Below, in pieces: positions 1 to 64,000 of a stretch of DNA of 64,000 bases. The notes below the pieces were generated by a model. That model was not told the DNA's origin. It saw only the letters and a list, made by a program, of their open reading frames with translations, and ran no database searches. Origin of the DNA: Saccharococcus thermophilus. GTDB lineage: Bacteria > Bacillota > Bacilli > Bacillales > Anoxybacillaceae. Numbering within the stretch: the first letter of the stretch is position 1; each line of letters opens with the position of its first letter. The translations under genes were made by a program, and so were the position numbers. The stretch covers positions 2,976,001 through 3,040,000 of the forward strand of contig NZ_JAASRS010000001.1 in NCBI RefSeq assembly GCF_011761475.1, read 5' to 3'.

Positions 1-359
1 GCTTGTTTGGCGTTTTCATTTAATTGTAATACCCTGTCGGTAATATGATCGATATGCCCCCCTAAATCAACGGAATGCACACCGACTTCGATCGCCGTTT
101 TCGCTACGATTTCATTAAAACGATAAAATAACGCGTTAACGACCACATCATGCTCGCGCATCAGCGCGGCCAACTCTTTTTCATTCGCCGCATCCACTTG
201 CTTTGCTTCTATTTTGCTAGAATACAATTGTTGACAAGCTTTCTCCGCCTTTTTGCGATCGACATCGGCTAAAGTGACGGCGGAAACCGCCTCGCTTTGC
301 ACTAAATCGCGCGCCGCCTCTTTTCCCATCAGTCCAGCTCCAAGCACCAACGCTTTCAT
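1..359 (-). CDS. lysDH: L-lysine 6-dehydrogenase (partial, N-terminal part)
   Basis: The first 119 residues of a saccharopine-dehydrogenase-like protein; the rest lies beyond the left edge. It begins [19 protein letters not shown], a Rossmann GxGxxG dinucleotide-binding start, and continues with [13 protein letters not shown] and VHSVDLGGH. These match the L-lysine 6-dehydrogenase I know from Geobacillus stearothermophilus. That enzyme oxidatively deaminates the epsilon-amino group of lysine with NAD, giving allysine (2-aminoadipate 6-semialdehyde). The start ATG has a GGAGGGAGATAC ribosome site. It sits 26 bp downstream of an aldehyde dehydrogenase that could use its product. Assignment from the visible part is good, but substrate specificity cannot be read from the fragment. 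Confidence 0.8.
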
Positions 360-385
360 CGTATCTCCCTCCTTGTTCTTTTATG

Positions 386-1867
386 TTATTCCTCGACATC
401 GATTTGCGCCCGTTGCAATTTGCCGCTGAAATCAATATAAACGCTTCTCCATTCGGTAAACACATCGAGCGCCGCGACGCCAGAGTCGCGATGGCCGTTC
501 CCCGTTCCTTTTGTGCCGCCAAACGGCAGATGAATTTCCGCCCCGGTCGTGCCGGCATTGACATAGACAATGCCCGTATCTAAATCGCGCATCGCTTGAA
601 ACACTTTGTTCACGTCTCTTGTAAAAATAGAACTAGATAATCCATAATCGACGCTGTTGTTGACAGCGATTGCTTCTTCTAAACTGCTTACCGAAATAAT
701 CGAAACAACCGGACCGAAAATTTCTTCCCGCGCAATGCGCATCGTTGGCTGGACATCCGTAAAGAGAGTCGGAGCATAATAATAGCCTTTTTGATGCTCT
801 CCATCCCGCAAAATATAACCCCCGGTTAATAGCTTTGCACCTTCTTCCTTGCCGATTCGCACATAACGGTCAATTTTTTGCAACGCTTCTTCATTAATGA
901 CCGGTCCGACTTTGACGTTTTCGTCCAATCCGTTTCCAATCGTTAATGTCTTCATTGCTTCTAGCAATCTATTTTCTAATTCTTCCTTCACCTTTTCATG
1001 AACAATGACGCGGCTGCATGCCGTACATCTTTGTCCTGACGTACCAAACGCGCTCCACAAAATGCCTTCTACCGCTAACGATAAATCGGCGTCATCCATG
1101 ACAATGACCGCATTTTTTCCGCCCATTTCTAGCGACACTTTTTTCAAGTGGCGTCCGCATTTTTCGGCAATCATTCGCCCGACTTCGTTTGACCCGGTAA
1201 AGGAAATAACTTGCACGTCTGGATGCTCTACCAACGCATTTCCTGTCGTTGGGCCATCGCCGTGAACGACGTTGAACACCCCTTTTGGCAATCCTGCTTC
1301 TTCGAATATTTTGGCCAGCTCCTGTGCCATAAATGGTGTTTCTAACGCCGGCTTCCATACAACCGCATTGCCGGCAACAATGGCCGGGAACGATTTCCAT
1401 GTCGCAATCGCAATCGGAAAATTCCATGGAGTGATGATGCCAACAACTCCAACTGGCACGCGAACGCTCATCGCAAATTTATCTTTTAATTCCGAAGGAG
1501 TCGTGTCGCCAAATAACCGTCTTCCTTCTCCGGCCATATAAAACGCCATGTCAATTCCTTCTTGCACTTCCCCGCGTGCTTCCTCGATCACTTTTCCCAT
1601 TTCTTTGGTTAACAGCCTAGCGAGCTGTTCTTTTCTTTCTTTTAATAAATAGCCGACTTTATATAACACTTCCGCCCGCTTTGGCGCTGGTACAAGCGCC
1701 CACCGTTTTTGCGCGGCCTTCGCCGCTTTTACCGCTTCATCAACATCCGCTTCGATCGAAACCGTCACTTCTCCAATCGCTTCTCCGTTTGCCGGATTAA
1801 TCACCGGAGCAAATTGCTTGCTAATCGATGCTTTCCATTCCCCATTAATAAAATTCAATGCTTTCAC
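386..1867 (-). CDS. NAD(P)-dependent aldehyde dehydrogenase, probable 2-aminoadipate semialdehyde dehydrogenase
   Basis: Full-length (493 residues) aldehyde dehydrogenase. Visible motifs are the cofactor-binding TPWNFPIAIATWK, the catalytic glutamate region LEMGGKNAV, the catalytic cysteine in SGQRCTACSR and the C-terminal EEIFGPVV. The C-terminal stretch NAGTTGAEIHLPFGGTKGTG has the GAEI...FGG pattern seen in antiquitin-like (ALDH7) enzymes. It is the third gene of a tightly spaced leftward set and precedes lysine 6-dehydrogenase. The natural inference is oxidation of allysine to 2-aminoadipate. That substrate is inferred from context; other semialdehydes are possible. Confidence 0.8.
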   Translation of the reverse strand: MKALNFINGEWKASISKQFAPVINPANGEAIGEVTVSIEADVDEAVKAAKAAQKRWALVPAPKRAEVLYKVGYLLKERKEQLARLLTKEMGKVIEEARGEVQEGIDMAFYMAGEGRRLFGDTTPSELKDKFAMSVRVPVGVVGIITPWNFPIAIATWKSFPAIVAGNAVVWKPALETPFMAQELAKIFEEAGLPKGVFNVVHGDGPTTGNALVEHPDVQVISFTGSNEVGRMIAEKCGRHLKKVSLEMGGKNAVIVMDDADLSLAVEGILWSAFGTSGQRCTACSRVIVHEKVKEELENRLLEAMKTLTIGNGLDENVKVGPVINEEALQKIDRYVRIGKEEGAKLLTGGYILRDGEHQKGYYYAPTLFTDVQPTMRIAREEIFGPVVSIISVSSLEEAIAVNNSVDYGLSSSIFTRDVNKVFQAMRDLDTGIVYVNAGTTGAEIHLPFGGTKGTGNGHRDSGVAALDVFTEWRSVYIDFSGKLQRAQIDVEE

Positions 1868-1942
1868 AATCCAGCTTCCTCCTTGTCATTTGTTTTCTAT
1901 AAAAAATTTATGCATCTACTATCATGGCTATTATGCAAATGT

Positions 1943-3601
1943 TTACCGAGAATTCGAGCGCTTTCGCAACTCGTCGATCGTCGCGGTCACGGAAATTTGG
2001 TTTGGATCTGTCATGACTTCGATCACCGTTGGTTTTGTTTCGTTAAAGGCTTGAAGGAGCGCTCTAGTAAATTGGTCTTCTGTTTCCACTCGAATGCCGT
2101 TGGCGTTTAAACATTTCGCTAATTCGGCAAACGATACATTCCCTAAATCCGTCCCGATGACCCGTCTCGGAAAGTGAAGTTCTTGATGCATGCGGATGGT
2201 TCCATACATGCTATTGTTAAAGACGATACTAATAATCGGAATATGATATCTGACAGCCGTCTCCAGTTCTTGCATCGTCATCATAAAGCCACCGTCTCCT
2301 GATAGAGAAACGACGACGCGCTCCGGGAAAGCAAGCTTGGCGCCAATCGCCGCAGGCATGCCATATCCCATCGCGCCGGAAGTAGGACCGATATACGTAT
2401 GTTCCTCGCTAAACTGGAAAAAAGCATGGAGCCAGCCGGCGAAATTGCCAGCATCATTCGTAATGATGGCATCGTTTGGCAAATGTTGTTGCAAGCTGGC
2501 GATAATCGCTTCATTTAAGTTCCGTTTTTCCGCCGGAAGCGTCGATACTTGCTCATATTGTTTCCTCCTTGCTGCCGCCCAATCGTGCCAAGACGGCTGC
2601 ACGGCGATTTCTAGCAATTTTAAGAGCGTTTCTTTGCAATCTGCTAGGATGGAAATTTCCGGTGGATATACTTTTCCTAATACATCGCTGTCGATATCGA
2701 TATGAATGAGCGTCTGATCCGGAGACAGCAAGCGATAATCTTGTGTCGTCACTTCCGATAATCTCGTCCCGAGCGCGATCACGACATCGGCCTGCTTCAC
2801 TGTTTCGATAATGGATTTCGGCGTCCCTAATCCAAGATGGCCGATATAAAGCGGATGGTCGTTTGGGAACACATCATGGCGGCGGAAAGCAGCCGCCACA
2901 GGAATGGAGTATTTTTCAGCAAATAACCGCAATAGCCGTTCCGCTTTAGCTAGCTTTACTCCTCCACCGGCGATGACAACCGGCCGTTTCGCCCTTTGCA
3001 ATATTTCCTGCACGCTCCGCACATCCTCTGCGCTTGGAGCAGGTCTTGGTACATCTACATCCGAAACGACCGCTTCGGCAATATCTTGAAGAAATATATC
3101 TTCTGGAAGCGAGATGACGACAGGGCCTGGCCTGCCCGTTTTGGCGATGCGAAACGCCCGCTGCACCAGCTCCGGTATTCGCTCCGCCTCGCGAATTTCC
3201 ACCGTCCATTTTGCAATCGGCTGGAAAAACCGGTCTAAATCGACTTCCTGAAATCCTTCCCTGCCGCGGAAATGGCTGTGTACCTGCCCTAAAAATACAA
3301 CCATCGGCGTGGAATCTTGCCTCGCCGTATGGACACCAATCGCTAAGTTAGCCCCGCCGACTCCCCGCGTCGCCAGCACGACTCCGGGTTTTCCCGACAC
3401 TTTTGCATAACCTTCCGCCATAAACGAAGCACCTCCTTCATGGCGGGCCGAAATCAGTTGAAGCGAAGGTTCATCGAAAATGGCATCCATTAGCGGCAAA
3501 TAGCTTTCTCCCGGCACGCAAAACACATGGGAAATGCCTTCTCGTTTTAAGCAATGAACGATTGCTTTCGCCGCGGTGGTGCTCCGGATCGTCTGTTTCA
3601 C
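1943..3601 (-). CDS. ThDP-dependent enzyme, acetolactate-synthase-like; candidate 2-oxoadipate decarboxylase
   Basis: Thiamine-diphosphate enzyme of the acetolactate synthase/pyruvate oxidase superfamily, about 552 residues. The N-terminal Pyr domain has the cofactor-activating glutamate in FCVPGESYLPLMDA. A central Rossmann domain follows. The C-terminal PP domain has the ThDP/Mg motif starting GDGGFMM and ending FNN. I chose the GTG at 3601 because GGGAGG lies 10 nt ahead of it; a TTG at 3619 would overlap the ribosome site. It follows the aminotransferase gene with only a few bases between. No regulatory subunit (ilvH) is present, which argues against ordinary branched-chain synthesis. In this setting decarboxylation of 2-oxoadipate to glutarate semialdehyde is plausible but unproven. 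Confidence 0.72.
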   Translation of the reverse strand: MKQTIRSTTAAKAIVHCLKREGISHVFCVPGESYLPLMDAIFDEPSLQLISARHEGGASFMAEGYAKVSGKPGVVLATRGVGGANLAIGVHTARQDSTPMVVFLGQVHSHFRGREGFQEVDLDRFFQPIAKWTVEIREAERIPELVQRAFRIAKTGRPGPVVISLPEDIFLQDIAEAVVSDVDVPRPAPSAEDVRSVQEILQRAKRPVVIAGGGVKLAKAERLLRLFAEKYSIPVAAAFRRHDVFPNDHPLYIGHLGLGTPKSIIETVKQADVVIALGTRLSEVTTQDYRLLSPDQTLIHIDIDSDVLGKVYPPEISILADCKETLLKLLEIAVQPSWHDWAAARRKQYEQVSTLPAEKRNLNEAIIASLQQHLPNDAIITNDAGNFAGWLHAFFQFSEEHTYIGPTSGAMGYGMPAAIGAKLAFPERVVVSLSGDGGFMMTMQELETAVRYHIPIISIVFNNSMYGTIRMHQELHFPRRVIGTDLGNVSFAELAKCLNANGIRVETEDQFTRALLQAFNETKPTVIEVMTDPNQISVTATIDELRKRSNSR

Positions 3602-3606
3602 CGTTT

Positions 3607-4776
3607 CTACGCCTCCCAATCAATTTGTTTCCATCGTTCCATCGCTTGCTGTAATCTCTCTATTGGTGCCGATAAGGATAATCGAACATATCCTTCCCCT
3701 GAAGGACCAAATGCCGTTCCCGGTGTTACAATCACACCCGCTTCTTCGAGCAGCTTTGCGGCAAATTGTTCGGAGGAATACTCTTTGAAAACAGGAATCC
3801 ATAGAAAAAAAGTTGCTTTCGGACGTTGCACTTGCATGCCCAGCCCCTGCAGCTCCCTGACCATCATATTCATTCGTTGCTCATAGATTCGGTTATTTTC
3901 TTGCACGGACTGATGGTCGCTCGTCAGCGCTGCCGCCGCTGCTTTTTGAATCGGGAGAAATTGGCACGTATCGGTGTTGCTTTTAATAATCGAAAGCGCT
4001 TTAATCATATCTTTATTTCCGACGATATAACCGATGCGGCAGCCAGCCATGTTGTAGCTTTTCGATAAGGAACCGAATTCGACCGCCACTTCCTTTGCCC
4101 CGTTTACTTGTAGAATGCTCGGCGCTTTAAATCCTTGGAAAGTCACAAACGAATACGCAGAATCATGGGCGATGAAGATGCGGTGCTTTTTTGCCAGTGA
4201 AACCGCTGCGGCGAATGTATCCATGCCGACAGTGGCTGTCGTTGGATTGCTCGGATAATTTAAAAACATGATTTTGGCTTCTTCATAAATGGTCGAAGGC
4301 AGCTTGGAAAAAAGAGGAACATAGCCATTTTCCGCATCAAGCGGCAAATAAACGCTTCTCCCCCGCGCGAAATGCACGGCCGTGCGGTAAACCGGATATC
4401 CAGGATCGGGAATCAACACCATGTCTCCCGGATTAAGCATAGCCTGCAATAAATGAACAATTCCTTCCTTTGACCCAATTAACGCTAAAACCTCGGCATC
4501 GGGATCCAACTTTACTCCATATTCCCGCTCGTAAAAAAGCGCCACCGCTTCCCGATATTCTTTGCATCCCGCATACGGCGAATACGTATAATTATTTGGA
4601 TCATCTAACTGTTCTTTTAACTTTGCCACCACAAAAGACGGCGGCGGCAAGTCAGGAGCACCGATTCCTAAATCAATGACATCGACCCCCTTCTTGATCA
4701 ACTCTTCTTTTTTCTTTTGAAACTGTGAAAATAAATAAGGAGGCATCGTTTCAACGATATCGGAAAACACATTCAT
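3607..4776 (-). CDS. Class I/II PLP-dependent aminotransferase
   Basis: 389-residue fold-type I aminotransferase. It shows the N-terminal DLGIGAPDLPPP, the pyridine-stacking region GSKEGIVHLL, NYPSNPTTA, and the Schiff-base lysine in FGSLSKSYNMAGCRIGY. It resembles the LL-diaminopimelate/alanine/aromatic aminotransferase subgroup. A strong ribosome site (GAGGGGATAGGA) precedes the ATG. It is the first gene of the aminotransferase - ThDP enzyme - ALDH - lysine 6-dehydrogenase set. In that pathway it would transaminate 2-aminoadipate to 2-oxoadipate. Bacillus homologues are often annotated generically, so the substrate is inference. Confidence 0.78.
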   Translation of the reverse strand: MNVFSDIVETMPPYLFSQFQKKKEELIKKGVDVIDLGIGAPDLPPPSFVVAKLKEQLDDPNNYTYSPYAGCKEYREAVALFYEREYGVKLDPDAEVLALIGSKEGIVHLLQAMLNPGDMVLIPDPGYPVYRTAVHFARGRSVYLPLDAENGYVPLFSKLPSTIYEEAKIMFLNYPSNPTTATVGMDTFAAAVSLAKKHRIFIAHDSAYSFVTFQGFKAPSILQVNGAKEVAVEFGSLSKSYNMAGCRIGYIVGNKDMIKALSIIKSNTDTCQFLPIQKAAAAALTSDHQSVQENNRIYEQRMNMMVRELQGLGMQVQRPKATFFLWIPVFKEYSSEQFAAKLLEEAGVIVTPGTAFGPSGEGYVRLSLSAPIERLQQAMERWKQIDWEA

Positions 4777-4896
4777 TCCTATCCCCTCGCATAAAATAAA
4801 TACCTTCCCTCTTAATCTATGCTTTTGCTCGCCTATTTAGCTCACGTCATCCTAAGTCGGCGAACCTGGAACCAAATTAACAGAAGCCGTCTCATC

Positions 4897-4947
4897 CAAA
4901 TAAAAATAAGCGGTCAGTATCATCGCGCAATGATGAAACTGGCCGCT
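4897..4947 (-). terminator. Intrinsic terminator after the 5071-6528 aldehyde dehydrogenase
   Basis: On the minus strand AGCGGCCAGTTTCATC pairs imperfectly with GATGATACTGACCGCT around a small loop and is followed by TTATTTTTATTT. It separates the upstream aldehyde dehydrogenase from the aminotransferase operon, so the two are probably separate transcripts. The remaining bases between 4777 and 5070 show no gene and no clear riboswitch. Confidence 0.8.
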
Positions 4948-5070
4948 GTCTACGCATGCAGATCGCCGGCAAAGGCGCCACGATAGACTACGCAGTTTTT
5001 TCACTATCATACTTATGCAACGAAGAGATCAGTCATGAAGATTTTTTATATCGCTGCTCTTTACGTCATG

Positions 5071-6528
5071 CTACAAGGATTGGATCCCCATCGATACGTA
5101 CTTCAATTCGACGAATTCGAAAATCCCTTCTTTGCCGCCTTCTTTCCCCAAGCCCGATTGCTTCACGCCGCCAAACGGCGCTTCGGCCACGGCCGGGAAT
5201 ACATCATTAATGCCGACGATGCCGTATTCCAGCTTCTCCATTACGCGATACGCGCGGTGAAGCGAGTCGGTAAAAATATAGGCCGCCAACCCATACGGCG
5301 TATCATTCGCTTCGCGAATTACTTCCGCCTCCTCGGAAAATGACTGCAGCGGCAGAAGCGGGCCGAACGTTTCCTCGTTCATCACTTTCATCTCTTTCGT
5401 TACGTTCGCCAACACCGTTGGCTCAAAGAAATATCCTGGATACGAATCTTTCCATCGTTTTCCACCATAAAGAACGGAAGCCCCTTTTTGCACGGCATCG
5501 TCCAAATGGTCTTGCACTTTCCTTACCGCTTCCTCATTAATCAATGGCCCGATATCCGTTGCTTCATCCAACCCGCTGCCAATGGAAAGCTGTTGTACCT
5601 TCGCTGTTAGTTTTTCCACAAAAGCGTCCCAGACCGTCTGCTGCACATAGACACGGTTGGCGCAAATACACGTTTGCCCGCAGTTGCGAAACTTACTCGC
5701 CAGCGTCAATTCCGCCGCCAAGTCCAAATCGGCGTCTTCAAATACGATGACCGGCGCATGACCGCCCAGTTCCAGCGACAGTTTTTTTACTTGATCCGCA
5801 CTTCCTTTCATCAACAGACGCCCGACTTCCGTCGAACCGGTAAACGTAATCAGACGCACGTCTGGATGACTCATCCAACACTTTCCGATCGAAACGGCAC
5901 CGCCGGTGACAAGATTGACCACACCGGGAGGAATCCCTACTTCTTCGAGGATCTTCACGATTCGATACGCGGTCAGCGGCGTCTCCGGCGCCGGCTTTAA
6001 CACAACCGTGCACCCGGCGGCAAGAGCCGGCGCGAGCTTTCGTGTAATCATCGAAGCCGGAAAATTCCACGGGGTGATTGCGGCGACAACGCCAATCGGC
6101 TGCGGAATGACCATCAGCCGTTTATGCTTGTTCGAGGAAGGGATAATTTCCCCATAGAGACGGTTTGCTTCTTCGGCATACCAAAGGAAATAGCTGGCGG
6201 CGGAATCAATCTCCGCTCTTGCTTCTTTGAGCGGTTTTCCCTGTTCCGTTGTTAAGATAGCAGCAAGTTCTTCTTTTTGTTCCTTCATTTTTTCATAGGC
6301 TGCATATAATAGATGGGATCGTTCTCTAGCTGTTTTCCCTGACCAATGCGGAAACGCCTGACGAGCCGCACGTACTGCTTGTTCCGCGTCTCTTTCATCC
6401 CCATGAGGAACTTCCGTAATCGCTTCCAATGTTGCGGGATTTTGTACTGGAAGCGTTTTTCCGCTTTTGGCGTCCTGCCACGTTCCATCAATAAAAATCG
6501 TTTGCGTGTAACGCGAAAAAATAGCCAT
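5071..6528 (-). CDS. Succinate/glutarate-semialdehyde dehydrogenase-like aldehyde dehydrogenase
   Basis: 485-residue aldehyde dehydrogenase of the GabD/DavD type. Motifs: TPWNFPASMITRK, LELGGHAPVIVFEDADL, catalytic cysteine in FRNCGQTCICANRVYV, EETFGPLLP, and the C-terminal FGGVKQSGLGKEGG typical of succinate-semialdehyde dehydrogenases. A GGGAGGA ribosome site precedes the ATG. It lies upstream of the lysine genes on the same strand with a terminator between. Oxidation of glutarate semialdehyde to glutarate would complete the proposed route, but succinate semialdehyde is an equally common substrate for this family. Confidence 0.8.
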   Translation of the reverse strand: MAIFSRYTQTIFIDGTWQDAKSGKTLPVQNPATLEAITEVPHGDERDAEQAVRAARQAFPHWSGKTARERSHLLYAAYEKMKEQKEELAAILTTEQGKPLKEARAEIDSAASYFLWYAEEANRLYGEIIPSSNKHKRLMVIPQPIGVVAAITPWNFPASMITRKLAPALAAGCTVVLKPAPETPLTAYRIVKILEEVGIPPGVVNLVTGGAVSIGKCWMSHPDVRLITFTGSTEVGRLLMKGSADQVKKLSLELGGHAPVIVFEDADLDLAAELTLASKFRNCGQTCICANRVYVQQTVWDAFVEKLTAKVQQLSIGSGLDEATDIGPLINEEAVRKVQDHLDDAVQKGASVLYGGKRWKDSYPGYFFEPTVLANVTKEMKVMNEETFGPLLPLQSFSEEAEVIREANDTPYGLAAYIFTDSLHRAYRVMEKLEYGIVGINDVFPAVAEAPFGGVKQSGLGKEGGKEGIFEFVELKYVSMGIQSL

Positions 6529-6639
6529 ATTTATATTCCTCCCACAAAACTAATTCAAACCGGGTTTGCCGATAAATCATAAACACCTCAATGAAACTAT
6601 ATAAAAAACGGGAAGGAAAAATGACAGAAGTATAAAATG

Positions 6640-6688
6640 AAAAAACTCCCCCATCCCCGCCTTCGCGAAAGGAGCAGGAATGAGGGAG
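6640..6688 (-). terminator. Leftward intrinsic terminator left of the IS element
   Basis: On the minus strand CTCCCTCATTCCTGC... pairs with ...GGCGGGGATGGGGGAG across a TTCGCGAA apex, followed by TTTTTTC. It ends a leftward transcript whose gene is no longer present: the only thing upstream is the IS element. This supports a deletion at the IS boundary. Confidence 0.75.
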
Positions 6689-6719
6689 ACATTCTCTCGC
6701 ATTTTTTCAATAATATAAA

Positions 6720-7720
6720 ACCCGTGGTGCTAGTTGAGTTTTAACACTCAACTAGCCCAAGAACAACAAGGGAGTAAGCCAGTAAAATACCATCCAGCGC
6801 CGTTTCAAATCCAGAAACCGAGTTCGCTCGAATCTCGGTGATCCGATACGAATCGACTAAAATCGAAAACACGGTTTCCACCACTTTACGTTTTCGCTTC
6901 ATCCACTGTTTCCATGCGTCCGATTGGCGAATTCGCTGATTTTTTCGAACGGGCGTCCAAAAAGCGACCCGGTGCTCTTCGTACAGCTTCTTTTGCAGCT
7001 TTTGGCTGATATACCCTTTGTCACCGAGGTTATACGGATGTGGAATTTGCGTCATGACGGTTTCAGCGGCCACCCGGTCGTGACAAGACGCTTCGGTGAC
7101 AACATATCCCATCGGAAGCCCTTGGTCGGTGACCTGCAGGTGAAGTTTCAACCCATAGAAAGTGATCCTTTTGGAAGCACAATAGCCAATATCGGCAATT
7201 CCACGGAATCGTTTGACGCGATGCATTCGAGCTGAATGACACAGCTCGATCGGCAAGCTGTCCACGACCGCATACGCATGGTGTTGCCCGCGCTTGGCCA
7301 ACTGGTGTCGAATCCACTTGATCGCAAAGCTAAGCGCTCGGCAGCGACGGTTGTACCGAGAACGCTCAGGGAACAAGGCCTTGGGAAACAAATTCCCAAT
7401 CACAAACCGGTGCCAAGCCCGTTCGGAAGTGAAGCCCAACAACTTTCCAAGGACATGGATGGTGATGATGACTTCGTCTTTCTGTTTCAACAAATGACGA
7501 TTTCGACGTTGAAGATGAATCTGGATACTCGATAGTTGAGCCGATACAAAAAGCAAAATCGATGCATATTGTTTTTGAAGTTTGACACGATCTGTTGTAA
7601 AATGAAAGTGCTCTTGCATGGGAACTTCTCCTTTTGATGTTTGGTTGCACTTTCATTTTAAGGAGATCCTCATGCAAGGGCTATTTTTATGCTTGTCTGA
7701 TTTTATCTAGCACCACGGGT
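6720..7720 (-). mobile_element. IS982-family insertion sequence, copy 1 (1001 bp)
   Basis: Bounded by perfect 14-bp inverted repeats ACCCGTGGTGCTAG / CTAGCACCACGGGT with one transposase gene inside. The second copy at 39423-40423 has the same length and ends. No direct target repeat is visible here: the left flank is ...AATATAAA and the right flank is AATTGGCC.... That indicates recombination or deletion after insertion. A subterminal palindrome (GTTGAGTTTTAACACTCAAC) overlaps the transposase stop codon and may act as terminator. Confidence 0.92.
6741..7619 (-). CDS. IS982-family transposase
   Basis: 292 residues, apparently intact. It has the DDE-type catalytic core of IS982 elements: VVDSLPIELC (first acidic residue), the NLGDKGYISQKLQ block with the second aspartate, and KRKVVETVFSILVD with the catalytic glutamate. 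The N-terminus MQEHFHFTTDR is shared with copy 2, from which it differs at scattered residues only. It would catalyse transposition of this element and could act on the other copy in trans. Confidence 0.92.
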   Translation of the reverse strand: MQEHFHFTTDRVKLQKQYASILLFVSAQLSSIQIHLQRRNRHLLKQKDEVIITIHVLGKLLGFTSERAWHRFVIGNLFPKALFPERSRYNRRCRALSFAIKWIRHQLAKRGQHHAYAVVDSLPIELCHSARMHRVKRFRGIADIGYCASKRITFYGLKLHLQVTDQGLPMGYVVTEASCHDRVAAETVMTQIPHPYNLGDKGYISQKLQKKLYEEHRVAFWTPVRKNQRIRQSDAWKQWMKRKRKVVETVFSILVDSYRITEIRANSVSGFETALDGILLAYSLVVLGLVEC

Positions 7721-8478
7721 AATTGGCCTTTTTGCAAAAAAATGTTTCGTATACAGATGTCGCCAAACAGTTAGAAAAGAGATTTGCGACAAAAATTGAC
7801 TTAGAAAAACATAAAACGCTCATTGGACAGTCAATGTCCCGCCTAGCAAACCCATATAAAAAACAAAAATGGTCATTTGGCAAAGTCGTTGGCGATCAAT
7901 TTGTGTTGAATGATGACATTCTTGAAATAACGCAAAATACCGAGTTTTATCAATATTTAAAAGATCGCATTGATTATGGAATTATTGAGTTTAGACGAAC
8001 GTATCATCCAGAAAGATTTCTCGCAAAAGGAGAAAAGCTTGTTCTTTATCAAAATTACACGAGAAATGACCTAATTTTCTTATTTGAAGCAGGGGTAAAA
8101 GAAGGCTCTTGGAGAGAAGGGGTAAGCCGAGCAGGCAATCATTATTTCTTGTTCGTCAACTTGAACAAATCAGAAAAAGTAGAAGAGCACTTGCAATATA
8201 AAGATTACTTTATCGATCAACGCCATTTCCACTGGCAAAGTCAAAATCAAACATCCCACGAGTCTTCTGTCGGACAAAATTATATTTATCACAAAGAAAG
8301 AGGCATCCATATTCATTTGTTTGTGCGCAAGTTTGATCAAATGCACGGGATGACCTTGCCATTTATGTATCTTGGCGAGGTGGACTATGTATCCAGTTAT
8401 GGCGATAAACCAATGAACATTAAATGGCGGCTGCACCACCCCGTACCAGAAGACTTATACATCGACCTGATCCGCTAA
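7721..8478 (+). pseudogene. 3' remnant of a DEAD/DEAH-box helicase with DUF3427 domain
   Basis: Open reading from the base after the IS right end to 8478, about 251 codons, without a credible start or ribosome site. The first usable codon is TTG at 7723, immediately beside the IS. The region NYTRNDLIFLFEAGVKEGSW..., the HKERGIHIHLFVRK segment and YLGEVDYVSS resemble the DUF3427 C-terminal domain. That domain is found on large superfamily 2 helicases that often also carry phospholipase-D-like and DEXD/H domains. All motor domains are missing. The left part was evidently lost with the IS insertion, so the helicase is dead. Such helicases are common in defence islands. Confidence 0.72.
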
Positions 8479-8486
8479 ACATAGGG

Positions 8487-8538
8487 TCTGTCCCCCGTTG
8501 CGCTAAAACATTAAAGCGATGGGGGACAGATTTCTTTT
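8487..8538 (+). terminator. Stem-loop terminator (TCTGTCCCCC repeat), overlapping the Nudix 3' end
   Basis: Perfect 10-bp inverted repeat TCTGTCCCCC ... GGGGGACAGA followed on the plus strand by TTTCTTTT. The left arm follows the helicase remnant. The right arm lies inside the last codons of the opposing Nudix gene, which ends CPPSL. It probably ends rightward transcription and may serve both convergent genes. Confidence 0.7.
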
Positions 8539-8921
8539 AATAACGCCTCTACAGTTGGAATATCGGCAGGCGCCCATTCAAGAGAGCGCAATTCTCGAAG
8601 CGGCATCCATTTTAATTCCGCATGCTCTTTTGCTTTCGGCTCCCCTTCAACGATTTTCGCTTTGTATGTAAGCAAATTAACAATCACACTCGGATATTCA
8701 TGATGCACTTCTTCAACTTTTTCATACACTTCAATCGTGCATCCTAATTCTTCTTGAATTTCTCTCACTAACGTTTCTTTGGGATTTTCCCCCTCTTCCA
8801 TTTTTCCGCCTGGAAACTCCCACAGATTCGGAAGCGACATTTCCGGAGAGCGCAGCGCGCACAAAATTTCATTTTGTTCATTATAAATGACCGCACCAAC
8901 CACACGAACTGTTTTCTTCAC
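8511..8921 (-). CDS. Nudix hydrolase, MutT/CTP-pyrophosphohydrolase-like
   Basis: 136 residues with the full Nudix box: GGKMEEGENPKETL continuing to REIQEELG, matching GX5EX7REUXEEXGU. This binds Mg and hydrolyses nucleoside diphosphate-X compounds. The fold resembles MutT-type (d)NTP pyrophosphatases that clean oxidised nucleotides. I prefer the GTG at 8921 (protein MKKTVRVVGAVI...) because AAAGGAG lies 9 nt ahead of it. An upstream ATG at 8948 would add nine residues that overlap that ribosome site. The C-terminus is encoded by a terminator arm. The exact substrate is not determinable. Confidence 0.85.
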   Translation of the reverse strand: MKKTVRVVGAVIYNEQNEILCALRSPEMSLPNLWEFPGGKMEEGENPKETLVREIQEELGCTIEVYEKVEEVHHEYPSVIVNLLTYKAKIVEGEPKAKEHAELKWMPLRELRSLEWAPADIPTVEALLKEICPPSL

Positions 8922-8989
8922 GACAACCCGCTCCTTTTCCATTGGCACTTTCTAGTTTATTTTAGCAAACAATTGGATGATGCAAAATG

Positions 8990-9044
8990 AAAAAAAAGCC
9001 TGTCAACACCCGGATGTTTTTTTACAAAAACCGGGTAGTGACAG
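8990..9044 (-). terminator. Intrinsic terminator upstream of the Nudix gene
   Basis: On the minus strand CTGTCA-CT-ACCCGG pairs with CCGGGT-GT-TGACAG across an A/T-rich loop, followed by GGCTTTTTTTT. It should stop leftward transcripts from rlmCD or the short stretch after it. Confidence 0.8.
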
Positions 9045-9253
9045 AAGCATCAATGACACATCTTCTCTCCTGCCCAAGTTTATTAGAGAGCTAATGAGAT
9101 AAAATTCATTTGATCTATCGACATATGTTACTTGTTTAGGAGCACTATACACAAGAGAATATTGGTGAAACCATGTCCGAAATTCAAACTGAATTTTAAG
9201 AAGAAGTTGATCATGTACTACTATGAATTCAAACAAAATCAAGACATAGCCTT
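9045..9253. other. Spacer with no recognisable gene
   Basis: A/T-rich stretch between the terminator and the rlmCD stop codon. Short open frames exist on both strands but none has a ribosome site or a sequence I recognise. It may be the scar of a lost element. Confidence 0.4.
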
Positions 9254-10645
9254 TTATCCAGAGGCTGCATCTTCCTTCAAAACAAGCTTCGCCACACACT
9301 CCACATGCGCGGTATGCGGGAACATATCCACCGGCTGCACTTCTAATGTTTTATATCCGCCGTCTTCGAGGATTCGTAAATCTCTTGCCAATGTCGCCGG
9401 ATTGCAGGACACATACACCACACGCTTCGGCTTCATGGCGATGATGGTTTGCAAAAGCGTTTCATCGCAGCCTTTGCGCGGCGGGTCGACGACGATGCAA
9501 TCCGCTCGGATGCCTTGTTCGTACCATTGAGGAATGACCGCTTCCGCCTCGCCGACGGCAAATTCGGCGTTGGTGATGCCGTTTAATTCAGCGTTGCGCT
9601 TGGCGTCTTTAATCGCTTCCGGCACTACTTCCACCCCGTATACTTTTTTCGCTTTTTTCGCTAAAAACAAAGAAATCGTGCCGATGCCGCAGTAAGCGTC
9701 AATGACTGTTTCCTCTCCCGTTAATTCCGCATACTCAAGCGCTTTTTCATATAGCACTTTTGTTTGTTCCGGGTTGACTTGATAGAAAGAGCGAGCCGAG
9801 ATCGCGAATTTAATGTCACCGATGTAATCGTAAATGCATTCGGCTCCCCACAACACTTTCGTCTCGTCACCCATAATCACATTCGTCTTTTTTGGGTTAA
9901 TGTTTTGGATAATCGATTTTACATTTGGCACGGAGTCAATAATTTCTTGCACAATTTTCCTTTTATGCGGCAAATCTTCCGTGCGCGTAATGAGGACGAC
10001 CATCACTTCTTTTGTCACTGCCCCGTAACGCGCCATAATATGGCGGAGAACTCCTTTATGCGTCACTTCGTTATAGGCAGGCACCTTATATTTTTCACAA
10101 ATCTTTTTCACGGTCTGTACGACGACATCGTTCATTTCCTGCTGGATGAGACAGGCATCCATATCGATAATTTCGTGGCTGCGCTCTTGGTAAAAACCCG
10201 CGACCAGCCCTCCTTCTCGCTCGCCGACAGGCACTTGCGCCTTGTTGCGGTAGCGCCACGGGTCTTTCATGCCGATGACAGGATGCACGATGACATTTTC
10301 CAATTTGCCGATGCGCGCCATTACTTCTTTGACATGTTTCTGTTTGGCACGCAGTTGACCTTCGTAGCTTAAGTGCTGCAGCTGGCAGCCGCCGCACTGC
10401 TTGTAAATCGGGCAAAGGGATGCGACGCGGTCTGGGCTTTGCTCGTACAACTCCATAAGGCGTCCGTAGCCATAGCCTTTTTTCACTTTGATGACTTTGA
10501 TTTTCGCCTTTTCGCCCGGCAATCCGTTTTTGACAAAAACCGGAAATCCATTGATTTTCGCAACACCTAATCCATCATGCGTCAAATCTTCAAATGTCAC
10601 ATCATAATATTCGTTTTTCATTACTGGTGCTTCGATGTTTGCCAT
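9254..10645 (-). CDS. rlmCD: 23S rRNA (uracil-C5)-methyltransferase RlmCD
   Basis: 463 residues, the orthologue of B. subtilis YefA. In order: an N-terminal TRAM RNA-binding domain (about residues 10-68), a cysteine cluster [11 protein letters not shown] for an Fe-S centre, a central RNA-binding region, and the SAM-binding [16 protein letters not shown]. The nucleophilic cysteine lies in [15 protein letters not shown] near the C-terminus. The Bacillus enzyme makes m5U at two 23S rRNA positions (747 and 1939). The conserved neighbourhood with dagK supports the assignment. Ribosome site AAAGGTGAAGAACA precedes the ATG. Confidence 0.93.
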
Positions 10646-10820
10646 TGTTCTTCACCTTTCGAGGAACTAACTCTGCTATAAAAAATATAACTTGATATTT
10701 CGTCTTTTGAGCTTTTTATCCATCAGAAGTCTTATATAGACATATTAAATATTAAGTGTAATCAGTATCCGTCGTCCACACAGTGCTGCCACGATTGTAG
10801 CACACAATTCTGTGCAACAC

Positions 10821-10848
10821 AAAAAAAGAACAGGTTAGTACCCTGTCC
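10821..10848 (-). terminator. Terminator overlapping the dagK stop codon
   Basis: On the minus strand ACAGG-GTACTAA-CCTGT is followed by TCTTTTTTTG; the dagK stop codon TAA lies in the loop. It separates dagK from rlmCD, so rlmCD needs its own promoter in the 10646-10820 spacer. I see no convincing one there. Confidence 0.75.
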
Positions 10849-11755
10849 TCATTTGCTCTGCCTTTTCTTTAGATACAAATACTTCCAAGTGCCGGTACAA
10901 ATTGACGAATTCCCCTGGAAGCATGCCGCCAAATTCTCCGTCTAAATTTAACTGCATCGGCGACATCACTTTAATGCGGTTTGCTTTCGTGTAAATGAGA
11001 TTTGGATCATTAATATGTTCGCCGCGCGCCGCGAGTGTGACAAGCCGGATAAACTCGGCCAAATTCGTTTTCTTTAAAATAATTAAATCAAACATGCCGT
11101 CATTTAAAGAAGAATCCGGCACCAGCTTTTCAAAGCCGCCGACCGAGTTCGTCAGCGACACTAAAAATAGCATAATTTCGCCTTCAAACACTTTGCCGTC
11201 ATATTCAATGCGCGCTTCTGTCGCGTTAATGGACGGTAGCATCTCGATTCCTTTTAAATAGTAGGCAAGCTGGCCGAGCATTGTTTTCAATTTGCTTGGC
11301 ACTTCATAGGTCAGTTCGGTTAAACGGCCGCCGCCGGCAATATTAATAAAATAGCGGGTTTTTCCTTCATTCATGGCGCAGCCGATATCGATCGGAACGG
11401 CTTCCCCATTGGCAATAACCTCGCACGCCCCTTCAATCGAACGCGGCACTCCGATCGCGCGGGCAAAATCGTTCGTCGTCCCGACCGGAATAATACCAAG
11501 CTTTGGACGATAATCTTGATCGGCAATCCCGTTGACGACTTCGTTAATCGTTCCGTCTCCGCCGGCAGCCACCACTAAGTCAAATTCACGCTCGACCGCT
11601 TTGCGGGCCGCTTCGGTCGCATCCCCTGCCCCTGTCGTCGCATGGCAGGATGTTTCATATCCCGCTTTTTCCAATTGCACTAATACTTCCGGCAAATGCC
11701 GTTTAAATATTTCCCGGCCTGATGTTGGATTGTAAATGATCCTTGCACGCTTCAT
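10835..11755 (-). CDS. dagK: Diacylglycerol kinase DagK
   Basis: 306 residues, orthologue of B. subtilis DgkB/YerQ. It has the phosphate-binding start IIYNPTSGRE, the catalytic signature AAGGDGTINEVVNGI and LGIIPVGTTNDFAR, all typical of the soluble YegS/sphingosine-kinase-like lipid kinases. It rephosphorylates diacylglycerol released during lipoteichoic acid synthesis and returns it as phosphatidate to phospholipid synthesis at the membrane. It stands in the ancestral order ahead of rlmCD. In B. subtilis gatB is close upstream; here about 21 kb of other genes intervene. Confidence 0.93.
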   Translation of the reverse strand: MKRARIIYNPTSGREIFKRHLPEVLVQLEKAGYETSCHATTGAGDATEAARKAVEREFDLVVAAGGDGTINEVVNGIADQDYRPKLGIIPVGTTNDFARAIGVPRSIEGACEVIANGEAVPIDIGCAMNEGKTRYFINIAGGGRLTELTYEVPSKLKTMLGQLAYYLKGIEMLPSINATEARIEYDGKVFEGEIMLFLVSLTNSVGGFEKLVPDSSLNDGMFDLIILKKTNLAEFIRLVTLAARGEHINDPNLIYTKANRIKVMSPMQLNLDGEFGGMLPGEFVNLYRHLEVFVSKEKAEQMRTGY

Positions 11756-11844
11756 CGTTTCATCATCCTACTTTATTAATGTCAATTTGACTATTTAACA
11801 TAATAGCCGAATTGCCCAGCAGTTGCAATGATGACATCTTTCCA

Positions 11845-11875
11845 TCAAGAAAGGGCTGCTCATCTCAGCCCTTTT
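11845..11875 (-). terminator. Terminator after floT
   Basis: On the minus strand AAGGGCTG-AGATGA-GCAGCCCTT is followed by TCTTG, four bases after the floT stop codon. The stem is strong, the T-run short. Confidence 0.65.
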
Positions 11876-11878
11876 CGA

Positions 11879-13402
11879 TTACTGCCCTGCTGTTTTCCGT
11901 TGCTCCGCCACTTCTTCACTCGCTTGGGCGCTTGGCGGTTCCACATTTCCTTTCACCGCGAAGTTTTCTAGCAATTGTTTCACATCGATCCCCGTGGAAG
12001 CTTTCAATGTCTCCTGCAGGCTGGCCATTAAGTTGGTCGCATAGCCAGTAATGCGGTTCGCGCCGCCGTTTGTGCTGTTAGAGCCCGTATCAACAATCGT
12101 AATTTTATCGATATTGGCAAGCGGGCTCGCCACTTGTTTCGCGTATTCTGGAAGCATTTTGATGATCATGTCGAGAATCGCCGCTTGACCATAACGTTCG
12201 AACGCTTCGGCGATTTTTTGTTTTGCTTCCGCTTCCGCCAAACCTTTCAGGCGGATAATTTCTGCTTCGGCTTCCCCTTTTGCTTTTTCTGCTTCCGCTT
12301 TTGCCAACCCATCGAGGCGGATGCGCTCCGCTTCCGCTTTCGCCATCGCTTCGATCCGGTATTTTTGCGCGTCCGCTTCCGCCATTAACTTCGCTTTTTC
12401 CGCCGCTGCCGCCTGTTCGATCGCGTAGCGTTCGGCGTCCGCTTTTTTCTTCACTTCCGAATCATATTGCCGTTCGCGGCGCAAAATTTCTTTTTCTTCG
12501 AGCTCGATTTGCTTTTGCCGCTCGATAATTTTAATTTGCATTTGCTGCTCGGTCACTTCTTGTTTCGCTTTTGCTTCTTCCAAATGGTACGCCTGGTCGG
12601 CGCGGGCTTTGGCGATATCTTGTTCGCGACGGAATTCGGCGAGCTTCAACTGATTGATTTTTTCCGCCTCCGCGATTTCCGTCAGGCGCTCGAGCTCCGC
12701 CTTGCGCGCTTCTTTATCGGCTTCGGCGCGTTTAATGCGCGTTTCTTTCTCCGCTTCCGCCGTCGCGATATCGGCATCGCGCTTCACTTGGGCGATGCGC
12801 GGTTTTCCGAGCGCGTCTAAATAACCGTTTTTATCACGCACATCTTTAATCGTAAACGAAACGATGACCAGCCCCATTTTCGCCAAGTCGTGCGAGGCGA
12901 CGCGCTGCACTTCTTGCGAAAATTTATCACGGTTTTTGTAAATTTCTTCGACCGTCATCGAACCGAGAATGGAGCGAAGATGACCTTCCAGCACTTCTTT
13001 CGCTTCATTTTCCATATCCTGGCGTGTTTTCCCTAAAAATTGCTCTGCTGCTGTGGCAATCTCGCTAATCGAACTGCCGACTTTAATGATGGCGACGCCG
13101 TCCGCCATGACAGGAACACCTTGTTCCGTATACACTTCCGGCGTTTGCACGTCTAGTTTAATAGAAAGCAAGCTAAGCGGTTCGGCCTGCTGGAAAATTG
13201 GCAGGACAAACGTGCCGCCGCCGCGGACAATTTTAATTTTATTGCCGGATTCATCGACATGCACATTTTTGTTTCCTAAATAACTGCCTGTCACAATGAG
13301 CGCTTCATCCGGTCCAACCGTACGGTAACGGGTGACAAAAATAGCGATTAATCCGACAAGGAGCAGCACAACCACTCCAATGACCACTAACAATGGCGTC
13401 AT
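11879..13402 (-). CDS. floT: Flotillin (FloT/YuaG)
   Basis: 507 residues. An N-terminal hydrophobic hairpin (LLVVIGVVVLLLVGLIAIFVT) anchors it on the inner membrane face. The SPFH/band-7 domain follows to about residue 200. Then comes a long alanine/glutamate/lysine coiled coil with many EAEK and KAEAE repeats (roughly residues 200-400) and a C-terminal oligomerisation region ending in a Q/A-rich tail. Flotillins organise membrane microdomains and fluidity. The start overlaps the stop of the NfeD-like gene by 4 bp (ATGA), so the two are translationally coupled, as in B. subtilis yuaF-floT. Confidence 0.93.
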   Translation of the reverse strand: MTPLLVVIGVVVLLLVGLIAIFVTRYRTVGPDEALIVTGSYLGNKNVHVDESGNKIKIVRGGGTFVLPIFQQAEPLSLLSIKLDVQTPEVYTEQGVPVMADGVAIIKVGSSISEIATAAEQFLGKTRQDMENEAKEVLEGHLRSILGSMTVEEIYKNRDKFSQEVQRVASHDLAKMGLVIVSFTIKDVRDKNGYLDALGKPRIAQVKRDADIATAEAEKETRIKRAEADKEARKAELERLTEIAEAEKINQLKLAEFRREQDIAKARADQAYHLEEAKAKQEVTEQQMQIKIIERQKQIELEEKEILRRERQYDSEVKKKADAERYAIEQAAAAEKAKLMAEADAQKYRIEAMAKAEAERIRLDGLAKAEAEKAKGEAEAEIIRLKGLAEAEAKQKIAEAFERYGQAAILDMIIKMLPEYAKQVASPLANIDKITIVDTGSNSTNGGANRITGYATNLMASLQETLKASTGIDVKQLLENFAVKGNVEPPSAQASEEVAEQRKTAGQ

Positions 13403-13959
13403 TCCATATATCCCCCTTTATGTAATGATGAAATATCATATGGATCGTGCTTCGCCACCACGGCGACGCCGTTTTCCATTTTCACAATGATCACTTCCGT
13501 GCCGAAAGCAATTTCTTCGTTGTTCATGCTTTTGGCCGCTTTCGAAATCGCGCCGCTTTTGCGCTGCAATAAAATTTCGCCAAATCCATCGCGCGGAACG
13601 GTGACGATCACTTTAGCAAGCGCCCCTTCCAAATCCGCATCGGAATAGTTTAACGATGTTTCTGCCGACCGAAGCGGAATAAAGACGAAAAAATGCAAAA
13701 GCAATACAATAATGAGTGCAATTCCCCCGCTCATCGCCGCAATCAGCCAGGCAGGCAGCTCCGTATATCTTTCTAGCAAAAAACCGGATGCGCTGCCAAC
13801 GGTGAAAAATGATAACACGAGTTGCGGGCTAAATAGCGGATGATCGGGCAGCTCGAAAACGCCATCAATCACATCGCTGAAGAAAATATATAAGAGCGTC
13901 AAGCTCCCGCTTACAATCAGGATAGCGAGATACACCGTTTCTAACGGATAGCCGAACAC
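13399..13959 (-). CDS. yuaF: NfeD-like membrane protein (YuaF)
   Basis: 186 residues with three or four hydrophobic segments (YLAILIVSGSLTLLYIFF, VLSFFTVGSASGFLL, LIAAMSGGIALIIVLLLHFFVF). A C-terminal OB-fold NfeD domain contains GALAKVIVTVP and NEEIAFGTEVIIVKMENG. I chose the GTG at 13959: AAGGAGG lies 8 nt ahead, and the length fits B. subtilis YuaF. In-frame ATG codons further upstream overlap the promoter and give a nonsense N-terminus. The protein works with flotillin, encoded by the overlapping next gene. A sigma-W-type promoter lies 35 bp upstream. Confidence 0.88.
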   Translation of the reverse strand: MFGYPLETVYLAILIVSGSLTLLYIFFSDVIDGVFELPDHPLFSPQLVLSFFTVGSASGFLLERYTELPAWLIAAMSGGIALIIVLLLHFFVFIPLRSAETSLNYSDADLEGALAKVIVTVPRDGFGEILLQRKSGAISKAAKSMNNEEIAFGTEVIIVKMENGVAVVAKHDPYDISSLHKGGYME

Positions 13960-13993
13960 CCGCGCTTCCTCCTTCCTTATCATTACCTTATCA

Positions 13994-14020
13994 TACGAAA
14001 GGCACCTTGCTTTAGTTTCA
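13994..14020 (-). promoter_or_regulatory. Sigma-W-type promoter of yuaF-floT
   Basis: On the minus strand TGAAAC, a 17-base spacer, then CGTATG. This is the consensus of the extracytoplasmic sigma factor W (TGAAAC-N16/17-CGTA). The B. subtilis yuaF-floT operon is known to be sigma-W controlled, so position and motif agree. The implied start site is near 13986, upstream of the chosen GTG. Confidence 0.85.
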
Positions 14021-14194
14021 TTGTTTTTCATACATAACATTTTTTCGACAACTTTCCTCATATTTCCTCTTTTTTTACAAAAAGAAAAGCACCGTTCGCT
14101 GCAAATAAAACGGTACCTGCTCTTTTCATTTTCGCCTCCCTTAGCTATATGAACATCAGACGTTTCTTTACCCGGGATGCATGCTCGACTAATA

Positions 14195-14362
14195 TCAGCA
14201 GCGATTACATCTTTTTGCGTGCGGCAATGAAAGCAATCCAATAAAGGCGATGGAAGCAAAAAATACAAGCGTTCCCCATGGCCACGCTTCCCTAGAGGCG
14301 ATGTATTTCTTCCCACACAGCGATGACAAAGAAGTAATCCGCCAGCGCTTTTTCATTTCCAT
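14195..14362 (-). CDS. Possible small membrane peptide (55 residues)
   Basis: Short frame between the htrA terminator and yuaF. It starts MEMKKRWRITSL, has one hydrophobic stretch (WGTLVFFASIAFIGLLSLP) and ends in a basic cysteine-containing tail. The ribosome site is weak (TAGGA close to the ATG). It could be a genuine small protein or the end of a decayed membrane gene. I recognise no family. The rest of 14021-14500 holds nothing else I can support. Confidence 0.3.
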   Translation of the reverse strand: MEMKKRWRITSLSSLCGKKYIASREAWPWGTLVFFASIAFIGLLSLPHAKRCNRC

Positions 14363-14506
14363 TCCTATGTCAAAACTTTTTTATTTTAATCACTCAAAAG
14401 ACGGAAAATTAAGCTATTTGTTCTATATTTACATAATATTCGCGCAGCAGAATATATATGTATGCGATTCCTGCAAGCCAATGTAATATGATGTACGGTT
14501 GTTTCT

Positions 14507-14540
14507 AAAAAAAGAGCCTGTCCGCCCAATGCGAACAGGC
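14507..14540 (-). terminator. Terminator after htrA
   Basis: On the minus strand GCCTGTTCGC-ATTGGGC-GGACAGGC followed by TCTTTTTTT, beginning about 15 bp after the htrA stop. Confidence 0.88.
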
Positions 14541-14554
14541 ATAAGTAGATATGA

Positions 14555-15772
14555 TTATGATTCGCTGTCCCCTCTCGCCCGCAATGTAATAGAAGCCGTT
14601 TTCTTTTCACCGTTGCGATAAAAGACAACCGTCACTTTCTCACCAATTTTCGTTTTCGTATATAAATATTTTCGCAACGCGTTGACGCTGTCTACCTTTT
14701 GCCCATTTATTTCGACGATGACATCTTTCGATTGAAGCCCCGCATCCGCAGCTGGAGAGAACGGTTCTACCGCTGTCACCGCCGCTCCTGCCGTTACACT
14801 GTCTGGCAATTGCAGCTGTCCTTTTCGTACCTCATCAGAAAGATCGGCGACATCTACCAGCTGCACGCCAAGATACGGGCGTTTGATTTTCCCGTATTGC
14901 ATCAGCTGTTCCACAATCGGCTTGACATCTTCGCTTGGAATGGCAAATCCTAATCCTTCCACTCCCGTTTCGGAAATTTTTAAACTGTTAATTCCAATCA
15001 CTTGCCCCGCGCTATTAATGAGCGCGCCTCCGCTGTTACCCGGATTAATCGCAGCGTCTGTTTGAATCACGTTTAACTCCCATTCGCCAGCAGAAGTGGA
15101 AACAGGAATGGTGCGTTTTCCGCTCACAATCCCTTCCGTCACCGTCCGCGATAAATCGAGGCCAAGCGGATTGCCGATCGCCGCAACTGGTTCCCCGATC
15201 CGCAATTTGGACGAGTCGCCGAAGCTTGCTACTTTGGTGACGTGGCTGCCGTCAATTTTTAATACGGCTAAATCCGTTAGCGGATCGGCGCCTACAATCT
15301 CCGCTTTCACCTTTTTGCCATCGGCCAGCGATACTTCCACTTTGTTCGCACCTTCAATCACGTGGTTATTCGTGACAATATACGCGGTATTTCCATCCTT
15401 TTTGAAAATGACTCCCGAACCAGTTCCCGCTTCCTGATCTACTGTACTATCAGAAAAGAAATCTTCCTGTTTTTGAATGTTCACGACACCGACAACGGCA
15501 TCCGTGACGTTTTGAATCGCGGTCACCATGTTAGTGGACACGCTTCTTGTCGGTTGCAGCGGGAGCGTCTCTGTAGATGTAGAAGTGTTGGCCTGTTTCG
15601 TTTCTCCTGCAGATGTCGAAGGGGAAGAGATGCCCACCTTCGGCGCAGCGTATAACGTAATCGCACTGCCAAGCACCGCCCCTGCAACCGAAGCGGCGAG
15701 CCAAGAAAAGAAACGGCCCCTTTTTGGTGGTCGAACGGTTTGTGGTTCATATGGCATCATATTCATATCCAT
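14555..15772 (-). CDS. HtrA/DegP-type membrane-anchored serine protease
   Basis: 405 residues. A short cytoplasmic N-terminus is followed by one transmembrane anchor (FFSWLAASVAGAVLGSAITLY) and a Ser/Thr-rich linker. The trypsin-like domain has all three catalytic residues: His in TNNHVIEG, Asp in LTDLAVLKI, Ser in NPGNSGGALI. A C-terminal PDZ domain runs from about residue 300 (AAVTAVEPFSPAADAGLQ). It degrades or refolds misfolded secreted proteins at the outer membrane face. It is divergent from a two-component system, the arrangement of B. subtilis htrB (yvtA) and cssRS, so control by that system is likely. Confidence 0.9.
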   Translation of the reverse strand: MDMNMMPYEPQTVRPPKRGRFFSWLAASVAGAVLGSAITLYAAPKVGISSPSTSAGETKQANTSTSTETLPLQPTRSVSTNMVTAIQNVTDAVVGVVNIQKQEDFFSDSTVDQEAGTGSGVIFKKDGNTAYIVTNNHVIEGANKVEVSLADGKKVKAEIVGADPLTDLAVLKIDGSHVTKVASFGDSSKLRIGEPVAAIGNPLGLDLSRTVTEGIVSGKRTIPVSTSAGEWELNVIQTDAAINPGNSGGALINSAGQVIGINSLKISETGVEGLGFAIPSEDVKPIVEQLMQYGKIKRPYLGVQLVDVADLSDEVRKGQLQLPDSVTAGAAVTAVEPFSPAADAGLQSKDVIVEINGQKVDSVNALRKYLYTKTKIGEKVTVVFYRNGEKKTASITLRARGDSES

Positions 15773-15788
15773 CGTTCCTTTCTCCTTT

Positions 15789-15827
15789 CTATATCTGTTT
15801 TATTCCATGCTATATCTGTTTTATTCC
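15789..15827. repeat. Tandem direct repeat in the htrA leader
   Basis: The 18-mer CTATATCTGTTTTATTCC occurs twice, at 15789-15806 and 15810-15827, with a 21-bp period. It lies just upstream of the htrA ribosome site. It may be an operator, or a recent slippage duplication. Confidence 0.7.
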
Positions 15828-15933
15828 GTCGCGACAGGCAATGGCCATTTTCTTTCGCAATGGCGCTGTGCTCATTCGTTTCACTACACGACCCCTCCTT
15901 TAGCCTCGTCGAAAAACAGTGTAAGCAAAAAAA

Positions 15934-15995
15934 GTGAAAATATGGTGAAAAATTGATTTTTGTCACGCCGTTTCACGTTTTCATCGATTTTTCAC
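15934..15995. promoter_or_regulatory. Cluster of TTTTCAC-type boxes between htrA and the response regulator
   Basis: Two boxes read TTTTCAC on the minus strand at 15934-15952 with an 11-bp period. Three more (TTTCACG, TTTTCAT, TTTTTCAC) read on the plus strand at 15971-15995. Direct repeats of this kind are bound by OmpR-family regulators, and octamers of similar sequence precede the Css-controlled htrA and htrB genes of B. subtilis. They sit where they could control both divergent transcripts. Binding is inference. Confidence 0.5.
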
Positions 15996-16059
15996 TAACA
16001 TTTGTTATGATTATTTATAGAAAAAAACGGGAATCAGACTAGGGAAGGAAGGAAACGGG

Positions 16060-16722
16060 ATGAAAATTCTTCTCGCCGAAGATGACTTATATTTAGGAGA
16101 ATTAATCGTTCATCTGTTAAAGAAAAAGGGAGTCGAGCACATCGACTGGGTGCAAGAAGGGGAAGAGGCATATGATTACGCGACCAGTACGTTTTATGAC
16201 GTATTGGTGCTTGACTGGATGCTGCCAAACGGAGACGGCGTGGAAATTTGCAGACGGCTACGGAAAAACGGCTACACTGGCGCTATTCTGATACTAACGG
16301 CAAAAGATGCGGTACAAGACCGCGTGGAAGGCTTAGAGGCAGGCGCCGATGATTATTTGGTCAAACCGTTTGAGGTTGATGAATTAATGGCCCGCCTCAA
16401 GGCGCTGGCGCGTCGCACATTCGTTCCTCTCCAAGAAGATATCGTGCATTTCCATGGCTTCGTGTTAAATCGAACAAGCCATACCCTTCACTACGGCAAG
16501 GAAGAAATATTATTAACCCCACGCGAATTTCAAGTATTGGATCTCCTTTTACAAAACAGGGGGCATGTTGTGCCGCGCGAAACGATCTTGGACCGCGTAT
16601 GGGGGCTAGATGCCGATGTGTCGATGAAAACGATTGACGCCACCATTAAACTATTACGGAAAAAACTAAAAGGCGAGGTCATTCAAACGGTGCGCGGGGT
16701 GGGATATAAAATTGATAAATAA
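16060..16722 (+). CDS. OmpR-family response regulator
   Basis: 220 residues: receiver domain with acidic pocket in LLAEDDLYLG, phospho-acceptor Asp in DVLVLDWMLPNGDG, Lys in DDYLVKPFEVDEL, then a winged-helix DNA-binding domain (LTPREFQVLDLLL ... KTIDATIKLLRKKL ... VRGVGYKID). It overlaps the kinase gene. Divergence from htrA suggests a role like CssR, reporting secretion or envelope stress. The sequence is not especially close to B. subtilis CssR, so I give no symbol. Ribosome site GGAAGGAAGGAAACGGG. Confidence 0.88.
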   Translation: MKILLAEDDLYLGELIVHLLKKKGVEHIDWVQEGEEAYDYATSTFYDVLVLDWMLPNGDGVEICRRLRKNGYTGAILILTAKDAVQDRVEGLEAGADDYLVKPFEVDELMARLKALARRTFVPLQEDIVHFHGFVLNRTSHTLHYGKEEILLTPREFQVLDLLLQNRGHVVPRETILDRVWGLDADVSMKTIDATIKLLRKKLKGEVIQTVRGVGYKIDK

Positions 16723-18088
16723 ATGGAAGGATTGGCTTCGGAAAATCGAAAACAGCGACCTGTTTCGCCGTACACAATGGCGCCTGACCGCATTATACAG
16801 CGGTATTTTGATGGTGTTTCTCACTTTATTCATTGCGATTGCTGCTTTTCTTTTTTATTTGGTTGCCACCAATGACCAAGAACGGCGCATCACCAGCCTG
16901 GTCAATCAAGAACAAAAAGCGATCGAACAGTTTCTGCTGAAACAAAGCGATTTTGATTTCTTTGACGAGGAAAGCGTCGTATTGTTAAACGAGGATCAAT
17001 TCTTTTTTTATGTCGTAGGCACGGATGGGCAGCTGATCGCGGGAGATGAGGTCAACAAATATATGAGGCCGTTTTTATTAAAAGCGTTGCAAGAATCAAG
17101 GTTGAATGAACATGTACCAACCTATGTAACCGTGAATATTCCGGAACAGTTGGCCGCATTTACCCGCCTTCATTCCCATGAATTGCGGCTGTTGACTGCC
17201 GCACGTCCCGTTGTTCTGCATGGAGATGTCATTGGCACCTTGTATGTCGGCGTGGATGTCACATCCTTTTTCCACATCTTTCGTTGGCTATTAGTCGTAT
17301 TGATCAGTCTAGCTATTTTATTTATCGGCGTCGCCATTGTATTAAGTTATTTTATGTCCAAACGGGCGCTCATTCCGATTCAAGAGGCGTACGACCGCCA
17401 GCGGCAGTTTGTCGCCGACGCGTCGCACGAGCTGCGGACGCCGCTTAGCGTCATTTTTTCCTCTGTCGAAGCGCTTGCAATGGAAGAAGAAGTCACGAAA
17501 CACGAATTTGCGCAAAAGCTGTTAATCCGGCTTCGTGAAGAACTCAAACGGATGACAAAGCTCATCAATGACTTATTGACGTTAGCGCGCGCGGATGCCA
17601 AACACGCCTCCTTGCAGTTAGTCAAAGAAACGTTTGATTTCCGTCCGTACGCCGAACGCACGCTCCAGCTATTATCCGAATTAGCGGCGAAAAAACAAAT
17701 TCAAATGCACCTTCACGCTCCCGAATCGATCGTCATTACCGCCGATGCGGACAAACTAACACAACTTTTATATATATTGCTTGACAACGCAATCAAATAT
17801 ACTCCCGATCACGGCGAAGTCGCTTTATCTCTTCGCCTGGAACCTTGGAAACAGCAGAAACGGCTGACGATTTCCGTAAAAGATACGGGAATCGGCATTC
17901 CTCCAGAAGCAATCGGCCGTATTTTTGACCGCTTCTACCGCGTCGACAAAGCGCGCTCGCGCCAGCAAGGCGGCCACGGACTCGGCCTGTCGATCGCCAA
18001 ATGGATTGTTGAGGCGCATGGCGGCACGATTGACGTGCAAAGCGAAGTCGACAAAGGAAGCGAGTTTATCGTCAAAATTCCGTGTTAA
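16712..18088 (+). CDS. Membrane sensor histidine kinase
   Basis: 458 residues starting at a TTG that overlaps the regulator's end by 11 bp. Transmembrane helix about 25-50, an extracytoplasmic sensor of roughly 140 residues, a second helix (LLVVLISLAILFIGVAIVLSYF), then HisKA with the phospho-accepting His in DASHELRTPLSV. The HATPase domain has N box DNAIKYTPDHG, G1 DTGIGIPPEA and G2 GGHGLGLSI. It is the partner of the preceding response regulator. An intrinsic terminator follows directly, so the downstream membrane gene is a separate transcript. Confidence 0.9.
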   Translation: MINKWKDWLRKIENSDLFRRTQWRLTALYSGILMVFLTLFIAIAAFLFYLVATNDQERRITSLVNQEQKAIEQFLLKQSDFDFFDEESVVLLNEDQFFFYVVGTDGQLIAGDEVNKYMRPFLLKALQESRLNEHVPTYVTVNIPEQLAAFTRLHSHELRLLTAARPVVLHGDVIGTLYVGVDVTSFFHIFRWLLVVLISLAILFIGVAIVLSYFMSKRALIPIQEAYDRQRQFVADASHELRTPLSVIFSSVEALAMEEEVTKHEFAQKLLIRLREELKRMTKLINDLLTLARADAKHASLQLVKETFDFRPYAERTLQLLSELAAKKQIQMHLHAPESIVITADADKLTQLLYILLDNAIKYTPDHGEVALSLRLEPWKQQKRLTISVKDTGIGIPPEAIGRIFDRFYRVDKARSRQQGGHGLGLSIAKWIVEAHGGTIDVQSEVDKGSEFIVKIPC

Positions 18089-18120
18089 GCGTCTTCCGAT
18101 CATGGAAGACGCTTTTTTTA
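18087..18120 (+). terminator. Terminator after the histidine kinase
   Basis: AGCGTCTTCC-GATCAT-GGAAGACGCT followed by TTTTTTAT; the kinase stop codon sits at its foot. Confidence 0.9.
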
Positions 18121-18219
18121 TGAAAAATTTTTTATCCTCGTTTTTTTCACCTAATTTTCTCTTTTCTTTTTTACAATGCAAACTGTACAAGGGAGAAAAA
18201 CATTCCCCTCGGCGTCCAT

Positions 18220-18258
18220 GTCCGCGATCTTTTCAATACGCTGATTTTATTCGCGGAC
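18220..18258 (+). promoter_or_regulatory. Inverted repeat in the leader of the His-repeat/PspA unit
   Basis: GTCCGCGA (18220-18227) and TCGCGGAC (18251-18258) form a perfect 8-bp inverted repeat 57 bp ahead of the next start codon. It could be an operator or an RNA hairpin. A TTTTTTTCACC box like those near htrA occurs further upstream at about 18142. Confidence 0.4.
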
Positions 18259-18314
18259 AAGCCGAGCACCGCAACACTGCCCACACAATATGGAAAAAGG
18301 AGGTGACAGCGTGC

Positions 18315-18839
18315 ATGAAAAAAAGAGCGGCCGTTCTGCTTGCCGTTTTATTTCTCGTGGGATACGGGGTGATGCATATGATGCCGTTTTGGTTTGGAAG
18401 CCACTTGGACAAGCCTCATTACGACGAACCGTTTGCCGAGCATCATCATTTTGCCTTCTACCAGGGCGGCGAGCCGTTTGTCGAGCATCACCATTTTGTC
18501 TTCTACCAAGAGCCAATGGGTATGATGATGGTTCCCCATGTCTGGATGATGCTTGGAGTCCTTGCTTTTCTTTTTCACCTATTGTTGCTTGCCATCGGTT
18601 GGATATGGTGGAAAACGGCAAGGCCTTTTAAATGGCTAGGATTGGCGCTGATGGTATGGGGACTCATCGGCTTGCTGCCGAAATGGGCGTTGATTCTGTT
18701 GGTGTTTGCCGCTGCTTATCTTTTAGAAAAACGCCAACAGCACCAGACAATCTCCATTGAATCATGGTCAACGCCGTCCAGTCAAGCGGCGCATATTTTA
18801 GATGAATGGGAAAAAAGCATAAAAAAGGAGGATTCGTAA
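18315..18839 (+). CDS. Small membrane protein with duplicated HHH segment, upstream of pspA
   Basis: 174 residues starting at the ATG 7 nt after a perfect AAGGAGGTGA. An N-terminal signal/TM helix (AAVLLAVLFLVGYGVMHMM) is followed by an exposed loop with two near-identical units, EPFAEHHHFAFYQ and EPFVEHHHFVFYQ. Two or three helices follow (VWMMLGVLAFLFHLLLLAIGW, WLGLALMVWGLIGLL, WALILLVFAAAYLLE) and a charged cytoplasmic tail. The last helices recall the LiaI/LiaF-type membrane anchors found beside PspA/LiaH proteins, but I do not recognise the protein as a whole. One base separates it from pspA, so it probably anchors or regulates PspA. The histidines suggest metal or pH sensing; that is speculation. 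Confidence 0.75.
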   Translation: MKKRAAVLLAVLFLVGYGVMHMMPFWFGSHLDKPHYDEPFAEHHHFAFYQGGEPFVEHHHFVFYQEPMGMMMVPHVWMMLGVLAFLFHLLLLAIGWIWWKTARPFKWLGLALMVWGLIGLLPKWALILLVFAAAYLLEKRQQHQTISIESWSTPSSQAAHILDEWEKSIKKEDS

Positions 18840-18840
18840 C

Positions 18841-19497
18841 ATGGGATTATTTCGTCGTGTCAAAACGATGATACTTGCCGATTTGCATAAGCTGATCGAT
18901 CAATGGGAAGACCCGATCGCCATGTCGAAGCAATACTTGCGTGAAATCGAGGAACATATTCATCAAGGCCATCAAGCCCTCACCCAGCAAATACTCGCCG
19001 AACAGCGCTATGAAACGTTGATCGCGCAAACGAAAGCGATCATCGAAAAACGGGCTCGTCAAGCAAAATTGGCGCTCGAACGGAACGAAGAAGCGATAGC
19101 GAAGCTCGCGTTGCGGGAAAAACTATTGTACGAGAAAAAATTATCCGCCTATGAGCAACAATACGAGACGGTGAAAGAAAAAACCGCACACGTGAAAGAA
19201 CAATTAAAACAGCTACAAGAAAAATATGAAGAGCTTTCGGCAAAACAATTAGAATTAATCGCGCGCGCCAACGCCGCCAAAGCGCTGAAACAGATGGATG
19301 CCACCCTCGCCTCCTTCCAACCCGATCACGCGCTTCGCGGATTCGCGCGCATGGAAGAACGCATCCTTGCTTTAGAAGCGGAAGCAACGGCTGCTCGCCA
19401 ATGTTTGGCGTCTAAACACTCGATTCCTTCCTCTTTGGAAGAAGAGGTAGAAAACGAACTTGCCAAATGGAAAGAAGCGCATAAGCAAAACGTGTAA
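18841..19497 (+). CDS. PspA/IM30 family protein
   Basis: 218 residues, almost entirely helical coiled coil: MGLFRRVKTMILADLHKLIDQ with the amphipathic N-terminal helix, then EDPIAMSKQYLREIEEHI and long heptad stretches. PspA/LiaH proteins (ESCRT-III-like) bind damaged cytoplasmic membrane and preserve the proton-motive force. Translationally linked to the His-repeat membrane protein, with an AAAAAAGGAGG ribosome site. Its place next to a CssRS-like system and htrA makes an envelope-stress locus. Confidence 0.88.
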   Translation: MGLFRRVKTMILADLHKLIDQWEDPIAMSKQYLREIEEHIHQGHQALTQQILAEQRYETLIAQTKAIIEKRARQAKLALERNEEAIAKLALREKLLYEKKLSAYEQQYETVKEKTAHVKEQLKQLQEKYEELSAKQLELIARANAAKALKQMDATLASFQPDHALRGFARMEERILALEAEATAARQCLASKHSIPSSLEEEVENELAKWKEAHKQNV

Positions 19498-19519
19498 CCC
19501 CCCCTTTTAATATAGATTA

Positions 19520-19545
19520 CCCCCTTGCCGTTTTCGGCAAGGGGG
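19520..19545. terminator. Strong stem-loop after pspA
   Basis: CCCCCTTGCCG-TTTT-CGGCAAGGGGG, a perfect 11-bp stem. No clear U-run on either side, but it sits between two convergent genes and probably ends or protects both transcripts. Confidence 0.6.
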
Positions 19546-19555
19546 ATGAATATAT

Positions 19556-19792
19556 TTAGGAGAGCACTGAGCGATATACCCCCATTATCGCCTGCCCATA
19601 CGCCGTTAACAATGCAAGCACAACGGCAAATTTCCAGCCGTATACAAGCGCATAGGCGCCGATGGAAAGGAATAAGGACAAAAGCGAACTAAGTTTGAGA
19701 AACTTCAACAACGCTAATACCCACTTCAGTTTTCCCGCCAGAAACAACAACGCCGAAAGAAACGCCAGCCAAGCCTTTTTTACTTGTTTCAA
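19556..19792 (-). pseudogene. N-terminal remnant of a site-2 (M50) membrane protease
   Basis: 78 codons. The segment KLKWVLALLKFLKLSSLLSL followed by SIGAYALVYGWKFAVVLALL closely resembles the first part of Bacillaceae site-2 protease family proteins. There the same stretch runs into the HEXXH zinc motif (...LLFVHEMGHL). Here the similarity stops after about 60 residues and a short unrelated tail ends at a TAA. The zinc site and remaining helices are absent, so it cannot be a protease. A small surviving membrane peptide is the alternative. Confidence 0.5.
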
Positions 19793-19812
19793 AACCCTAA
19801 TCCCCTTTTTCT

Positions 19813-20886
19813 TTATTTCCGATGCATTTTAAACTCCAAAAACAGCTCGTTATAATATGCGAGCATCCGTTTTCCTAAATTCTTGTACACTTCCAAATTC
19901 CCGATGGAGTCAAAATCAGGATAAAACCGTTTATCTTCGGTAATCTCCTTTGGCATATAATCAAGCGCTTTTTCATTTGGCGTCGAATAGCCGACATATT
20001 CGGCGTTTTGCGCCGCATTTTTCGGATCAAGCATAAAATTAATAAATTTGTGCGCCCCTTCAATGTTTTTCGCCGTTTTCGGAATCACCATATTATCGAA
20101 CCATAAGTTCGATCCTTCTTTCGGCACAACGTAATCCAGCTTATCATTTTCCGAGATGATTTCCGCCGCGTCCCCCGACCAGACGACACCAATGGCTGCC
20201 TCTTCATTCGCCAAAAGCATCTTGATTTCATCACCGACAATCGCTTTGACATTCGGCACGAGACGGTCCAATTTTTCCTTTGCTTGCCGCAAATGCTGCT
20301 TGTTCGTGTCATTCAGCGAATAATGCAAGCTGTTCAGTCCCATGCCAATTACTTCGCGCGCGCCATCTACCAATAAAATTTGATTGCGCAAATCCGGATC
20401 CCACAAGTCATTCCAACTGGTGATCTTTTTGCCGCCAAGCATGCTCGGATTATAGACAATGCCGACCGTTCCCCAAAAATACGGAACGGAATAACGGTTA
20501 CCAGGGTCAAACGACAAATTTAAAAAACGGGGATTGATATATTTTAAGTTTGGCAGTTTCGCATGATCGAGCGGAATAAGCAGTCCGTCTTCTTTCATTT
20601 TGCTAACCGCATATTCCGATGGCACCGCGACATCAAACGTTGTCCCTCCCTGAGCGATTTTCGCCATCATCGCCTCGTTCGAGTCAAACGTTTGGTAAAT
20701 CACTTTTATGCCTGTTTGTTTTTCAAATTTTTTAATAAGCGCGGGATCAATATAATCGCCCCAGTTATAAACGGTTAACGTATTTTTCCCCGCATAGCCT
20801 TCCGTCCGATTGAGCGCAAAAGCGGTATAATAAAAAACAAGAGCGGCGCAAAATACGGCAATAAAAAAGATCGCGAGTTTTTTCAT
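19813..20886 (-). CDS. potD: Spermidine/putrescine ABC transporter, substrate-binding protein PotD
   Basis: 357 residues: N-terminal signal helix (LAIFFIAVFCAALVFYYTAFAL, no lipobox cysteine) and a periplasmic-type binding fold starting TLTVYNWGDYIDPALIKKFEKQ. YNWGDYID and the later VPYFWGTVGIVYN are characteristic of PotD. It captures polyamines outside the membrane for PotBC. It is the last gene of potABCD and overlaps potC by 4 bp. Confidence 0.92.
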   Translation of the reverse strand: MKKLAIFFIAVFCAALVFYYTAFALNRTEGYAGKNTLTVYNWGDYIDPALIKKFEKQTGIKVIYQTFDSNEAMMAKIAQGGTTFDVAVPSEYAVSKMKEDGLLIPLDHAKLPNLKYINPRFLNLSFDPGNRYSVPYFWGTVGIVYNPSMLGGKKITSWNDLWDPDLRNQILLVDGAREVIGMGLNSLHYSLNDTNKQHLRQAKEKLDRLVPNVKAIVGDEIKMLLANEEAAIGVVWSGDAAEIISENDKLDYVVPKEGSNLWFDNMVIPKTAKNIEGAHKFINFMLDPKNAAQNAEYVGYSTPNEKALDYMPKEITEDKRFYPDFDSIGNLEVYKNLGKRMLAYYNELFLEFKMHRK

Positions 20887-21686
20887 CGACGCCGTCCCCC
20901 CACTCCTAACATGCCGCTTCTTCGGCTGATGAAGTAATAGCCGGTCACAAGCGCCAATGTCAAGATAAATAATAGTGCCGACAGCGCGTTAATCGACAGC
21001 GAAATGCCTTGGCGCGCCCGCGAGTAAATTTCCACCGATAACGTGGAAAAATCGTTACCCGTTACGAAAAAGGTGACGGCAAAATCATCGAGCGAATACG
21101 TCAACGCCATAAAAAACCCTGCGAAAATCCCTGGGGTAATATACGGCAATATGACTTTCGTCAGCACATCCCATTGATTCGCTCCTAAATCGCGCGCCGC
21201 ATCGATCAACGTCGGGCTCATTTCCTGCAGCTTCGGAAGCACCATCAGCACGACAATCGGCACACTAAATGCGATGTGGGATAATAAGACGGAAGTAAAA
21301 CCAAGCTGAATGCCGATCATCGTAAACAAGATTAAAAACGAGGCTCCGATGATGACATCAGGGCTGACGATCAATACGTTGTTTAGCGTCAACAATATTT
21401 GCTTCACTTGCTGGCTTTTCACATAGTAAATCGCCAGTGCCCCAATCACTCCAAGAATGGTGGAAATGGCCGCCGACAACAGGGCGATGGTAATGGTATT
21501 CAATACAATAATCCATAGCCGTGTATCATGCAAGACTTCTTTATACCAGTCGAGCGTCACTCCCGAAAAATCATGCATCGTGCCGCCCTTGTTAAACGAA
21601 TAGTAAATTAAATAGCCAATCGGCAAGTACAAAATGACGAACACGACTGCCAAATAGGCTTTTCCCCATTTATGGCTGCTTTGCAT
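20883..21686 (-). CDS. potC: Spermidine/putrescine ABC transporter permease PotC
   Basis: 267 residues, six predicted helices. The EAA loop that contacts the ATPase reads [20 protein letters not shown]. It resembles the PotC half of the permease dimer. It follows potB by 4 bp and overlaps potD by 4 bp. Confidence 0.9.
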   Translation of the reverse strand: MQSSHKWGKAYLAVVFVILYLPIGYLIYYSFNKGGTMHDFSGVTLDWYKEVLHDTRLWIIVLNTITIALLSAAISTILGVIGALAIYYVKSQQVKQILLTLNNVLIVSPDVIIGASFLILFTMIGIQLGFTSVLLSHIAFSVPIVVLMVLPKLQEMSPTLIDAARDLGANQWDVLTKVILPYITPGIFAGFFMALTYSLDDFAVTFFVTGNDFSTLSVEIYSRARQGISLSINALSALLFILTLALVTGYYFISRRSGMLGVGGRRR

Positions 21687-21690
21687 CGCT

Positions 21691-22488
21691 TCATCCTCGC
21701 TTTCGATTTCCCGTCACGGCTACCACGACCGCCATGGTGATAATTAAAAATACCGCAATCGTCGATCCCATTCCCCAGTTTTGCGTGACGAGAAAATGTT
21801 CTTCAATCGCCGTGCCAAGCGTAATTACGCGATTTCCGGCAATAAGCCTTGTGATCATAAACAAAGACAACGCCGGAATAAACACCGCTTGGCATCCCGC
21901 TTTTACGCCATCCAGCGTCAACGGAAACACAACGCGGCGAAACGTCATCCATGCCGAAGCACCAAGATCGCGCGCCGCATCGATCAAAGACGGGTTCAAT
22001 TCCTCAAGCGCATTAAAAATGGGCAAAAGCATAAATGGAATAAAAATATACACCGATACAAATACAAAGCTAAAATCGGTAAACAAAATTTGCTTGGTGC
22101 CGATGCCAACCGCCGCAAGCACCGCGTTCGCCAGTCCGTACGTCCCGAAAATGCCGAGAAATGCATACACTTTTAACAATAAATTCACCCATGTCGGCAA
22201 AATCAGAAGAAGCAGCCAAAGCTGTTTATGTTTTGTTTTCGTCAGCGCATACGCGGCCGGATAGGCAATAAGCAAGGAAAACAGCGTCACTAAAAACGCA
22301 TACCAAATGGAGTTCGCCGCCATTTTTAAATAAATCGGTGTAAAAAACGTTTGATAATTGGAAAGCGTCCACTTTCCTTCAATATCAAAAAAAGAATAAT
22401 AGATAATCAATAGAATCGGCGCGACGACAAACATCCCCATCCAAACGACATACGGCAATAAATAGACGTTGCGTACGTTAGTTTTCAT
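21691..22488 (-). CDS. potB: Spermidine/putrescine ABC transporter permease PotB
   Basis: 265 residues from the ATG at 22488 ([20 protein letters not shown]). Longer upstream frames only read through potA. Six helices; EAA loop [20 protein letters not shown]. Its start overlaps the end of potA by 11 bp. It pairs with PotC as the membrane channel. Confidence 0.9.
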
Positions 22489-23551
22489 CAGATTTCTCCC
22501 CATCATCCTCACTGATGCGCATGACGTGAATCGCCTCCGGATCAAAATAGAGGCCGATTTCTTCGCCGACTTCCGCTTTTTTCGTCGAATGGACAAGCCA
22601 CTCATTGCCATCCTCGTCATAGCAGCACAGCTCGTAATGCACGCCGCGGAACAGTTGCGAATCAACGCGCACTTGCAGCTTTCCTTGGCCGCGCGTCGTT
22701 ATTTGCAAATCTTCCGGACGGATGACGACATCGACCGGCTCATTCGGCCGAAATCCTTTATCCACGCACATAAACCGCTTACCGGCAAATTCGACGAGAT
22801 AGTCTTCCAGCATAACTCCGCGCAAAATGTTGGACTCCCCGATAAAATCAGCGACAAAGCGATTGACTGGTTCATCATAAATTTCTTTCGGCGTGCCGCT
22901 CTGCTGAATCTTCCCTTTGTTCAGGACAAAAATTTGATCAGACATCGCCAGCGCCTCTTCTTGGTCATGAGTGACAAAAATAAACGTAATTCCTAAGCGG
23001 CGCTGCAGCTCGCGCAGTTCATACTGCATTTCCGTGCGCAGCTTCAAATCAAGCGCCGACAGCGGCTCATCGAGCAAAAGCACCTCCGGCTCGTTGACAA
23101 TCGCGCGCGCAATCGCCACCCGCTGCCGCTGTCCGCCAGACATTTCTTGAATGCGGCGATTCTCATATCCTTCCAAATTGACAAAGCGAAGCGCTTCTAT
23201 CACTTTTTCTCGGATCTCCGCTTGTTTTTTCTTTTTGATCCGCAATCCAAACGCCACATTTTCAAACACGTTCAAATGCGGAAACAGCGCATAATCTTGA
23301 AACACCGTGTTCACTTGCCGTTTATTCGCCGGCACATGATTCACCGGTTTCCCATGAAAATAAATCGCCCCCTCTGTTGGTTCGGCAAACCCTGCGATTA
23401 AGCGCAAAATCGTCGTTTTTCCGCATCCCGACGGCCCAAGCAGCGTATAAAATTTGCCTCGTTCAATATCAAAGCTGATGTCATCTAACACTACTTGGCC
23501 GTCATATATTTTCGTCACCCGCTCAAAGCGGATGATCGTATCTTTTGCCAT
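22478..23551 (-). CDS. potA: Spermidine/putrescine ABC transporter ATP-binding protein PotA
   Basis: 357 residues from the ATG at 23551, with GGGAG 7 nt ahead; in-frame upstream codons have no ribosome site. Walker [13 protein letters not shown]-loop [11 protein letters not shown], signature [14 protein letters not shown], Walker [14 protein letters not shown] and H-loop VTHDQEEA, then a C-terminal TOBE regulatory domain ([10 protein letters not shown]). It energises polyamine uptake and is the first gene of the operon. Confidence 0.93.
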
Positions 23552-23637
23552 CCGCGCACTCCCCCATCGCAAAATAAAAATTTCCTTTTCCATTATTTCC
23601 AGGAACCGAACTATTCGTAATTTTCTATCTATCATTA

Positions 23638-23666
23638 ATTAGAACACGCGTACGGGAAAAGTGCAA
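23638..23666 (-). promoter_or_regulatory. Candidate sigma-A promoter of potABCD
   Basis: On the minus strand TTGCAC, 17-base spacer, TCTAAT, about 90 bp ahead of potA and downstream of a leftward terminator. Confidence 0.5.
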
Positions 23667-23682
23667 TGAAATTTTTCCAAAT

Positions 23683-23726
23683 AAAAAACTCGTTTCTCTC
23701 CTAGCATCACGCTAGAGAGAAACGAG
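23683..23726 (-). terminator. Terminator between the CRISPR array and potABCD
   Basis: On the minus strand CTCGTTTCTCTCTAGC pairs with GCTAGGAGAGAAACGAG and is followed by TTTTTTATTT. It insulates potABCD from leftward CRISPR and Wadjet transcription. Confidence 0.9.
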
Positions 23727-23809
23727 AATGCGCATATAGGCCAAAACGTGATATGGACATTGTACAGGGAAGACTGCCGGAACACAAACATGATATGAGA
23801 GCAAATGGC

Positions 23810-24032
23810 ATTTCTATTGTGTCTCGTAGGCACGGTAAAAACAAATAGTTACCACACCAGACGATGGTTTAATTCCTTAATAGTTAAGATGCAAACCACT
23901 GAGGGTCCACATAAAGGAAAAGTAATCACTTTTTGATTTCAATTCCTTATAGTTAAGATACAAACCAACAAACGGTACAGGACAATATGCTCAAGAACTG
24001 TAGTTTCAATTCCTCATAGTTAAGATAAAAAC
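23810..24032 (-). CRISPR. Orphan, degenerate CRISPR mini-array
   Basis: Three 30-bp repeats at 23867-23896, 23936-23965 and 24003-24032 share AATTCCT..ATAGTTAAGAT and differ at a few positions; spacers are 39 and 37 bp. A fourth, more decayed repeat of 33 bp (23810-23842, ending TAGGCACGGTAAAAAC) lies to the left. Read leftward, repeats end in ATTGAAAC, the 5' handle of the type I-B/III arrays common in Geobacillus. Repeats are best preserved next to the leader on the right and decay leftward, as expected for the old trailer end. No cas gene lies in this window, so processing would need Cas proteins encoded elsewhere. Confidence 0.85.
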
Positions 24033-24079
24033 CCAAAAAATCATTGATAAATCAACATTTTTAAAAATGACCTACGATC

Positions 24080-24108
24080 AGTATAATTCATTTCGAAAAT
24101 TACGCCAA
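24080..24108 (-). promoter_or_regulatory. Promoter in the CRISPR leader
   Basis: On the minus strand TTGGCG, a 17-base spacer, TATACT, about 50 bp upstream of the first repeat. A well-formed sigma-A promoter that would transcribe the array leftward. Confidence 0.7.
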
Positions 24109-24154
24109 TAAACGAGAATACTGATAGCCGTAAGAAGAGAGCTAAATAAGAAAG

Positions 24155-24200
24155 TGTCGTCGATCCCCCGCACTTTTTGCACGATTGGAGGTCGACGACA
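24155..24200. promoter_or_regulatory. CRISPR leader inverted repeat
   Basis: TGTCGTCGA (24155-24163) and TCGACGACA (24192-24200) are perfect inverted copies around a C-rich centre. Similar GTCGTCGACC...GGTCGACGAC blocks occur in leaders of this array type, so I read it as leader sequence. The rest of 24033-24362 holds no gene. Confidence 0.55.
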
Positions 24201-24362
24201 TTTTTAACCATGAATGATAGTTTATATACGATCGCATATGGTTATCCGTCTGTATCTCTATTATAGGTTACTAAGCATCCTAAAAGCTATATGAGAAATT
24301 CTTGATTTCTTGTTCCTATTTTTAATGCCCGTAAACTTTCTTTGCAAAGGAAGACGGAGTGA

Positions 24363-25640
24363 TTAACTTAACTCCGTCTTTTCTCTCTCGATATCTTTCC
24401 GAAGCATCGGCAAAATTGCCTCCTGATATCCCGCTTTTTTTAATTGCTCCATCTCAAGCTTGACAGGTTGTAGCACTTCAGATAATACGGACTGCAGTTT
24501 TGCCAGCCGTTCCTCAGAAAGCGACACGTTCGGCATCGAGGCAAAGTAGTCTTCACGCGTGAAATGCCAGAGTGAAAGATTCTCGCCATATCGCCCGACA
24601 AGCCGATCCGCCATTTTCAACCCTTCTGGGTCAAAGTCGCCCGAATAATAAAGACGAGCGCCCGACTCGACAAGTAAATCAAGGAGTAACATCGTCGCTA
24701 GATTTAGCTGGCCGTTTGTGCTGACAAGCGGCATCGCTTCGCTTAGTAGTTCAGAAAAAACACCGGCGTTTTCTACGACAAAGACGATGGTGCCTTTGGA
24801 AGGATATGCTCGTTTCAACCCGACAATCTCTCTCAGCGGCACGTTCAGCGCCGTATTCGTTTCACACGCGGCGGAAAATACGGGATGAATGCCATCTTCT
24901 GTTTCTGCCAAAATTCCCGCGCACGTCACGAAATTGAGGATGTCTTCGCGCAAGATGCCGAACGATTGCAGCAGTTCATTGACTTCTTCTACGGACGAAA
25001 GCTGATATTTTTTCCGGGAGTAAAATTCCAACGCGGATAGAAACAGTTTTCCTTGAAATGTGTGTAAATCAAACGCGTGCGGGTCTCCGGTTACTTTTTG
25101 CGCGAATAGCGGCAGGCGTTCGTACGTTCCTTGCTTCGGAAGCTGGCGAAGCGCTTCGCAAACCACGCAAAGGGACGCATACAGTTCATCACGTTGCTGG
25201 GCGTACGCTTGGTGAAGAAGACGGTATTCGCTCGGGTGCTCCAGCGCTGCTGTAAGCCATTCCGCTCCGCTAGGGTAAGCGGCGATAAACCGATGAAAAA
25301 ACTCCGCTTTTTCCTGCTGTTCCGCTTCACGCCTTTCTTTGTTTGCCACGAGTGGTTCTCCAAAATAATGGACTAACAGCTCTTCCAGTGAAACACCCGC
25401 AAATCGCGTCTTATCAAGTTGTTTAGCAAACGCCTGCAGTGAAACGCGCGTCATTTCCTTCCCAAAAAACGCCGCGATTGCTTCTTTTTCTTCTTTCGTA
25501 AAATTCGTAAGGGAAATGGTGCCGCCAATGCGGCCGAGTGATTCGTACTTCTTTTTCATTTCGCAAAAAAGGCGGTGAAATCCAGCTTCACCGCGGAAAA
25601 ATTGCGCCGCTTCTGCCGCCATTTCCGGCAATGTTTTCAT
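24363..25640 (-). CDS. jetD: Wadjet type II component JetD (TIGR02679/DUF2399 family)
   Basis: 425 residues from the ATG at 25640, which overlaps the jetC stop (ATGA); longer frames only run antisense-free through jetC. The C-terminal half is a Toprim-like nuclease domain: VFVVENAGVFSELL supplies the glutamate and LYYSGDFDPEGLKMADRL the DxD pair. The N-terminal half is the helical DNA-binding region of the family. In Wadjet systems JetD cuts plasmid DNA that the JetABC SMC complex has recognised by loop extrusion. It is the last gene of the four-gene operon. Confidence 0.9.
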   Translation of the reverse strand: MKTLPEMAAEAAQFFRGEAGFHRLFCEMKKKYESLGRIGGTISLTNFTKEEKEAIAAFFGKEMTRVSLQAFAKQLDKTRFAGVSLEELLVHYFGEPLVANKERREAEQQEKAEFFHRFIAAYPSGAEWLTAALEHPSEYRLLHQAYAQQRDELYASLCVVCEALRQLPKQGTYERLPLFAQKVTGDPHAFDLHTFQGKLFLSALEFYSRKKYQLSSVEEVNELLQSFGILREDILNFVTCAGILAETEDGIHPVFSAACETNTALNVPLREIVGLKRAYPSKGTIVFVVENAGVFSELLSEAMPLVSTNGQLNLATMLLLDLLVESGARLYYSGDFDPEGLKMADRLVGRYGENLSLWHFTREDYFASMPNVSLSEERLAKLQSVLSEVLQPVKLEMEQLKKAGYQEAILPMLRKDIEREKTELS

Positions 25641-28600
25641 TGTTTCACCACCATTTCTTGCTCGTTCCAATCCGTCACAAGCCGCTTCGTCGTTCCGTTC
25701 CAATAATAGCGGATCACGGTGACGTGCGAAGCGTTTTTCGGGCGCACAAGCTCGCAAATCGAAAGAGCCGGCACCGTGTCGTAATCTCCCCAAAGCGCCT
25801 GTGAGTTCATAATATAGTTGAACCCGAGCGATTCAACAAGATCGAACATATCGCGAATATTATTTTCATCCACACCGGCGAACGCTTCATCAAGAGAAAT
25901 GATGTACGGTGCCTCCTCACTTGCTTCTTGATAGCGAGCGTACGCGGCCGCAAAGAGCGGAATGTACATCGCCATTGCTTTTTCCCCGCCGCTAAACTGA
26001 TAAAATCGCTGGTTCGTTAATTCCCGTTTTGGCTCATTTGTTTTTTGATAATAGAGCGTAAACGTGAACCATTTCCGATAATCGAGCACTTCTTTAATGA
26101 CTTGATGGAGCGTGTTCCCTTGTCCTTTCTCCTCTAACATTTCACGGGCGCGGTTAATTTTGGACCGGAAGTGCATCGTGACCCGCTGCAAATCTTCTTC
26201 TTTTAACAATCGCGAATTCATCCGCAGCAATTCAACAAGCTCTTTCGTATCCATTTCTTCTTCTGTTTCTGCTGTTTTCGGTTTCCATTGAATGGACAGC
26301 AATAATCCGGAAGAAGCATCGCGCCGTTGCATGAGCGCGTTCATGTCTTTCACCCAGCGTTCGGCACGCTGAATGCGGCTGCGCAAAATGCGGCCGATCG
26401 TTTTTAAAATAATATCTTCGTACAACTCACGGTCTTGTTCATTAATGTATTCCCGCTGAAGGAGAATGTCTTTTTCCATTTCCTTTAATAAATAAAATGG
26501 AGTGACGCGCTGCCCTTTATAATCAAGTAAAAGCAACACACGATCCCGTTTTTCTTTCCAGTCGTTCACTTTTACTTCCATTTGTTCATCTATATCGATA
26601 TGAGTGAACGGATTTTCCTCTTCTAATACGACAGGTTCTTGAGATAGGCGGTATTCCACTAAATTTGCGCTTTCTTGGAAGAATGCGTTATTCAATTTAG
26701 CAATCACGGATGAGCGGGTTTGTTCTTTACCGATTGATCCGTATCGGCGAACAACGTCTTTTGCTTGTTCATGCAAATCTACATTCTCCGCTACTTCGAC
26801 AAGACCGCGTTCCACTTCTGCGATAAACGATCGCTTCCATACTGCCGAAAGCGTGCTGGCAAATTGAAGTTTTCGCTCTAACTCTTCTAGTTGACGACGA
26901 GTGGATTTGATCGTTTGCTCGATGTAAGCTTGTTCGTTTATCTTTTCCGGCAACGCTTTGTTTACCCATTCCAGGCGGTCGCGCACGCGGGAGATTTCCG
27001 CGTGAATGTCATCGGCTCCCATCTGTTTTAACGTTTGTTCCATATGTTGTATTTCTAAGAGGAGGCGTTGTTGCTCGCTGGCTAATGTATTGATTTCGCC
27101 TTTTGTTTCATCGATTTCCGCTTGGACGGTTTCAAGCTGGTCTTGATGATAGCGGCCGACTTGCAATTGATGGAGAAACGAACGGTGTTCCAACACCAGT
27201 TCCGTTAAATGGCGCGCATACGATTTCATCCATTGCCGCGCCTCTTCATACCGCTCTTTTGTAAATTCAAGATCAAGCCCTTCCGTTTTCTCGCGAAGCG
27301 TTTGTTTTACTTGTTGCCAGTCGCGGGCGATGTTATTTAATTTTTCGCTTTTTCGCTCCACTTCTTGTTGTTTGCTTGTGATGGCGCGTTTTGTGCGGTC
27401 CCATTCATCAAAGGCCGCGCGAACATCGTGGTCGGACGGGAATGCTTGAAACGCTTCGTGGATGGAGGCGATTGTTGCTTCCACATGCGCAAGTTGTTCC
27501 TTTTTTTGCTGAAGAAGTTCATCTAGTTGTTGAAGCTTTTCCTCGATTTGCGTGATTTGGGCAAGGCGCCAACGCTTTCGGGCGTTGCGGCCAATAAAGA
27601 TCGCTTGTTCTCGTTTCGGCGCATGGCCTTCAAGGAGACCGAACGAATATCGGCCCGATTCGTTAATGGTAAAGTATCCTTCTTGTGTTTCATCGGAAAT
27701 TAGAATGCTGCGAAGAACAGATTCAATGCGATCGGCGGAAACACCGAGATCTTCATCCACATCAGGACGCAAATATTCGGCAAGCGTATGCGCCATTTCC
27801 ACAGGATTTGGCTTGAGAATACGGTCATGGACGATGGAAACGTCTGTTTCGGTCACTAATGCGTCCAATAACCCTGCATGGTATAACGATGACTCGATTC
27901 GTTCGCGCAACGCTTCTGGCACGTGGTCGTAAAACTCGACGCTTGCATAAAACGGCACGTAAGCAACCCCTTGTGCTTGCAAAGCCGCGCGCGCTTGTGC
28001 GGTTTGTTCGTCATGCTCTAATTCAGGGTCTTTTTGTTCTTTCCAGCGGCGCAGTTCTTCTTCTGTTTCCGCAATTTCTCGTTTGACTAGCTCGATTTCG
28101 TGCTCCCATTTCACTTTTTCCGCTTTTTTCTGATCCAACGCTTCATAATATCGGTCGGCAAACGGTTTTTTTACATCTTCAAAATGATAGCGTTCATATA
28201 GCTCGTTTAAATAACGCAAAAATGATTGGATTGTTTCTTCATCGACAGGAATATCAGGGTGTGCTTCTTTCCAAGCAAACACTGCTTCTTGCAGACGCGA
28301 TTTTTCCATTTCCAATAGCTCGTGCCATTTTTTCGCGTCATTATGAAGATCATCTAGTAAACGTTGGTGTTCTCCAAGCTCATGGTATGCGTCTTCATAT
28401 CGGCGCTTGAGGTCATCATGGCTCGTCCAAAGCGACAATATTTCCTCTAACCGTTTCTCATGCGCTTCCGTTTCTTTCCGCCAAAGCGTAAAGTCAAACG
28501 GCTCGTTTCGATGTCGCTGAAAGTCTTCTTCATTTAGTTCGTGTGCCGCAAATGCACTTTCAAGCGCGGCATAGCGCAATTCTTCCAGTTGTTCGTCGAT

Positions 28601-29773
28601 TTTCTGTCCTGATTGATGAAGTTGATCTAAGTTGTCATCGATTTCTTGCTTCAGCTTTCGTTCTTGTTGTTGTTTATCATCAAGATAACGTTCTCTTTTT
28701 ACTATTTGATCTTGCACGTTCGAAAGACGCTGTTTCTTTTCCCGATATTTTTCTTCTGCCTGAACCACTTCGTGGCTCGCTAAATCTAACTCCCGTTTGC
28801 GAAGCGCCGCTTGCTCATTTTGTAAGTCTTGAATTTCCGTTGCCAGCTCTTCTTTTCGTGCTGCATACCGCTCCTCATCGCGGAGACACTGTTCGCGCTC
28901 TTCCGTTAATTTTTCCTCTTGTTTTACTGCTTTGAGCCATTCGTTCGCTTTTTCGAATATCATATATTCATTGTATTGTTGATATTGCTGGCAAAGACGC
29001 CGCAATGATTTTTCGTCTCTTTCTAGCTGTTCCAGCTGCTGCTTTGCTTGGTCCATGTTTTCAATCGTTTCCGATAAATGGCGCAATTCGTCATCGGTTA
29101 ACGCCGGAAGCGAGCTTTCGAGAATTTCGTAGATGACCGTCGGCTTGAAATCTTTCGACAATTTCGGACTGCGAAGCTGAATAAGCAATTCGATCAGTTC
29201 TTGAAACGCTTCGAGCGACTCGAAACGGAAAATATATTTATTGACAAGCTCCATGTACTCTTTTTGCGTATCAACGACCGTTCCGCCGTCGCCAAGCACC
29301 GTGATTAATTCTCGTTTTGTTAACGGGATTTTTTCCCCCGTTTTTTCCTTTTTGTACAACGCAATATCTTTGCCGATGCGGCGGTTATCAAAAATGACAA
29401 ATCCCCAAAAATCCATTCCTTTCTGCCGTTTCGCCCTTAAACCGATTCCGGTTGTGATATAATGATCGCTATGCTTTCGTTTATATTCTAAAAATAAATA
29501 GCCTGTCCGTTCATCACGCTCGACTAATTCCTTTTCCCCAAGCAAATAATCTTCCATACGGCGCGCTCGTGATCCAAAAGGATCAAGTCGATCAGGGGTT
29601 TTCTTTCCGTCCAGCAAAACGGGAATCAAGCTTTGCATCGTTACCGATTTTCCTGAGCCGTTGCTGCCGCGGAGAAACAGCCTGCCGTCAGCGAAATGGA
29701 AATACTCTTCATCGTAATACCAAAAATTTAATAGTCCTGCACGATGGAGCACCCATTTATTCGTCATCATCAT
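25637..29773 (-). CDS. jetC: Wadjet type II component JetC, SMC-like ATPase (TIGR02680)
   Basis: 1378 residues. N-terminal Walker A FLRGSNGSGKSVTMQSLIP, two very long coiled-coil arms rich in E/Q/R (about residues 230-560 and 700-1000) around a hinge-like middle, then C-terminal signature QFSGGEKAMAMYIPL and Walker B APYIISLDEAFAGVDENN. That is the SMC/SbcC-Rad50 layout and length of the JetC family. It forms the DNA-extruding motor with JetA (kleisin) and JetB. Three ATG codons in a row follow AAAGGAACGG, so the exact start is uncertain by one or two codons. It overlaps jetB by 17 bp. Confidence 0.92.
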   Translation of the reverse strand: MMMTNKWVLHRAGLLNFWYYDEEYFHFADGRLFLRGSNGSGKSVTMQSLIPVLLDGKKTPDRLDPFGSRARRMEDYLLGEKELVERDERTGYLFLEYKRKHSDHYITTGIGLRAKRQKGMDFWGFVIFDNRRIGKDIALYKKEKTGEKIPLTKRELITVLGDGGTVVDTQKEYMELVNKYIFRFESLEAFQELIELLIQLRSPKLSKDFKPTVIYEILESSLPALTDDELRHLSETIENMDQAKQQLEQLERDEKSLRRLCQQYQQYNEYMIFEKANEWLKAVKQEEKLTEEREQCLRDEERYAARKEELATEIQDLQNEQAALRKRELDLASHEVVQAEEKYREKKQRLSNVQDQIVKRERYLDDKQQQERKLKQEIDDNLDQLHQSGQKIDEQLEELRYAALESAFAAHELNEEDFQRHRNEPFDFTLWRKETEAHEKRLEEILSLWTSHDDLKRRYEDAYHELGEHQRLLDDLHNDAKKWHELLEMEKSRLQEAVFAWKEAHPDIPVDEETIQSFLRYLNELYERYHFEDVKKPFADRYYEALDQKKAEKVKWEHEIELVKREIAETEEELRRWKEQKDPELEHDEQTAQARAALQAQGVAYVPFYASVEFYDHVPEALRERIESSLYHAGLLDALVTETDVSIVHDRILKPNPVEMAHTLAEYLRPDVDEDLGVSADRIESVLRSILISDETQEGYFTINESGRYSFGLLEGHAPKREQAIFIGRNARKRWRLAQITQIEEKLQQLDELLQQKKEQLAHVEATIASIHEAFQAFPSDHDVRAAFDEWDRTKRAITSKQQEVERKSEKLNNIARDWQQVKQTLREKTEGLDLEFTKERYEEARQWMKSYARHLTELVLEHRSFLHQLQVGRYHQDQLETVQAEIDETKGEINTLASEQQRLLLEIQHMEQTLKQMGADDIHAEISRVRDRLEWVNKALPEKINEQAYIEQTIKSTRRQLEELERKLQFASTLSAVWKRSFIAEVERGLVEVAENVDLHEQAKDVVRRYGSIGKEQTRSSVIAKLNNAFFQESANLVEYRLSQEPVVLEEENPFTHIDIDEQMEVKVNDWKEKRDRVLLLLDYKGQRVTPFYLLKEMEKDILLQREYINEQDRELYEDIILKTIGRILRSRIQRAERWVKDMNALMQRRDASSGLLLSIQWKPKTAETEEEMDTKELVELLRMNSRLLKEEDLQRVTMHFRSKINRAREMLEEKGQGNTLHQVIKEVLDYRKWFTFTLYYQKTNEPKRELTNQRFYQFSGGEKAMAMYIPLFAAAYARYQEASEEAPYIISLDEAFAGVDENNIRDMFDLVESLGFNYIMNSQALWGDYDTVPALSICELVRPKNASHVTVIRYYWNGTTKRLVTDWNEQEMVVKQ

Positions 29774-30923
29774 CCGTTCCTTTCTTCATAAAATCGGGAG
29801 GGTAATGGCCAACTATCCGTCCGAGTAGTGGATATAGCATGATCATTCCCGTTTCTTTTTCCACATCCGCCATTTTCCACTGTTTTAATTCCTCTAACAG
29901 CACCGATGTTAGCTGCGCTGGTGTCATGTCGCGATACGTTTTTCCCCATCCTTCTCCATAGCGCTCCTTGCATACCGTAAGCAGCCGCTGAAAATCGGCT
30001 TGTGTCATTCTGATGTTCCCGTATTCATCTGGTGGATAATCTAGAAGATGTTCACGGACAATAGAAGCGAAATGAAGAATAATATCCGACGTTCCTTTTT
30101 GGTCCGGAAACAGTGTATATACGTTTTCCCGTTCCAGAAGGGTGAGCAAAGCGGCGTTTTTATACAGTTCGTAGCGAAAATCGCTATGTGCTTCAATATC
30201 TTCGCGCAATCGATGGCGAAAATTGCGCAAGTAATAAAAGTCAGGATCGTCTTTTTGTTTCCGGTAAACAACTGGGGATAAAAACAGCTGCCGATAAATG
30301 CGGTGGCGCCGATAATCTTGTGGGGCGGTTTTCCACTCTTCTTCTAACAATTCTTCCACCGTTTTGTACTGCGTCAAATCTTTCGGATAGGAGCGCATAA
30401 AATAGCGGGAAAGCACGGGAACTTCATATAGCGCTTCATGGTCTTCCCGCTGGGCAAATCCTTCGATTTCGCCGTCCACTCGCTTCACGACACCAAGTTC
30501 TTCAGCGGTTTTTAACACACGGATCAGCGCGCGCCGCTGCTGGTAGTTCGTCCAATCAAGCGGAACGTCCCCTGGATACATCGCTTTTATTTCCTCACAG
30601 ACATCCGACAGCAAAAATTTTTCTTCCACTTCCTTTCCTTCTAAATATGCCATCAAACAACAAAACAACGCGTAATCAAGCGGTTCTTGAAACGACTCAA
30701 TACCCATCCACACTTCTGGCTCGGCCGGTATTTTTTCTAATTTGGCGAAATACCGGTGAACGATGAGACGATAGCCGAATTTATCTTGCACATAACGCTT
30801 AATTACGTTTTCCCGTTCACGAATGAGCTGAAACAATTCTGGATCATGTTCGCGGGTAATCCAAAAGCGCTCGAATAACGAAATTAGCGCCGCTTTCGCT
30901 TTTTCATCAAAGCCGCGCTCCAC
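29757..30923 (-). CDS. jetB: Wadjet type II component JetB (TIGR02678/DUF2398 family)
   Basis: 388 residues with no transmembrane segment, predicted winged-helix folds, resembling the kite-type subunit. Recognisable blocks are FWITREHDPELFQLIRERENVIKRY at the start (shown in part) and DYRRHRIYRQLFLSPVVYR in the middle. It overlaps both neighbours (17 bp each), which indicates one co-translated operon. The kite subunit stabilises the kleisin JetA in the JetABC complex. Confidence 0.88.
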   Translation of the reverse strand: MERGFDEKAKAALISLFERFWITREHDPELFQLIRERENVIKRYVQDKFGYRLIVHRYFAKLEKIPAEPEVWMGIESFQEPLDYALFCCLMAYLEGKEVEEKFLLSDVCEEIKAMYPGDVPLDWTNYQQRRALIRVLKTAEELGVVKRVDGEIEGFAQREDHEALYEVPVLSRYFMRSYPKDLTQYKTVEELLEEEWKTAPQDYRRHRIYRQLFLSPVVYRKQKDDPDFYYLRNFRHRLREDIEAHSDFRYELYKNAALLTLLERENVYTLFPDQKGTSDIILHFASIVREHLLDYPPDEYGNIRMTQADFQRLLTVCKERYGEGWGKTYRDMTPAQLTSVLLEELKQWKMADVEKETGMIMLYPLLGRIVGHYPPDFMKKGTDDDDE

Positions 30924-32424
30924 CGGCTGGCACCTCCCTGTTTTCTAAAAAATGAATTTCATAATTTGGCATGATCATCATTCCATCCTCCGAATGTAAT
31001 TCAATGAATTCCTCATCCTTTTGCACAATTTTCACCTTCCAGCCCATTTCCGTTTTGACAATGCGGTCTTCGCGCGACATCGCCTTGGCAATCCAGCTTA
31101 ATAACGTTTTGCGAACATGGGGAGCGACAACCGGCAACTCGCGTAAAATAATTTTGCCGTCTTGAACCAACTGTTTGAGCTCTTCTTCTTCACGCTGTTT
31201 TTGCTGCAAAAACTCCACCATTGTTTGTTTCTTTTTATTTTCATTGTCTACGATTGCCTGCGGCTTTTTCTTTTCCTGGTAATGGCGGACGCGCGGCTTC
31301 ACCGTCCATTCACTCGGTGCTTCGTCCCAAATGTCGCGATACATGTCTTCCGTCGCATCATTGTCTGTCACCACATGTTTTGTGTGAAAACAGCCAAACA
31401 CAACCGCTGACAATTTATGCGCATCTTCTAGCGAATCGAGTTTAGAAAACCATTGTGCCAAATATAAATAATCTTTTTTTCGGCTGCGAAAATGATGGTG
31501 CCGCTCGCCAAGCCGCTGCACGACCCTTGTAATGCGGCGGATCGCCTCGTTCGTTTGTTTCTGCAAAAACGCCAGTTCGCTTTCATGACCGTTCCGGCCT
31601 AAAAACCATTCTTTTAAGCTGCGCCACGTTTCCATCCGTTCTTCCACCATCTGCTCTCTTGTAAGCGAAAGATCTTTCCAGCGCGGAATCGTCATTTGGT
31701 AGTCGACGACATGATGAACAAACTGGCGTACTTCTTCTTCTTGCAAGTCTTCCAACAACTTTTCGATCTGCATCGATGTTTTTTGCAACGCCACGATAAA
31801 ATCTCGTAAATACGTCGTGAACTTTTCCTTGTATACGAGAAACGCATCTGACATCATTTGCTCTTCCATGTTTTCGCTGTTTAAATAAGCGATATAGTCG
31901 GCGGAATTTTGGATGATTTTTTTGAAATAGTCAAATGTTTCTTCCCATACTTGGTTCATCTCATCTCGTTTTTCCGTAAATCCATTTTTGATAATTGTTT
32001 CAATGCGGACAAGCGAGGTATACAGGCGGTCAAATCGTGTTTTTTCCAATGACCCGCCAAACGAATCGCCAAGCTGCTCGAGCGCGCGGATCATGCGCTC
32101 GATTTCGACCGTGTACGGGCTGCATTGATAGCGAAACCGTTTCTTTTTAAACTCTTCAATCGTACGAATGTGCGTTGTTTCTTGTCTCGCAATCAAGTTT
32201 TTCCATTTGACGAGTTGATCCAAGTCTTGCTGCAGATCGTCTTCCGTATAATCCCGAAATTCGTCGTGCTGTTTTAAAAACGCATACACTTCTTCTGGAA
32301 ACAAATATTGCCGCATCCGTTCGTGCTGTGTGTAAAAATAGCGCAAAATCGCGCGATAGCGATACGCATTATCCACCGCTAAATACTTTACCTCCGAAAT
32401 CGGCTTTAGCCAGGAAGCATCCAT
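30907..32424 (-). CDS. jetA: Wadjet type II component JetA, kleisin (TIGR02677/DUF2397 family)
   Basis: About 505 residues. N-terminal winged-helix region (YRAILRYFYTQHERMRQYLFPEEV shown in part), a helical middle, and a C-terminal domain with GWKVKIVQKDEEFIELHSED. First gene of the Wadjet operon. I prefer the second ATG (32424) because AAGGAG is 7 nt ahead of it; the first ATG (32430) is too close. Kleisins bridge the SMC heads. The gene order TIGR02677-02678-02680-02679 defines type II Wadjet. Confidence 0.9.
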   Translation of the reverse strand: MDASWLKPISEVKYLAVDNAYRYRAILRYFYTQHERMRQYLFPEEVYAFLKQHDEFRDYTEDDLQQDLDQLVKWKNLIARQETTHIRTIEEFKKKRFRYQCSPYTVEIERMIRALEQLGDSFGGSLEKTRFDRLYTSLVRIETIIKNGFTEKRDEMNQVWEETFDYFKKIIQNSADYIAYLNSENMEEQMMSDAFLVYKEKFTTYLRDFIVALQKTSMQIEKLLEDLQEEEVRQFVHHVVDYQMTIPRWKDLSLTREQMVEERMETWRSLKEWFLGRNGHESELAFLQKQTNEAIRRITRVVQRLGERHHHFRSRKKDYLYLAQWFSKLDSLEDAHKLSAVVFGCFHTKHVVTDNDATEDMYRDIWDEAPSEWTVKPRVRHYQEKKKPQAIVDNENKKKQTMVEFLQQKQREEEELKQLVQDGKIILRELPVVAPHVRKTLLSWIAKAMSREDRIVKTEMGWKVKIVQKDEEFIELHSEDGMMIMPNYEIHFLENREVPAGGARL

Positions 32425-32566
32425 GTCCATTCTCCTTATCGTTCTTCAGATCATCTATCTCCATTGTAGTAAATATCGAACAATTACTCTACTAAAAATC
32501 TATTCCATTCGACATGACATTTGTCGGAATGCTTGATGGATAATGGGGGATAAAAGAGGTGAGTAC

Positions 32567-33111
32567 ATGGTAGAGGCGCTGTTGCAAGAAATTCTCCAAG
32601 AGGTAAAACTCACGCGCAACGACATCCAAACGTTAAGCAATCGTGTCGACAAATTGGAAAAGCGGATGAGTCATGTCGAAGAAAGGCTGACCGCCGTTGA
32701 AGAACGGTTGACTGCTGTTGAAGAGCGAGTGTCTGCTGTTGAAGAACGATTGACCGCAGTTGAAGGGCGGGTATCTACCGTTGAAGAACGATTGTCCGCC
32801 TTGGAAGAAGACATGACCAGCGTGAAGGAACGCTTAACAAACGTAGAAAACTCCATCGTTGTTCTCGACAAAAAATCAACGAAATAAAAGCAATCAGCGA
32901 AGCTGTCCGTCATGGTCAAGAAGTCCTCACCGCAAAGTATGACGCACTCTCTCTTGATGTCCACGAGCTGAAAAGAAAAGCCATCCACCTCACCAACGTG
33001 CTCGAAGACAAAGTTCTCCCTCTCCTCCATGACCATGAATCCGGCATGCAAGTTCTTAACAACCGTGTTTTTAAAGTGGAGAGTACGTTGCAACGATTAG
33101 TCAATCCGTAA
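32567..33111 (+). pseudogene. Coiled-coil protein with 7-residue repeats, interrupted by a frameshift
   Basis: Starts MVEALLQEILQEVKLTR at an ATG 5 nt after AGAGGTGA. Residues 35-85 are tandem heptads of the form VEERLTA/VEERVSA, encoded by 21-bp DNA repeats. The first frame ends at TAA 32885-32887. One base back (-1), the reading continues without stop from about 32871 to 33111 (INEIKAISEAVRHGQEVL..., ending LQRLVNP), again coiled coil. The shift lies in or near the A-run in GACAAAAAATC. Either a one-base loss, a sequencing error, or recoding. It is a paralogue in style of the gene at 36556. Function unknown. Confidence 0.6.
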
Positions 33112-33145
33112 ACAAAGCAAAAGCCGGCTGCATATGCAGCCAGCT
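33110..33145. terminator. Bidirectional terminator between the coiled-coil gene and gatB
   Basis: AGCCGGCTGC-ATAT-GCAGCCAGCT, with TTTTGCTTTG on the minus side and TTCTCC on the plus side. It mainly serves the gatCAB operon. Confidence 0.8.
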
Positions 33146-33153
33146 TTCTCCAT

Positions 33154-34587
33154 TTATCGTTTTTGCATTTCTTCGATCAATAGTTTGTTGACAAGCGGCG
33201 GGTTGGCTTGTCCTTTTGTCGCTTTCATCACTTGTCCGACTAAGAAGCCAAGCGCGCGGTCTTTACCGTTTTTATAGTCTTCGATCGACTGTGGATTGGC
33301 ATCCAGCACTTCGAGAACGATTTTGCGCAATGTCGCCTCATCAGAAATTTGCACAAGTCCTTTTTCTTTGACGATTTTTTCTGGGTCCCCGCCTTTTTCA
33401 ACGAGCTCTTTAAATACTTTTTTCGCGATTTTCGAAGAAATTGTGCCGTTTTGAATCAGCTTAATCAAACCCGCTAAGCTTTCTGGTGTTAAAGCAATAT
33501 CATGCAGCTCTTTTTGTTCGGCGTTTAAATAGCCGGACACTTCGACCATGAGCCAGTTGGATGCCAATTTCGGATCGGCTCCGTTTGCGACCGTCGCTTC
33601 GAAGAAATCGGCCATTTCTTTCGTTAGCGTCAGCACTTTCGCGTCGTATTCCGGCAGCCCAAGTTCTTCGATGTAGCGTTTTTTACGGGCATCCGGAAGC
33701 TCTGGAATCGACGCACGAACGCGTTCTTTCCATTCATCGTCAATATACAGCATGACAAGGTCCGGCTCTGGGAAGTAGCGGTAGTCTTCCGAACCTTCTT
33801 TCACGCGCATGAGCACCGTTGTTTTTGTCGCTTCGTCAAAGCGCCGCGTTTCCTGCTGGATGACGCCGCCGGAAAGCAAAATTTTCTCCTGGCGTTTTGC
33901 TTCGTACTCGAGCCCCATGCGCACGAAGTTAAACGAGTTTAAGTTTTTCAGCTCCGTCTTCGTGCCGAACTTGTCCGAGCCGATCGGACGCAATGAAATA
34001 TTGGCGTCGCAGCGAAGCGAACCTTCTTCCATTTTGCAATCGGATACGCCTGTATATTGGATAATCGACTTTAATTTTTCCAAGTAGGCATACGCTTCTT
34101 CTGGCGAGCGGATGTCCGGTTCTGACACGATTTCAATGAGCGGCGTACCCTGGCGGTTAAAATCGACCAGTGAATAGCCATCGCCGGTGTGCGTTAGTTT
34201 TCCAGCGTCTTCTTCCAAATGAATGCGCGTGATGCCGATTTTTTTCTTTTTGCCGTTCACTTCGATTTCAATCCAGCCGTTTTTGCCAAGCGGCTGGTCA
34301 TATTGCGAAATTTGGTATGCTTTCGGGTTGTCCGGATAAAAGTAGTTTTTGCGGTCAAATTTCGTTTCCGTCGCGATTTCGCAGTTGAGCGCCATCGCCG
34401 CTTTCATCGCAAATTCTACCGCTTGTCTATTCAAGACCGGAAGAACCCCTGGATAGCCTAAATCGATCACGTTCGTTTGCGTGTTTGGGGGCGCTCCGAA
34501 CGCGTTTGGGCTGCTCGAGAAAATTTTCGATTTTGTCTTTAGCTCGACGTGAACTTCAAGACCAATGACCGTTTCAAAGTTCATCAT
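33154..34587 (-). CDS. gatB: Aspartyl/glutamyl-tRNA amidotransferase subunit B
   Basis: 477 residues, full length. N-terminal [20 protein letters not shown], the kinase-like pocket with [17 protein letters not shown], and C-terminal tRNA-binding YqeY-like domain ([17 protein letters not shown]). GatCAB converts Glu-tRNA(Gln) and Asp-tRNA(Asn) to the correct amidated forms; subunit B phosphorylates the misacylated tRNA and positions it. Third gene of gatCAB. Confidence 0.96.
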
Positions 34588-34596
34588 GTTCCCCCC

Positions 34597-36057
34597 TTAT
34601 AACACTGGTTTTTGTTTATGATAGTCAGTCGCTTGCTCGAACGCATGAGCGACACGATAAATCGTGCTTTCATCAAAATGTTTGCCAATGATTTGCAATC
34701 CGACCGGCAAGCCGTTCACAAAGCCGCACGGTACAGAAATGCCAGGAACACCGGCAAGGTTTACTGGAATCGTTAAAATGTCGTTCGCGTACATTGTTAA
34801 CGGGTCGTTCGTTTTTTCGCCGATTTTAAACGCTGGTGTCGGCGTCGTTGGTCCGATAATGACGTCGTATTTTTCAAATACCTTTTCGAAATCTTGTTTG
34901 ATTAATGTACGCACTTTTTGCGCTTTTTTGTAATACGCGTCATAATAGCCGGAACTTAACGCGAACGTACCGAGCATGATGCGGCGTTTTACTTCGTTGC
35001 CGAAGCCTTCGCTGCGCGTTTGTTTATACATATCAATTAAGTTTTTCGCATTATCCGTGCGATAGCCGTAACGGACGCCGTCAAAGCGGGCCAAGTTCGC
35101 CGATGCTTCCGAAGACGCAAGCAGGTAGTACGTCGCTAGCGCGTATTTGGAGTGCGGCAGCGATACTTCTTCCCATGTCGCTCCTAATTTCTCGAGCACT
35201 TTCAGCGCATCGAGCACCGACTGACGCACTTCTTCCGCAACGCCTTCGCCTAAATATTCTTTTGGCACGGCGATTTTTAAGCCTTTAATGTCGCCGGTAA
35301 GCGCCTCTACATAGTTTGGCACTTCCACATTTGCCGATGTCGAATCCATTGGATCTAAACCAGCGATGACTTGCAATAAGTAGGCGTTATCCTCGACCGT
35401 TCGTGTAATCGGGCCGATTTGGTCAAGCGAAGAGGCAAACGCGACAAGCCCGAAGCGCGATACACGGCCGTATGTAGGTTTCAGCCCGACAACTCCACAA
35501 AATGCCGCCGGCTGGCGAATCGAACCGCCCGTATCCGAACCTAAAGCAAACGGTACTTCGCCTGCCGCTACTGCCGCAGCGGAACCGCCGCTGGAGCCGC
35601 CTGGTACGCGCTCTAAATCCCACGGGTTGCGCGTGAGCTGAAAACCGGAGTTTTCCGTAGAAGACCCCATGGCAAACTCGTCCATGTTTAATTTTCCAAT
35701 CGTAATCGCACCGGCTTCGTTTAAGCGCTCCATAACCGTTGCGTCATAAATTGGGTCAAAGTTATATAAAATTTTGCTGGCACATGTTGTACGCAATCCT
35801 TTTGTTACAATATTATCTTTAATGCCAATCGGCATGCCAAAAAGCACGCCAAAATCGTTTCCTTCTTTCGCTAGCTTGTCATCTAACTCTTTCGCTTTCG
35901 CGCGCGCGTTTTCTTCATTTAGTGTTAAAAACGCTTGCACTTGTTCTTCCACTTCGCCAATGCGGCGGAACGACTCATCGACTAAATCAGATACCGAAAT
36001 TTCTTTTTTTTGTAAAAGGCTATGTAATTCGGAAATTTTATGGTCAAATAATGACAT
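34597..36057 (-). CDS. gatA: Glutamyl-tRNA(Gln) amidotransferase subunit A
   Basis: 486 residues of the amidase-signature family. The Ser-cisSer-Lys triad is visible as Lys in [10 protein letters not shown] and the serines in [14 protein letters not shown] and [12 protein letters not shown]. It releases ammonia from glutamine for transamidation by GatB. Lies 9 bp upstream of gatB. Confidence 0.97.
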
Positions 36058-36070
36058 TGCTTCCCCCTCC

Positions 36071-36361
36071 TTACTCTAAAATCGCCGGTACGCGAAACTG
36101 GCCGTCTTGATGGTCCGGCGCGTTTTTCAACACTTCTTCAAGCGGAAGCCCCGGTGTCGGCACATCTTCGCGCATCACGTTTTTCATATCAAGCACGTGC
36201 GAGGTTGGCGGAACGTTCTCTGTATCGAGTTCATTTAATTGCTCAGCAAACGTAATAATCGCGTCCAACTGCTTCGCAAACATTTCCGCTTCTTCATCGG
36301 TAATCGCCAAACGCGCCAAATGTGCCACGTGTTTGACTTGTTCGATGGAAATTCTCGACAT
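36071..36361 (-). CDS. gatC: Aspartyl/glutamyl-tRNA amidotransferase subunit C
   Basis: 96 residues from the ATG at 36361, preceded by GGAGGTGAAAAAG; an upstream in-frame codon would bury that site. Sequence [20 protein letters not shown] and the C-terminal FRVPAILE are typical. It stabilises GatA-GatB. First gene of the operon. Confidence 0.95.
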
Positions 36362-36391
36362 CTTTTTCACCTCCAATGAGTTCGACCTATC

Positions 36392-36420
36392 ACAATACTA
36401 TGATGATACCAAACTTTCAA
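36392..36420 (-). promoter_or_regulatory. Sigma-A promoter of gatCAB
   Basis: On the minus strand TTGAAA, 17-base spacer, TATTGT, about 30 bp upstream of the gatC start. Confidence 0.7.
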
Positions 36421-36484
36421 CGAATGAAGCAACATTTGCCGCGCGTTCTGTACAAGAATACAAAAGCGGCTTTCAACTATATTC

Positions 36485-36513
36485 TTGATAGAAACGAACA
36501 TATGTGCTATAAT
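36485..36513 (+). promoter_or_regulatory. Sigma-A promoter of the coiled-coil gene
   Basis: TTGATA, 17-base spacer, TATAAT: near-consensus promoter directed rightward, 42 bp before the start codon at 36556 and divergent from gatC. Confidence 0.85.
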
Positions 36514-36555
36514 AGCTTCAAATAGCCAAGGCAGGCGTGAAATGGGGGATTTTTT

Positions 36556-37137
36556 ATGAATGAAGCGGTTCTCCTGCAAGTGCTTGACAGGCTTGGCAAT
36601 ATCGAAGGCACATTGCACGATCTTGTCGAAGGGCAAAAACGGTTAGAGGAAGAACAGCTGGCTATCCGAAAAGAGCAAGAAACTATTCGAAAAGAGCAAG
36701 AGGCCATTCGAAAAGAACAAGAAGTTATTCGAAAAGAACAAGAAGCCATCCGAAAAGAGCAGGAATCCATCCGGCAGGAGCAGCAAACGATCCGACAAGA
36801 ACAACAAATACTGCTCCAAGGTCAAAAGCGATTAGAAGAAGAACAAACTTATTTGAAATCCGGACTAAAGGAACTGAACGAACTAATGACGGCACTTCTT
36901 CACCGGCAAGATGAAACAGATGCCAAACTCGAAGCCCTCGCAACGGACGTACACAACATCCACGGTGAAATCACTTCTCTCAAACAAGGCCTTCACGAAC
37001 TCGAGGAAAAAGCAGATTCCCATTACGAGCAACTGAACGAACGGCTAGACAATATTCAGCTTGATGTCGATTTTGCCGTCCATAAAACGACAGAGAACGA
37101 GCGAGAGATATATAAAATGAAAAGCAGGCTCTTTTAG
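36556..37137 (+). CDS. Coiled-coil protein with KEQE heptad repeats, function unknown
   Basis: 193 residues, soluble, all-helical. After MNEAVLLQVLDRLGNIEGTL comes a run of seven-residue repeats of the type IRKEQEA (about residues 36-80), encoded by near-identical 21-bp units. A second coiled-coil half follows (LKQGLHELEEKADSHYEQLNERL shown in part). The layout matches the frameshifted gene at 32567, and the two flank gatCAB. No enzyme motif is present. The near-consensus promoter suggests strong expression. The repeat number could change by slippage. Confidence 0.75.
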   Translation: MNEAVLLQVLDRLGNIEGTLHDLVEGQKRLEEEQLAIRKEQETIRKEQEAIRKEQEVIRKEQEAIRKEQESIRQEQQTIRQEQQILLQGQKRLEEEQTYLKSGLKELNELMTALLHRQDETDAKLEALATDVHNIHGEITSLKQGLHELEEKADSHYEQLNERLDNIQLDVDFAVHKTTENEREIYKMKSRLF

Positions 37138-37196
37138 GCATTTATTACCAAACAGTTCTCGCCCCTCTTACTTTTACAAAAAGGAGAGCAGCCAGC

Positions 37197-37994
37197 ATGG
37201 ATATCACGTTTGACCATCTCGTCCATTTTACAAAAAATCCCAAAGAAGCGAAAACCGCGTTTCAGCTTATCGGATTTCATGCTATAAACGGAGGAAATCA
37301 CCCTTCTTGGGGAACGTATAACTGCCTGAACTACTTTACAGGACTGCGGTACATTGAATGGATTGGCTTTATGGACTTTGATAAAGCGAAAACTTCCGAC
37401 AACGTATTGATCCAGCAAATCGTCGCGGACTCCTCCAAAGGAGAAGGCTTTTCGCAATTGGCATTCCGCACGGACGATATCGATGCTGCCATCGCCCATA
37501 TCCAGGCAAAAGGACTAAAGCCGATAGGCCCCTTTTCCGGAAGCCGAAAACGTGAGGATGGCAAAGTATTAAGCTGGTCGATGCTATTCATTAACGACGA
37601 ACAAGATGACACATGCCGCTATCCGTTTTTTATCCAATGGGGCGAACCCGAAGAGGTCCGCGCTAACGAAATGGCCTCTCTCATGCAGCACAGCATCGGA
37701 ACCCCATCCCTTTCGTATATCGGAGTGAATGTAAGCCATCTTGACAAGTCGTTGCAAAAATATTGCCGCTTATTTGATGTACCTCGCCAGTCCGTAACGG
37801 AAAGCAGCGATGAATTTGGCACCTATTCCGAACTTCCGATTGGAAACATAGCGATACGCTTGTATGAGACAAAAAGCCTCACTATCACCATCGACAGCGC
37901 TCTCATCAACCGTCCGTTTTTATGTGGAATCACCGGAATGCTGGAAAATAAAGTTGTCCATATAAAAAATGGGATTTATCATTTTTCCACGTAA
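37197..37994 (+). CDS. VOC/glyoxalase-like domain protein
   Basis: 265 residues resembling the Glyoxalase_3 branch of the VOC superfamily: start MDITFDHLVHFTKNP with the metal-type histidine, then YIEWIGFMDFD and a second module from about residue 170 (SLSYIGVNVSHLDKSLQKYCRLF). Ribosome site AAGGAG precedes the ATG. Members are small metalloenzymes or binding proteins of varied substrates; none can be named here. Directly behind its stop begins a TnpB fragment, so the region downstream has been rearranged. Confidence 0.75.
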   Translation: MDITFDHLVHFTKNPKEAKTAFQLIGFHAINGGNHPSWGTYNCLNYFTGLRYIEWIGFMDFDKAKTSDNVLIQQIVADSSKGEGFSQLAFRTDDIDAAIAHIQAKGLKPIGPFSGSRKREDGKVLSWSMLFINDEQDDTCRYPFFIQWGEPEEVRANEMASLMQHSIGTPSLSYIGVNVSHLDKSLQKYCRLFDVPRQSVTESSDEFGTYSELPIGNIAIRLYETKSLTITIDSALINRPFLCGITGMLENKVVHIKNGIYHFST

Positions 37995-38921
37995 CGTTTC
38001 AAAGCGTATGAAAACGGAAAAATTGAACTGTCGATGGGCATTCATCACGGGAAAAGCCGATCGTCGTGTATGCGTCGCGTCTGCCAAAGGGAGCGATCAA
38101 AGAAATCGAATGCTGCTTTGATCACGGTCTTTATTTGACCGTGACGTATGAAGATGGGCAAGAGGTCAAAGCGTATGAACTCGGTTCATCCGTCGAGTCG
38201 ATCTTGGGAAAGTGTATACCATTGGAGCGTTTTGCGAAAACGGTCAAGCCCTTCTCATCACTGGAAGAAAAATAAGCTCCCTTCACCAGTTGGGGAATAA
38301 AAAACTGACGGAAATTCAGTTGTGCCAATCTAAATGTCAAAAAGGATCGCGTCAATGGAAAAAGTATGAACGGGCAAAACAATATTTGTTATCAAAATCT
38401 GAAAGACAGTTGCGAGATGCGCTACATAAAATAACGAAACAGTTTGTCGACTGGTGTTTAAATAAAGCAGGCCGCCTCTGATGTGTATATCGGAAACGTC
38501 GAAGTAGTGCAGCGGAACACGAGAAAGAAAAAGCGGGCAAGCCGCAAACAAGCGCAAAACTCCCGAATTGGTCATTTGGGAAAGTGAAGAAGTATTTCCC
38601 TTATAAGCTGACTCAGCATGGCATTCACTTGCATGCAATCGAAGAGTCATATACCAGACAAACATGTCCTGTCTGTCAAAAGAGAAAAAAGTGTCTTCCT
38701 GCCTGTTTGTGTGCCGGTGTGGGTATGAGGAACATCGTGACGTTCATGGAACGAGAAATATCTTAAGCAAAGCACCGCTCGGCACCTTCAAACACTGGAG
38801 CATACAAACGAAGATAACGTATCTACGGATTGCACAAGCAAGAAGTAGTAGAAGGGTTGGACCGCCCCATCGGTGTGGTGCCGATGTTGCTTACGGAATC
38901 CATCGGGAAGGCTTCCGATGA
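37995..38921 (+). pseudogene. Decayed IS200/IS605-type TnpB gene, 5' truncated with several frameshifts
   Basis: Pieces in different frames line up with one TnpB. FKAYENGKIELSMGIHHGK and RLPKGAIKEIECC come first (to about 38150). Then IGAFCENGQALLITGRK with KCQKGSRQWKKY and KQFVDWCLN (38212-38465). Then KVKKYFPYKLTQHGIHLHAIEESY, and last the zinc-ribbon/RuvC end CPVCQK...FVCRCGYEEHRDVHGTRN. The N-terminal third is missing, and there are at least three frame changes plus a stop. TnpB is the RNA-guided nuclease of IS605-like elements; this copy cannot be active. Confidence 0.85.
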
Positions 38922-39026
38922 ATTCATCGAGTAGAAGGAGACCGCGTTCTTCTGCGCAGAAGCTTCTTCGACGGAGATAGTAAGAAACTCCCACCTCTTT
39001 ATGGAATGAAGGTGGGAGAGGTTCAT
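38922..39026 (+). mobile_element. Right end of the IS605-type element, omega-RNA scaffold region
   Basis: Downstream of the TnpB remnant a G+C-richer segment with several short stems ends in the hairpin CTCCCACCT ... AGGTGGGAG (38988-39018) and GAGGTTCA. This is the usual right end of IS1341/IS605 elements, which doubles as the 3' part of the TnpB guide RNA. It looks better preserved than the protein. The exact end is uncertain by a few bases. Confidence 0.6.
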
Positions 39027-39413
39027 TTTAGATTGATGTACTTTGGAGGAGATATTTTCGCACATCGGAATGATCATCTAATTCATGCAATTATATACTG
39101 TGTGTATGATCTTTTAGCCAATCGATTTGAGAAGAAATATTATTTTTCGGTAAAGCATACGCTTATCGTCTTCTTCTTTTTCTTATCTTTGATAAACGAA
39201 GATGGTAAGCGGAAATTCCTCCATGGTTGATGATTTGCTCACCTTTACCATACAGGAAATTTCGCTTTTTTGTATCCTTACGTACCAAAAGACTTGATCG
39301 TCAAGTACATTTTGTGGTGAAGAGCCATAAATATATTTTTGTGATTGATCTCCTTTTAAAAAACTTGAATTTGTCTATCACGGATTCAGGTTATATAGTA
39401 AATTCCACTTTTT
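39027..39413. other. A/T-rich spacer, no gene recognised
   Basis: 387 bp between the TnpB element and the IS982 copy. Only short frames without ribosome sites or family resemblance. Base composition is more A/T-rich than the surrounding genes. Confidence 0.5.
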
Positions 39414-39422
39414 ATACTAAAC

Positions 39423-40423
39423 ACCCGTGGTGCTAGATAAAATCAGACAAGCATAAAAATAGCCCTTGCATGAGGATCTCCTTAAAATGAAAGTGCGACC
39501 AAACATTTAAAAGGAGAATTCACATGCAAGAGCACTTTCATTTTACAACAGATCGAGCCAAACTTCAAAAACAATATGTATCGATTTTGTGTTTTGTATC
39601 AGCTCAACTATCGAGTATCCAGATTCATCTTCAACGTCGAAATCTTCATTTGTTGAAACAGAAGGACGAGGTCATCATCGCCGTCCATATCCTTGGAAAG
39701 TTGTTAGGCTTCACTTCCGAACGGGCTTGGCACCGGTTTGTGATCGGGAATTTGTTTTCCAAGGACTTGTTCCCTGAACGTTCTCGATACAACCGTCGCT
39801 GCCGAGCGCTTGGCTTTGCGATCAAGTGGATGCGGCACCAGCTGGCCAAGCGTGGACAACACCATGCGTATGCGGTCGTGGACAGTTTGCCGATCGAGCT
39901 GTGTCATTCATCCCGAATGTATCGTGCCAAACGGTTTCGTGGAATTGCGGATATTGGCTATTGTGCTTCGAAAAAGATCGCTTTCTATGGGTTGAAACTT
40001 CATCTGCAGGTCACCGACCAAGGGCTTCCGATGGGATATGTCGTCACTGAAGCGTCTTGTCACGATCGGGTGGCCGCTGAAACCGTCATGACGCAAATTC
40101 CACATCCATATAACCCAGGTGACAAAGGGTACATCAGCCAAAAACTACAAAAGAAGCTGTACGAAGAGCATCGAGTCGCTTTTTGGACGCCCGTTCGAAA
40201 AAATCAGCGAATTCTCCAATCCGACGCATGGAAACAGTGGATGAAACGAAAACGCAAAGTGATTGAAACCGTGTTTTCGATTTTAGTCGATTCGTATCGG
40301 ATCACCGAGATTCGAGCGAACTCGGTTTCTGGATTTGAAACGGCACTGGATGGTATTTTACTGGCTTACTCCCTTGTTGTTCTTGGGCTAGTTGAGTGTT
40401 AAAACTCAACTAGCACCACGGGT
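39423..40423 (+). mobile_element. IS982-family insertion sequence, copy 2 (1001 bp)
   Basis: Same 14-bp terminal repeats as copy 1 (ACCCGTGGTGCTAG). The 9-bp target ATACTAAAC is duplicated at 39414-39422 and 40424-40432, so this is a clean transposition. The right duplication ends one base before the stop codon of the HEAT-repeat gene. Confidence 0.96.
39524..40402 (+). CDS. IS982-family transposase
   Basis: 292 residues, intact, nearly identical to the product of copy 1. Catalytic DDE blocks VVDSLPIELC, NPGDKGYISQK and KRKVIETVFSILVD are present. AAAGGAG precedes the ATG. Confidence 0.93.
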   Translation: MQEHFHFTTDRAKLQKQYVSILCFVSAQLSSIQIHLQRRNLHLLKQKDEVIIAVHILGKLLGFTSERAWHRFVIGNLFSKDLFPERSRYNRRCRALGFAIKWMRHQLAKRGQHHAYAVVDSLPIELCHSSRMYRAKRFRGIADIGYCASKKIAFYGLKLHLQVTDQGLPMGYVVTEASCHDRVAAETVMTQIPHPYNPGDKGYISQKLQKKLYEEHRVAFWTPVRKNQRILQSDAWKQWMKRKRKVIETVFSILVDSYRITEIRANSVSGFETALDGILLAYSLVVLGLVEC

Positions 40424-40432
40424 ATACTAAAC

Positions 40433-40959
40433 TTATTCTTTCAGTTCGTCGATCTTGCGATTCATCGCTTTGAACAAAGCTTCCGCCGCCGCCAGATGTT
40501 TATATTTGTCGTTGCTGTTGTTCCATCCTTCTTGCAAGATCGGGAGAGCATGTAGCTTGGTCGGATTGTTCATGACTAACGCCCAAGCTGCCCAAAACTG
40601 TACCTCCTTATCCTCATTTTTTAGACACTGTTCAAGCGCTTCCTCTGCAGCGGGACCGATTCTCATCAGGGACAAGGCAGCAGACATGCGTGCCTCCTGA
40701 TTGCCATCTTTCAAGAACTGAATAAGTTCAGGGACCGCTTGCGACGCAACAGGTCCAAGCTCCCCGAGCACAACAGCAGAAATTGACCGTACATTGTGAT
40801 CAGAGGATCCCTTAACCCTTCGACTAATGCAGGCACTGATGCATCTCCCTGTTTGATTAGCGTTTTAGCGGCCTCCCACATCGACTCCCTTTTTCCCAAC
40901 GCTTGCACGTAAGAGGTGAGAGCGTTTGTTTCTTTCTTCATCAAATCTTTTGGATCCAT
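40433..40959 (-). pseudogene. HEAT-repeat protein, split by a one-base frameshift
   Basis: The first frame (40959 leftward, MDPKDLMKKETNALTSYVQA) and the second frame (SSDHNVRSISAVVLGELGPV onward, ending IDELKE) together make one protein of about 175 residues with HEAT/PBS-lyase-like repeats (VPELIQFLKDGNQEAR, ALEQCLKNEDKEVQ). One base appears to be lost around GGGATCCTCTGATC (about 40800). It lies 45 bp after the permease gene on the same strand and is probably the last gene of the comQX-like operon. HEAT repeats bind proteins; no more specific role can be given. Confidence 0.7.
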
Positions 40960-41004
40960 ATTATTTTCACATTCCTTTCTTTTTAATCATTTTCATCTAG
41001 CTTC

Positions 41005-42213
41005 TTATAAGTTTGGTGGAAACTTATAAGAACTAGGAGGTGTTACCCAGGAAGGGCCAATTTGCAAGACAATTTCCTCATGAGCATCTAAGATTATATT
41101 CGACGGGTCGCCTGTATATTCCTTGCCATTGACATAGGCTTTCACTTCCGTACCACTTGGTGCCACCCAATCAGCAACCTGCTTTTTCGACAATGGTTTG
41201 TGCCAGATTAGAAAAAATTCGCCTAGCGTATAATCCTTTTTCACTGGCGACTCTACATGAATAATACCGGAATCATCATGAGTATGTAGCCAATACATAC
41301 AACCACCCTTTTCCGAGATTCCGATAAATTTTGGTAGTGTTTGGTGCTTTCCATCGACATAAATATCGAGATGCACATGGATGTGATAGCGGTCTTGCTC
41401 CATCATATCGCATTTGATGCCAGCGATAGCCGGTTGTGGTTCAAGATGAGTTCGGTTATAAATAAGATATCCTGTAAAGGCAAGAACTGCACAAATAGAG
41501 ATTGCCAAAATGGAGGACGTGTAATCCCATTTTTTGGCCATCCCCGCCTGTCCTCCCTTTAGCGTGCTGCTTTTGAGAAACCGTAGGGCCGCTATCCAAG
41601 TCAACCATCCAGCCAGAAGATCACTCACCAACAACACTGGTGCAGGATTGCCGTCTAACCGAACAGTCACTTCCATCAGAAGAAAGTTAAGCAGAATAGC
41701 CACGAAAAATAAACGAAAGACATTATAAAAATACGAGACAGGAGTCACTCGACCGTCTTGGAAATTGGCCCGAGCAATGCTCATAATGCGAATACTATAT
41801 GTAATTACCACCACTCCGATACAAATGGCAAAAAGATCAATAATTCGATCGATCTTCCACTGGGCAGCGAAACCACCCACGACCAAATACATCAACAGGT
41901 TAAACAGCGCAAATAACAGATAGGGTATCTCAGAACCGATCACTTTCTTGCTTAGTTTACCAGGCAAAAGCATCAAGTCTCCCGTCTGCAGATGACGCAT
42001 CGTACCCGAGTAATAGCCGCTGAACAGAGTAGAAAAGGCAACTAGTATCGGCAAAAAATAGAGCAGCAAGGAGTACTTGCGAGCCACCAAAGCTACAACC
42101 GCAACCGACAACAGAAATTGAAAAGTCATTCGTAGCCGCCTTCTGCGTAACACTGCTAACTCCATCCATAGAAAAGCCCACTCTTTGCGATACTTTGCGC
42201 CCCCCCCCGCCAA
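41005..42213 (-). CDS. ABC exporter permease part 2 with a C-terminal His-rich extracellular domain
   Basis: 402 residues from a TTG at 42213. About six hydrophobic segments fill residues 25-265. Then comes a soluble domain with HIHVHLDIYVDGKHQ, MYWLHTHDDSGIIHVESP and YTLGEFFLIWH. Such HxHxHLDIYV...WLHTHD...GIIHIESP domains occur in uncharacterised secreted or membrane proteins; the histidines could bind a metal. The start region overlaps the end of the preceding permease in another frame, and removing one G from the G9 run at 42200-42208 would fuse both into one protein of about 690 residues. The current start is therefore doubtful. Confidence 0.65.
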   Translation of the reverse strand: MAGGGAKYRKEWAFLWMELAVLRRRRLRMTFQFLLSVAVVALVARKYSLLLYFLPILVAFSTLFSGYYSGTMRHLQTGDLMLLPGKLSKKVIGSEIPYLLFALFNLLMYLVVGGFAAQWKIDRIIDLFAICIGVVVITYSIRIMSIARANFQDGRVTPVSYFYNVFRLFFVAILLNFLLMEVTVRLDGNPAPVLLVSDLLAGWLTWIAALRFLKSSTLKGGQAGMAKKWDYTSSILAISICAVLAFTGYLIYNRTHLEPQPAIAGIKCDMMEQDRYHIHVHLDIYVDGKHQTLPKFIGISEKGGCMYWLHTHDDSGIIHVESPVKKDYTLGEFFLIWHKPLSKKQVADWVAPSGTEVKAYVNGKEYTGDPSNIILDAHEEIVLQIGPSWVTPPSSYKFPPNL

Positions 42214-43043
42214 GAAGTGGCGCCTTTCTTATACTTAGTTGTTGACATCGGCATGTTGTTCCGGCTTGCTATGTCTGCCCAATAAATGGCGTCCATCACA
42301 GCATTCTCTTTGATTTTGCTCTGCGAGGGAACGAACAAAAAGATCAACCCAACCAGGATGATAAGACCAATCTCCAAAAATCCCAAAGAATTAGTCAATC
42401 CAATCATAACTCCTCCCATACCTTGGGCAAGTACGAACAATGAGCCAGCCAACAAACCATGAACAATTTTTCCGTCCTTTAACAGCATCACGACCAAACT
42501 TAGGATAAGCAAACCACCAATCAACGAAAACCAAAAGAGCAATTTAGAAAGGAGTTTATGTCCACGGGTGCAGGAAGCTCCTACCTGCCACAAGGAAAGG
42601 GCAAAAAGGACGGGTAAACCGTACAGCACACTAAGAAAATCGAAATTTGAAATGCCCTTCAACAATAGATTTGCCAAGTTTGCCATCAGAGCTGACAACA
42701 GCCAAATACCAAATCGAAGCAATCCTCTCCAGACGGCAACGGCAAGAGCAACCTTTCGAATTGAATAAGGGGTCGTATATATCCAAAATACATCTTCCAT
42801 TTTACTTGGCAATTGAGTGGAAGTAGGCCCTATCAATGAAAAAAACAAAAGCATTCCAATAAGACCCCATCCAATGGTAGTGGCACTTGATTGCATATCA
42901 TTCAAATGGGACAAAACCAAGTATTGAGCGGCAAACGAAAGAGCGAAAAAAACACTCGAAACCAACAGCATTCCACGGACTCCCATCCCGGTGCGAAGTT
43001 GACGGATGCTGTTAAGCGCCAAAAGGTGTAGGATCCTAATCAT
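42156..43043 (-). CDS. ABC exporter permease part 1
   Basis: 295 residues from the ATG at 43043 (MIRILHLLALNSIRQLRTG); the longer upstream frame lies in the ATPase gene. Six or so helices (MLLVSSVFFALSFAAQYLVL, TIGWGLIGMLLFFSLIG, LVVMLLKDGKIVHGLL and others). It resembles the first half of Firmicute 'putative ABC exporter' permeases. Stop codon falls 13 codons after a run of nine G; see the neighbouring entry. It overlaps the ATPase gene by 8 bp, so the two are coupled. Confidence 0.65.
   Translation of the reverse strand: MIRILHLLALNSIRQLRTGMGVRGMLLVSSVFFALSFAAQYLVLSHLNDMQSSATTIGWGLIGMLLFFSLIGPTSTQLPSKMEDVFWIYTTPYSIRKVALAVAVWRGLLRFGIWLLSALMANLANLLLKGISNFDFLSVLYGLPVLFALSLWQVGASCTRGHKLLSKLLFWFSLIGGLLILSLVVMLLKDGKIVHGLLAGSLFVLAQGMGGVMIGLTNSLGFLEIGLIILVGLIFLFVPSQSKIKENAVMDAIYWADIASRNNMPMSTTKYKKGATSWRGGAQSIAKSGLFYGWS
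42200..42208. repeat. Homopolymer run of nine C (G on the coding strand)
   Basis: Nine consecutive C on the plus strand inside the permease coding region, where the two permease frames meet. With eight G the two frames join without a stop. Runs like this are classic slippage sites and also common places for sequencing error. Confidence 0.9.
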
Positions 43044-43770
43044 CCTTTTTCTCCCCCTTAAGCAGATTGACAATCTGCTCTTGCCAGTGTTGAAATTTCT
43101 CTTCCTCCGTCGGAACCATATCTTCTCTAATCACTTGCCCCTGAGAGAGCACGACAACACGCGTTGCGACTTTACAGAGAAAATCAAGGTTATGCGTAGA
43201 AACCAGCACACCCGCTCCCTGTTGAGCTTTGACTTTCAGCCAATCGATTAGCCATTGGATCGAGACGGGATCTAGGCCAGCTGTCGGTTCATCCAAAACA
43301 TAAAGAGAGGCATTTTGTAAAACCGCTCCTGCCAAAATTACCCGTTGACGCTGCCCACGAGACAACTCGCCACCCATACGAGTTGCAAATTCAAAAAGCC
43401 CTACTTCTTGCAAAGCCGCTTCTACAAGCATCTTAATATCTCCTTTAAGATCAAATGCCTTTGCTCGGAAATAGAGGTGCTCTTCGACTGTCAAGAGCGG
43501 ATACAGATTCGGATTATCGGGAATAAAGGCAATGGATTTCAAAGCTTCAGGTGACCCAGCTGGTAATTCACCAACTGTCACGCTGCCCGTATTCGGACCT
43601 AACAGACCAAGACAACAGCGAATGGTAGTGGTTTTTCCTGCTCCATTCGCTCCTAGTAGTCCCACAATTTCTCCTTGATTCACGGTAAAATGAACATTAT
43701 GAATTCCTGAACCATTGCGGTATCGTTTGGTTATATTCTTAACAGTCAGAATATTATTCATTCTTCCCAC
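43036..43770 (-). CDS. ABC transporter ATP-binding protein
   Basis: 244 residues. Walker A GLLGANGAGKTTTIRCCLG, Q-loop FIPDNPNLYP, signature GGELSRGQRQRVILAGA, Walker B SLYVLDEPTAGLDP, H-loop VSTHNLDFL. Most similar to ATPases of drug, antibiotic or lantibiotic-immunity exporters (CcmA type). Its start abuts the stop of the ComP-like protease gene (no gap) and its end overlaps the permease. It should energise the split permease; the cargo is unknown, with a pheromone or antimicrobial peptide as possibilities. Confidence 0.88.
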   Translation of the reverse strand: MGRMNNILTVKNITKRYRNGSGIHNVHFTVNQGEIVGLLGANGAGKTTTIRCCLGLLGPNTGSVTVGELPAGSPEALKSIAFIPDNPNLYPLLTVEEHLYFRAKAFDLKGDIKMLVEAALQEVGLFEFATRMGGELSRGQRQRVILAGAVLQNASLYVLDEPTAGLDPVSIQWLIDWLKVKAQQGAGVLVSTHNLDFLCKVATRVVVLSQGQVIREDMVPTEEEKFQHWQEQIVNLLKGEKKDD

Positions 43771-46299
43771 CTATCCTTTAGTCACTGCGTTGTTGATTGG
43801 CAAAGCTTTACGATTTATCTTCGATTTGGTTAGAGCAATCGGTGCAAACATCAAAATGAAATTGTGAATGAAATGTGCAACCAATGCAGCAATAAAGCCA
43901 TACTGTAGGTACAACTCTCCCATGACGAAACCCAATGCAACGATCTCGCTCCATCGGATGATGCGTGGATGCGTACCAGTCCCTGTATGAATAATAGCCC
44001 AAAGCAATGACGTAACCAACACAGCTAACCAAGGCTGATGGGTCAACCACACTATAACAGGAATTCCCATTAACCGATAGATCGCTTCTTCTCCGATCGA
44101 ACTTTGCAAGCTCATGCTTAGGGCACCTTTCCAGTTGTATCCTGAAACAAACATCGTATAGTCAGACAGCTCTGGCGCAATGCGAACTTTTCCTGTCGAT
44201 TGCAACATAGCATTGAGCCATGTCATTCCACCAAGACAAGCAATACCGGCTGTTACTCCAACAATTATCTGATTGACCGGATGTTCAAACGCGGAGATGC
44301 CGATCTGCTCTGTCAAAAATAGGCCGACCGACGTACTGATTAACACCACGCACATCGTTGCGATCGCTTGAAACAGTGACATTACAAGTGTTAGCATACG
44401 AATAGCGCGTTGATTGACCCGCACATCATACGAGTTAATCATAGAAAATTCAAATCCATCGTTGGTTACAAGTACAACAGCGAATAAGATGATTGCGGCC
44501 AACACTCCACCAAAATTCCAATTCAATTTACCGCCTTCTATGGTGATAATCAGAAGTCCGATCACAGCTGCAATAAAAGATCCCAGCACACCCGAAAGGT
44601 TCAGCACTTTATCCAAAAACTCACGTTGCACCACCTGGCTGAGAGTGGGAGCAAAAATCTCTGGCTCCATATGAACTTGCCAGACAATACCCTCCTTTAA
44701 GCTACCTAACTCTTTTATGACATCCTCTACTTTTAACATATTTTCAATCGTGACGCTGGCATAATAGACAATGGTTGATAACCAATCTTTTTGTTCTGAC
44801 CGAAATGGAATAGGATGTTTCTTTTTTCCTATTAATAGTAAAGGACTTTGCCGGAACGAGCCTACAAAAACCGCAAACAAACGCTTATTTTCAATAATTT
44901 TTCCAATCGAAAGTGGTTGTCTATCCATCTTTTTGGTTAACTTCGTCCACTCTTTTTCATCGCAATGAAAAGGTGCTTGCATATCTCTGATCGCTAATTG
45001 TACAAAAGCCAGATTCTCTATATCTAATACTTCTCTCACCTCTTTTTCTAGGAATTGTATCACTTCTCGCATGTTTTTCTGTTTTTTTAATGTTTCACTG
45101 ATTCGATATATACTTTCTTGATAAAAGTTTTTTTGTACATATAACTTCGCTCTTAATGTTCGATCGAAATATCCTTTTAAATAGAGAGCAAGGATATTTA
45201 TTACATAAATCAGTAAAAACAACAAAACGAGTTCAGCAAGTCTCCCCGCTTTATTGACAAATTTGGCATAAAGCAATGTAACAAGAAAAGACGGAAGTAA
45301 TGATAAAAAAGCATAGTACACAAAGTGATTGATGGAAAACTGTAATCGAAACAGCCGATCCATACCAATTAAATAAAGAAAGACGGATGGCAACACAAAA
45401 AGCGAAGTAACGGTTAATTCGGCTGGTAGTACCCATTTTCCAATGATTAGAACCGGGAGACTATAAAATAAAACAAATGGTGCGGCAGATAGTCCAATGG
45501 CTAAAAGCAAACCTCTGACCGTATGTTGCTGTTCATCTTTTTTAAGATAAACTAATCCTTTTCCTAACAAGGCCAAGATCGTAGCAACGTTAAGCAGCAA
45601 TGCACCTAATAGAAATTTTTTCTCACTTATCCAATGAAGTTTTAAACCAACAAACTCGATTAAATTAACTCTATAAAGAAGAAAAACAATTTTTTTCGTA
45701 AACCACACTTTCTTCTCTTTTTCAAAATAATCATAAAGAAAATGCAAAAATATAACAGGTAGAAACAAAAATGTGCCAATAAATATTTGTCTTCCAATCG
45801 TTTCATATTTCGCTGATAAGCTAGCACTTATATAGCAAAGACCCGCCAATAATAAAAAATAAATAAGCACTGTAGATGGTTTATCATGTGTCCGCAAGCG
45901 AAGTAAAAAGACACTTAAACTAGCAACGAAAATAAAAAAACTTATCGGCAAAATGAGGTAGTACATGAATTGACTGATTAAATTTGGTTCATACGATATT
46001 GTGAATACTTGGATTTGATTTCCTCTCTGAATGGTAACGGTTTTTGCTTGCTCAATTGCACCGTATTCCCGAACAGTAAAATGGGACAAAGGGGGCTTTC
46101 CATCCACTTTAAGCACTCGATCATGTACTTGAATATTATGATTTTTTGCCCAACCAAACTCATAAATTTCTTTTACAAAGGTTTCCCCATTCTTTTCAAC
46201 TACATTGATTCCGATTAATGGGTATTGCAAATTTAAAATGGTGAGGTATAAAACAAGAACAGACGCAACAATAAAGGCTATTATAGTTGTTCGATTCAT
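43771..46299 (-). CDS. ComP-like pheromone sensor fused to a CPBP (Abi) intramembrane protease
   Basis: 842 residues. Residues 1-540 follow B. subtilis ComP throughout: first helix (1-30), PDZ-like extracellular segment (about 33-103), a multi-helix membrane domain (about 110-375), and the cytoplasmic linker YVQKNFYQESIYRISETL with WLSTIVYYASVTIENMLKVED (506-526), which in ComP leads into the kinase. Here no HisKA_3 or HATPase follows. Residues 565-842 are a helical membrane domain with the CPBP glutamic-protease motifs: EEAIYR (737-742), the histidine of LLWAIIH (771) and HFIHN (809-813). It follows comX by 6 bp, coupled translation likely. Role, sensing the ComX-type pheromone and cleaving a membrane substrate, or maturing the pheromone, is inference. 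Confidence 0.85.
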   Translation of the reverse strand: MNRTTIIAFIVASVLVLYLTILNLQYPLIGINVVEKNGETFVKEIYEFGWAKNHNIQVHDRVLKVDGKPPLSHFTVREYGAIEQAKTVTIQRGNQIQVFTISYEPNLISQFMYYLILPISFFIFVASLSVFLLRLRTHDKPSTVLIYFLLLAGLCYISASLSAKYETIGRQIFIGTFLFLPVIFLHFLYDYFEKEKKVWFTKKIVFLLYRVNLIEFVGLKLHWISEKKFLLGALLLNVATILALLGKGLVYLKKDEQQHTVRGLLLAIGLSAAPFVLFYSLPVLIIGKWVLPAELTVTSLFVLPSVFLYLIGMDRLFRLQFSINHFVYYAFLSLLPSFLVTLLYAKFVNKAGRLAELVLLFLLIYVINILALYLKGYFDRTLRAKLYVQKNFYQESIYRISETLKKQKNMREVIQFLEKEVREVLDIENLAFVQLAIRDMQAPFHCDEKEWTKLTKKMDRQPLSIGKIIENKRLFAVFVGSFRQSPLLLIGKKKHPIPFRSEQKDWLSTIVYYASVTIENMLKVEDVIKELGSLKEGIVWQVHMEPEIFAPTLSQVVQREFLDKVLNLSGVLGSFIAAVIGLLIITIEGGKLNWNFGGVLAAIILFAVVLVTNDGFEFSMINSYDVRVNQRAIRMLTLVMSLFQAIATMCVVLISTSVGLFLTEQIGISAFEHPVNQIIVGVTAGIACLGGMTWLNAMLQSTGKVRIAPELSDYTMFVSGYNWKGALSMSLQSSIGEEAIYRLMGIPVIVWLTHQPWLAVLVTSLLWAIIHTGTGTHPRIIRWSEIVALGFVMGELYLQYGFIAALVAHFIHNFILMFAPIALTKSKINRKALPINNAVTKG

Positions 46300-46305
46300 T
46301 TTTCT

Positions 46306-46461
46306 CTACACCCAATATTCGAGTGGCTTAATTGATTCACCAAATACCTCTACAATCGCTTTTACCTCTAACTCACTTAAACCTATCAAGCTCACCGTAC
46401 CATTTTGTAATTTTTCGATGACTTCTGGATGTTCTACTAAAAAGCGAATGATTTCTTGCAT
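46306..46461 (-). CDS. comX: ComX-like pheromone precursor
   Basis: 51 residues, overlooked by length filters. It starts MQEIIRFLVEHPEVIEKLQN, the pattern of ComX precursors (MQ-(D/E)-(L/I)-I...F...(Y/H)PE...(K/L)L). The middle VSLIGLSELEVKAIVEVFG matches the conserved 'LIG...E' segment. It ends in KPLEYWV, with one tryptophan at position 50, the residue that ComQ prenylates in ComX. GGAGGGGG lies 8 nt before the ATG. It stands between comQ (19 bp upstream) and the ComP-like gene (6 bp downstream), the canonical comQXP order. Confidence 0.88.
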   Translation of the reverse strand: MQEIIRFLVEHPEVIEKLQNGTVSLIGLSELEVKAIVEVFGESIKPLEYWV

Positions 46462-46480
46462 CGCAGATCCCCCTCCAACA

Positions 46481-47395
46481 TTACAAAATAATTGTTTTCA
46501 GTGCGGATTTGTACCTATCGTCTACATCCAGTTTCTCGATTTCTTGCAAAGCCTTTTCCTTGTAAATCTGGCTCATCACTTTAGCATAATAAAACGCTCC
46601 TTCCTGTTCCATTTGCTGAATCACTTTTTCTTTTTGGGCATAAAGCTCATTGTAATCAATATGATTGCTAAAATACTGTTTCAATAAGTTATCCCGTTTA
46701 CTTGCCAGCATGTACAATACCGGAAGCGACTTCTTCTTTGCTTTGATGTCGTTCTTCTCATCCCAACGATACAACGCATCGATATCATTGTCGATTTGCG
46801 CAGCGATTCCTATATCATTGGCATACTTTTCAATGATGACAGTGTTCCTTTCAGCACCTGCTAATGCAGTTCCGACTAAACAAGCCATTGCTACTAGAGA
46901 ACCCGATTTTTTCTTCATCACTTCTAAATACTCAGCTTCTGTTTGTATATCATGTGTGAGATTCATATGTTGCCCATTTAAACTTTGAAACAATCGAGAT
47001 AAAATATATGACTGTGCCTTTACTTTTTTATGATCATCGATGGGTAAATCTGCAATTGCTTTTTGTCCTAGGAGCAATAACCCGATAACGATATGAAGGA
47101 AGATGGCAAGAGGTGCATTGCTCCACGAAGTTTCCAAGCCGTCCTGATCAACGAGGTCATCGAGTAGATCCCCCGCTAACATCATCAGTTCTACAGCCGT
47201 TGCGATTTGTTCGGCTTCCTTGATGTTTTCGGAAAACATCTGATAATGCACACTAGCTAAGCGACCAAACAAAAAGTCGCTTCGTTTTGCTTGCTCTTCT
47301 ATCAATGTCAATACCGCTTCTTTTAAAGATGGCGCAGAAAAAGATGCTTCGACGATCTCTCTCATTTTAATCTTAACTGTCTCTTTTTCCATCAT
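46481..47395 (-). CDS. comQ: ComQ-like isoprenyl transferase (ComX prenylation)
   Basis: 304 residues of the trans-prenyltransferase fold. The first aspartate-rich motif is GDLLDDLVDQDG (Asp79, Asp80, Asp83) and the second is QIDNDIDALYR (Asp202-206). The second motif is the relaxed version typical of ComQ, unlike the strict DDxxD of heptaprenyl synthases. Its neighbour is a ComX-type peptide, so transfer of a geranyl or farnesyl group to Trp50 is the expected reaction. GGTGA precedes two ATG codons; the second may be used. First gene of the operon; no strong promoter is evident. Confidence 0.88.
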   Translation of the reverse strand: MMEKETVKIKMREIVEASFSAPSLKEAVLTLIEEQAKRSDFLFGRLASVHYQMFSENIKEAEQIATAVELMMLAGDLLDDLVDQDGLETSWSNAPLAIFLHIVIGLLLLGQKAIADLPIDDHKKVKAQSYILSRLFQSLNGQHMNLTHDIQTEAEYLEVMKKKSGSLVAMACLVGTALAGAERNTVIIEKYANDIGIAAQIDNDIDALYRWDEKNDIKAKKKSLPVLYMLASKRDNLLKQYFSNHIDYNELYAQKEKVIQQMEQEGAFYYAKVMSQIYKEKALQEIEKLDVDDRYKSALKTIIL

Positions 47396-47479
47396 TTCAC
47401 CAACATCTTATATAATATTTCCTAAATAGATAAATTACGACAAAATTTGTAAAATTCCTTCTCCATATCGATAAAAAAA

Positions 47480-47515
47480 TTCTAAAACAAAACCTCTTTG
47501 CCATTTGCAAAGAGG
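47480..47515 (-). terminator. Leftward terminator upstream of comQ
   Basis: On the minus strand CCTCTTTGC-AAATG-GCAAAGAGG followed by TTTTGTTTT. It follows a 30-codon frame and shields comQ from upstream reading. Confidence 0.85.
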
Positions 47516-47525
47516 CCTTTCAAAT

Positions 47526-47618
47526 TCAAGATTTAACTATTAGGAGCAGTATTTCAAAGAGAACAGTAATAGTTTTAGATGTGCCAGAGGTTAAAAATGA
47601 ATTTATATCTGTTTTCAT
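47526..47618 (-). CDS. Possible 30-residue hydrophobic peptide
   Basis: Reads MKTDINSFLTSG at the start and ITVLFEILLLIVKS at the end: a polar head and a hydrophobic tail. The only ribosome-site-like sequence (GGGAGGG) is the 3' arm of the pruA terminator, 10 nt ahead. It has its own terminator directly behind it. It may be a chance frame. If real, it could be a small toxin-like or secreted peptide next to the quorum-sensing operon. Confidence 0.25.
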   Translation of the reverse strand: MKTDINSFLTSGTSKTITVLFEILLLIVKS

Positions 47619-47624
47619 AAAGCT

Positions 47625-47657
47625 AAAACCCTCCCTGCCTGCGCAGAGAGGGTTTTT
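47625..47657 (-). terminator. Terminator after pruA
   Basis: On the minus strand AAAAACCCTCTCTGC-GCAGG-CAGGGAGGGTTTT, overlapping the pruA stop region. Confidence 0.8.
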
Positions 47658-47659
47658 CA

Positions 47660-49207
47660 TTAGAACATTTCCGATACCGTTTTTGCTTGCATATGAAGAA
47701 TTAAGTAGTCAGGGCCGCCCGCTTTCGAGTCGGTGCCGGACATGTTGAAGCCGCCGAATGGCTGATAGCCGACGATCGCGCCCGTGCAGCCGCGGTTGAA
47801 GTAAAGATTGCCAACATGGAATTCTTCCCGCGCTTTTTCGAGGTTGGCGCGGTTGCGGGAGATGACGGCGCCGGTTAAGCCATATTCCGTGTTGTTGGCG
47901 ATTTCGAGCGCATGATCGAAATCTTTTGCTTTCGCAAACGCCACAACCGGTCCGAAGATTTCTTCTTGCATGATGCGAGCGTTCGGGTCAAGATCAGCAA
48001 ATACGGTCGGCTGAATGAAGAAGCCTTTGGAGTCGTCTCCTTCGCCTCCGGTCATGAGACGGCCTTCTTGTTTGCCGATTTCGATATATTCCATAATTTT
48101 GTTGTATGCCGATTGGTCAATGACCGGGCCCATAAATGTGCTTTGTTCTGCCGGATCGCCAACTTTTAATTGTTTTGTCAGCTCAACAACGCGGTTTAAT
48201 ACTTGATCATACACATCTTCGACGACAATCGCGCGCGAGCATGCCGAGCATTTTTGCCCAGAGAAACCGAACGCCGATGCGACGATCGATTGTGCTGCTA
48301 ATTCTAAGTCCGCTTCTTTGTCGACAACAATGGCGTCTTTCCCGCCCATCTCGGCAATAACGCGCTTGAGCCAGATTTGGCCTGGATGCACTTTCGCCGC
48401 GCGTTCATAAATGCGGATGCCGACATCGCGCGAACCAGTGAAGCTGATAAAACGGGTGCGTGGGTGGTCAACGAGGTAGTCCCCTACTTCCGCACCGCTT
48501 CCCGGAATGTAGTTTAATACTCCCGCCGGAAGGCCAGCTTCTTCTAACACTTCCGCGAATTTGTAAGCAACTACAGGTGTTGCGCTCGCTGGCTTCAATA
48601 GAACCGTGTTGCCTGTCACAAGCGCCGCAACCGTTGTTCCTGCCATAATCGCAAACGGGAAGTTCCATGGCGAAATAACGACGCCGACGCCAAGCGGAAT
48701 GTAGAAGAACCGGTTCGTTTCACCAGGGCGGCTTTCAACTGGAATGCCGTCTTTTAATTTCAGCATTTGCCGCGCGTAATATTCCATAAAGTCAATCGCT
48801 TCTGCCGTATCCGCATCCGCTTCTTTCCACGGTTTTCCTGCCTCTTTTACCAGCAATGCCGAAAACTCATGTTTGCGGCGGCGCACAATCGCAGCGGCGC
48901 GGAACAGAATGTCAGCACGCGCTTCTGGTTTTGTTTTGCTCCACCATTTAAACGCTTCATCGGCAACTTTCATTGCTTTTTCGGCAAGTTCTTTATTCGC
49001 TTTCGACACGCGGCCGATTACTTCCGTCTTATTCGCAGGGTTAATCGAAACGATTTTCTCGTCGGTTGTAACCCGTTCACCGCCAATAATGAGAGGATAG
49101 TCTTGGCCAAGCTCCGCTTCGACTTTTTTCAGCGCCTCTTCAAACGCTTTTCGATTCGCTTCAACCGTAAAATCTGTGAGCGGTTCATGTTTATAAGGTT
49201 GTACCAT
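47660..49207 (-). CDS. pruA: L-glutamate gamma-semialdehyde dehydrogenase (1-pyrroline-5-carboxylate dehydrogenase)
   Basis: 515 residues, full length, the RocA/PutC type of Bacillus. [26 protein letters not shown], catalytic cysteine in [24 protein letters not shown] and the C-terminal [14 protein letters not shown] are all present. It oxidises glutamate semialdehyde to glutamate in proline and arginine breakdown. Stands alone here; an IS element begins 56 bp ahead of its start codon and may separate it from its original promoter. Ribosome site AAAGGGGGAAATCAAGG. Confidence 0.95.
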
Positions 49208-49262
49208 CCTTGATTTCCCCCTTTACGAAATTTGCAAAAAAGCGTTTACAACCTCCACCTAC

Positions 49263-51149
49263 CTCACATTTCGCACCCTAACAAGGTCAAAACAAAGGAT
49301 TTTTTATTTAGTTTTTCAGAATAACTTTTTGACCAACACAACGAGCGATGGCAATCCTTTTTTTACCATCGCTGGTCGTTCCGTATCACGTTACACGTAG
49401 ATGCTCTCATCCATGCCCAATCCCTGCAGAATCCTTCGCTGATCAGGGGTAAGGGAGCGATCCAGTGAGCGTTGGATGCGCCCATCCGGCAGCTTGAACA
49501 GGACGACGTTCACATATTGAAACAGCTGAAAAATCGCCTGTCCCGTCGGCCGGGTCAGCTTGCGGCCTCCAGGACCCTTCAACGGGTGTTCTGGAGTAAT
49601 AAACTGACGCACTCGGCGCTGAAAAACGCGGTAAATAGCCAAGGCCAACAGAAACAAATAGCCTAATACTGCGACCCGTTCTGGTTTTTTGACGTAAATC
49701 TCATCCGTGAAAAACGGATCTTTCAAAAAAGCGAAGTTCATTTCCACCGAGATCTGCCCTTTATACAGCTTCAAGATCTCTTGGGCATCCATGGGTTGGC
49801 CCTTCCATTCCTTCGGAACGGTCGTGACAAGGACAAACCGGGACGCTTTCCGTCTCGCCTGTTCCCACGCGTCTTGGTCGAATTCGACGTCAAGGTGCAA
49901 GAAATACAGCGTCTCCACCTCGGGTTCCGCCCCTTTTTTCGGCCGTCCGCGCCGTTTTTTCAGGCGTACGATCTCTTCGACCGCGGCCTCAACCCGATGA
50001 AACCGGGGGCGAAGGGACGCCTTGAGGGACGCCAAGGCTTGTTCGGCATCTTCCCGGCAGGAGAAGGGGTGACGCTCCCAACGGGCTTGTTCCTCGCGAA
50101 GAAGCTCCGCTTCTTTGGTTCGTTCTTTTTCAAGCGTCTTTCCTTTTCGCTGGTCGAGCGCGCTCGATTCAACAACGATCAGCCGAACGGGGTGGCCTTC
50201 ATACGTCGAGGCCGTTTCCCATACCCGGTACGTGGCGCCGTTTCTCTCCGCCAACGTAAAGGGATCGCTCCACGTCGTGTCCTCAGCATCCGCTTCGGCC
50301 AGCGCGGTTTTCACGATCCGGAGCGACGAAGGGCCTCTGGTGATCAAAAAGGCGTTGGCCGCTTTGGTTTGCGCCAGGGTCTCTTTCGTCATCGCGGCGG
50401 AATCGGCCACGTAAATCCATTCGTCTTCGATTTTGGCCTGCTTCAGCTGTTCATGGACACGAGACAGCACCTCGGGATTCCATGTTTTATCGGGCAGGTT
50501 GCCATCGTGCACATCGCCGTAAAACGGGATGCCGTCCTCGTTGCCGACCAGTCCGAAACCGATCTGTTTTTGCCAACGATGATGGCGGTTGTAGCCATGT
50601 GTGATTTGTAAGGCCTCTAACGAGGCCGATTCATACGCGCCGTAAACGGTCTTGTCCGTCGTATCGGCGTGGAAGGCTCGGAGGGAAAGGCCTTCTTTTC
50701 GATAAATATGAATCAAGCAAGTGCTGATGACGTTGTGAATGCCAGCCTCATACAGGCGATCGAGATGACGGGCCAACGCATCGTCGTTCAACCAGGAAGG
50801 ATGGAGATCGGGACGGATGAGTTTCTCACAATCGACCTCCTGAGCCCAATGTTCCAAGTGAACAAGGGCTTGCCGGCCGTCAAACACATTGTAGAGGATG
50901 GCCTGAACGGCATCGCTGACTCGCGTTTGGCACTGCGGATCGACGGGCACGAGATGGTCAATCAATTGAGGCAGACCCAGTTTCTTGAATAGGGCACTTA
51001 TTATATTCAAATAAGAATTGCGATAGACCTTTTTGACTTGAACGTTCATAAGTGAAAAACTCCTTTACGTTCCTTGTGTGTCAAGGATTCATTCGACATC
51101 GGAACGAAAAAATCCTCCCGATTTTCGTCGAGAGGGTGCGAAATGTGAG
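49263..51149 (-). mobile_element. IS1634-family (IS4 superfamily) insertion sequence, 1887 bp
   Basis: Terminal inverted repeats CTCACATTTCGCACCCT (left, 49263) and AGGGTGCGAAATGTGAG (right, ending 51149), with ACCTAC duplicated at 49257-49262 and 51150-51155. One transposase gene. The clean 6-bp duplication and intact gene indicate recent insertion between pruA and camS. Confidence 0.93.
49391..51049 (-). CDS. IS1634-family transposase
   Basis: 552 residues, apparently intact. DDE residues fit FHADTTDKTVYGAY and WIYVADSAAMTKET. The C-terminal YREK-type signature is YKGQISVEMNFAFLK with Gln in place of Arg. A long insertion with a charged helix (LEKERTKEAELLREEQARW) sits before the last catalytic block, as usual for this family. 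Catalyses movement of the surrounding element. Confidence 0.93.
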   Translation of the reverse strand: MNVQVKKVYRNSYLNIISALFKKLGLPQLIDHLVPVDPQCQTRVSDAVQAILYNVFDGRQALVHLEHWAQEVDCEKLIRPDLHPSWLNDDALARHLDRLYEAGIHNVISTCLIHIYRKEGLSLRAFHADTTDKTVYGAYESASLEALQITHGYNRHHRWQKQIGFGLVGNEDGIPFYGDVHDGNLPDKTWNPEVLSRVHEQLKQAKIEDEWIYVADSAAMTKETLAQTKAANAFLITRGPSSLRIVKTALAEADAEDTTWSDPFTLAERNGATYRVWETASTYEGHPVRLIVVESSALDQRKGKTLEKERTKEAELLREEQARWERHPFSCREDAEQALASLKASLRPRFHRVEAAVEEIVRLKKRRGRPKKGAEPEVETLYFLHLDVEFDQDAWEQARRKASRFVLVTTVPKEWKGQPMDAQEILKLYKGQISVEMNFAFLKDPFFTDEIYVKKPERVAVLGYLFLLALAIYRVFQRRVRQFITPEHPLKGPGGRKLTRPTGQAIFQLFQYVNVVLFKLPDGRIQRSLDRSLTPDQRRILQGLGMDESIYV

Positions 51150-51207
51150 ACCTACCATTCTAACGGATAAATCAATATGATTCAATTTTTTCAAAAAAAC
51201 GAAAAAA

Positions 51208-52371
51208 CTATTGATAAATATGAACAAACGGCTGATCCGCCTTCGCTTGGCGGACGATAATACTTTCCGGACCGCCTGTGGACGAAATATAAACATTTAC
51301 ATTAATATAATCTGGAAACTTTTCCATCACTAGCCCGGTGACATATTGTGTAAATCCGATCACTTCCGCCTTCCCATAAAAAGGCAACGTAATGTTGATC
51401 GTTAATTGCTGCAGCTGATCATTGATGTATAGCCCTTTTCCAACGACACCAGTATAATTCGGGAAAAATGCTTCAATATCCGATTTAAAGTCGTTAAATT
51501 TTAACGAGTCATCGCGGTGATTGTTTTCGGCTTCATCTGACGGAAATAAATAATATTCCTCATGGATGGCTTTCCAATCATCGATCGTGCTGCTTCCCGC
51601 ATCGACATTGGTTACGGCAAAAAAGTGACCTGGAACGACTGAAGATTTTGGTGCCTGTTTATATAAAGCAATCGTAATTGGAACTTCCTTCAGCCCTTTC
51701 ATATGGCGAAGACGGGAGAGCACTTCCGCAGCAATGCGTTTTCCTTCCCGTTCGATGACATTGTCTTTGATATCTACTTCCCGTGGGTAGCCTTGTTCCG
51801 TTGAATAGTAATGAACCGAGTTCAACGCCAGCCCGATGACAACTCCCCCTAGCTTCACTTTATTATCGCTTACTTTCGTTAAATAATCATGTTCTAAAAT
51901 GCTCGCCAAATAAATCGGGCTTTTTTTGTTTTTCTCTTCATTCGTTCCTTTGTCGCTAATCGGCGGGTTTAAGCCAACGTTTTCTGATGGCTTCATCTTG
52001 TTCTCTTTCAGCTGTTCGGGCGTGAGCTTTCTTTGCAGCCACCGCTTCACCGTATCTTTATCTAAATATTGTCCTTCTTGAAATAAGTAATCGTCCGGAG
52101 AAAAGCGTTCTTGCGCGATGCGCATCAGTCCGGTTTCAAATTCATCGACATCTAAACGAGTATTTAAATCTTCCACCGTTTCGCCGCGCGCTCCCGATAC
52201 TTTAAACGGCAGCACGACGCGATAATAAGAATCGGATATATTATACTTTGGAATGACAGCTTTTTGCTCTTTATTATTTTTGTTCTGCACTACTTCTTCT
52301 TGGCCGAATTTTGGCGCGCAGGCAGAAAGAAGCAAAAGCATAGCCACCCATATTATGAACTGTTTTTTCAT
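51208..52371 (-). CDS. camS: CamS family lipoprotein (sex-pheromone precursor family, YerH)
   Basis: 387 residues. Signal peptide with lipobox IIWVAMLLLLSACAPKF (Cys about 18), then the CamS domain (NISDSYYRVVLPFKVSGARG). Membrane-anchored outside the cell. In other Firmicutes the signal peptide of CamS-type lipoproteins can release a peptide pheromone; whether that happens here is unknown. It lies 10 bp after ligA, the conserved Bacillus order. Confidence 0.92.
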   Translation of the reverse strand: MKKQFIIWVAMLLLLSACAPKFGQEEVVQNKNNKEQKAVIPKYNISDSYYRVVLPFKVSGARGETVEDLNTRLDVDEFETGLMRIAQERFSPDDYLFQEGQYLDKDTVKRWLQRKLTPEQLKENKMKPSENVGLNPPISDKGTNEEKNKKSPIYLASILEHDYLTKVSDNKVKLGGVVIGLALNSVHYYSTEQGYPREVDIKDNVIEREGKRIAAEVLSRLRHMKGLKEVPITIALYKQAPKSSVVPGHFFAVTNVDAGSSTIDDWKAIHEEYYLFPSDEAENNHRDDSLKFNDFKSDIEAFFPNYTGVVGKGLYINDQLQQLTINITLPFYGKAEVIGFTQYVTGLVMEKFPDYINVNVYISSTGGPESIIVRQAKADQPFVHIYQ

Positions 52372-52380
52372 GGTTCACCC

Positions 52381-56608
<4,228 letters not shown>

Positions 56609-56668
56609 TTTTATCACCACCAAGAAACATATGTTCTATTTTACACCACTTTTCGCGCCTTGACCAGC

Positions 56669-57355
56669 TTACTGCTTCACCGCTTTGACCGTGGCCAGCG
56701 CCTGGTCAATGTCTTCGTAAACGATGTTGCCCACGACGACCGTATCAGCGTATTGCGCCATTTCTTTCGCTTGTTTTGCCGTTTTAATCCCGCCGCCGTA
56801 AAACAGCTGTGTTTTCGTTAATACTTGTTTGACGCGCCGCACAAGCTGAGGATCTCCGTAAGCACCGCTATATTCCAAATAAAAAATCGGCAGGCGGTAC
56901 ATATGCTCAGCTATAAGCGCATACGCGACCACATCTTCTTCCCCAAGCTCCGTGTTCGCCGCGGTAAGCGTAGCCGCTTTACAATGTTTATGTAAAATGC
57001 AATACCCTTCCATCCTTATTTCATCCCAATTCATGACGTCGCCAAACTGTTTCACCGCGTCATGATGCAGATCGATGATCCATTTTGTTTCGCGGCTGTT
57101 CAGTACCATTGGGATAAAATAAAAATCAAAACCAGGGGTGATAGACTCTAGATTGGAGATTTCCAAAACACATGGAACGGAAAAGCGGCGGATGCGCCCT
57201 AACAGCTCTAATACATTTTCTAATGTAACGCCATCCGTTCCGCCGACAATAATGGCGTCGGTCCCTGATTCACAAACGCGTTCGAGATGTTCATCGCTAA
57301 TTTCTTTGTTCGGGTCTAGCTTAAATACATGGCGCCACTCGCGAATATCATACAT
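56669..57355 (-). CDS. pcrB: Heptaprenylglyceryl phosphate synthase PcrB
   Basis: 228 residues, TIM barrel of the GGGP-synthase family. Phosphate-binding and substrate residues appear in [24 protein letters not shown] and [13 protein letters not shown]. Joins heptaprenyl diphosphate to glycerol-1-phosphate, making an ether lipid in Bacillaceae. Sits upstream of pcrA in the conserved order. Confidence 0.95.
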
Positions 57356-57402
57356 ATGATAAAACCCTCCATTAATTTATCCATTTCTTCATTATAACAA
57401 AT

Positions 57403-57447
57403 CGGCAAAAAGAAAAGGAGTTCCTTTTCATGGGAAGGAATCTCCTT
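57403..57447 (-). terminator. Terminator after yerC
   Basis: On the minus strand AAGGAGATTCCTT-CCCATGA-AAAGGAACTCCTT followed by TTCTTTTTG. It separates yerCB from pcrB-pcrA. Confidence 0.85.
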
Positions 57448-57454
57448 GCTTCGA

Positions 57455-57781
57455 TTATGCGTTATGGGCTTCTTCGGAAGGTTGCTTTGATTCTTCTTTA
57501 ATACGGTCTAACGCCATCGCATAAGCGTCGTTTCCATAGTTTAAACAACGTTTCACACGTGAAATCGTCGCGGTGCTCGCTCCTGTTTCCGTTTCGATTT
57601 TATGGTACGTATAGCCTTCGCGAAGCATGCGTGCTACTTCGAGACGCTGCGCTAACGACTGAATTTCGTTGACCGTGCATAAGTCGTCAAAAAAGCGGTA
57701 GCACTCCTCTAAATCGCGCAAAGAAAGAATCGCTTTAAACAGCTGATCCACTTCTCTGCCACGCAATTTATCGATTTGCAT
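57455..57781 (-). CDS. yerC: YerC, TrpR/YecD family DNA-binding protein
   Basis: 108 residues. A helical TrpR-like fold with the helix-turn-helix in LAQRLEVARMLREGYTYHKI and GASTATISRVKRCL. B. subtilis YerC is the named relative; no confirmed function is evident from the sequence. Follows yerB by 16 bp. Confidence 0.9.
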   Translation of the reverse strand: MQIDKLRGREVDQLFKAILSLRDLEECYRFFDDLCTVNEIQSLAQRLEVARMLREGYTYHKIETETGASTATISRVKRCLNYGNDAYAMALDRIKEESKQPSEEAHNA

Positions 57782-57797
57782 AAACGGCGATCCTCCT

Positions 57798-58808
57798 TTA
57801 CCACTTTACTATATTTAAATCAGGAACGACATTGATCCATGTTTTTCCCGGTACAAAGCCAATCGGGTTCCCATTGCGAAACGGCAAAATGCGGCCGTCG
57901 ATATTTTTCCATTGTATTTTTTGTACCACGCCGTTTTGGAATAAATATCCGTCTCCCCCAGAATCGAGGTCAATGCTGCGCCGCCCCGCCGCATCAATCA
58001 CCTGGTGTTTGGCGGCAATGACCATGATATTTTGCATGACGATCGGGTCATGTGTATCATAATCGACCGTCTGTTCTCCCGCGCTATAGCGATAATAGCT
58101 TTTTTGATTTGGGACATACTTGTACTGCACTTGCGCATAGCTGTGACGTGAATACGTAATAGTAATGGTTCCCGCCTTTTCCCCTGTTGCGGCATCCTGG
58201 CGAAATGGAAGCGGCTTGACATCGTCTTGCAGCGCATAGCCGTTTTGGATTGCCCCTTTTTCAATATTGGCAAATGTAATATAGGAATTATGCGGCGCTT
58301 TGCGGAACGAAGCGCGCCGAAACAACGTTCCGTCATAAAACAAACCATTTAAATAATCGGCCGCCCCTGCTTCCAGCATCGCTTTTGCCTCCGGACTCCA
58401 GCCATGGCAAACATAAAGCGCATGATAACCATTGCTCAACTTAATATAATAGTCGCGGGCGCTGCGTACTGGACCGACTTTTTCTGGAAATTCGCTTTGA
58501 TACAACGCTAAAAGCCGTGTAACATCCCCTTCTGCCAGCACTTCATAAACGATATCCGCTTTTTGCAGTCCTGACTGCGGCCGCGCTTTTGGATGATTAT
58601 TTACCATTACCGCAATAACGCGATGATTCACCGACCCTTCTGCTGGCAGCCCGGTTAGCGGAAACACCTGCTGTTTGGAACTATCCTGTTGTTTTGGTGT
58701 TTCGACGGGTGCCGGCTTCGGCTGAGAGGCTTGTTGTTTTTCTTCATGCACACAGCCGCCCATGAAAAGGTACAGCACACTAAACAAAGCAAGCCAACGT
58801 TTTCTCAA
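57798..58808 (-). CDS. yerB: YerB, DUF3048 lipoprotein
   Basis: 336 residues: lipobox LFSVLYLFMGGCVHEEK, Q/P-rich linker, then the DUF3048 domain (FPLTGLPAEGSVNHRVIAVMVNNH shown in part) with YEVLAEGDVTRLLALYQSE. Surface lipoprotein, function unknown; conserved next to yerC in Bacillus. Confidence 0.92.
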   Translation of the reverse strand: MRKRWLALFSVLYLFMGGCVHEEKQQASQPKPAPVETPKQQDSSKQQVFPLTGLPAEGSVNHRVIAVMVNNHPKARPQSGLQKADIVYEVLAEGDVTRLLALYQSEFPEKVGPVRSARDYYIKLSNGYHALYVCHGWSPEAKAMLEAGAADYLNGLFYDGTLFRRASFRKAPHNSYITFANIEKGAIQNGYALQDDVKPLPFRQDAATGEKAGTITITYSRHSYAQVQYKYVPNQKSYYRYSAGEQTVDYDTHDPIVMQNIMVIAAKHQVIDAAGRRSIDLDSGGDGYLFQNGVVQKIQWKNIDGRILPFRNGNPIGFVPGKTWINVVPDLNIVKW

Positions 58809-58835
58809 CAGTCACACAACCTTTTCTTTTCTATT

Positions 58836-60581
58836 TTAACGCATTATCGCCGGAAAGAGTACTGTTTTATTCATTACGTCATAAATTCCTCGCTGTGTAA
58901 TACGTACATACGGCAAATGTGTCGATTGTAAAAAGAATATTGAATAAATTGGATCCACAAAACGATATCCGCGCTGTTTTAATAATTCAACGAACTTTTT
59001 CTCCTCATCGATCAACTCTTCTACGCTTTGTGTCGACATCATGCCATGGAGAGATAGCGGAATTTCATGAATGATTTCACCATTTTCCACTAACACAATT
59101 CCGCCGCCGATTTCACGCATTCGTTGGAAAGCAAGAAACATATCTCGCTTGCTTTTTCCGATCAAAATAATATCTCCTGTGGTCGAATAGGAGCTAGCAA
59201 GCCCGCGGACATTCGTAGCAAATCCTTTCAATATCGTATTGACACGCCATTTTCCATGGCGATCCATCAGTGCTAAAAAGCTTTCATCATGATCGGTGGA
59301 CAGTTCGTCACGAGAAGTATCGATCAAAATAGAATATGGCTTCATAATCACCGTGTTTTCCATATATATTCCCATTGGCATCGAAAACTGTAAATCATCC
59401 ATTGTTAAATGCCAAGATAAGCGAAGCGGCTCCATTCCATAGTCGCTCCACGTCATCGATGGCCATGTAATCGAGTCATCTCCCTCCCGTTTGACCCATT
59501 GGCCTTTTGCAAGCACTTGTACAGGAGTCGGGTCTTCTCTCGAACGTAAAAAGTTAATGTTTGCTATTCTTCCTGTCGCAATGCTGCCGTGAAGGTGCTC
59601 GATTCCGTAATGGCGCGCGACGTTCACCGTCGCCATATTGTAGGCGTCAATAACAGGAACGTCATGCTCCAACGCAATGAGAATCAAGCGGTCGGTAACA
59701 CCTTCTTCATAAAACGATGGCGGCGAACCGTCCGTCGTGAGAATCAACTTATCATACTGATGAATGCCAAGTTCCTTTATTTCTCGAAGAAGCTTCGGCA
59801 AATCCGGACGAATGGACGAATGACGCAATGACACGGTATATCCATGCAAAAGCCGCGTATATACTTCTTTACCCGTCATCGCCTCATGATCGCAATCAGC
59901 CCCAAGAAGCATCATTTTTGTAAGCGTTTTCTCTGAAGCGCCAGGAAAATGGCCTTCAATTTTTCGTTTCATCCGCTTTGCCTCTTGAATCCAATGAAGC
60001 ATAAGATCGTCTCCAGCAAGAAGCTTCGGCCATCCCGTCAACTCCCCGCCTTGCAATACCGTTTCTTGTTCCAGCCACCTCTTTACTCTGGCGTTGGATA
60101 ACAGTTCTTCTTCTCTCTCCAGCTCCGTCTGCCCATCAAATCGGCACCACCAGTACATTGACGATGGAAGCGCATTCATTTTCTCTAATAAAGAAAACGC
60201 CTTATCATCTGACAATTGCAAAATAAAGAATAAATTATCGTTAATCATTGTTGTCGTTCCATATTTCGATGCATAGTGCGCAAACGTATGGGGATTATAT
60301 AATTGAAATGGATGCGCATGCGGTTCAATATAGCCAGGAACTAACACATAACCGCTGCAATCAACGATTTCGCATGAATCATCGACACGATCGGGAAACC
60401 GTTCCCCGACGTACACAATTCGATCATTGTATATCCAAATATTCCCTTTTAGCCATTCACGAAAATACGAATGTAAATAAGTCGCATTCGTTAATACTTT
60501 TGCCGGTGATTTTTTTCCATCAATAATCGCAACATGTTCACGTAATTCGTGACTTTTCCAATGATAACGTTGTTCGCTCAT
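58836..60581 (-). CDS. yerA: YerA, adenine-deaminase-like amidohydrolase
   Basis: About 581 residues from ATG 60581 (an in-frame GTG six bases earlier lies in the ribosome site). Amidohydrolase-superfamily metal site YIEPHAHPFQLYNP, then GHFPGASEKTL, LRHSSIRPDLP and LILTTDGSPPSF, and the C-terminal adenine deaminase domain (MDRHGKWRVNTILKGF). It resembles Ade and could turn adenine into hypoxanthine. It lies beside the purine genes, but B. subtilis YerA has only putative status. Confidence 0.85.
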   Translation of the reverse strand: MSEQRYHWKSHELREHVAIIDGKKSPAKVLTNATYLHSYFREWLKGNIWIYNDRIVYVGERFPDRVDDSCEIVDCSGYVLVPGYIEPHAHPFQLYNPHTFAHYASKYGTTTMINDNLFFILQLSDDKAFSLLEKMNALPSSMYWWCRFDGQTELEREEELLSNARVKRWLEQETVLQGGELTGWPKLLAGDDLMLHWIQEAKRMKRKIEGHFPGASEKTLTKMMLLGADCDHEAMTGKEVYTRLLHGYTVSLRHSSIRPDLPKLLREIKELGIHQYDKLILTTDGSPPSFYEEGVTDRLILIALEHDVPVIDAYNMATVNVARHYGIEHLHGSIATGRIANINFLRSREDPTPVQVLAKGQWVKREGDDSITWPSMTWSDYGMEPLRLSWHLTMDDLQFSMPMGIYMENTVIMKPYSILIDTSRDELSTDHDESFLALMDRHGKWRVNTILKGFATNVRGLASSYSTTGDIILIGKSKRDMFLAFQRMREIGGGIVLVENGEIIHEIPLSLHGMMSTQSVEELIDEEKKFVELLKQRGYRFVDPIYSIFFLQSTHLPYVRITQRGIYDVMNKTVLFPAIMR

Positions 60582-60621
60582 ATACACCCCGTCCCTTTTT
60601 TCCTAATCATGCCATATAATC

Positions 60622-60650
60622 ATTTTAACGCATTAAAGTCATTTTCACAA
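60622..60650 (-). promoter_or_regulatory. Sigma-A promoter of yerA
   Basis: On the minus strand TTGTGA, 17-base spacer, TAAAAT, about 40 bp upstream of the yerA start. A rightward TATAAT at 60615-60620 may serve the divergent DUF2892 gene, though its -35 is poor. Confidence 0.6.
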
Positions 60651-60675
60651 TGAAAAAAGGAGGAAAAAGATTATT

Positions 60676-60921
60676 ATGTCTAATATTGGTATCGTCAATG
60701 CGCTCATTCGTATTACTTTTGGCTTGACCATGCTTGCATGGGCAACGGCAAAAATGACAAGACGGCCCTGGTGCGCCTCTTATCTCATTATCGCCTTGCT
60801 CGCTGCCATGAAAGTAGGGGAAGGAATCACCCGTTTTTGTCCAATGACTGCTTTATTGGAAAATTGCCGCCGCGAGCAGGCAATTCGCATAAAAGAGGAC
60901 GCCACAATCAATCCTACGTAA
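60676..60921 (+). CDS. DUF2892-type small membrane protein
   Basis: 81 residues, MSNIGIVNALIRITFGLTMLAWATAK and a second hydrophobic stretch (SYLIIALLAAMKVGEGI) followed by RFCPMTALLENC. This is the YgaP-like inner-membrane domain with its CP motif, found alone or fused to rhodanese domains. AAAGGAGG lies somewhat far (about 12 nt) from the ATG. A hairpin (GACTGGCG...CGCCAGTC, 60927-60951) follows. Function unknown. Confidence 0.8.
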   Translation: MSNIGIVNALIRITFGLTMLAWATAKMTRRPWCASYLIIALLAAMKVGEGITRFCPMTALLENCRREQAIRIKEDATINPT

Positions 60922-60973
60922 ACAAAGACTGGCGTTTGCATAACGCCAGTCCGTTCAAAAGGAGTGAATAAAC

Positions 60974-62339
<1,366 letters not shown>

Positions 62340-63878
62340 CTAATGTTTAAAATGGCGGATTCCAGTAAAGACCATGGCAATTCCGTATTCATCTGCTTTG
62401 CGAATCGAATCGGCGTCACGAATCGAACCGCCCGGCTGGATGATGGCGGTAATACCAGCTTTGGCCGCCGCTTCGACGGTATCGTCCATCGGGAAAAACG
62501 CATCGGAGGCAAGCACCGCCCCGTTTGCTTTCTCTCCCGCCTGTTCAATGGCGATTTTCGCCGCACCGACACGATTCATTTGACCGGCGCCGACGCCGAT
62601 CGTCATTCCGTCTCTCGCCAGCACGATTGCGTTCGATTTGACGTGTTTGACCACCTTCCACGCGAATTGCAATTGTTTCCATTCTTCTTCTGTCGGTTCA
62701 CGCTTCGTCACGACTTTCAGCTCGGCATCATCAAGCGTGTGAGTGTCCGCTTCTTGTATAAGCAGACCGCCTTGCACGGAAACAAGCATTTTTTCTTTCG
62801 TCTTTGGTGCGGTGAAATCCACGGTCAAGAGGCGAATGTTTTTCTTTTGCGTCAAAATCGCGAGCGCCTCATCGCTAAACGATGGAGCGATGACAATTTC
62901 TAGAAAGATTTCGTGCATTTTTTCGGCCGTCGCTTTATCCACTTCGCGGTTTAAAGCGATAATACCGCCAAAAATCGAAGTCGGATCGGCCTCGTACGCT
63001 TTTAAGAACGCTTCATAAATCGTCGCGCCCGTGCCGACGCCGCACGGATTCATATGCTTCACCGCCACTGCCACCGGCTCGGTAAACTCTTTTACTAATT
63101 GTAGTGCGGCGTTCGCATCATTAATATTGTTGTACGATAATTCCTTTCCGTGCAGCTGCGTTGCTTGCGCAATCGAGAAAGAGACACCGAGCGGTTTTTT
63201 ATAAAACGCCGCTGTTTGATGCGGATTTTCCCCATAGCGCAATGCTTGTTTTTTCACGAAAGTGACCGTTAATGTTTCCGGATATTCTTCTCCTGTCTTG
63301 TTGGTTAAATATTCGGCAATCAGCGCGTCGTATGCGGCCGTATGGCGGAATACTTTCGCCGCTAGTTTCCGTTTCGTTTCTGCGGATACATCGCCATGTT
63401 CTTTTAGCTCCTGTATGACCGTGTCATAGTCGGCCGGATCCACGACGACCGTTACATAGGCATGATTTTTCGCCGCCGCTCTAAGCATCGTCGGTCCACC
63501 GATATCAATATTTTCGATCGCCTCGGCAAACGTCACATCGCTTTTGGCAATCGTTTGTTGAAACGGATATAAATTGACGACCACTAAATCAATCGGAGTA
63601 ATGTGATGCTCATGAAGTTCAGCTTGATGGCGCTCATTGTCGCGGATCGCGAGCAACCCGCCATGAATCATCGGATGCAATGTTTTGACGCGCCCGTCTA
63701 AAATTTCCGGAAACCCTGTCACTTTGGAAATGCCAATGACGGGAACTCCCGCTTCTTCCAATGTTTTTTTCGTTCCGCCTGTGGAGATAATTTCCACACC
63801 TAGTTTCACCAATTGTTTCGCCAGCGATACAATTCCTTCCTTGTTCGATACACTTAGCAATGCCCGTTTCACTGCCAT
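62340..63878 (-). CDS. purH: Bifunctional AICAR transformylase / IMP cyclohydrolase PurH
   Basis: 512 residues. N-terminal IMP cyclohydrolase ([47 protein letters not shown]) and C-terminal AICAR formyltransferase with [11 protein letters not shown] and [14 protein letters not shown]. Catalyses the last two steps to IMP. 15 bp ahead of purD. Confidence 0.97.
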
Positions 63879-63893
63879 GATTCTCGATCCTTT

Positions 63894-64000
63894 CTATTGA
63901 TGTTCGAGTAATGTTTTTAATACAGCAGGATATAGCTCATGTTCCACTTCGTGAATCCGCGTCTCGAGCTGTTCTAGCGGCTCTCCGTCGTGAATCGGTA
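63894..64000 (-). CDS. purN: GAR transformylase PurN (partial, C-terminal end)
   Basis: Only the last 35 codons lie in the window: PIHDGEPLEQLETRIHEVEH and the end LLEHQ, matching the PurN C-terminus. It ends 15 bp before purH. Its identity is supported by the conserved purN-purH-purD order. Confidence 0.9.
   Translation of the reverse strand, partial: PIHDGEPLEQLETRIHEVEHELYPAVLKTLLEHQ

Follow-up and report, generated by a model that had tools for sequence, protein, structure and literature searches.

The 842-residue open reading frame at 43771-46299 of the stretch of Saccharococcus thermophilus DNA analysed here (reverse strand, uninterrupted from its ATG to its stop codon) is very likely a recombination scar, probably left when a comQXPA-skfABCEF cassette lost about 4 kb by deletion, and probably a non-working remnant. 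The frame joins a ComP sensor to the C-terminal part of SkfC, the predicted CPBP protease of the sporulation-killing-factor (skf) operon; it is probably a real gene structure, though probably no novel type of receptor. The whole stretch, hereafter the window, covers 64,000 nt (GCF_011761475.1, contig NZ_JAASRS010000001.1, positions 2,976,001 to 3,040,000).

A recent in-frame deletion in an acquired and decaying cassette would have joined codon 536 of comP to codon 195 of skfC. The deletion would have taken place within one cassette, and the reading frame would have survived it by chance, an outcome with a probability of about one in three. The product, if made, would be a membrane protein left without an SkfA substrate and unable to phosphorylate a ComA, because the kinase domains are absent. 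The features of the locus are the following, in window coordinates.

46481-47395, reverse strand: comQ, ComX isoprenyl transferase, intact (PF00348; 63% identical to A. amylolyticus ComQ and 97% to P0033)
46306-46461, reverse strand: comX, pheromone precursor ending in YWV, intact (PF05952, E 5.7e-21)
44692-46299, reverse strand: 5' part of comP, fusion residues 1-536, sensor and linker without kinase domains (93% identical to P0002, 59.5% to A. amylolyticus ComP)
44691-44692, reverse strand: fusion junction, comP codon 536 against skfC codon 195, placed by comparison with relatives
43771-44691, reverse strand: 3' part of skfC, fusion residues 537-842 and stop, CPBP domain with three motifs (PF02517; 97% and 99% identical to SkfC residues 195-500 of loci L025 and L006, respectively)
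43036-43770, reverse strand: skfE, ABC ATPase (PF00005; 96.7% identical to A. amylolyticus SkfE)
41005-43073, reverse strand: skfF, membrane protein, split into ORFs 42156-43073 and 41005-42213 (TIGR04405 on both halves, each below the curated cut-off; 97-98% identical to intact SkfF)
40433-40959, reverse strand: HEAT-repeat gene of the cassette, split (95-98% identical to the A. amylolyticus HEAT gene; HEAT_PBS weak, below cut-off)
39423-40423, forward strand: insertion-sequence copy where the skf similarity ends, with a DDE transposase at 39524-40402 (a 94% copy lies at 6720-7720)
38006-47541, no strand assigned: acquired stretch, missing from the corresponding site of two genus mates (loci L049 and L050)

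The two halves of the fusion protein

Residues 1-536 display a ComP-like layout, with a PDZ-like loop, about nine membrane segments and a linker, and reach 93% identity to ComP kinases. The nearest intact ComP (P0002) possesses both HisKA_3 and HATPase_c, as do 27 of the 29 ComP-type matches listed according to precomputed Pfam assignments (the exceptions being P0007 and P0023). Neither domain was found in the fusion when Pfam was run on the whole ORF and on cut pieces, and the only Pfam signal in residues 1-536 was a PDZ match below the Pfam cut-off.

The remainder of the protein corresponds to SkfC from its residue 195 to its residue 500, the first 194 residues of SkfC being missing. P0028, whose source name is CPBP family intramembrane glutamic endopeptidase, shows 97% identity to this half, and a 34% identical match from Bacillus pumilus (P0032) carries the name SkfC. 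PF02517 was missed when the whole ORF was scanned, and was recovered over its cut-off (E 2.1e-10) once the halves were scanned apart and residues 537-842 were used on their own. CPBP proteases are marked by the motif set EExxxR, H and HxxxN; the fusion has EEAIYR starting at 737, AIIH at 768 and HFIHN at 809. An earlier note on this DNA had assigned residues 1-540 to ComP, had seen no HisKA_3 or HATPase domain after the linker, and had recognized the three CPBP motifs in residues 565-842. These assignments hold, with the true boundary at 536/537 and the CPBP part beginning at 537 rather than 565.

A crude count of hydropathy and charge indicates that the SkfC part would retain its native membrane orientation, so that proteolytic activity of the predicted CPBP half is possible; we nevertheless infer that the protease would be inactive in the cell. 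An AlphaFold2 model of the fusion, built on an alignment of 13 rows, had a mean pLDDT of 44.6 and supports no claim, and a sequence search of the PDB with the ORF gave only two matches, with E 0.29.

Intact cassettes in two relatives and the missing stretch

Two relatives carry, on one strand, the gene order comQ-comX-comP-comA-skfA-skfB-skfC-skfE-skfF-HEAT: Anoxybacillus sp. J5B_2022 (L006:3941-14837) and the A. amylolyticus plasmid pDSM15939_1 (L025:1834-12738). The annotation of the plasmid reads HEAT-skfF-ABC-CPBP-skfB-skfA-response regulator-ATP-binding protein-comX-polyprenyl synthetase, with every gene on the same strand. These cassettes agree with the window in genes, order and strand for all that the window keeps, but they are intact, whereas the window has a 4-kb gap and two frameshifts.

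BLASTN aligned the J5B_2022 locus to the window in two blocks, one from comQ to comP (3876-6625, 69% DNA identity) and one from skfC to the HEAT gene (10581-14856, 99.6%, with 13 mismatches and two gaps over 4,280 bp), and its positions 6625 and 10581 meet at one point of the window. In the plasmid, positions 5950 and 9909 (reverse-strand count) also meet at one window point, with DNA identities of 70% (comQXP side) and 97.7% (skf side). Both relatives have about 3.96 kb between the breakpoints, and precisely this content is missing from the window: the kinase domains of ComP, comA, skfA, skfB and residues 1-194 of SkfC. The absence here of the stretch that separates the parents in the relatives is what is expected of a deletion, and it speaks against the new type of receptor that the earlier note had proposed. 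The parental sequences share at most 1-2 bp at the junction, as judged from the relatives and not from the DNA of the true comP parent, which fits illegitimate recombination. Given how few changes separate the skf half from J5B_2022, the event looks recent.

The comQXP and skf halves of the window appear to have different histories, since their DNA identities to the relatives are about 69-70% and 97.7-99.6%, respectively. A similar imbalance exists between the two intact cassettes themselves, where the quorum-sensing proteins are more divergent (ComQ 84%, taken against the plasmid's second copy, ComX 92%, ComP 87%, ComA 78%) than SkfA, B, C, E and F (97.5-98.4%) and the HEAT protein (95%). It is therefore plausible that comQXPA types have been swapped ahead of a common skf block, with a third type in the window, and such a swap would account for the different ages of the two halves of the fusion.

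A second comQXPA locus on the A. amylolyticus plasmid (L025:29890-36367) adjoins a thiocillin-type RiPP cluster and has its comP split by an IS66 element. Two loci from different genera encode, after comA, the same predicted secreted protein of 132 residues (L026:13119-13517 and L033:12402-12800), which we take to resemble a small bacteriocin; the L026 copy had no Pfam match. About 4 kb past comA, the latter locus also encodes a radical SAM-SPASM protein with a PqqD domain (L033:16522-17880), a combination typical of RiPP maturation.

Single copies and missing halves in the genome

Protein searches of the S. thermophilus genome, which is 99.91% complete, found SkfC at one locus only and represented there by residues 191-500. 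The ComP sensor likewise exists in one copy, and the kinase region was found only as paralogues of 24-29% identity. Orthologues of ComA and SkfB were not found in these searches (best matches of 30% and 23-30%, respectively), and SkfA had no match in the genome, although the same query found its target in both of two cassette carriers. As the missing halves, comA, skfA and skfB were found nowhere else in the genome, misassembly is disfavoured. Moreover, the fusion protein was counted on three contigs, the longest of 3,066,460 bases; the contig of this genome has 3,063,264, and at least one more assembly, perhaps of the same strain, therefore seems to hold the fusion. The earlier note had named a local assembly join between two genes as a possible origin of the frame: a join of two genes is indeed present, but it is most likely genomic.

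Distribution of the fusion and of its parents

The fusion architecture was found in none of the 31 other protein matches listed, 29 of which were ComP-type over the N-terminal part and two SkfC-type over the C-terminal part, in a search that scored the best 7,991 candidates by shared words within 0.55-1.75 times the length of the fusion and that very distant fusions may escape. Nor was the architecture seen in any of the 40 other genomes of the family. ComP-type matches occur in 12 of the 41 family genomes, and SkfC in three (G010 and G013, which are the two cassette carriers, and the window's own). At E <= 0.001 no comP or SkfC was found in the two genus mates, which likewise gave no match to SkfA.

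Seven of 397 genomes drawn from the order matched the SkfF profile, five of them over the cut-off; the other two were the window's own genome, with both halves below the cut-off, and a match of 19.9 bits, which was left out. Neither G010 nor G013 figures in the seven (not drawn or missed), so that these numbers are no full census. A query with the N-terminal SkfF ORF returned no match at E <= 0.001, itself included, within a length range that excludes full-length SkfF. We searched the five loci over stretches of 17-20 kb for comQ, comX, comP and comA with A. amylolyticus queries at E <= 1e-4. Two order mates (L054 and L055) have skfABCEF and the HEAT gene in cassette order, with no comQ, comX, comP or comA match within 20 kb around skf. 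Three others (L051, L052 and L053) keep skfE-skfF-HEAT and show no match to skfB or skfC beyond chance over 17-20 kb; from their gene content, these are possible immune non-producers.

Neighbouring genes, decay and the acquired stretch

The comX and comQ genes lie directly upstream of the fusion, and the skfE ORF starts immediately past its stop codon. Since neither ComQ nor ComX is damaged, pheromone may still be made by the strain, but would go unread through the fusion protein. Downstream, skfF is frameshifted by a 2-bp insertion at 42207-42208 (a run of nine G against seven in L006), and the HEAT gene by an added CT, also a 2-bp insertion, at 40804-40805. These two frameshifts count in favour of a remnant. 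Long ORFs elsewhere in the window, of up to 1378 residues, are unbroken, which makes a general sequencing-error problem unlikely; the G run of skfF, taken alone, could be a homopolymer error.

In the ComP part, we counted 36 differences from the nearest kinases, four private to the window and six private to the kinases; at conserved sites the private changes were two in the window versus one in the kinase relatives. This test comprised 28 of 32 proteins (the window's own, five near and 22 outgroup), P0007, P0021, P0028 and P0032 being left out as short, partial or SkfC-type. Its outcome is neutral, with no decay evident in the sequence of the ComP part. The fusion event may be too recent for a visible loss of function, and it does look young, because the skfC part differs from L006 by a single, synonymous change. 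A comP gene broken by stop codons and a change of frame also exists in another genome (L034:8973-11224, G004), so the loss of an intact comP occurs elsewhere too.

Both genus mates keep the flanks of the acquired stretch, with about 90-93% identity over 33.1-38.0 kb and 47.5-49.3 kb of the window. In place of 38006-47541 they hold about 1.9 and 2.3 kb of DNA unmatched in the window, and the site is therefore not a clean empty site. A transposase element at 49263-51152 (DUF4277, ORF 49391-51049), absent from both genus mates, adjoins an aldehyde-dehydrogenase-like gene at 47660-49207.

Alternative explanations

The earlier note had suggested that sensing drives proteolysis. Such a working receptor-protease, in which binding of ComX to the ComP half would gate the CPBP half, is very unlikely, even though the fusion is in frame, retains PF02517 and all three CPBP motifs in a compatible membrane orientation by the crude count of hydropathy and charge, has intact comQ and comX beside it, and shows no excess of private changes in its sensor half. 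Against it stand the absence of the architecture from all 31 other matches listed, the occurrence of the parents as separate genes in two relatives, the loss of the 194 N-terminal residues of SkfC, the failure to find SkfA or orthologues of SkfB and ComA in the genome, the frameshifts in the next genes, and an skf half too newly acquired to show selection (one synonymous change relative to L006). The same slight likelihood attaches to a newborn receptor-protease, where the deletion would have coupled SkfC's CPBP domain, correctly oriented in the membrane, to the ComX-sensing part of ComP and the pheromone would switch intramembrane proteolysis on or off; if true, it would have been caught at its origin, before any shaping by selection. 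Chances are slimmer still that the assembler joined two separate loci. The identity profile does change abruptly at the junction, but the other halves of comP and skfC, together with comA, skfA and skfB, were not found elsewhere in a 99.91% complete genome, and the fusion protein is counted on three contigs, of which at least one seems to come from another assembly, possibly of the same strain.

Within the reading as a scar, deletion inside one cassette has a serious rival, to which a minor but real share of our confidence goes: a fragment beginning inside skfC may have recombined horizontally into a resident comP. The step from 69% to 99.6% DNA identity to L006 across the junction would fit such a join, as would the IS copy at the distal end of the skf stretch. 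However, the intact cassettes also have a comQXPA more divergent than their skf genes, which leaves a third type plausible, and the two genus mates lack comP as well as SkfC at E <= 0.001. Retention of the fusion for a by-effect is improbable; it might keep translation running from comX into skfE, or act as a pheromone sink or as part of SKF immunity. The position of skfE directly past the fusion stop agrees with this, and the three order mates that have kept skfE-skfF-HEAT, with skfB and skfC missing from the stretches fetched, provide parallels for toxin loss with the transporter kept, but skfF, the partner of skfE, is frameshifted in the window. A scar, probably of a deletion within the cassette, thus remains our preferred explanation.

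Relation to known systems

The fusion shares with ComP, the histidine kinase of comQXPA, the PDZ-like loop, the membrane segments, the linker and the comQ and comX neighbours, and differs from it by the loss of HisKA_3 and HATPase, by having no comA behind it, and by the lack of a ComA orthologue in our searches. With SkfC, a putative CPBP/Rce1-like protease of the skf operon, it has in common residues 195-500 followed by skfE and skfF, but not the first 194 residues, and skfA and skfB orthologues were not found in the genome. The loci L054 and L055 are alike in their skfABCEF-HEAT order, and differ in having no comQ, comX, comP or comA match in 20 kb. A CPBP protease of the MroQ type matures AgrD, and the earlier note had considered that the protease might mature the pheromone in the same manner. 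Like MroQ, the fusion is of the CPBP family and is connected with peptide signalling; its protease half is that of SkfC, however, and so belongs to a toxin operon, and we found no link to ComX maturation. We thus rejected the CPBP half as an MroQ-like ComX maturase.

According to published sources, the skf operon comprises skfA, two genes for maturation (skfB and skfC) and an immunity transporter encoded by skfEF (PMC13343845), skfC encodes a putative protease and Spo0A activates skf in B. subtilis 168 (PMC8172795), comQXPA-like loci were found in Geobacillus and Anoxybacillus in a census (PMC4008528), and in 22 genomes, including that of Geobacillus thermodenitrificans, comX has a class II lanthipeptide cluster nearby (PMC12715929). 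Neither a ComP-CPBP fusion nor comQXPA beside skf was described in the literature that we searched, with few subscription papers among it. Within that scope, the linked comQXPA-skf cassette is a new combination of systems that are each known.

Our analysis removes a candidate for a new signalling architecture, and illustrates that deletion within a gene cassette can produce what looks like a designed domain fusion. The checks applied here can be reused: whether each half is present in a single copy, whether the missing halves are found elsewhere, and whether the parents sit in one cassette in relatives. The intact comQXPA-skf cassette is a by-product of more interest than the fusion itself. 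As a complete comQXPA directly precedes the skf operon in two Anoxybacillus-type genomes, gene order suggests that SKF production is controlled there by cell density through ComX, in contrast to B. subtilis 168, where skf is driven through Spo0A (PMC8172795).
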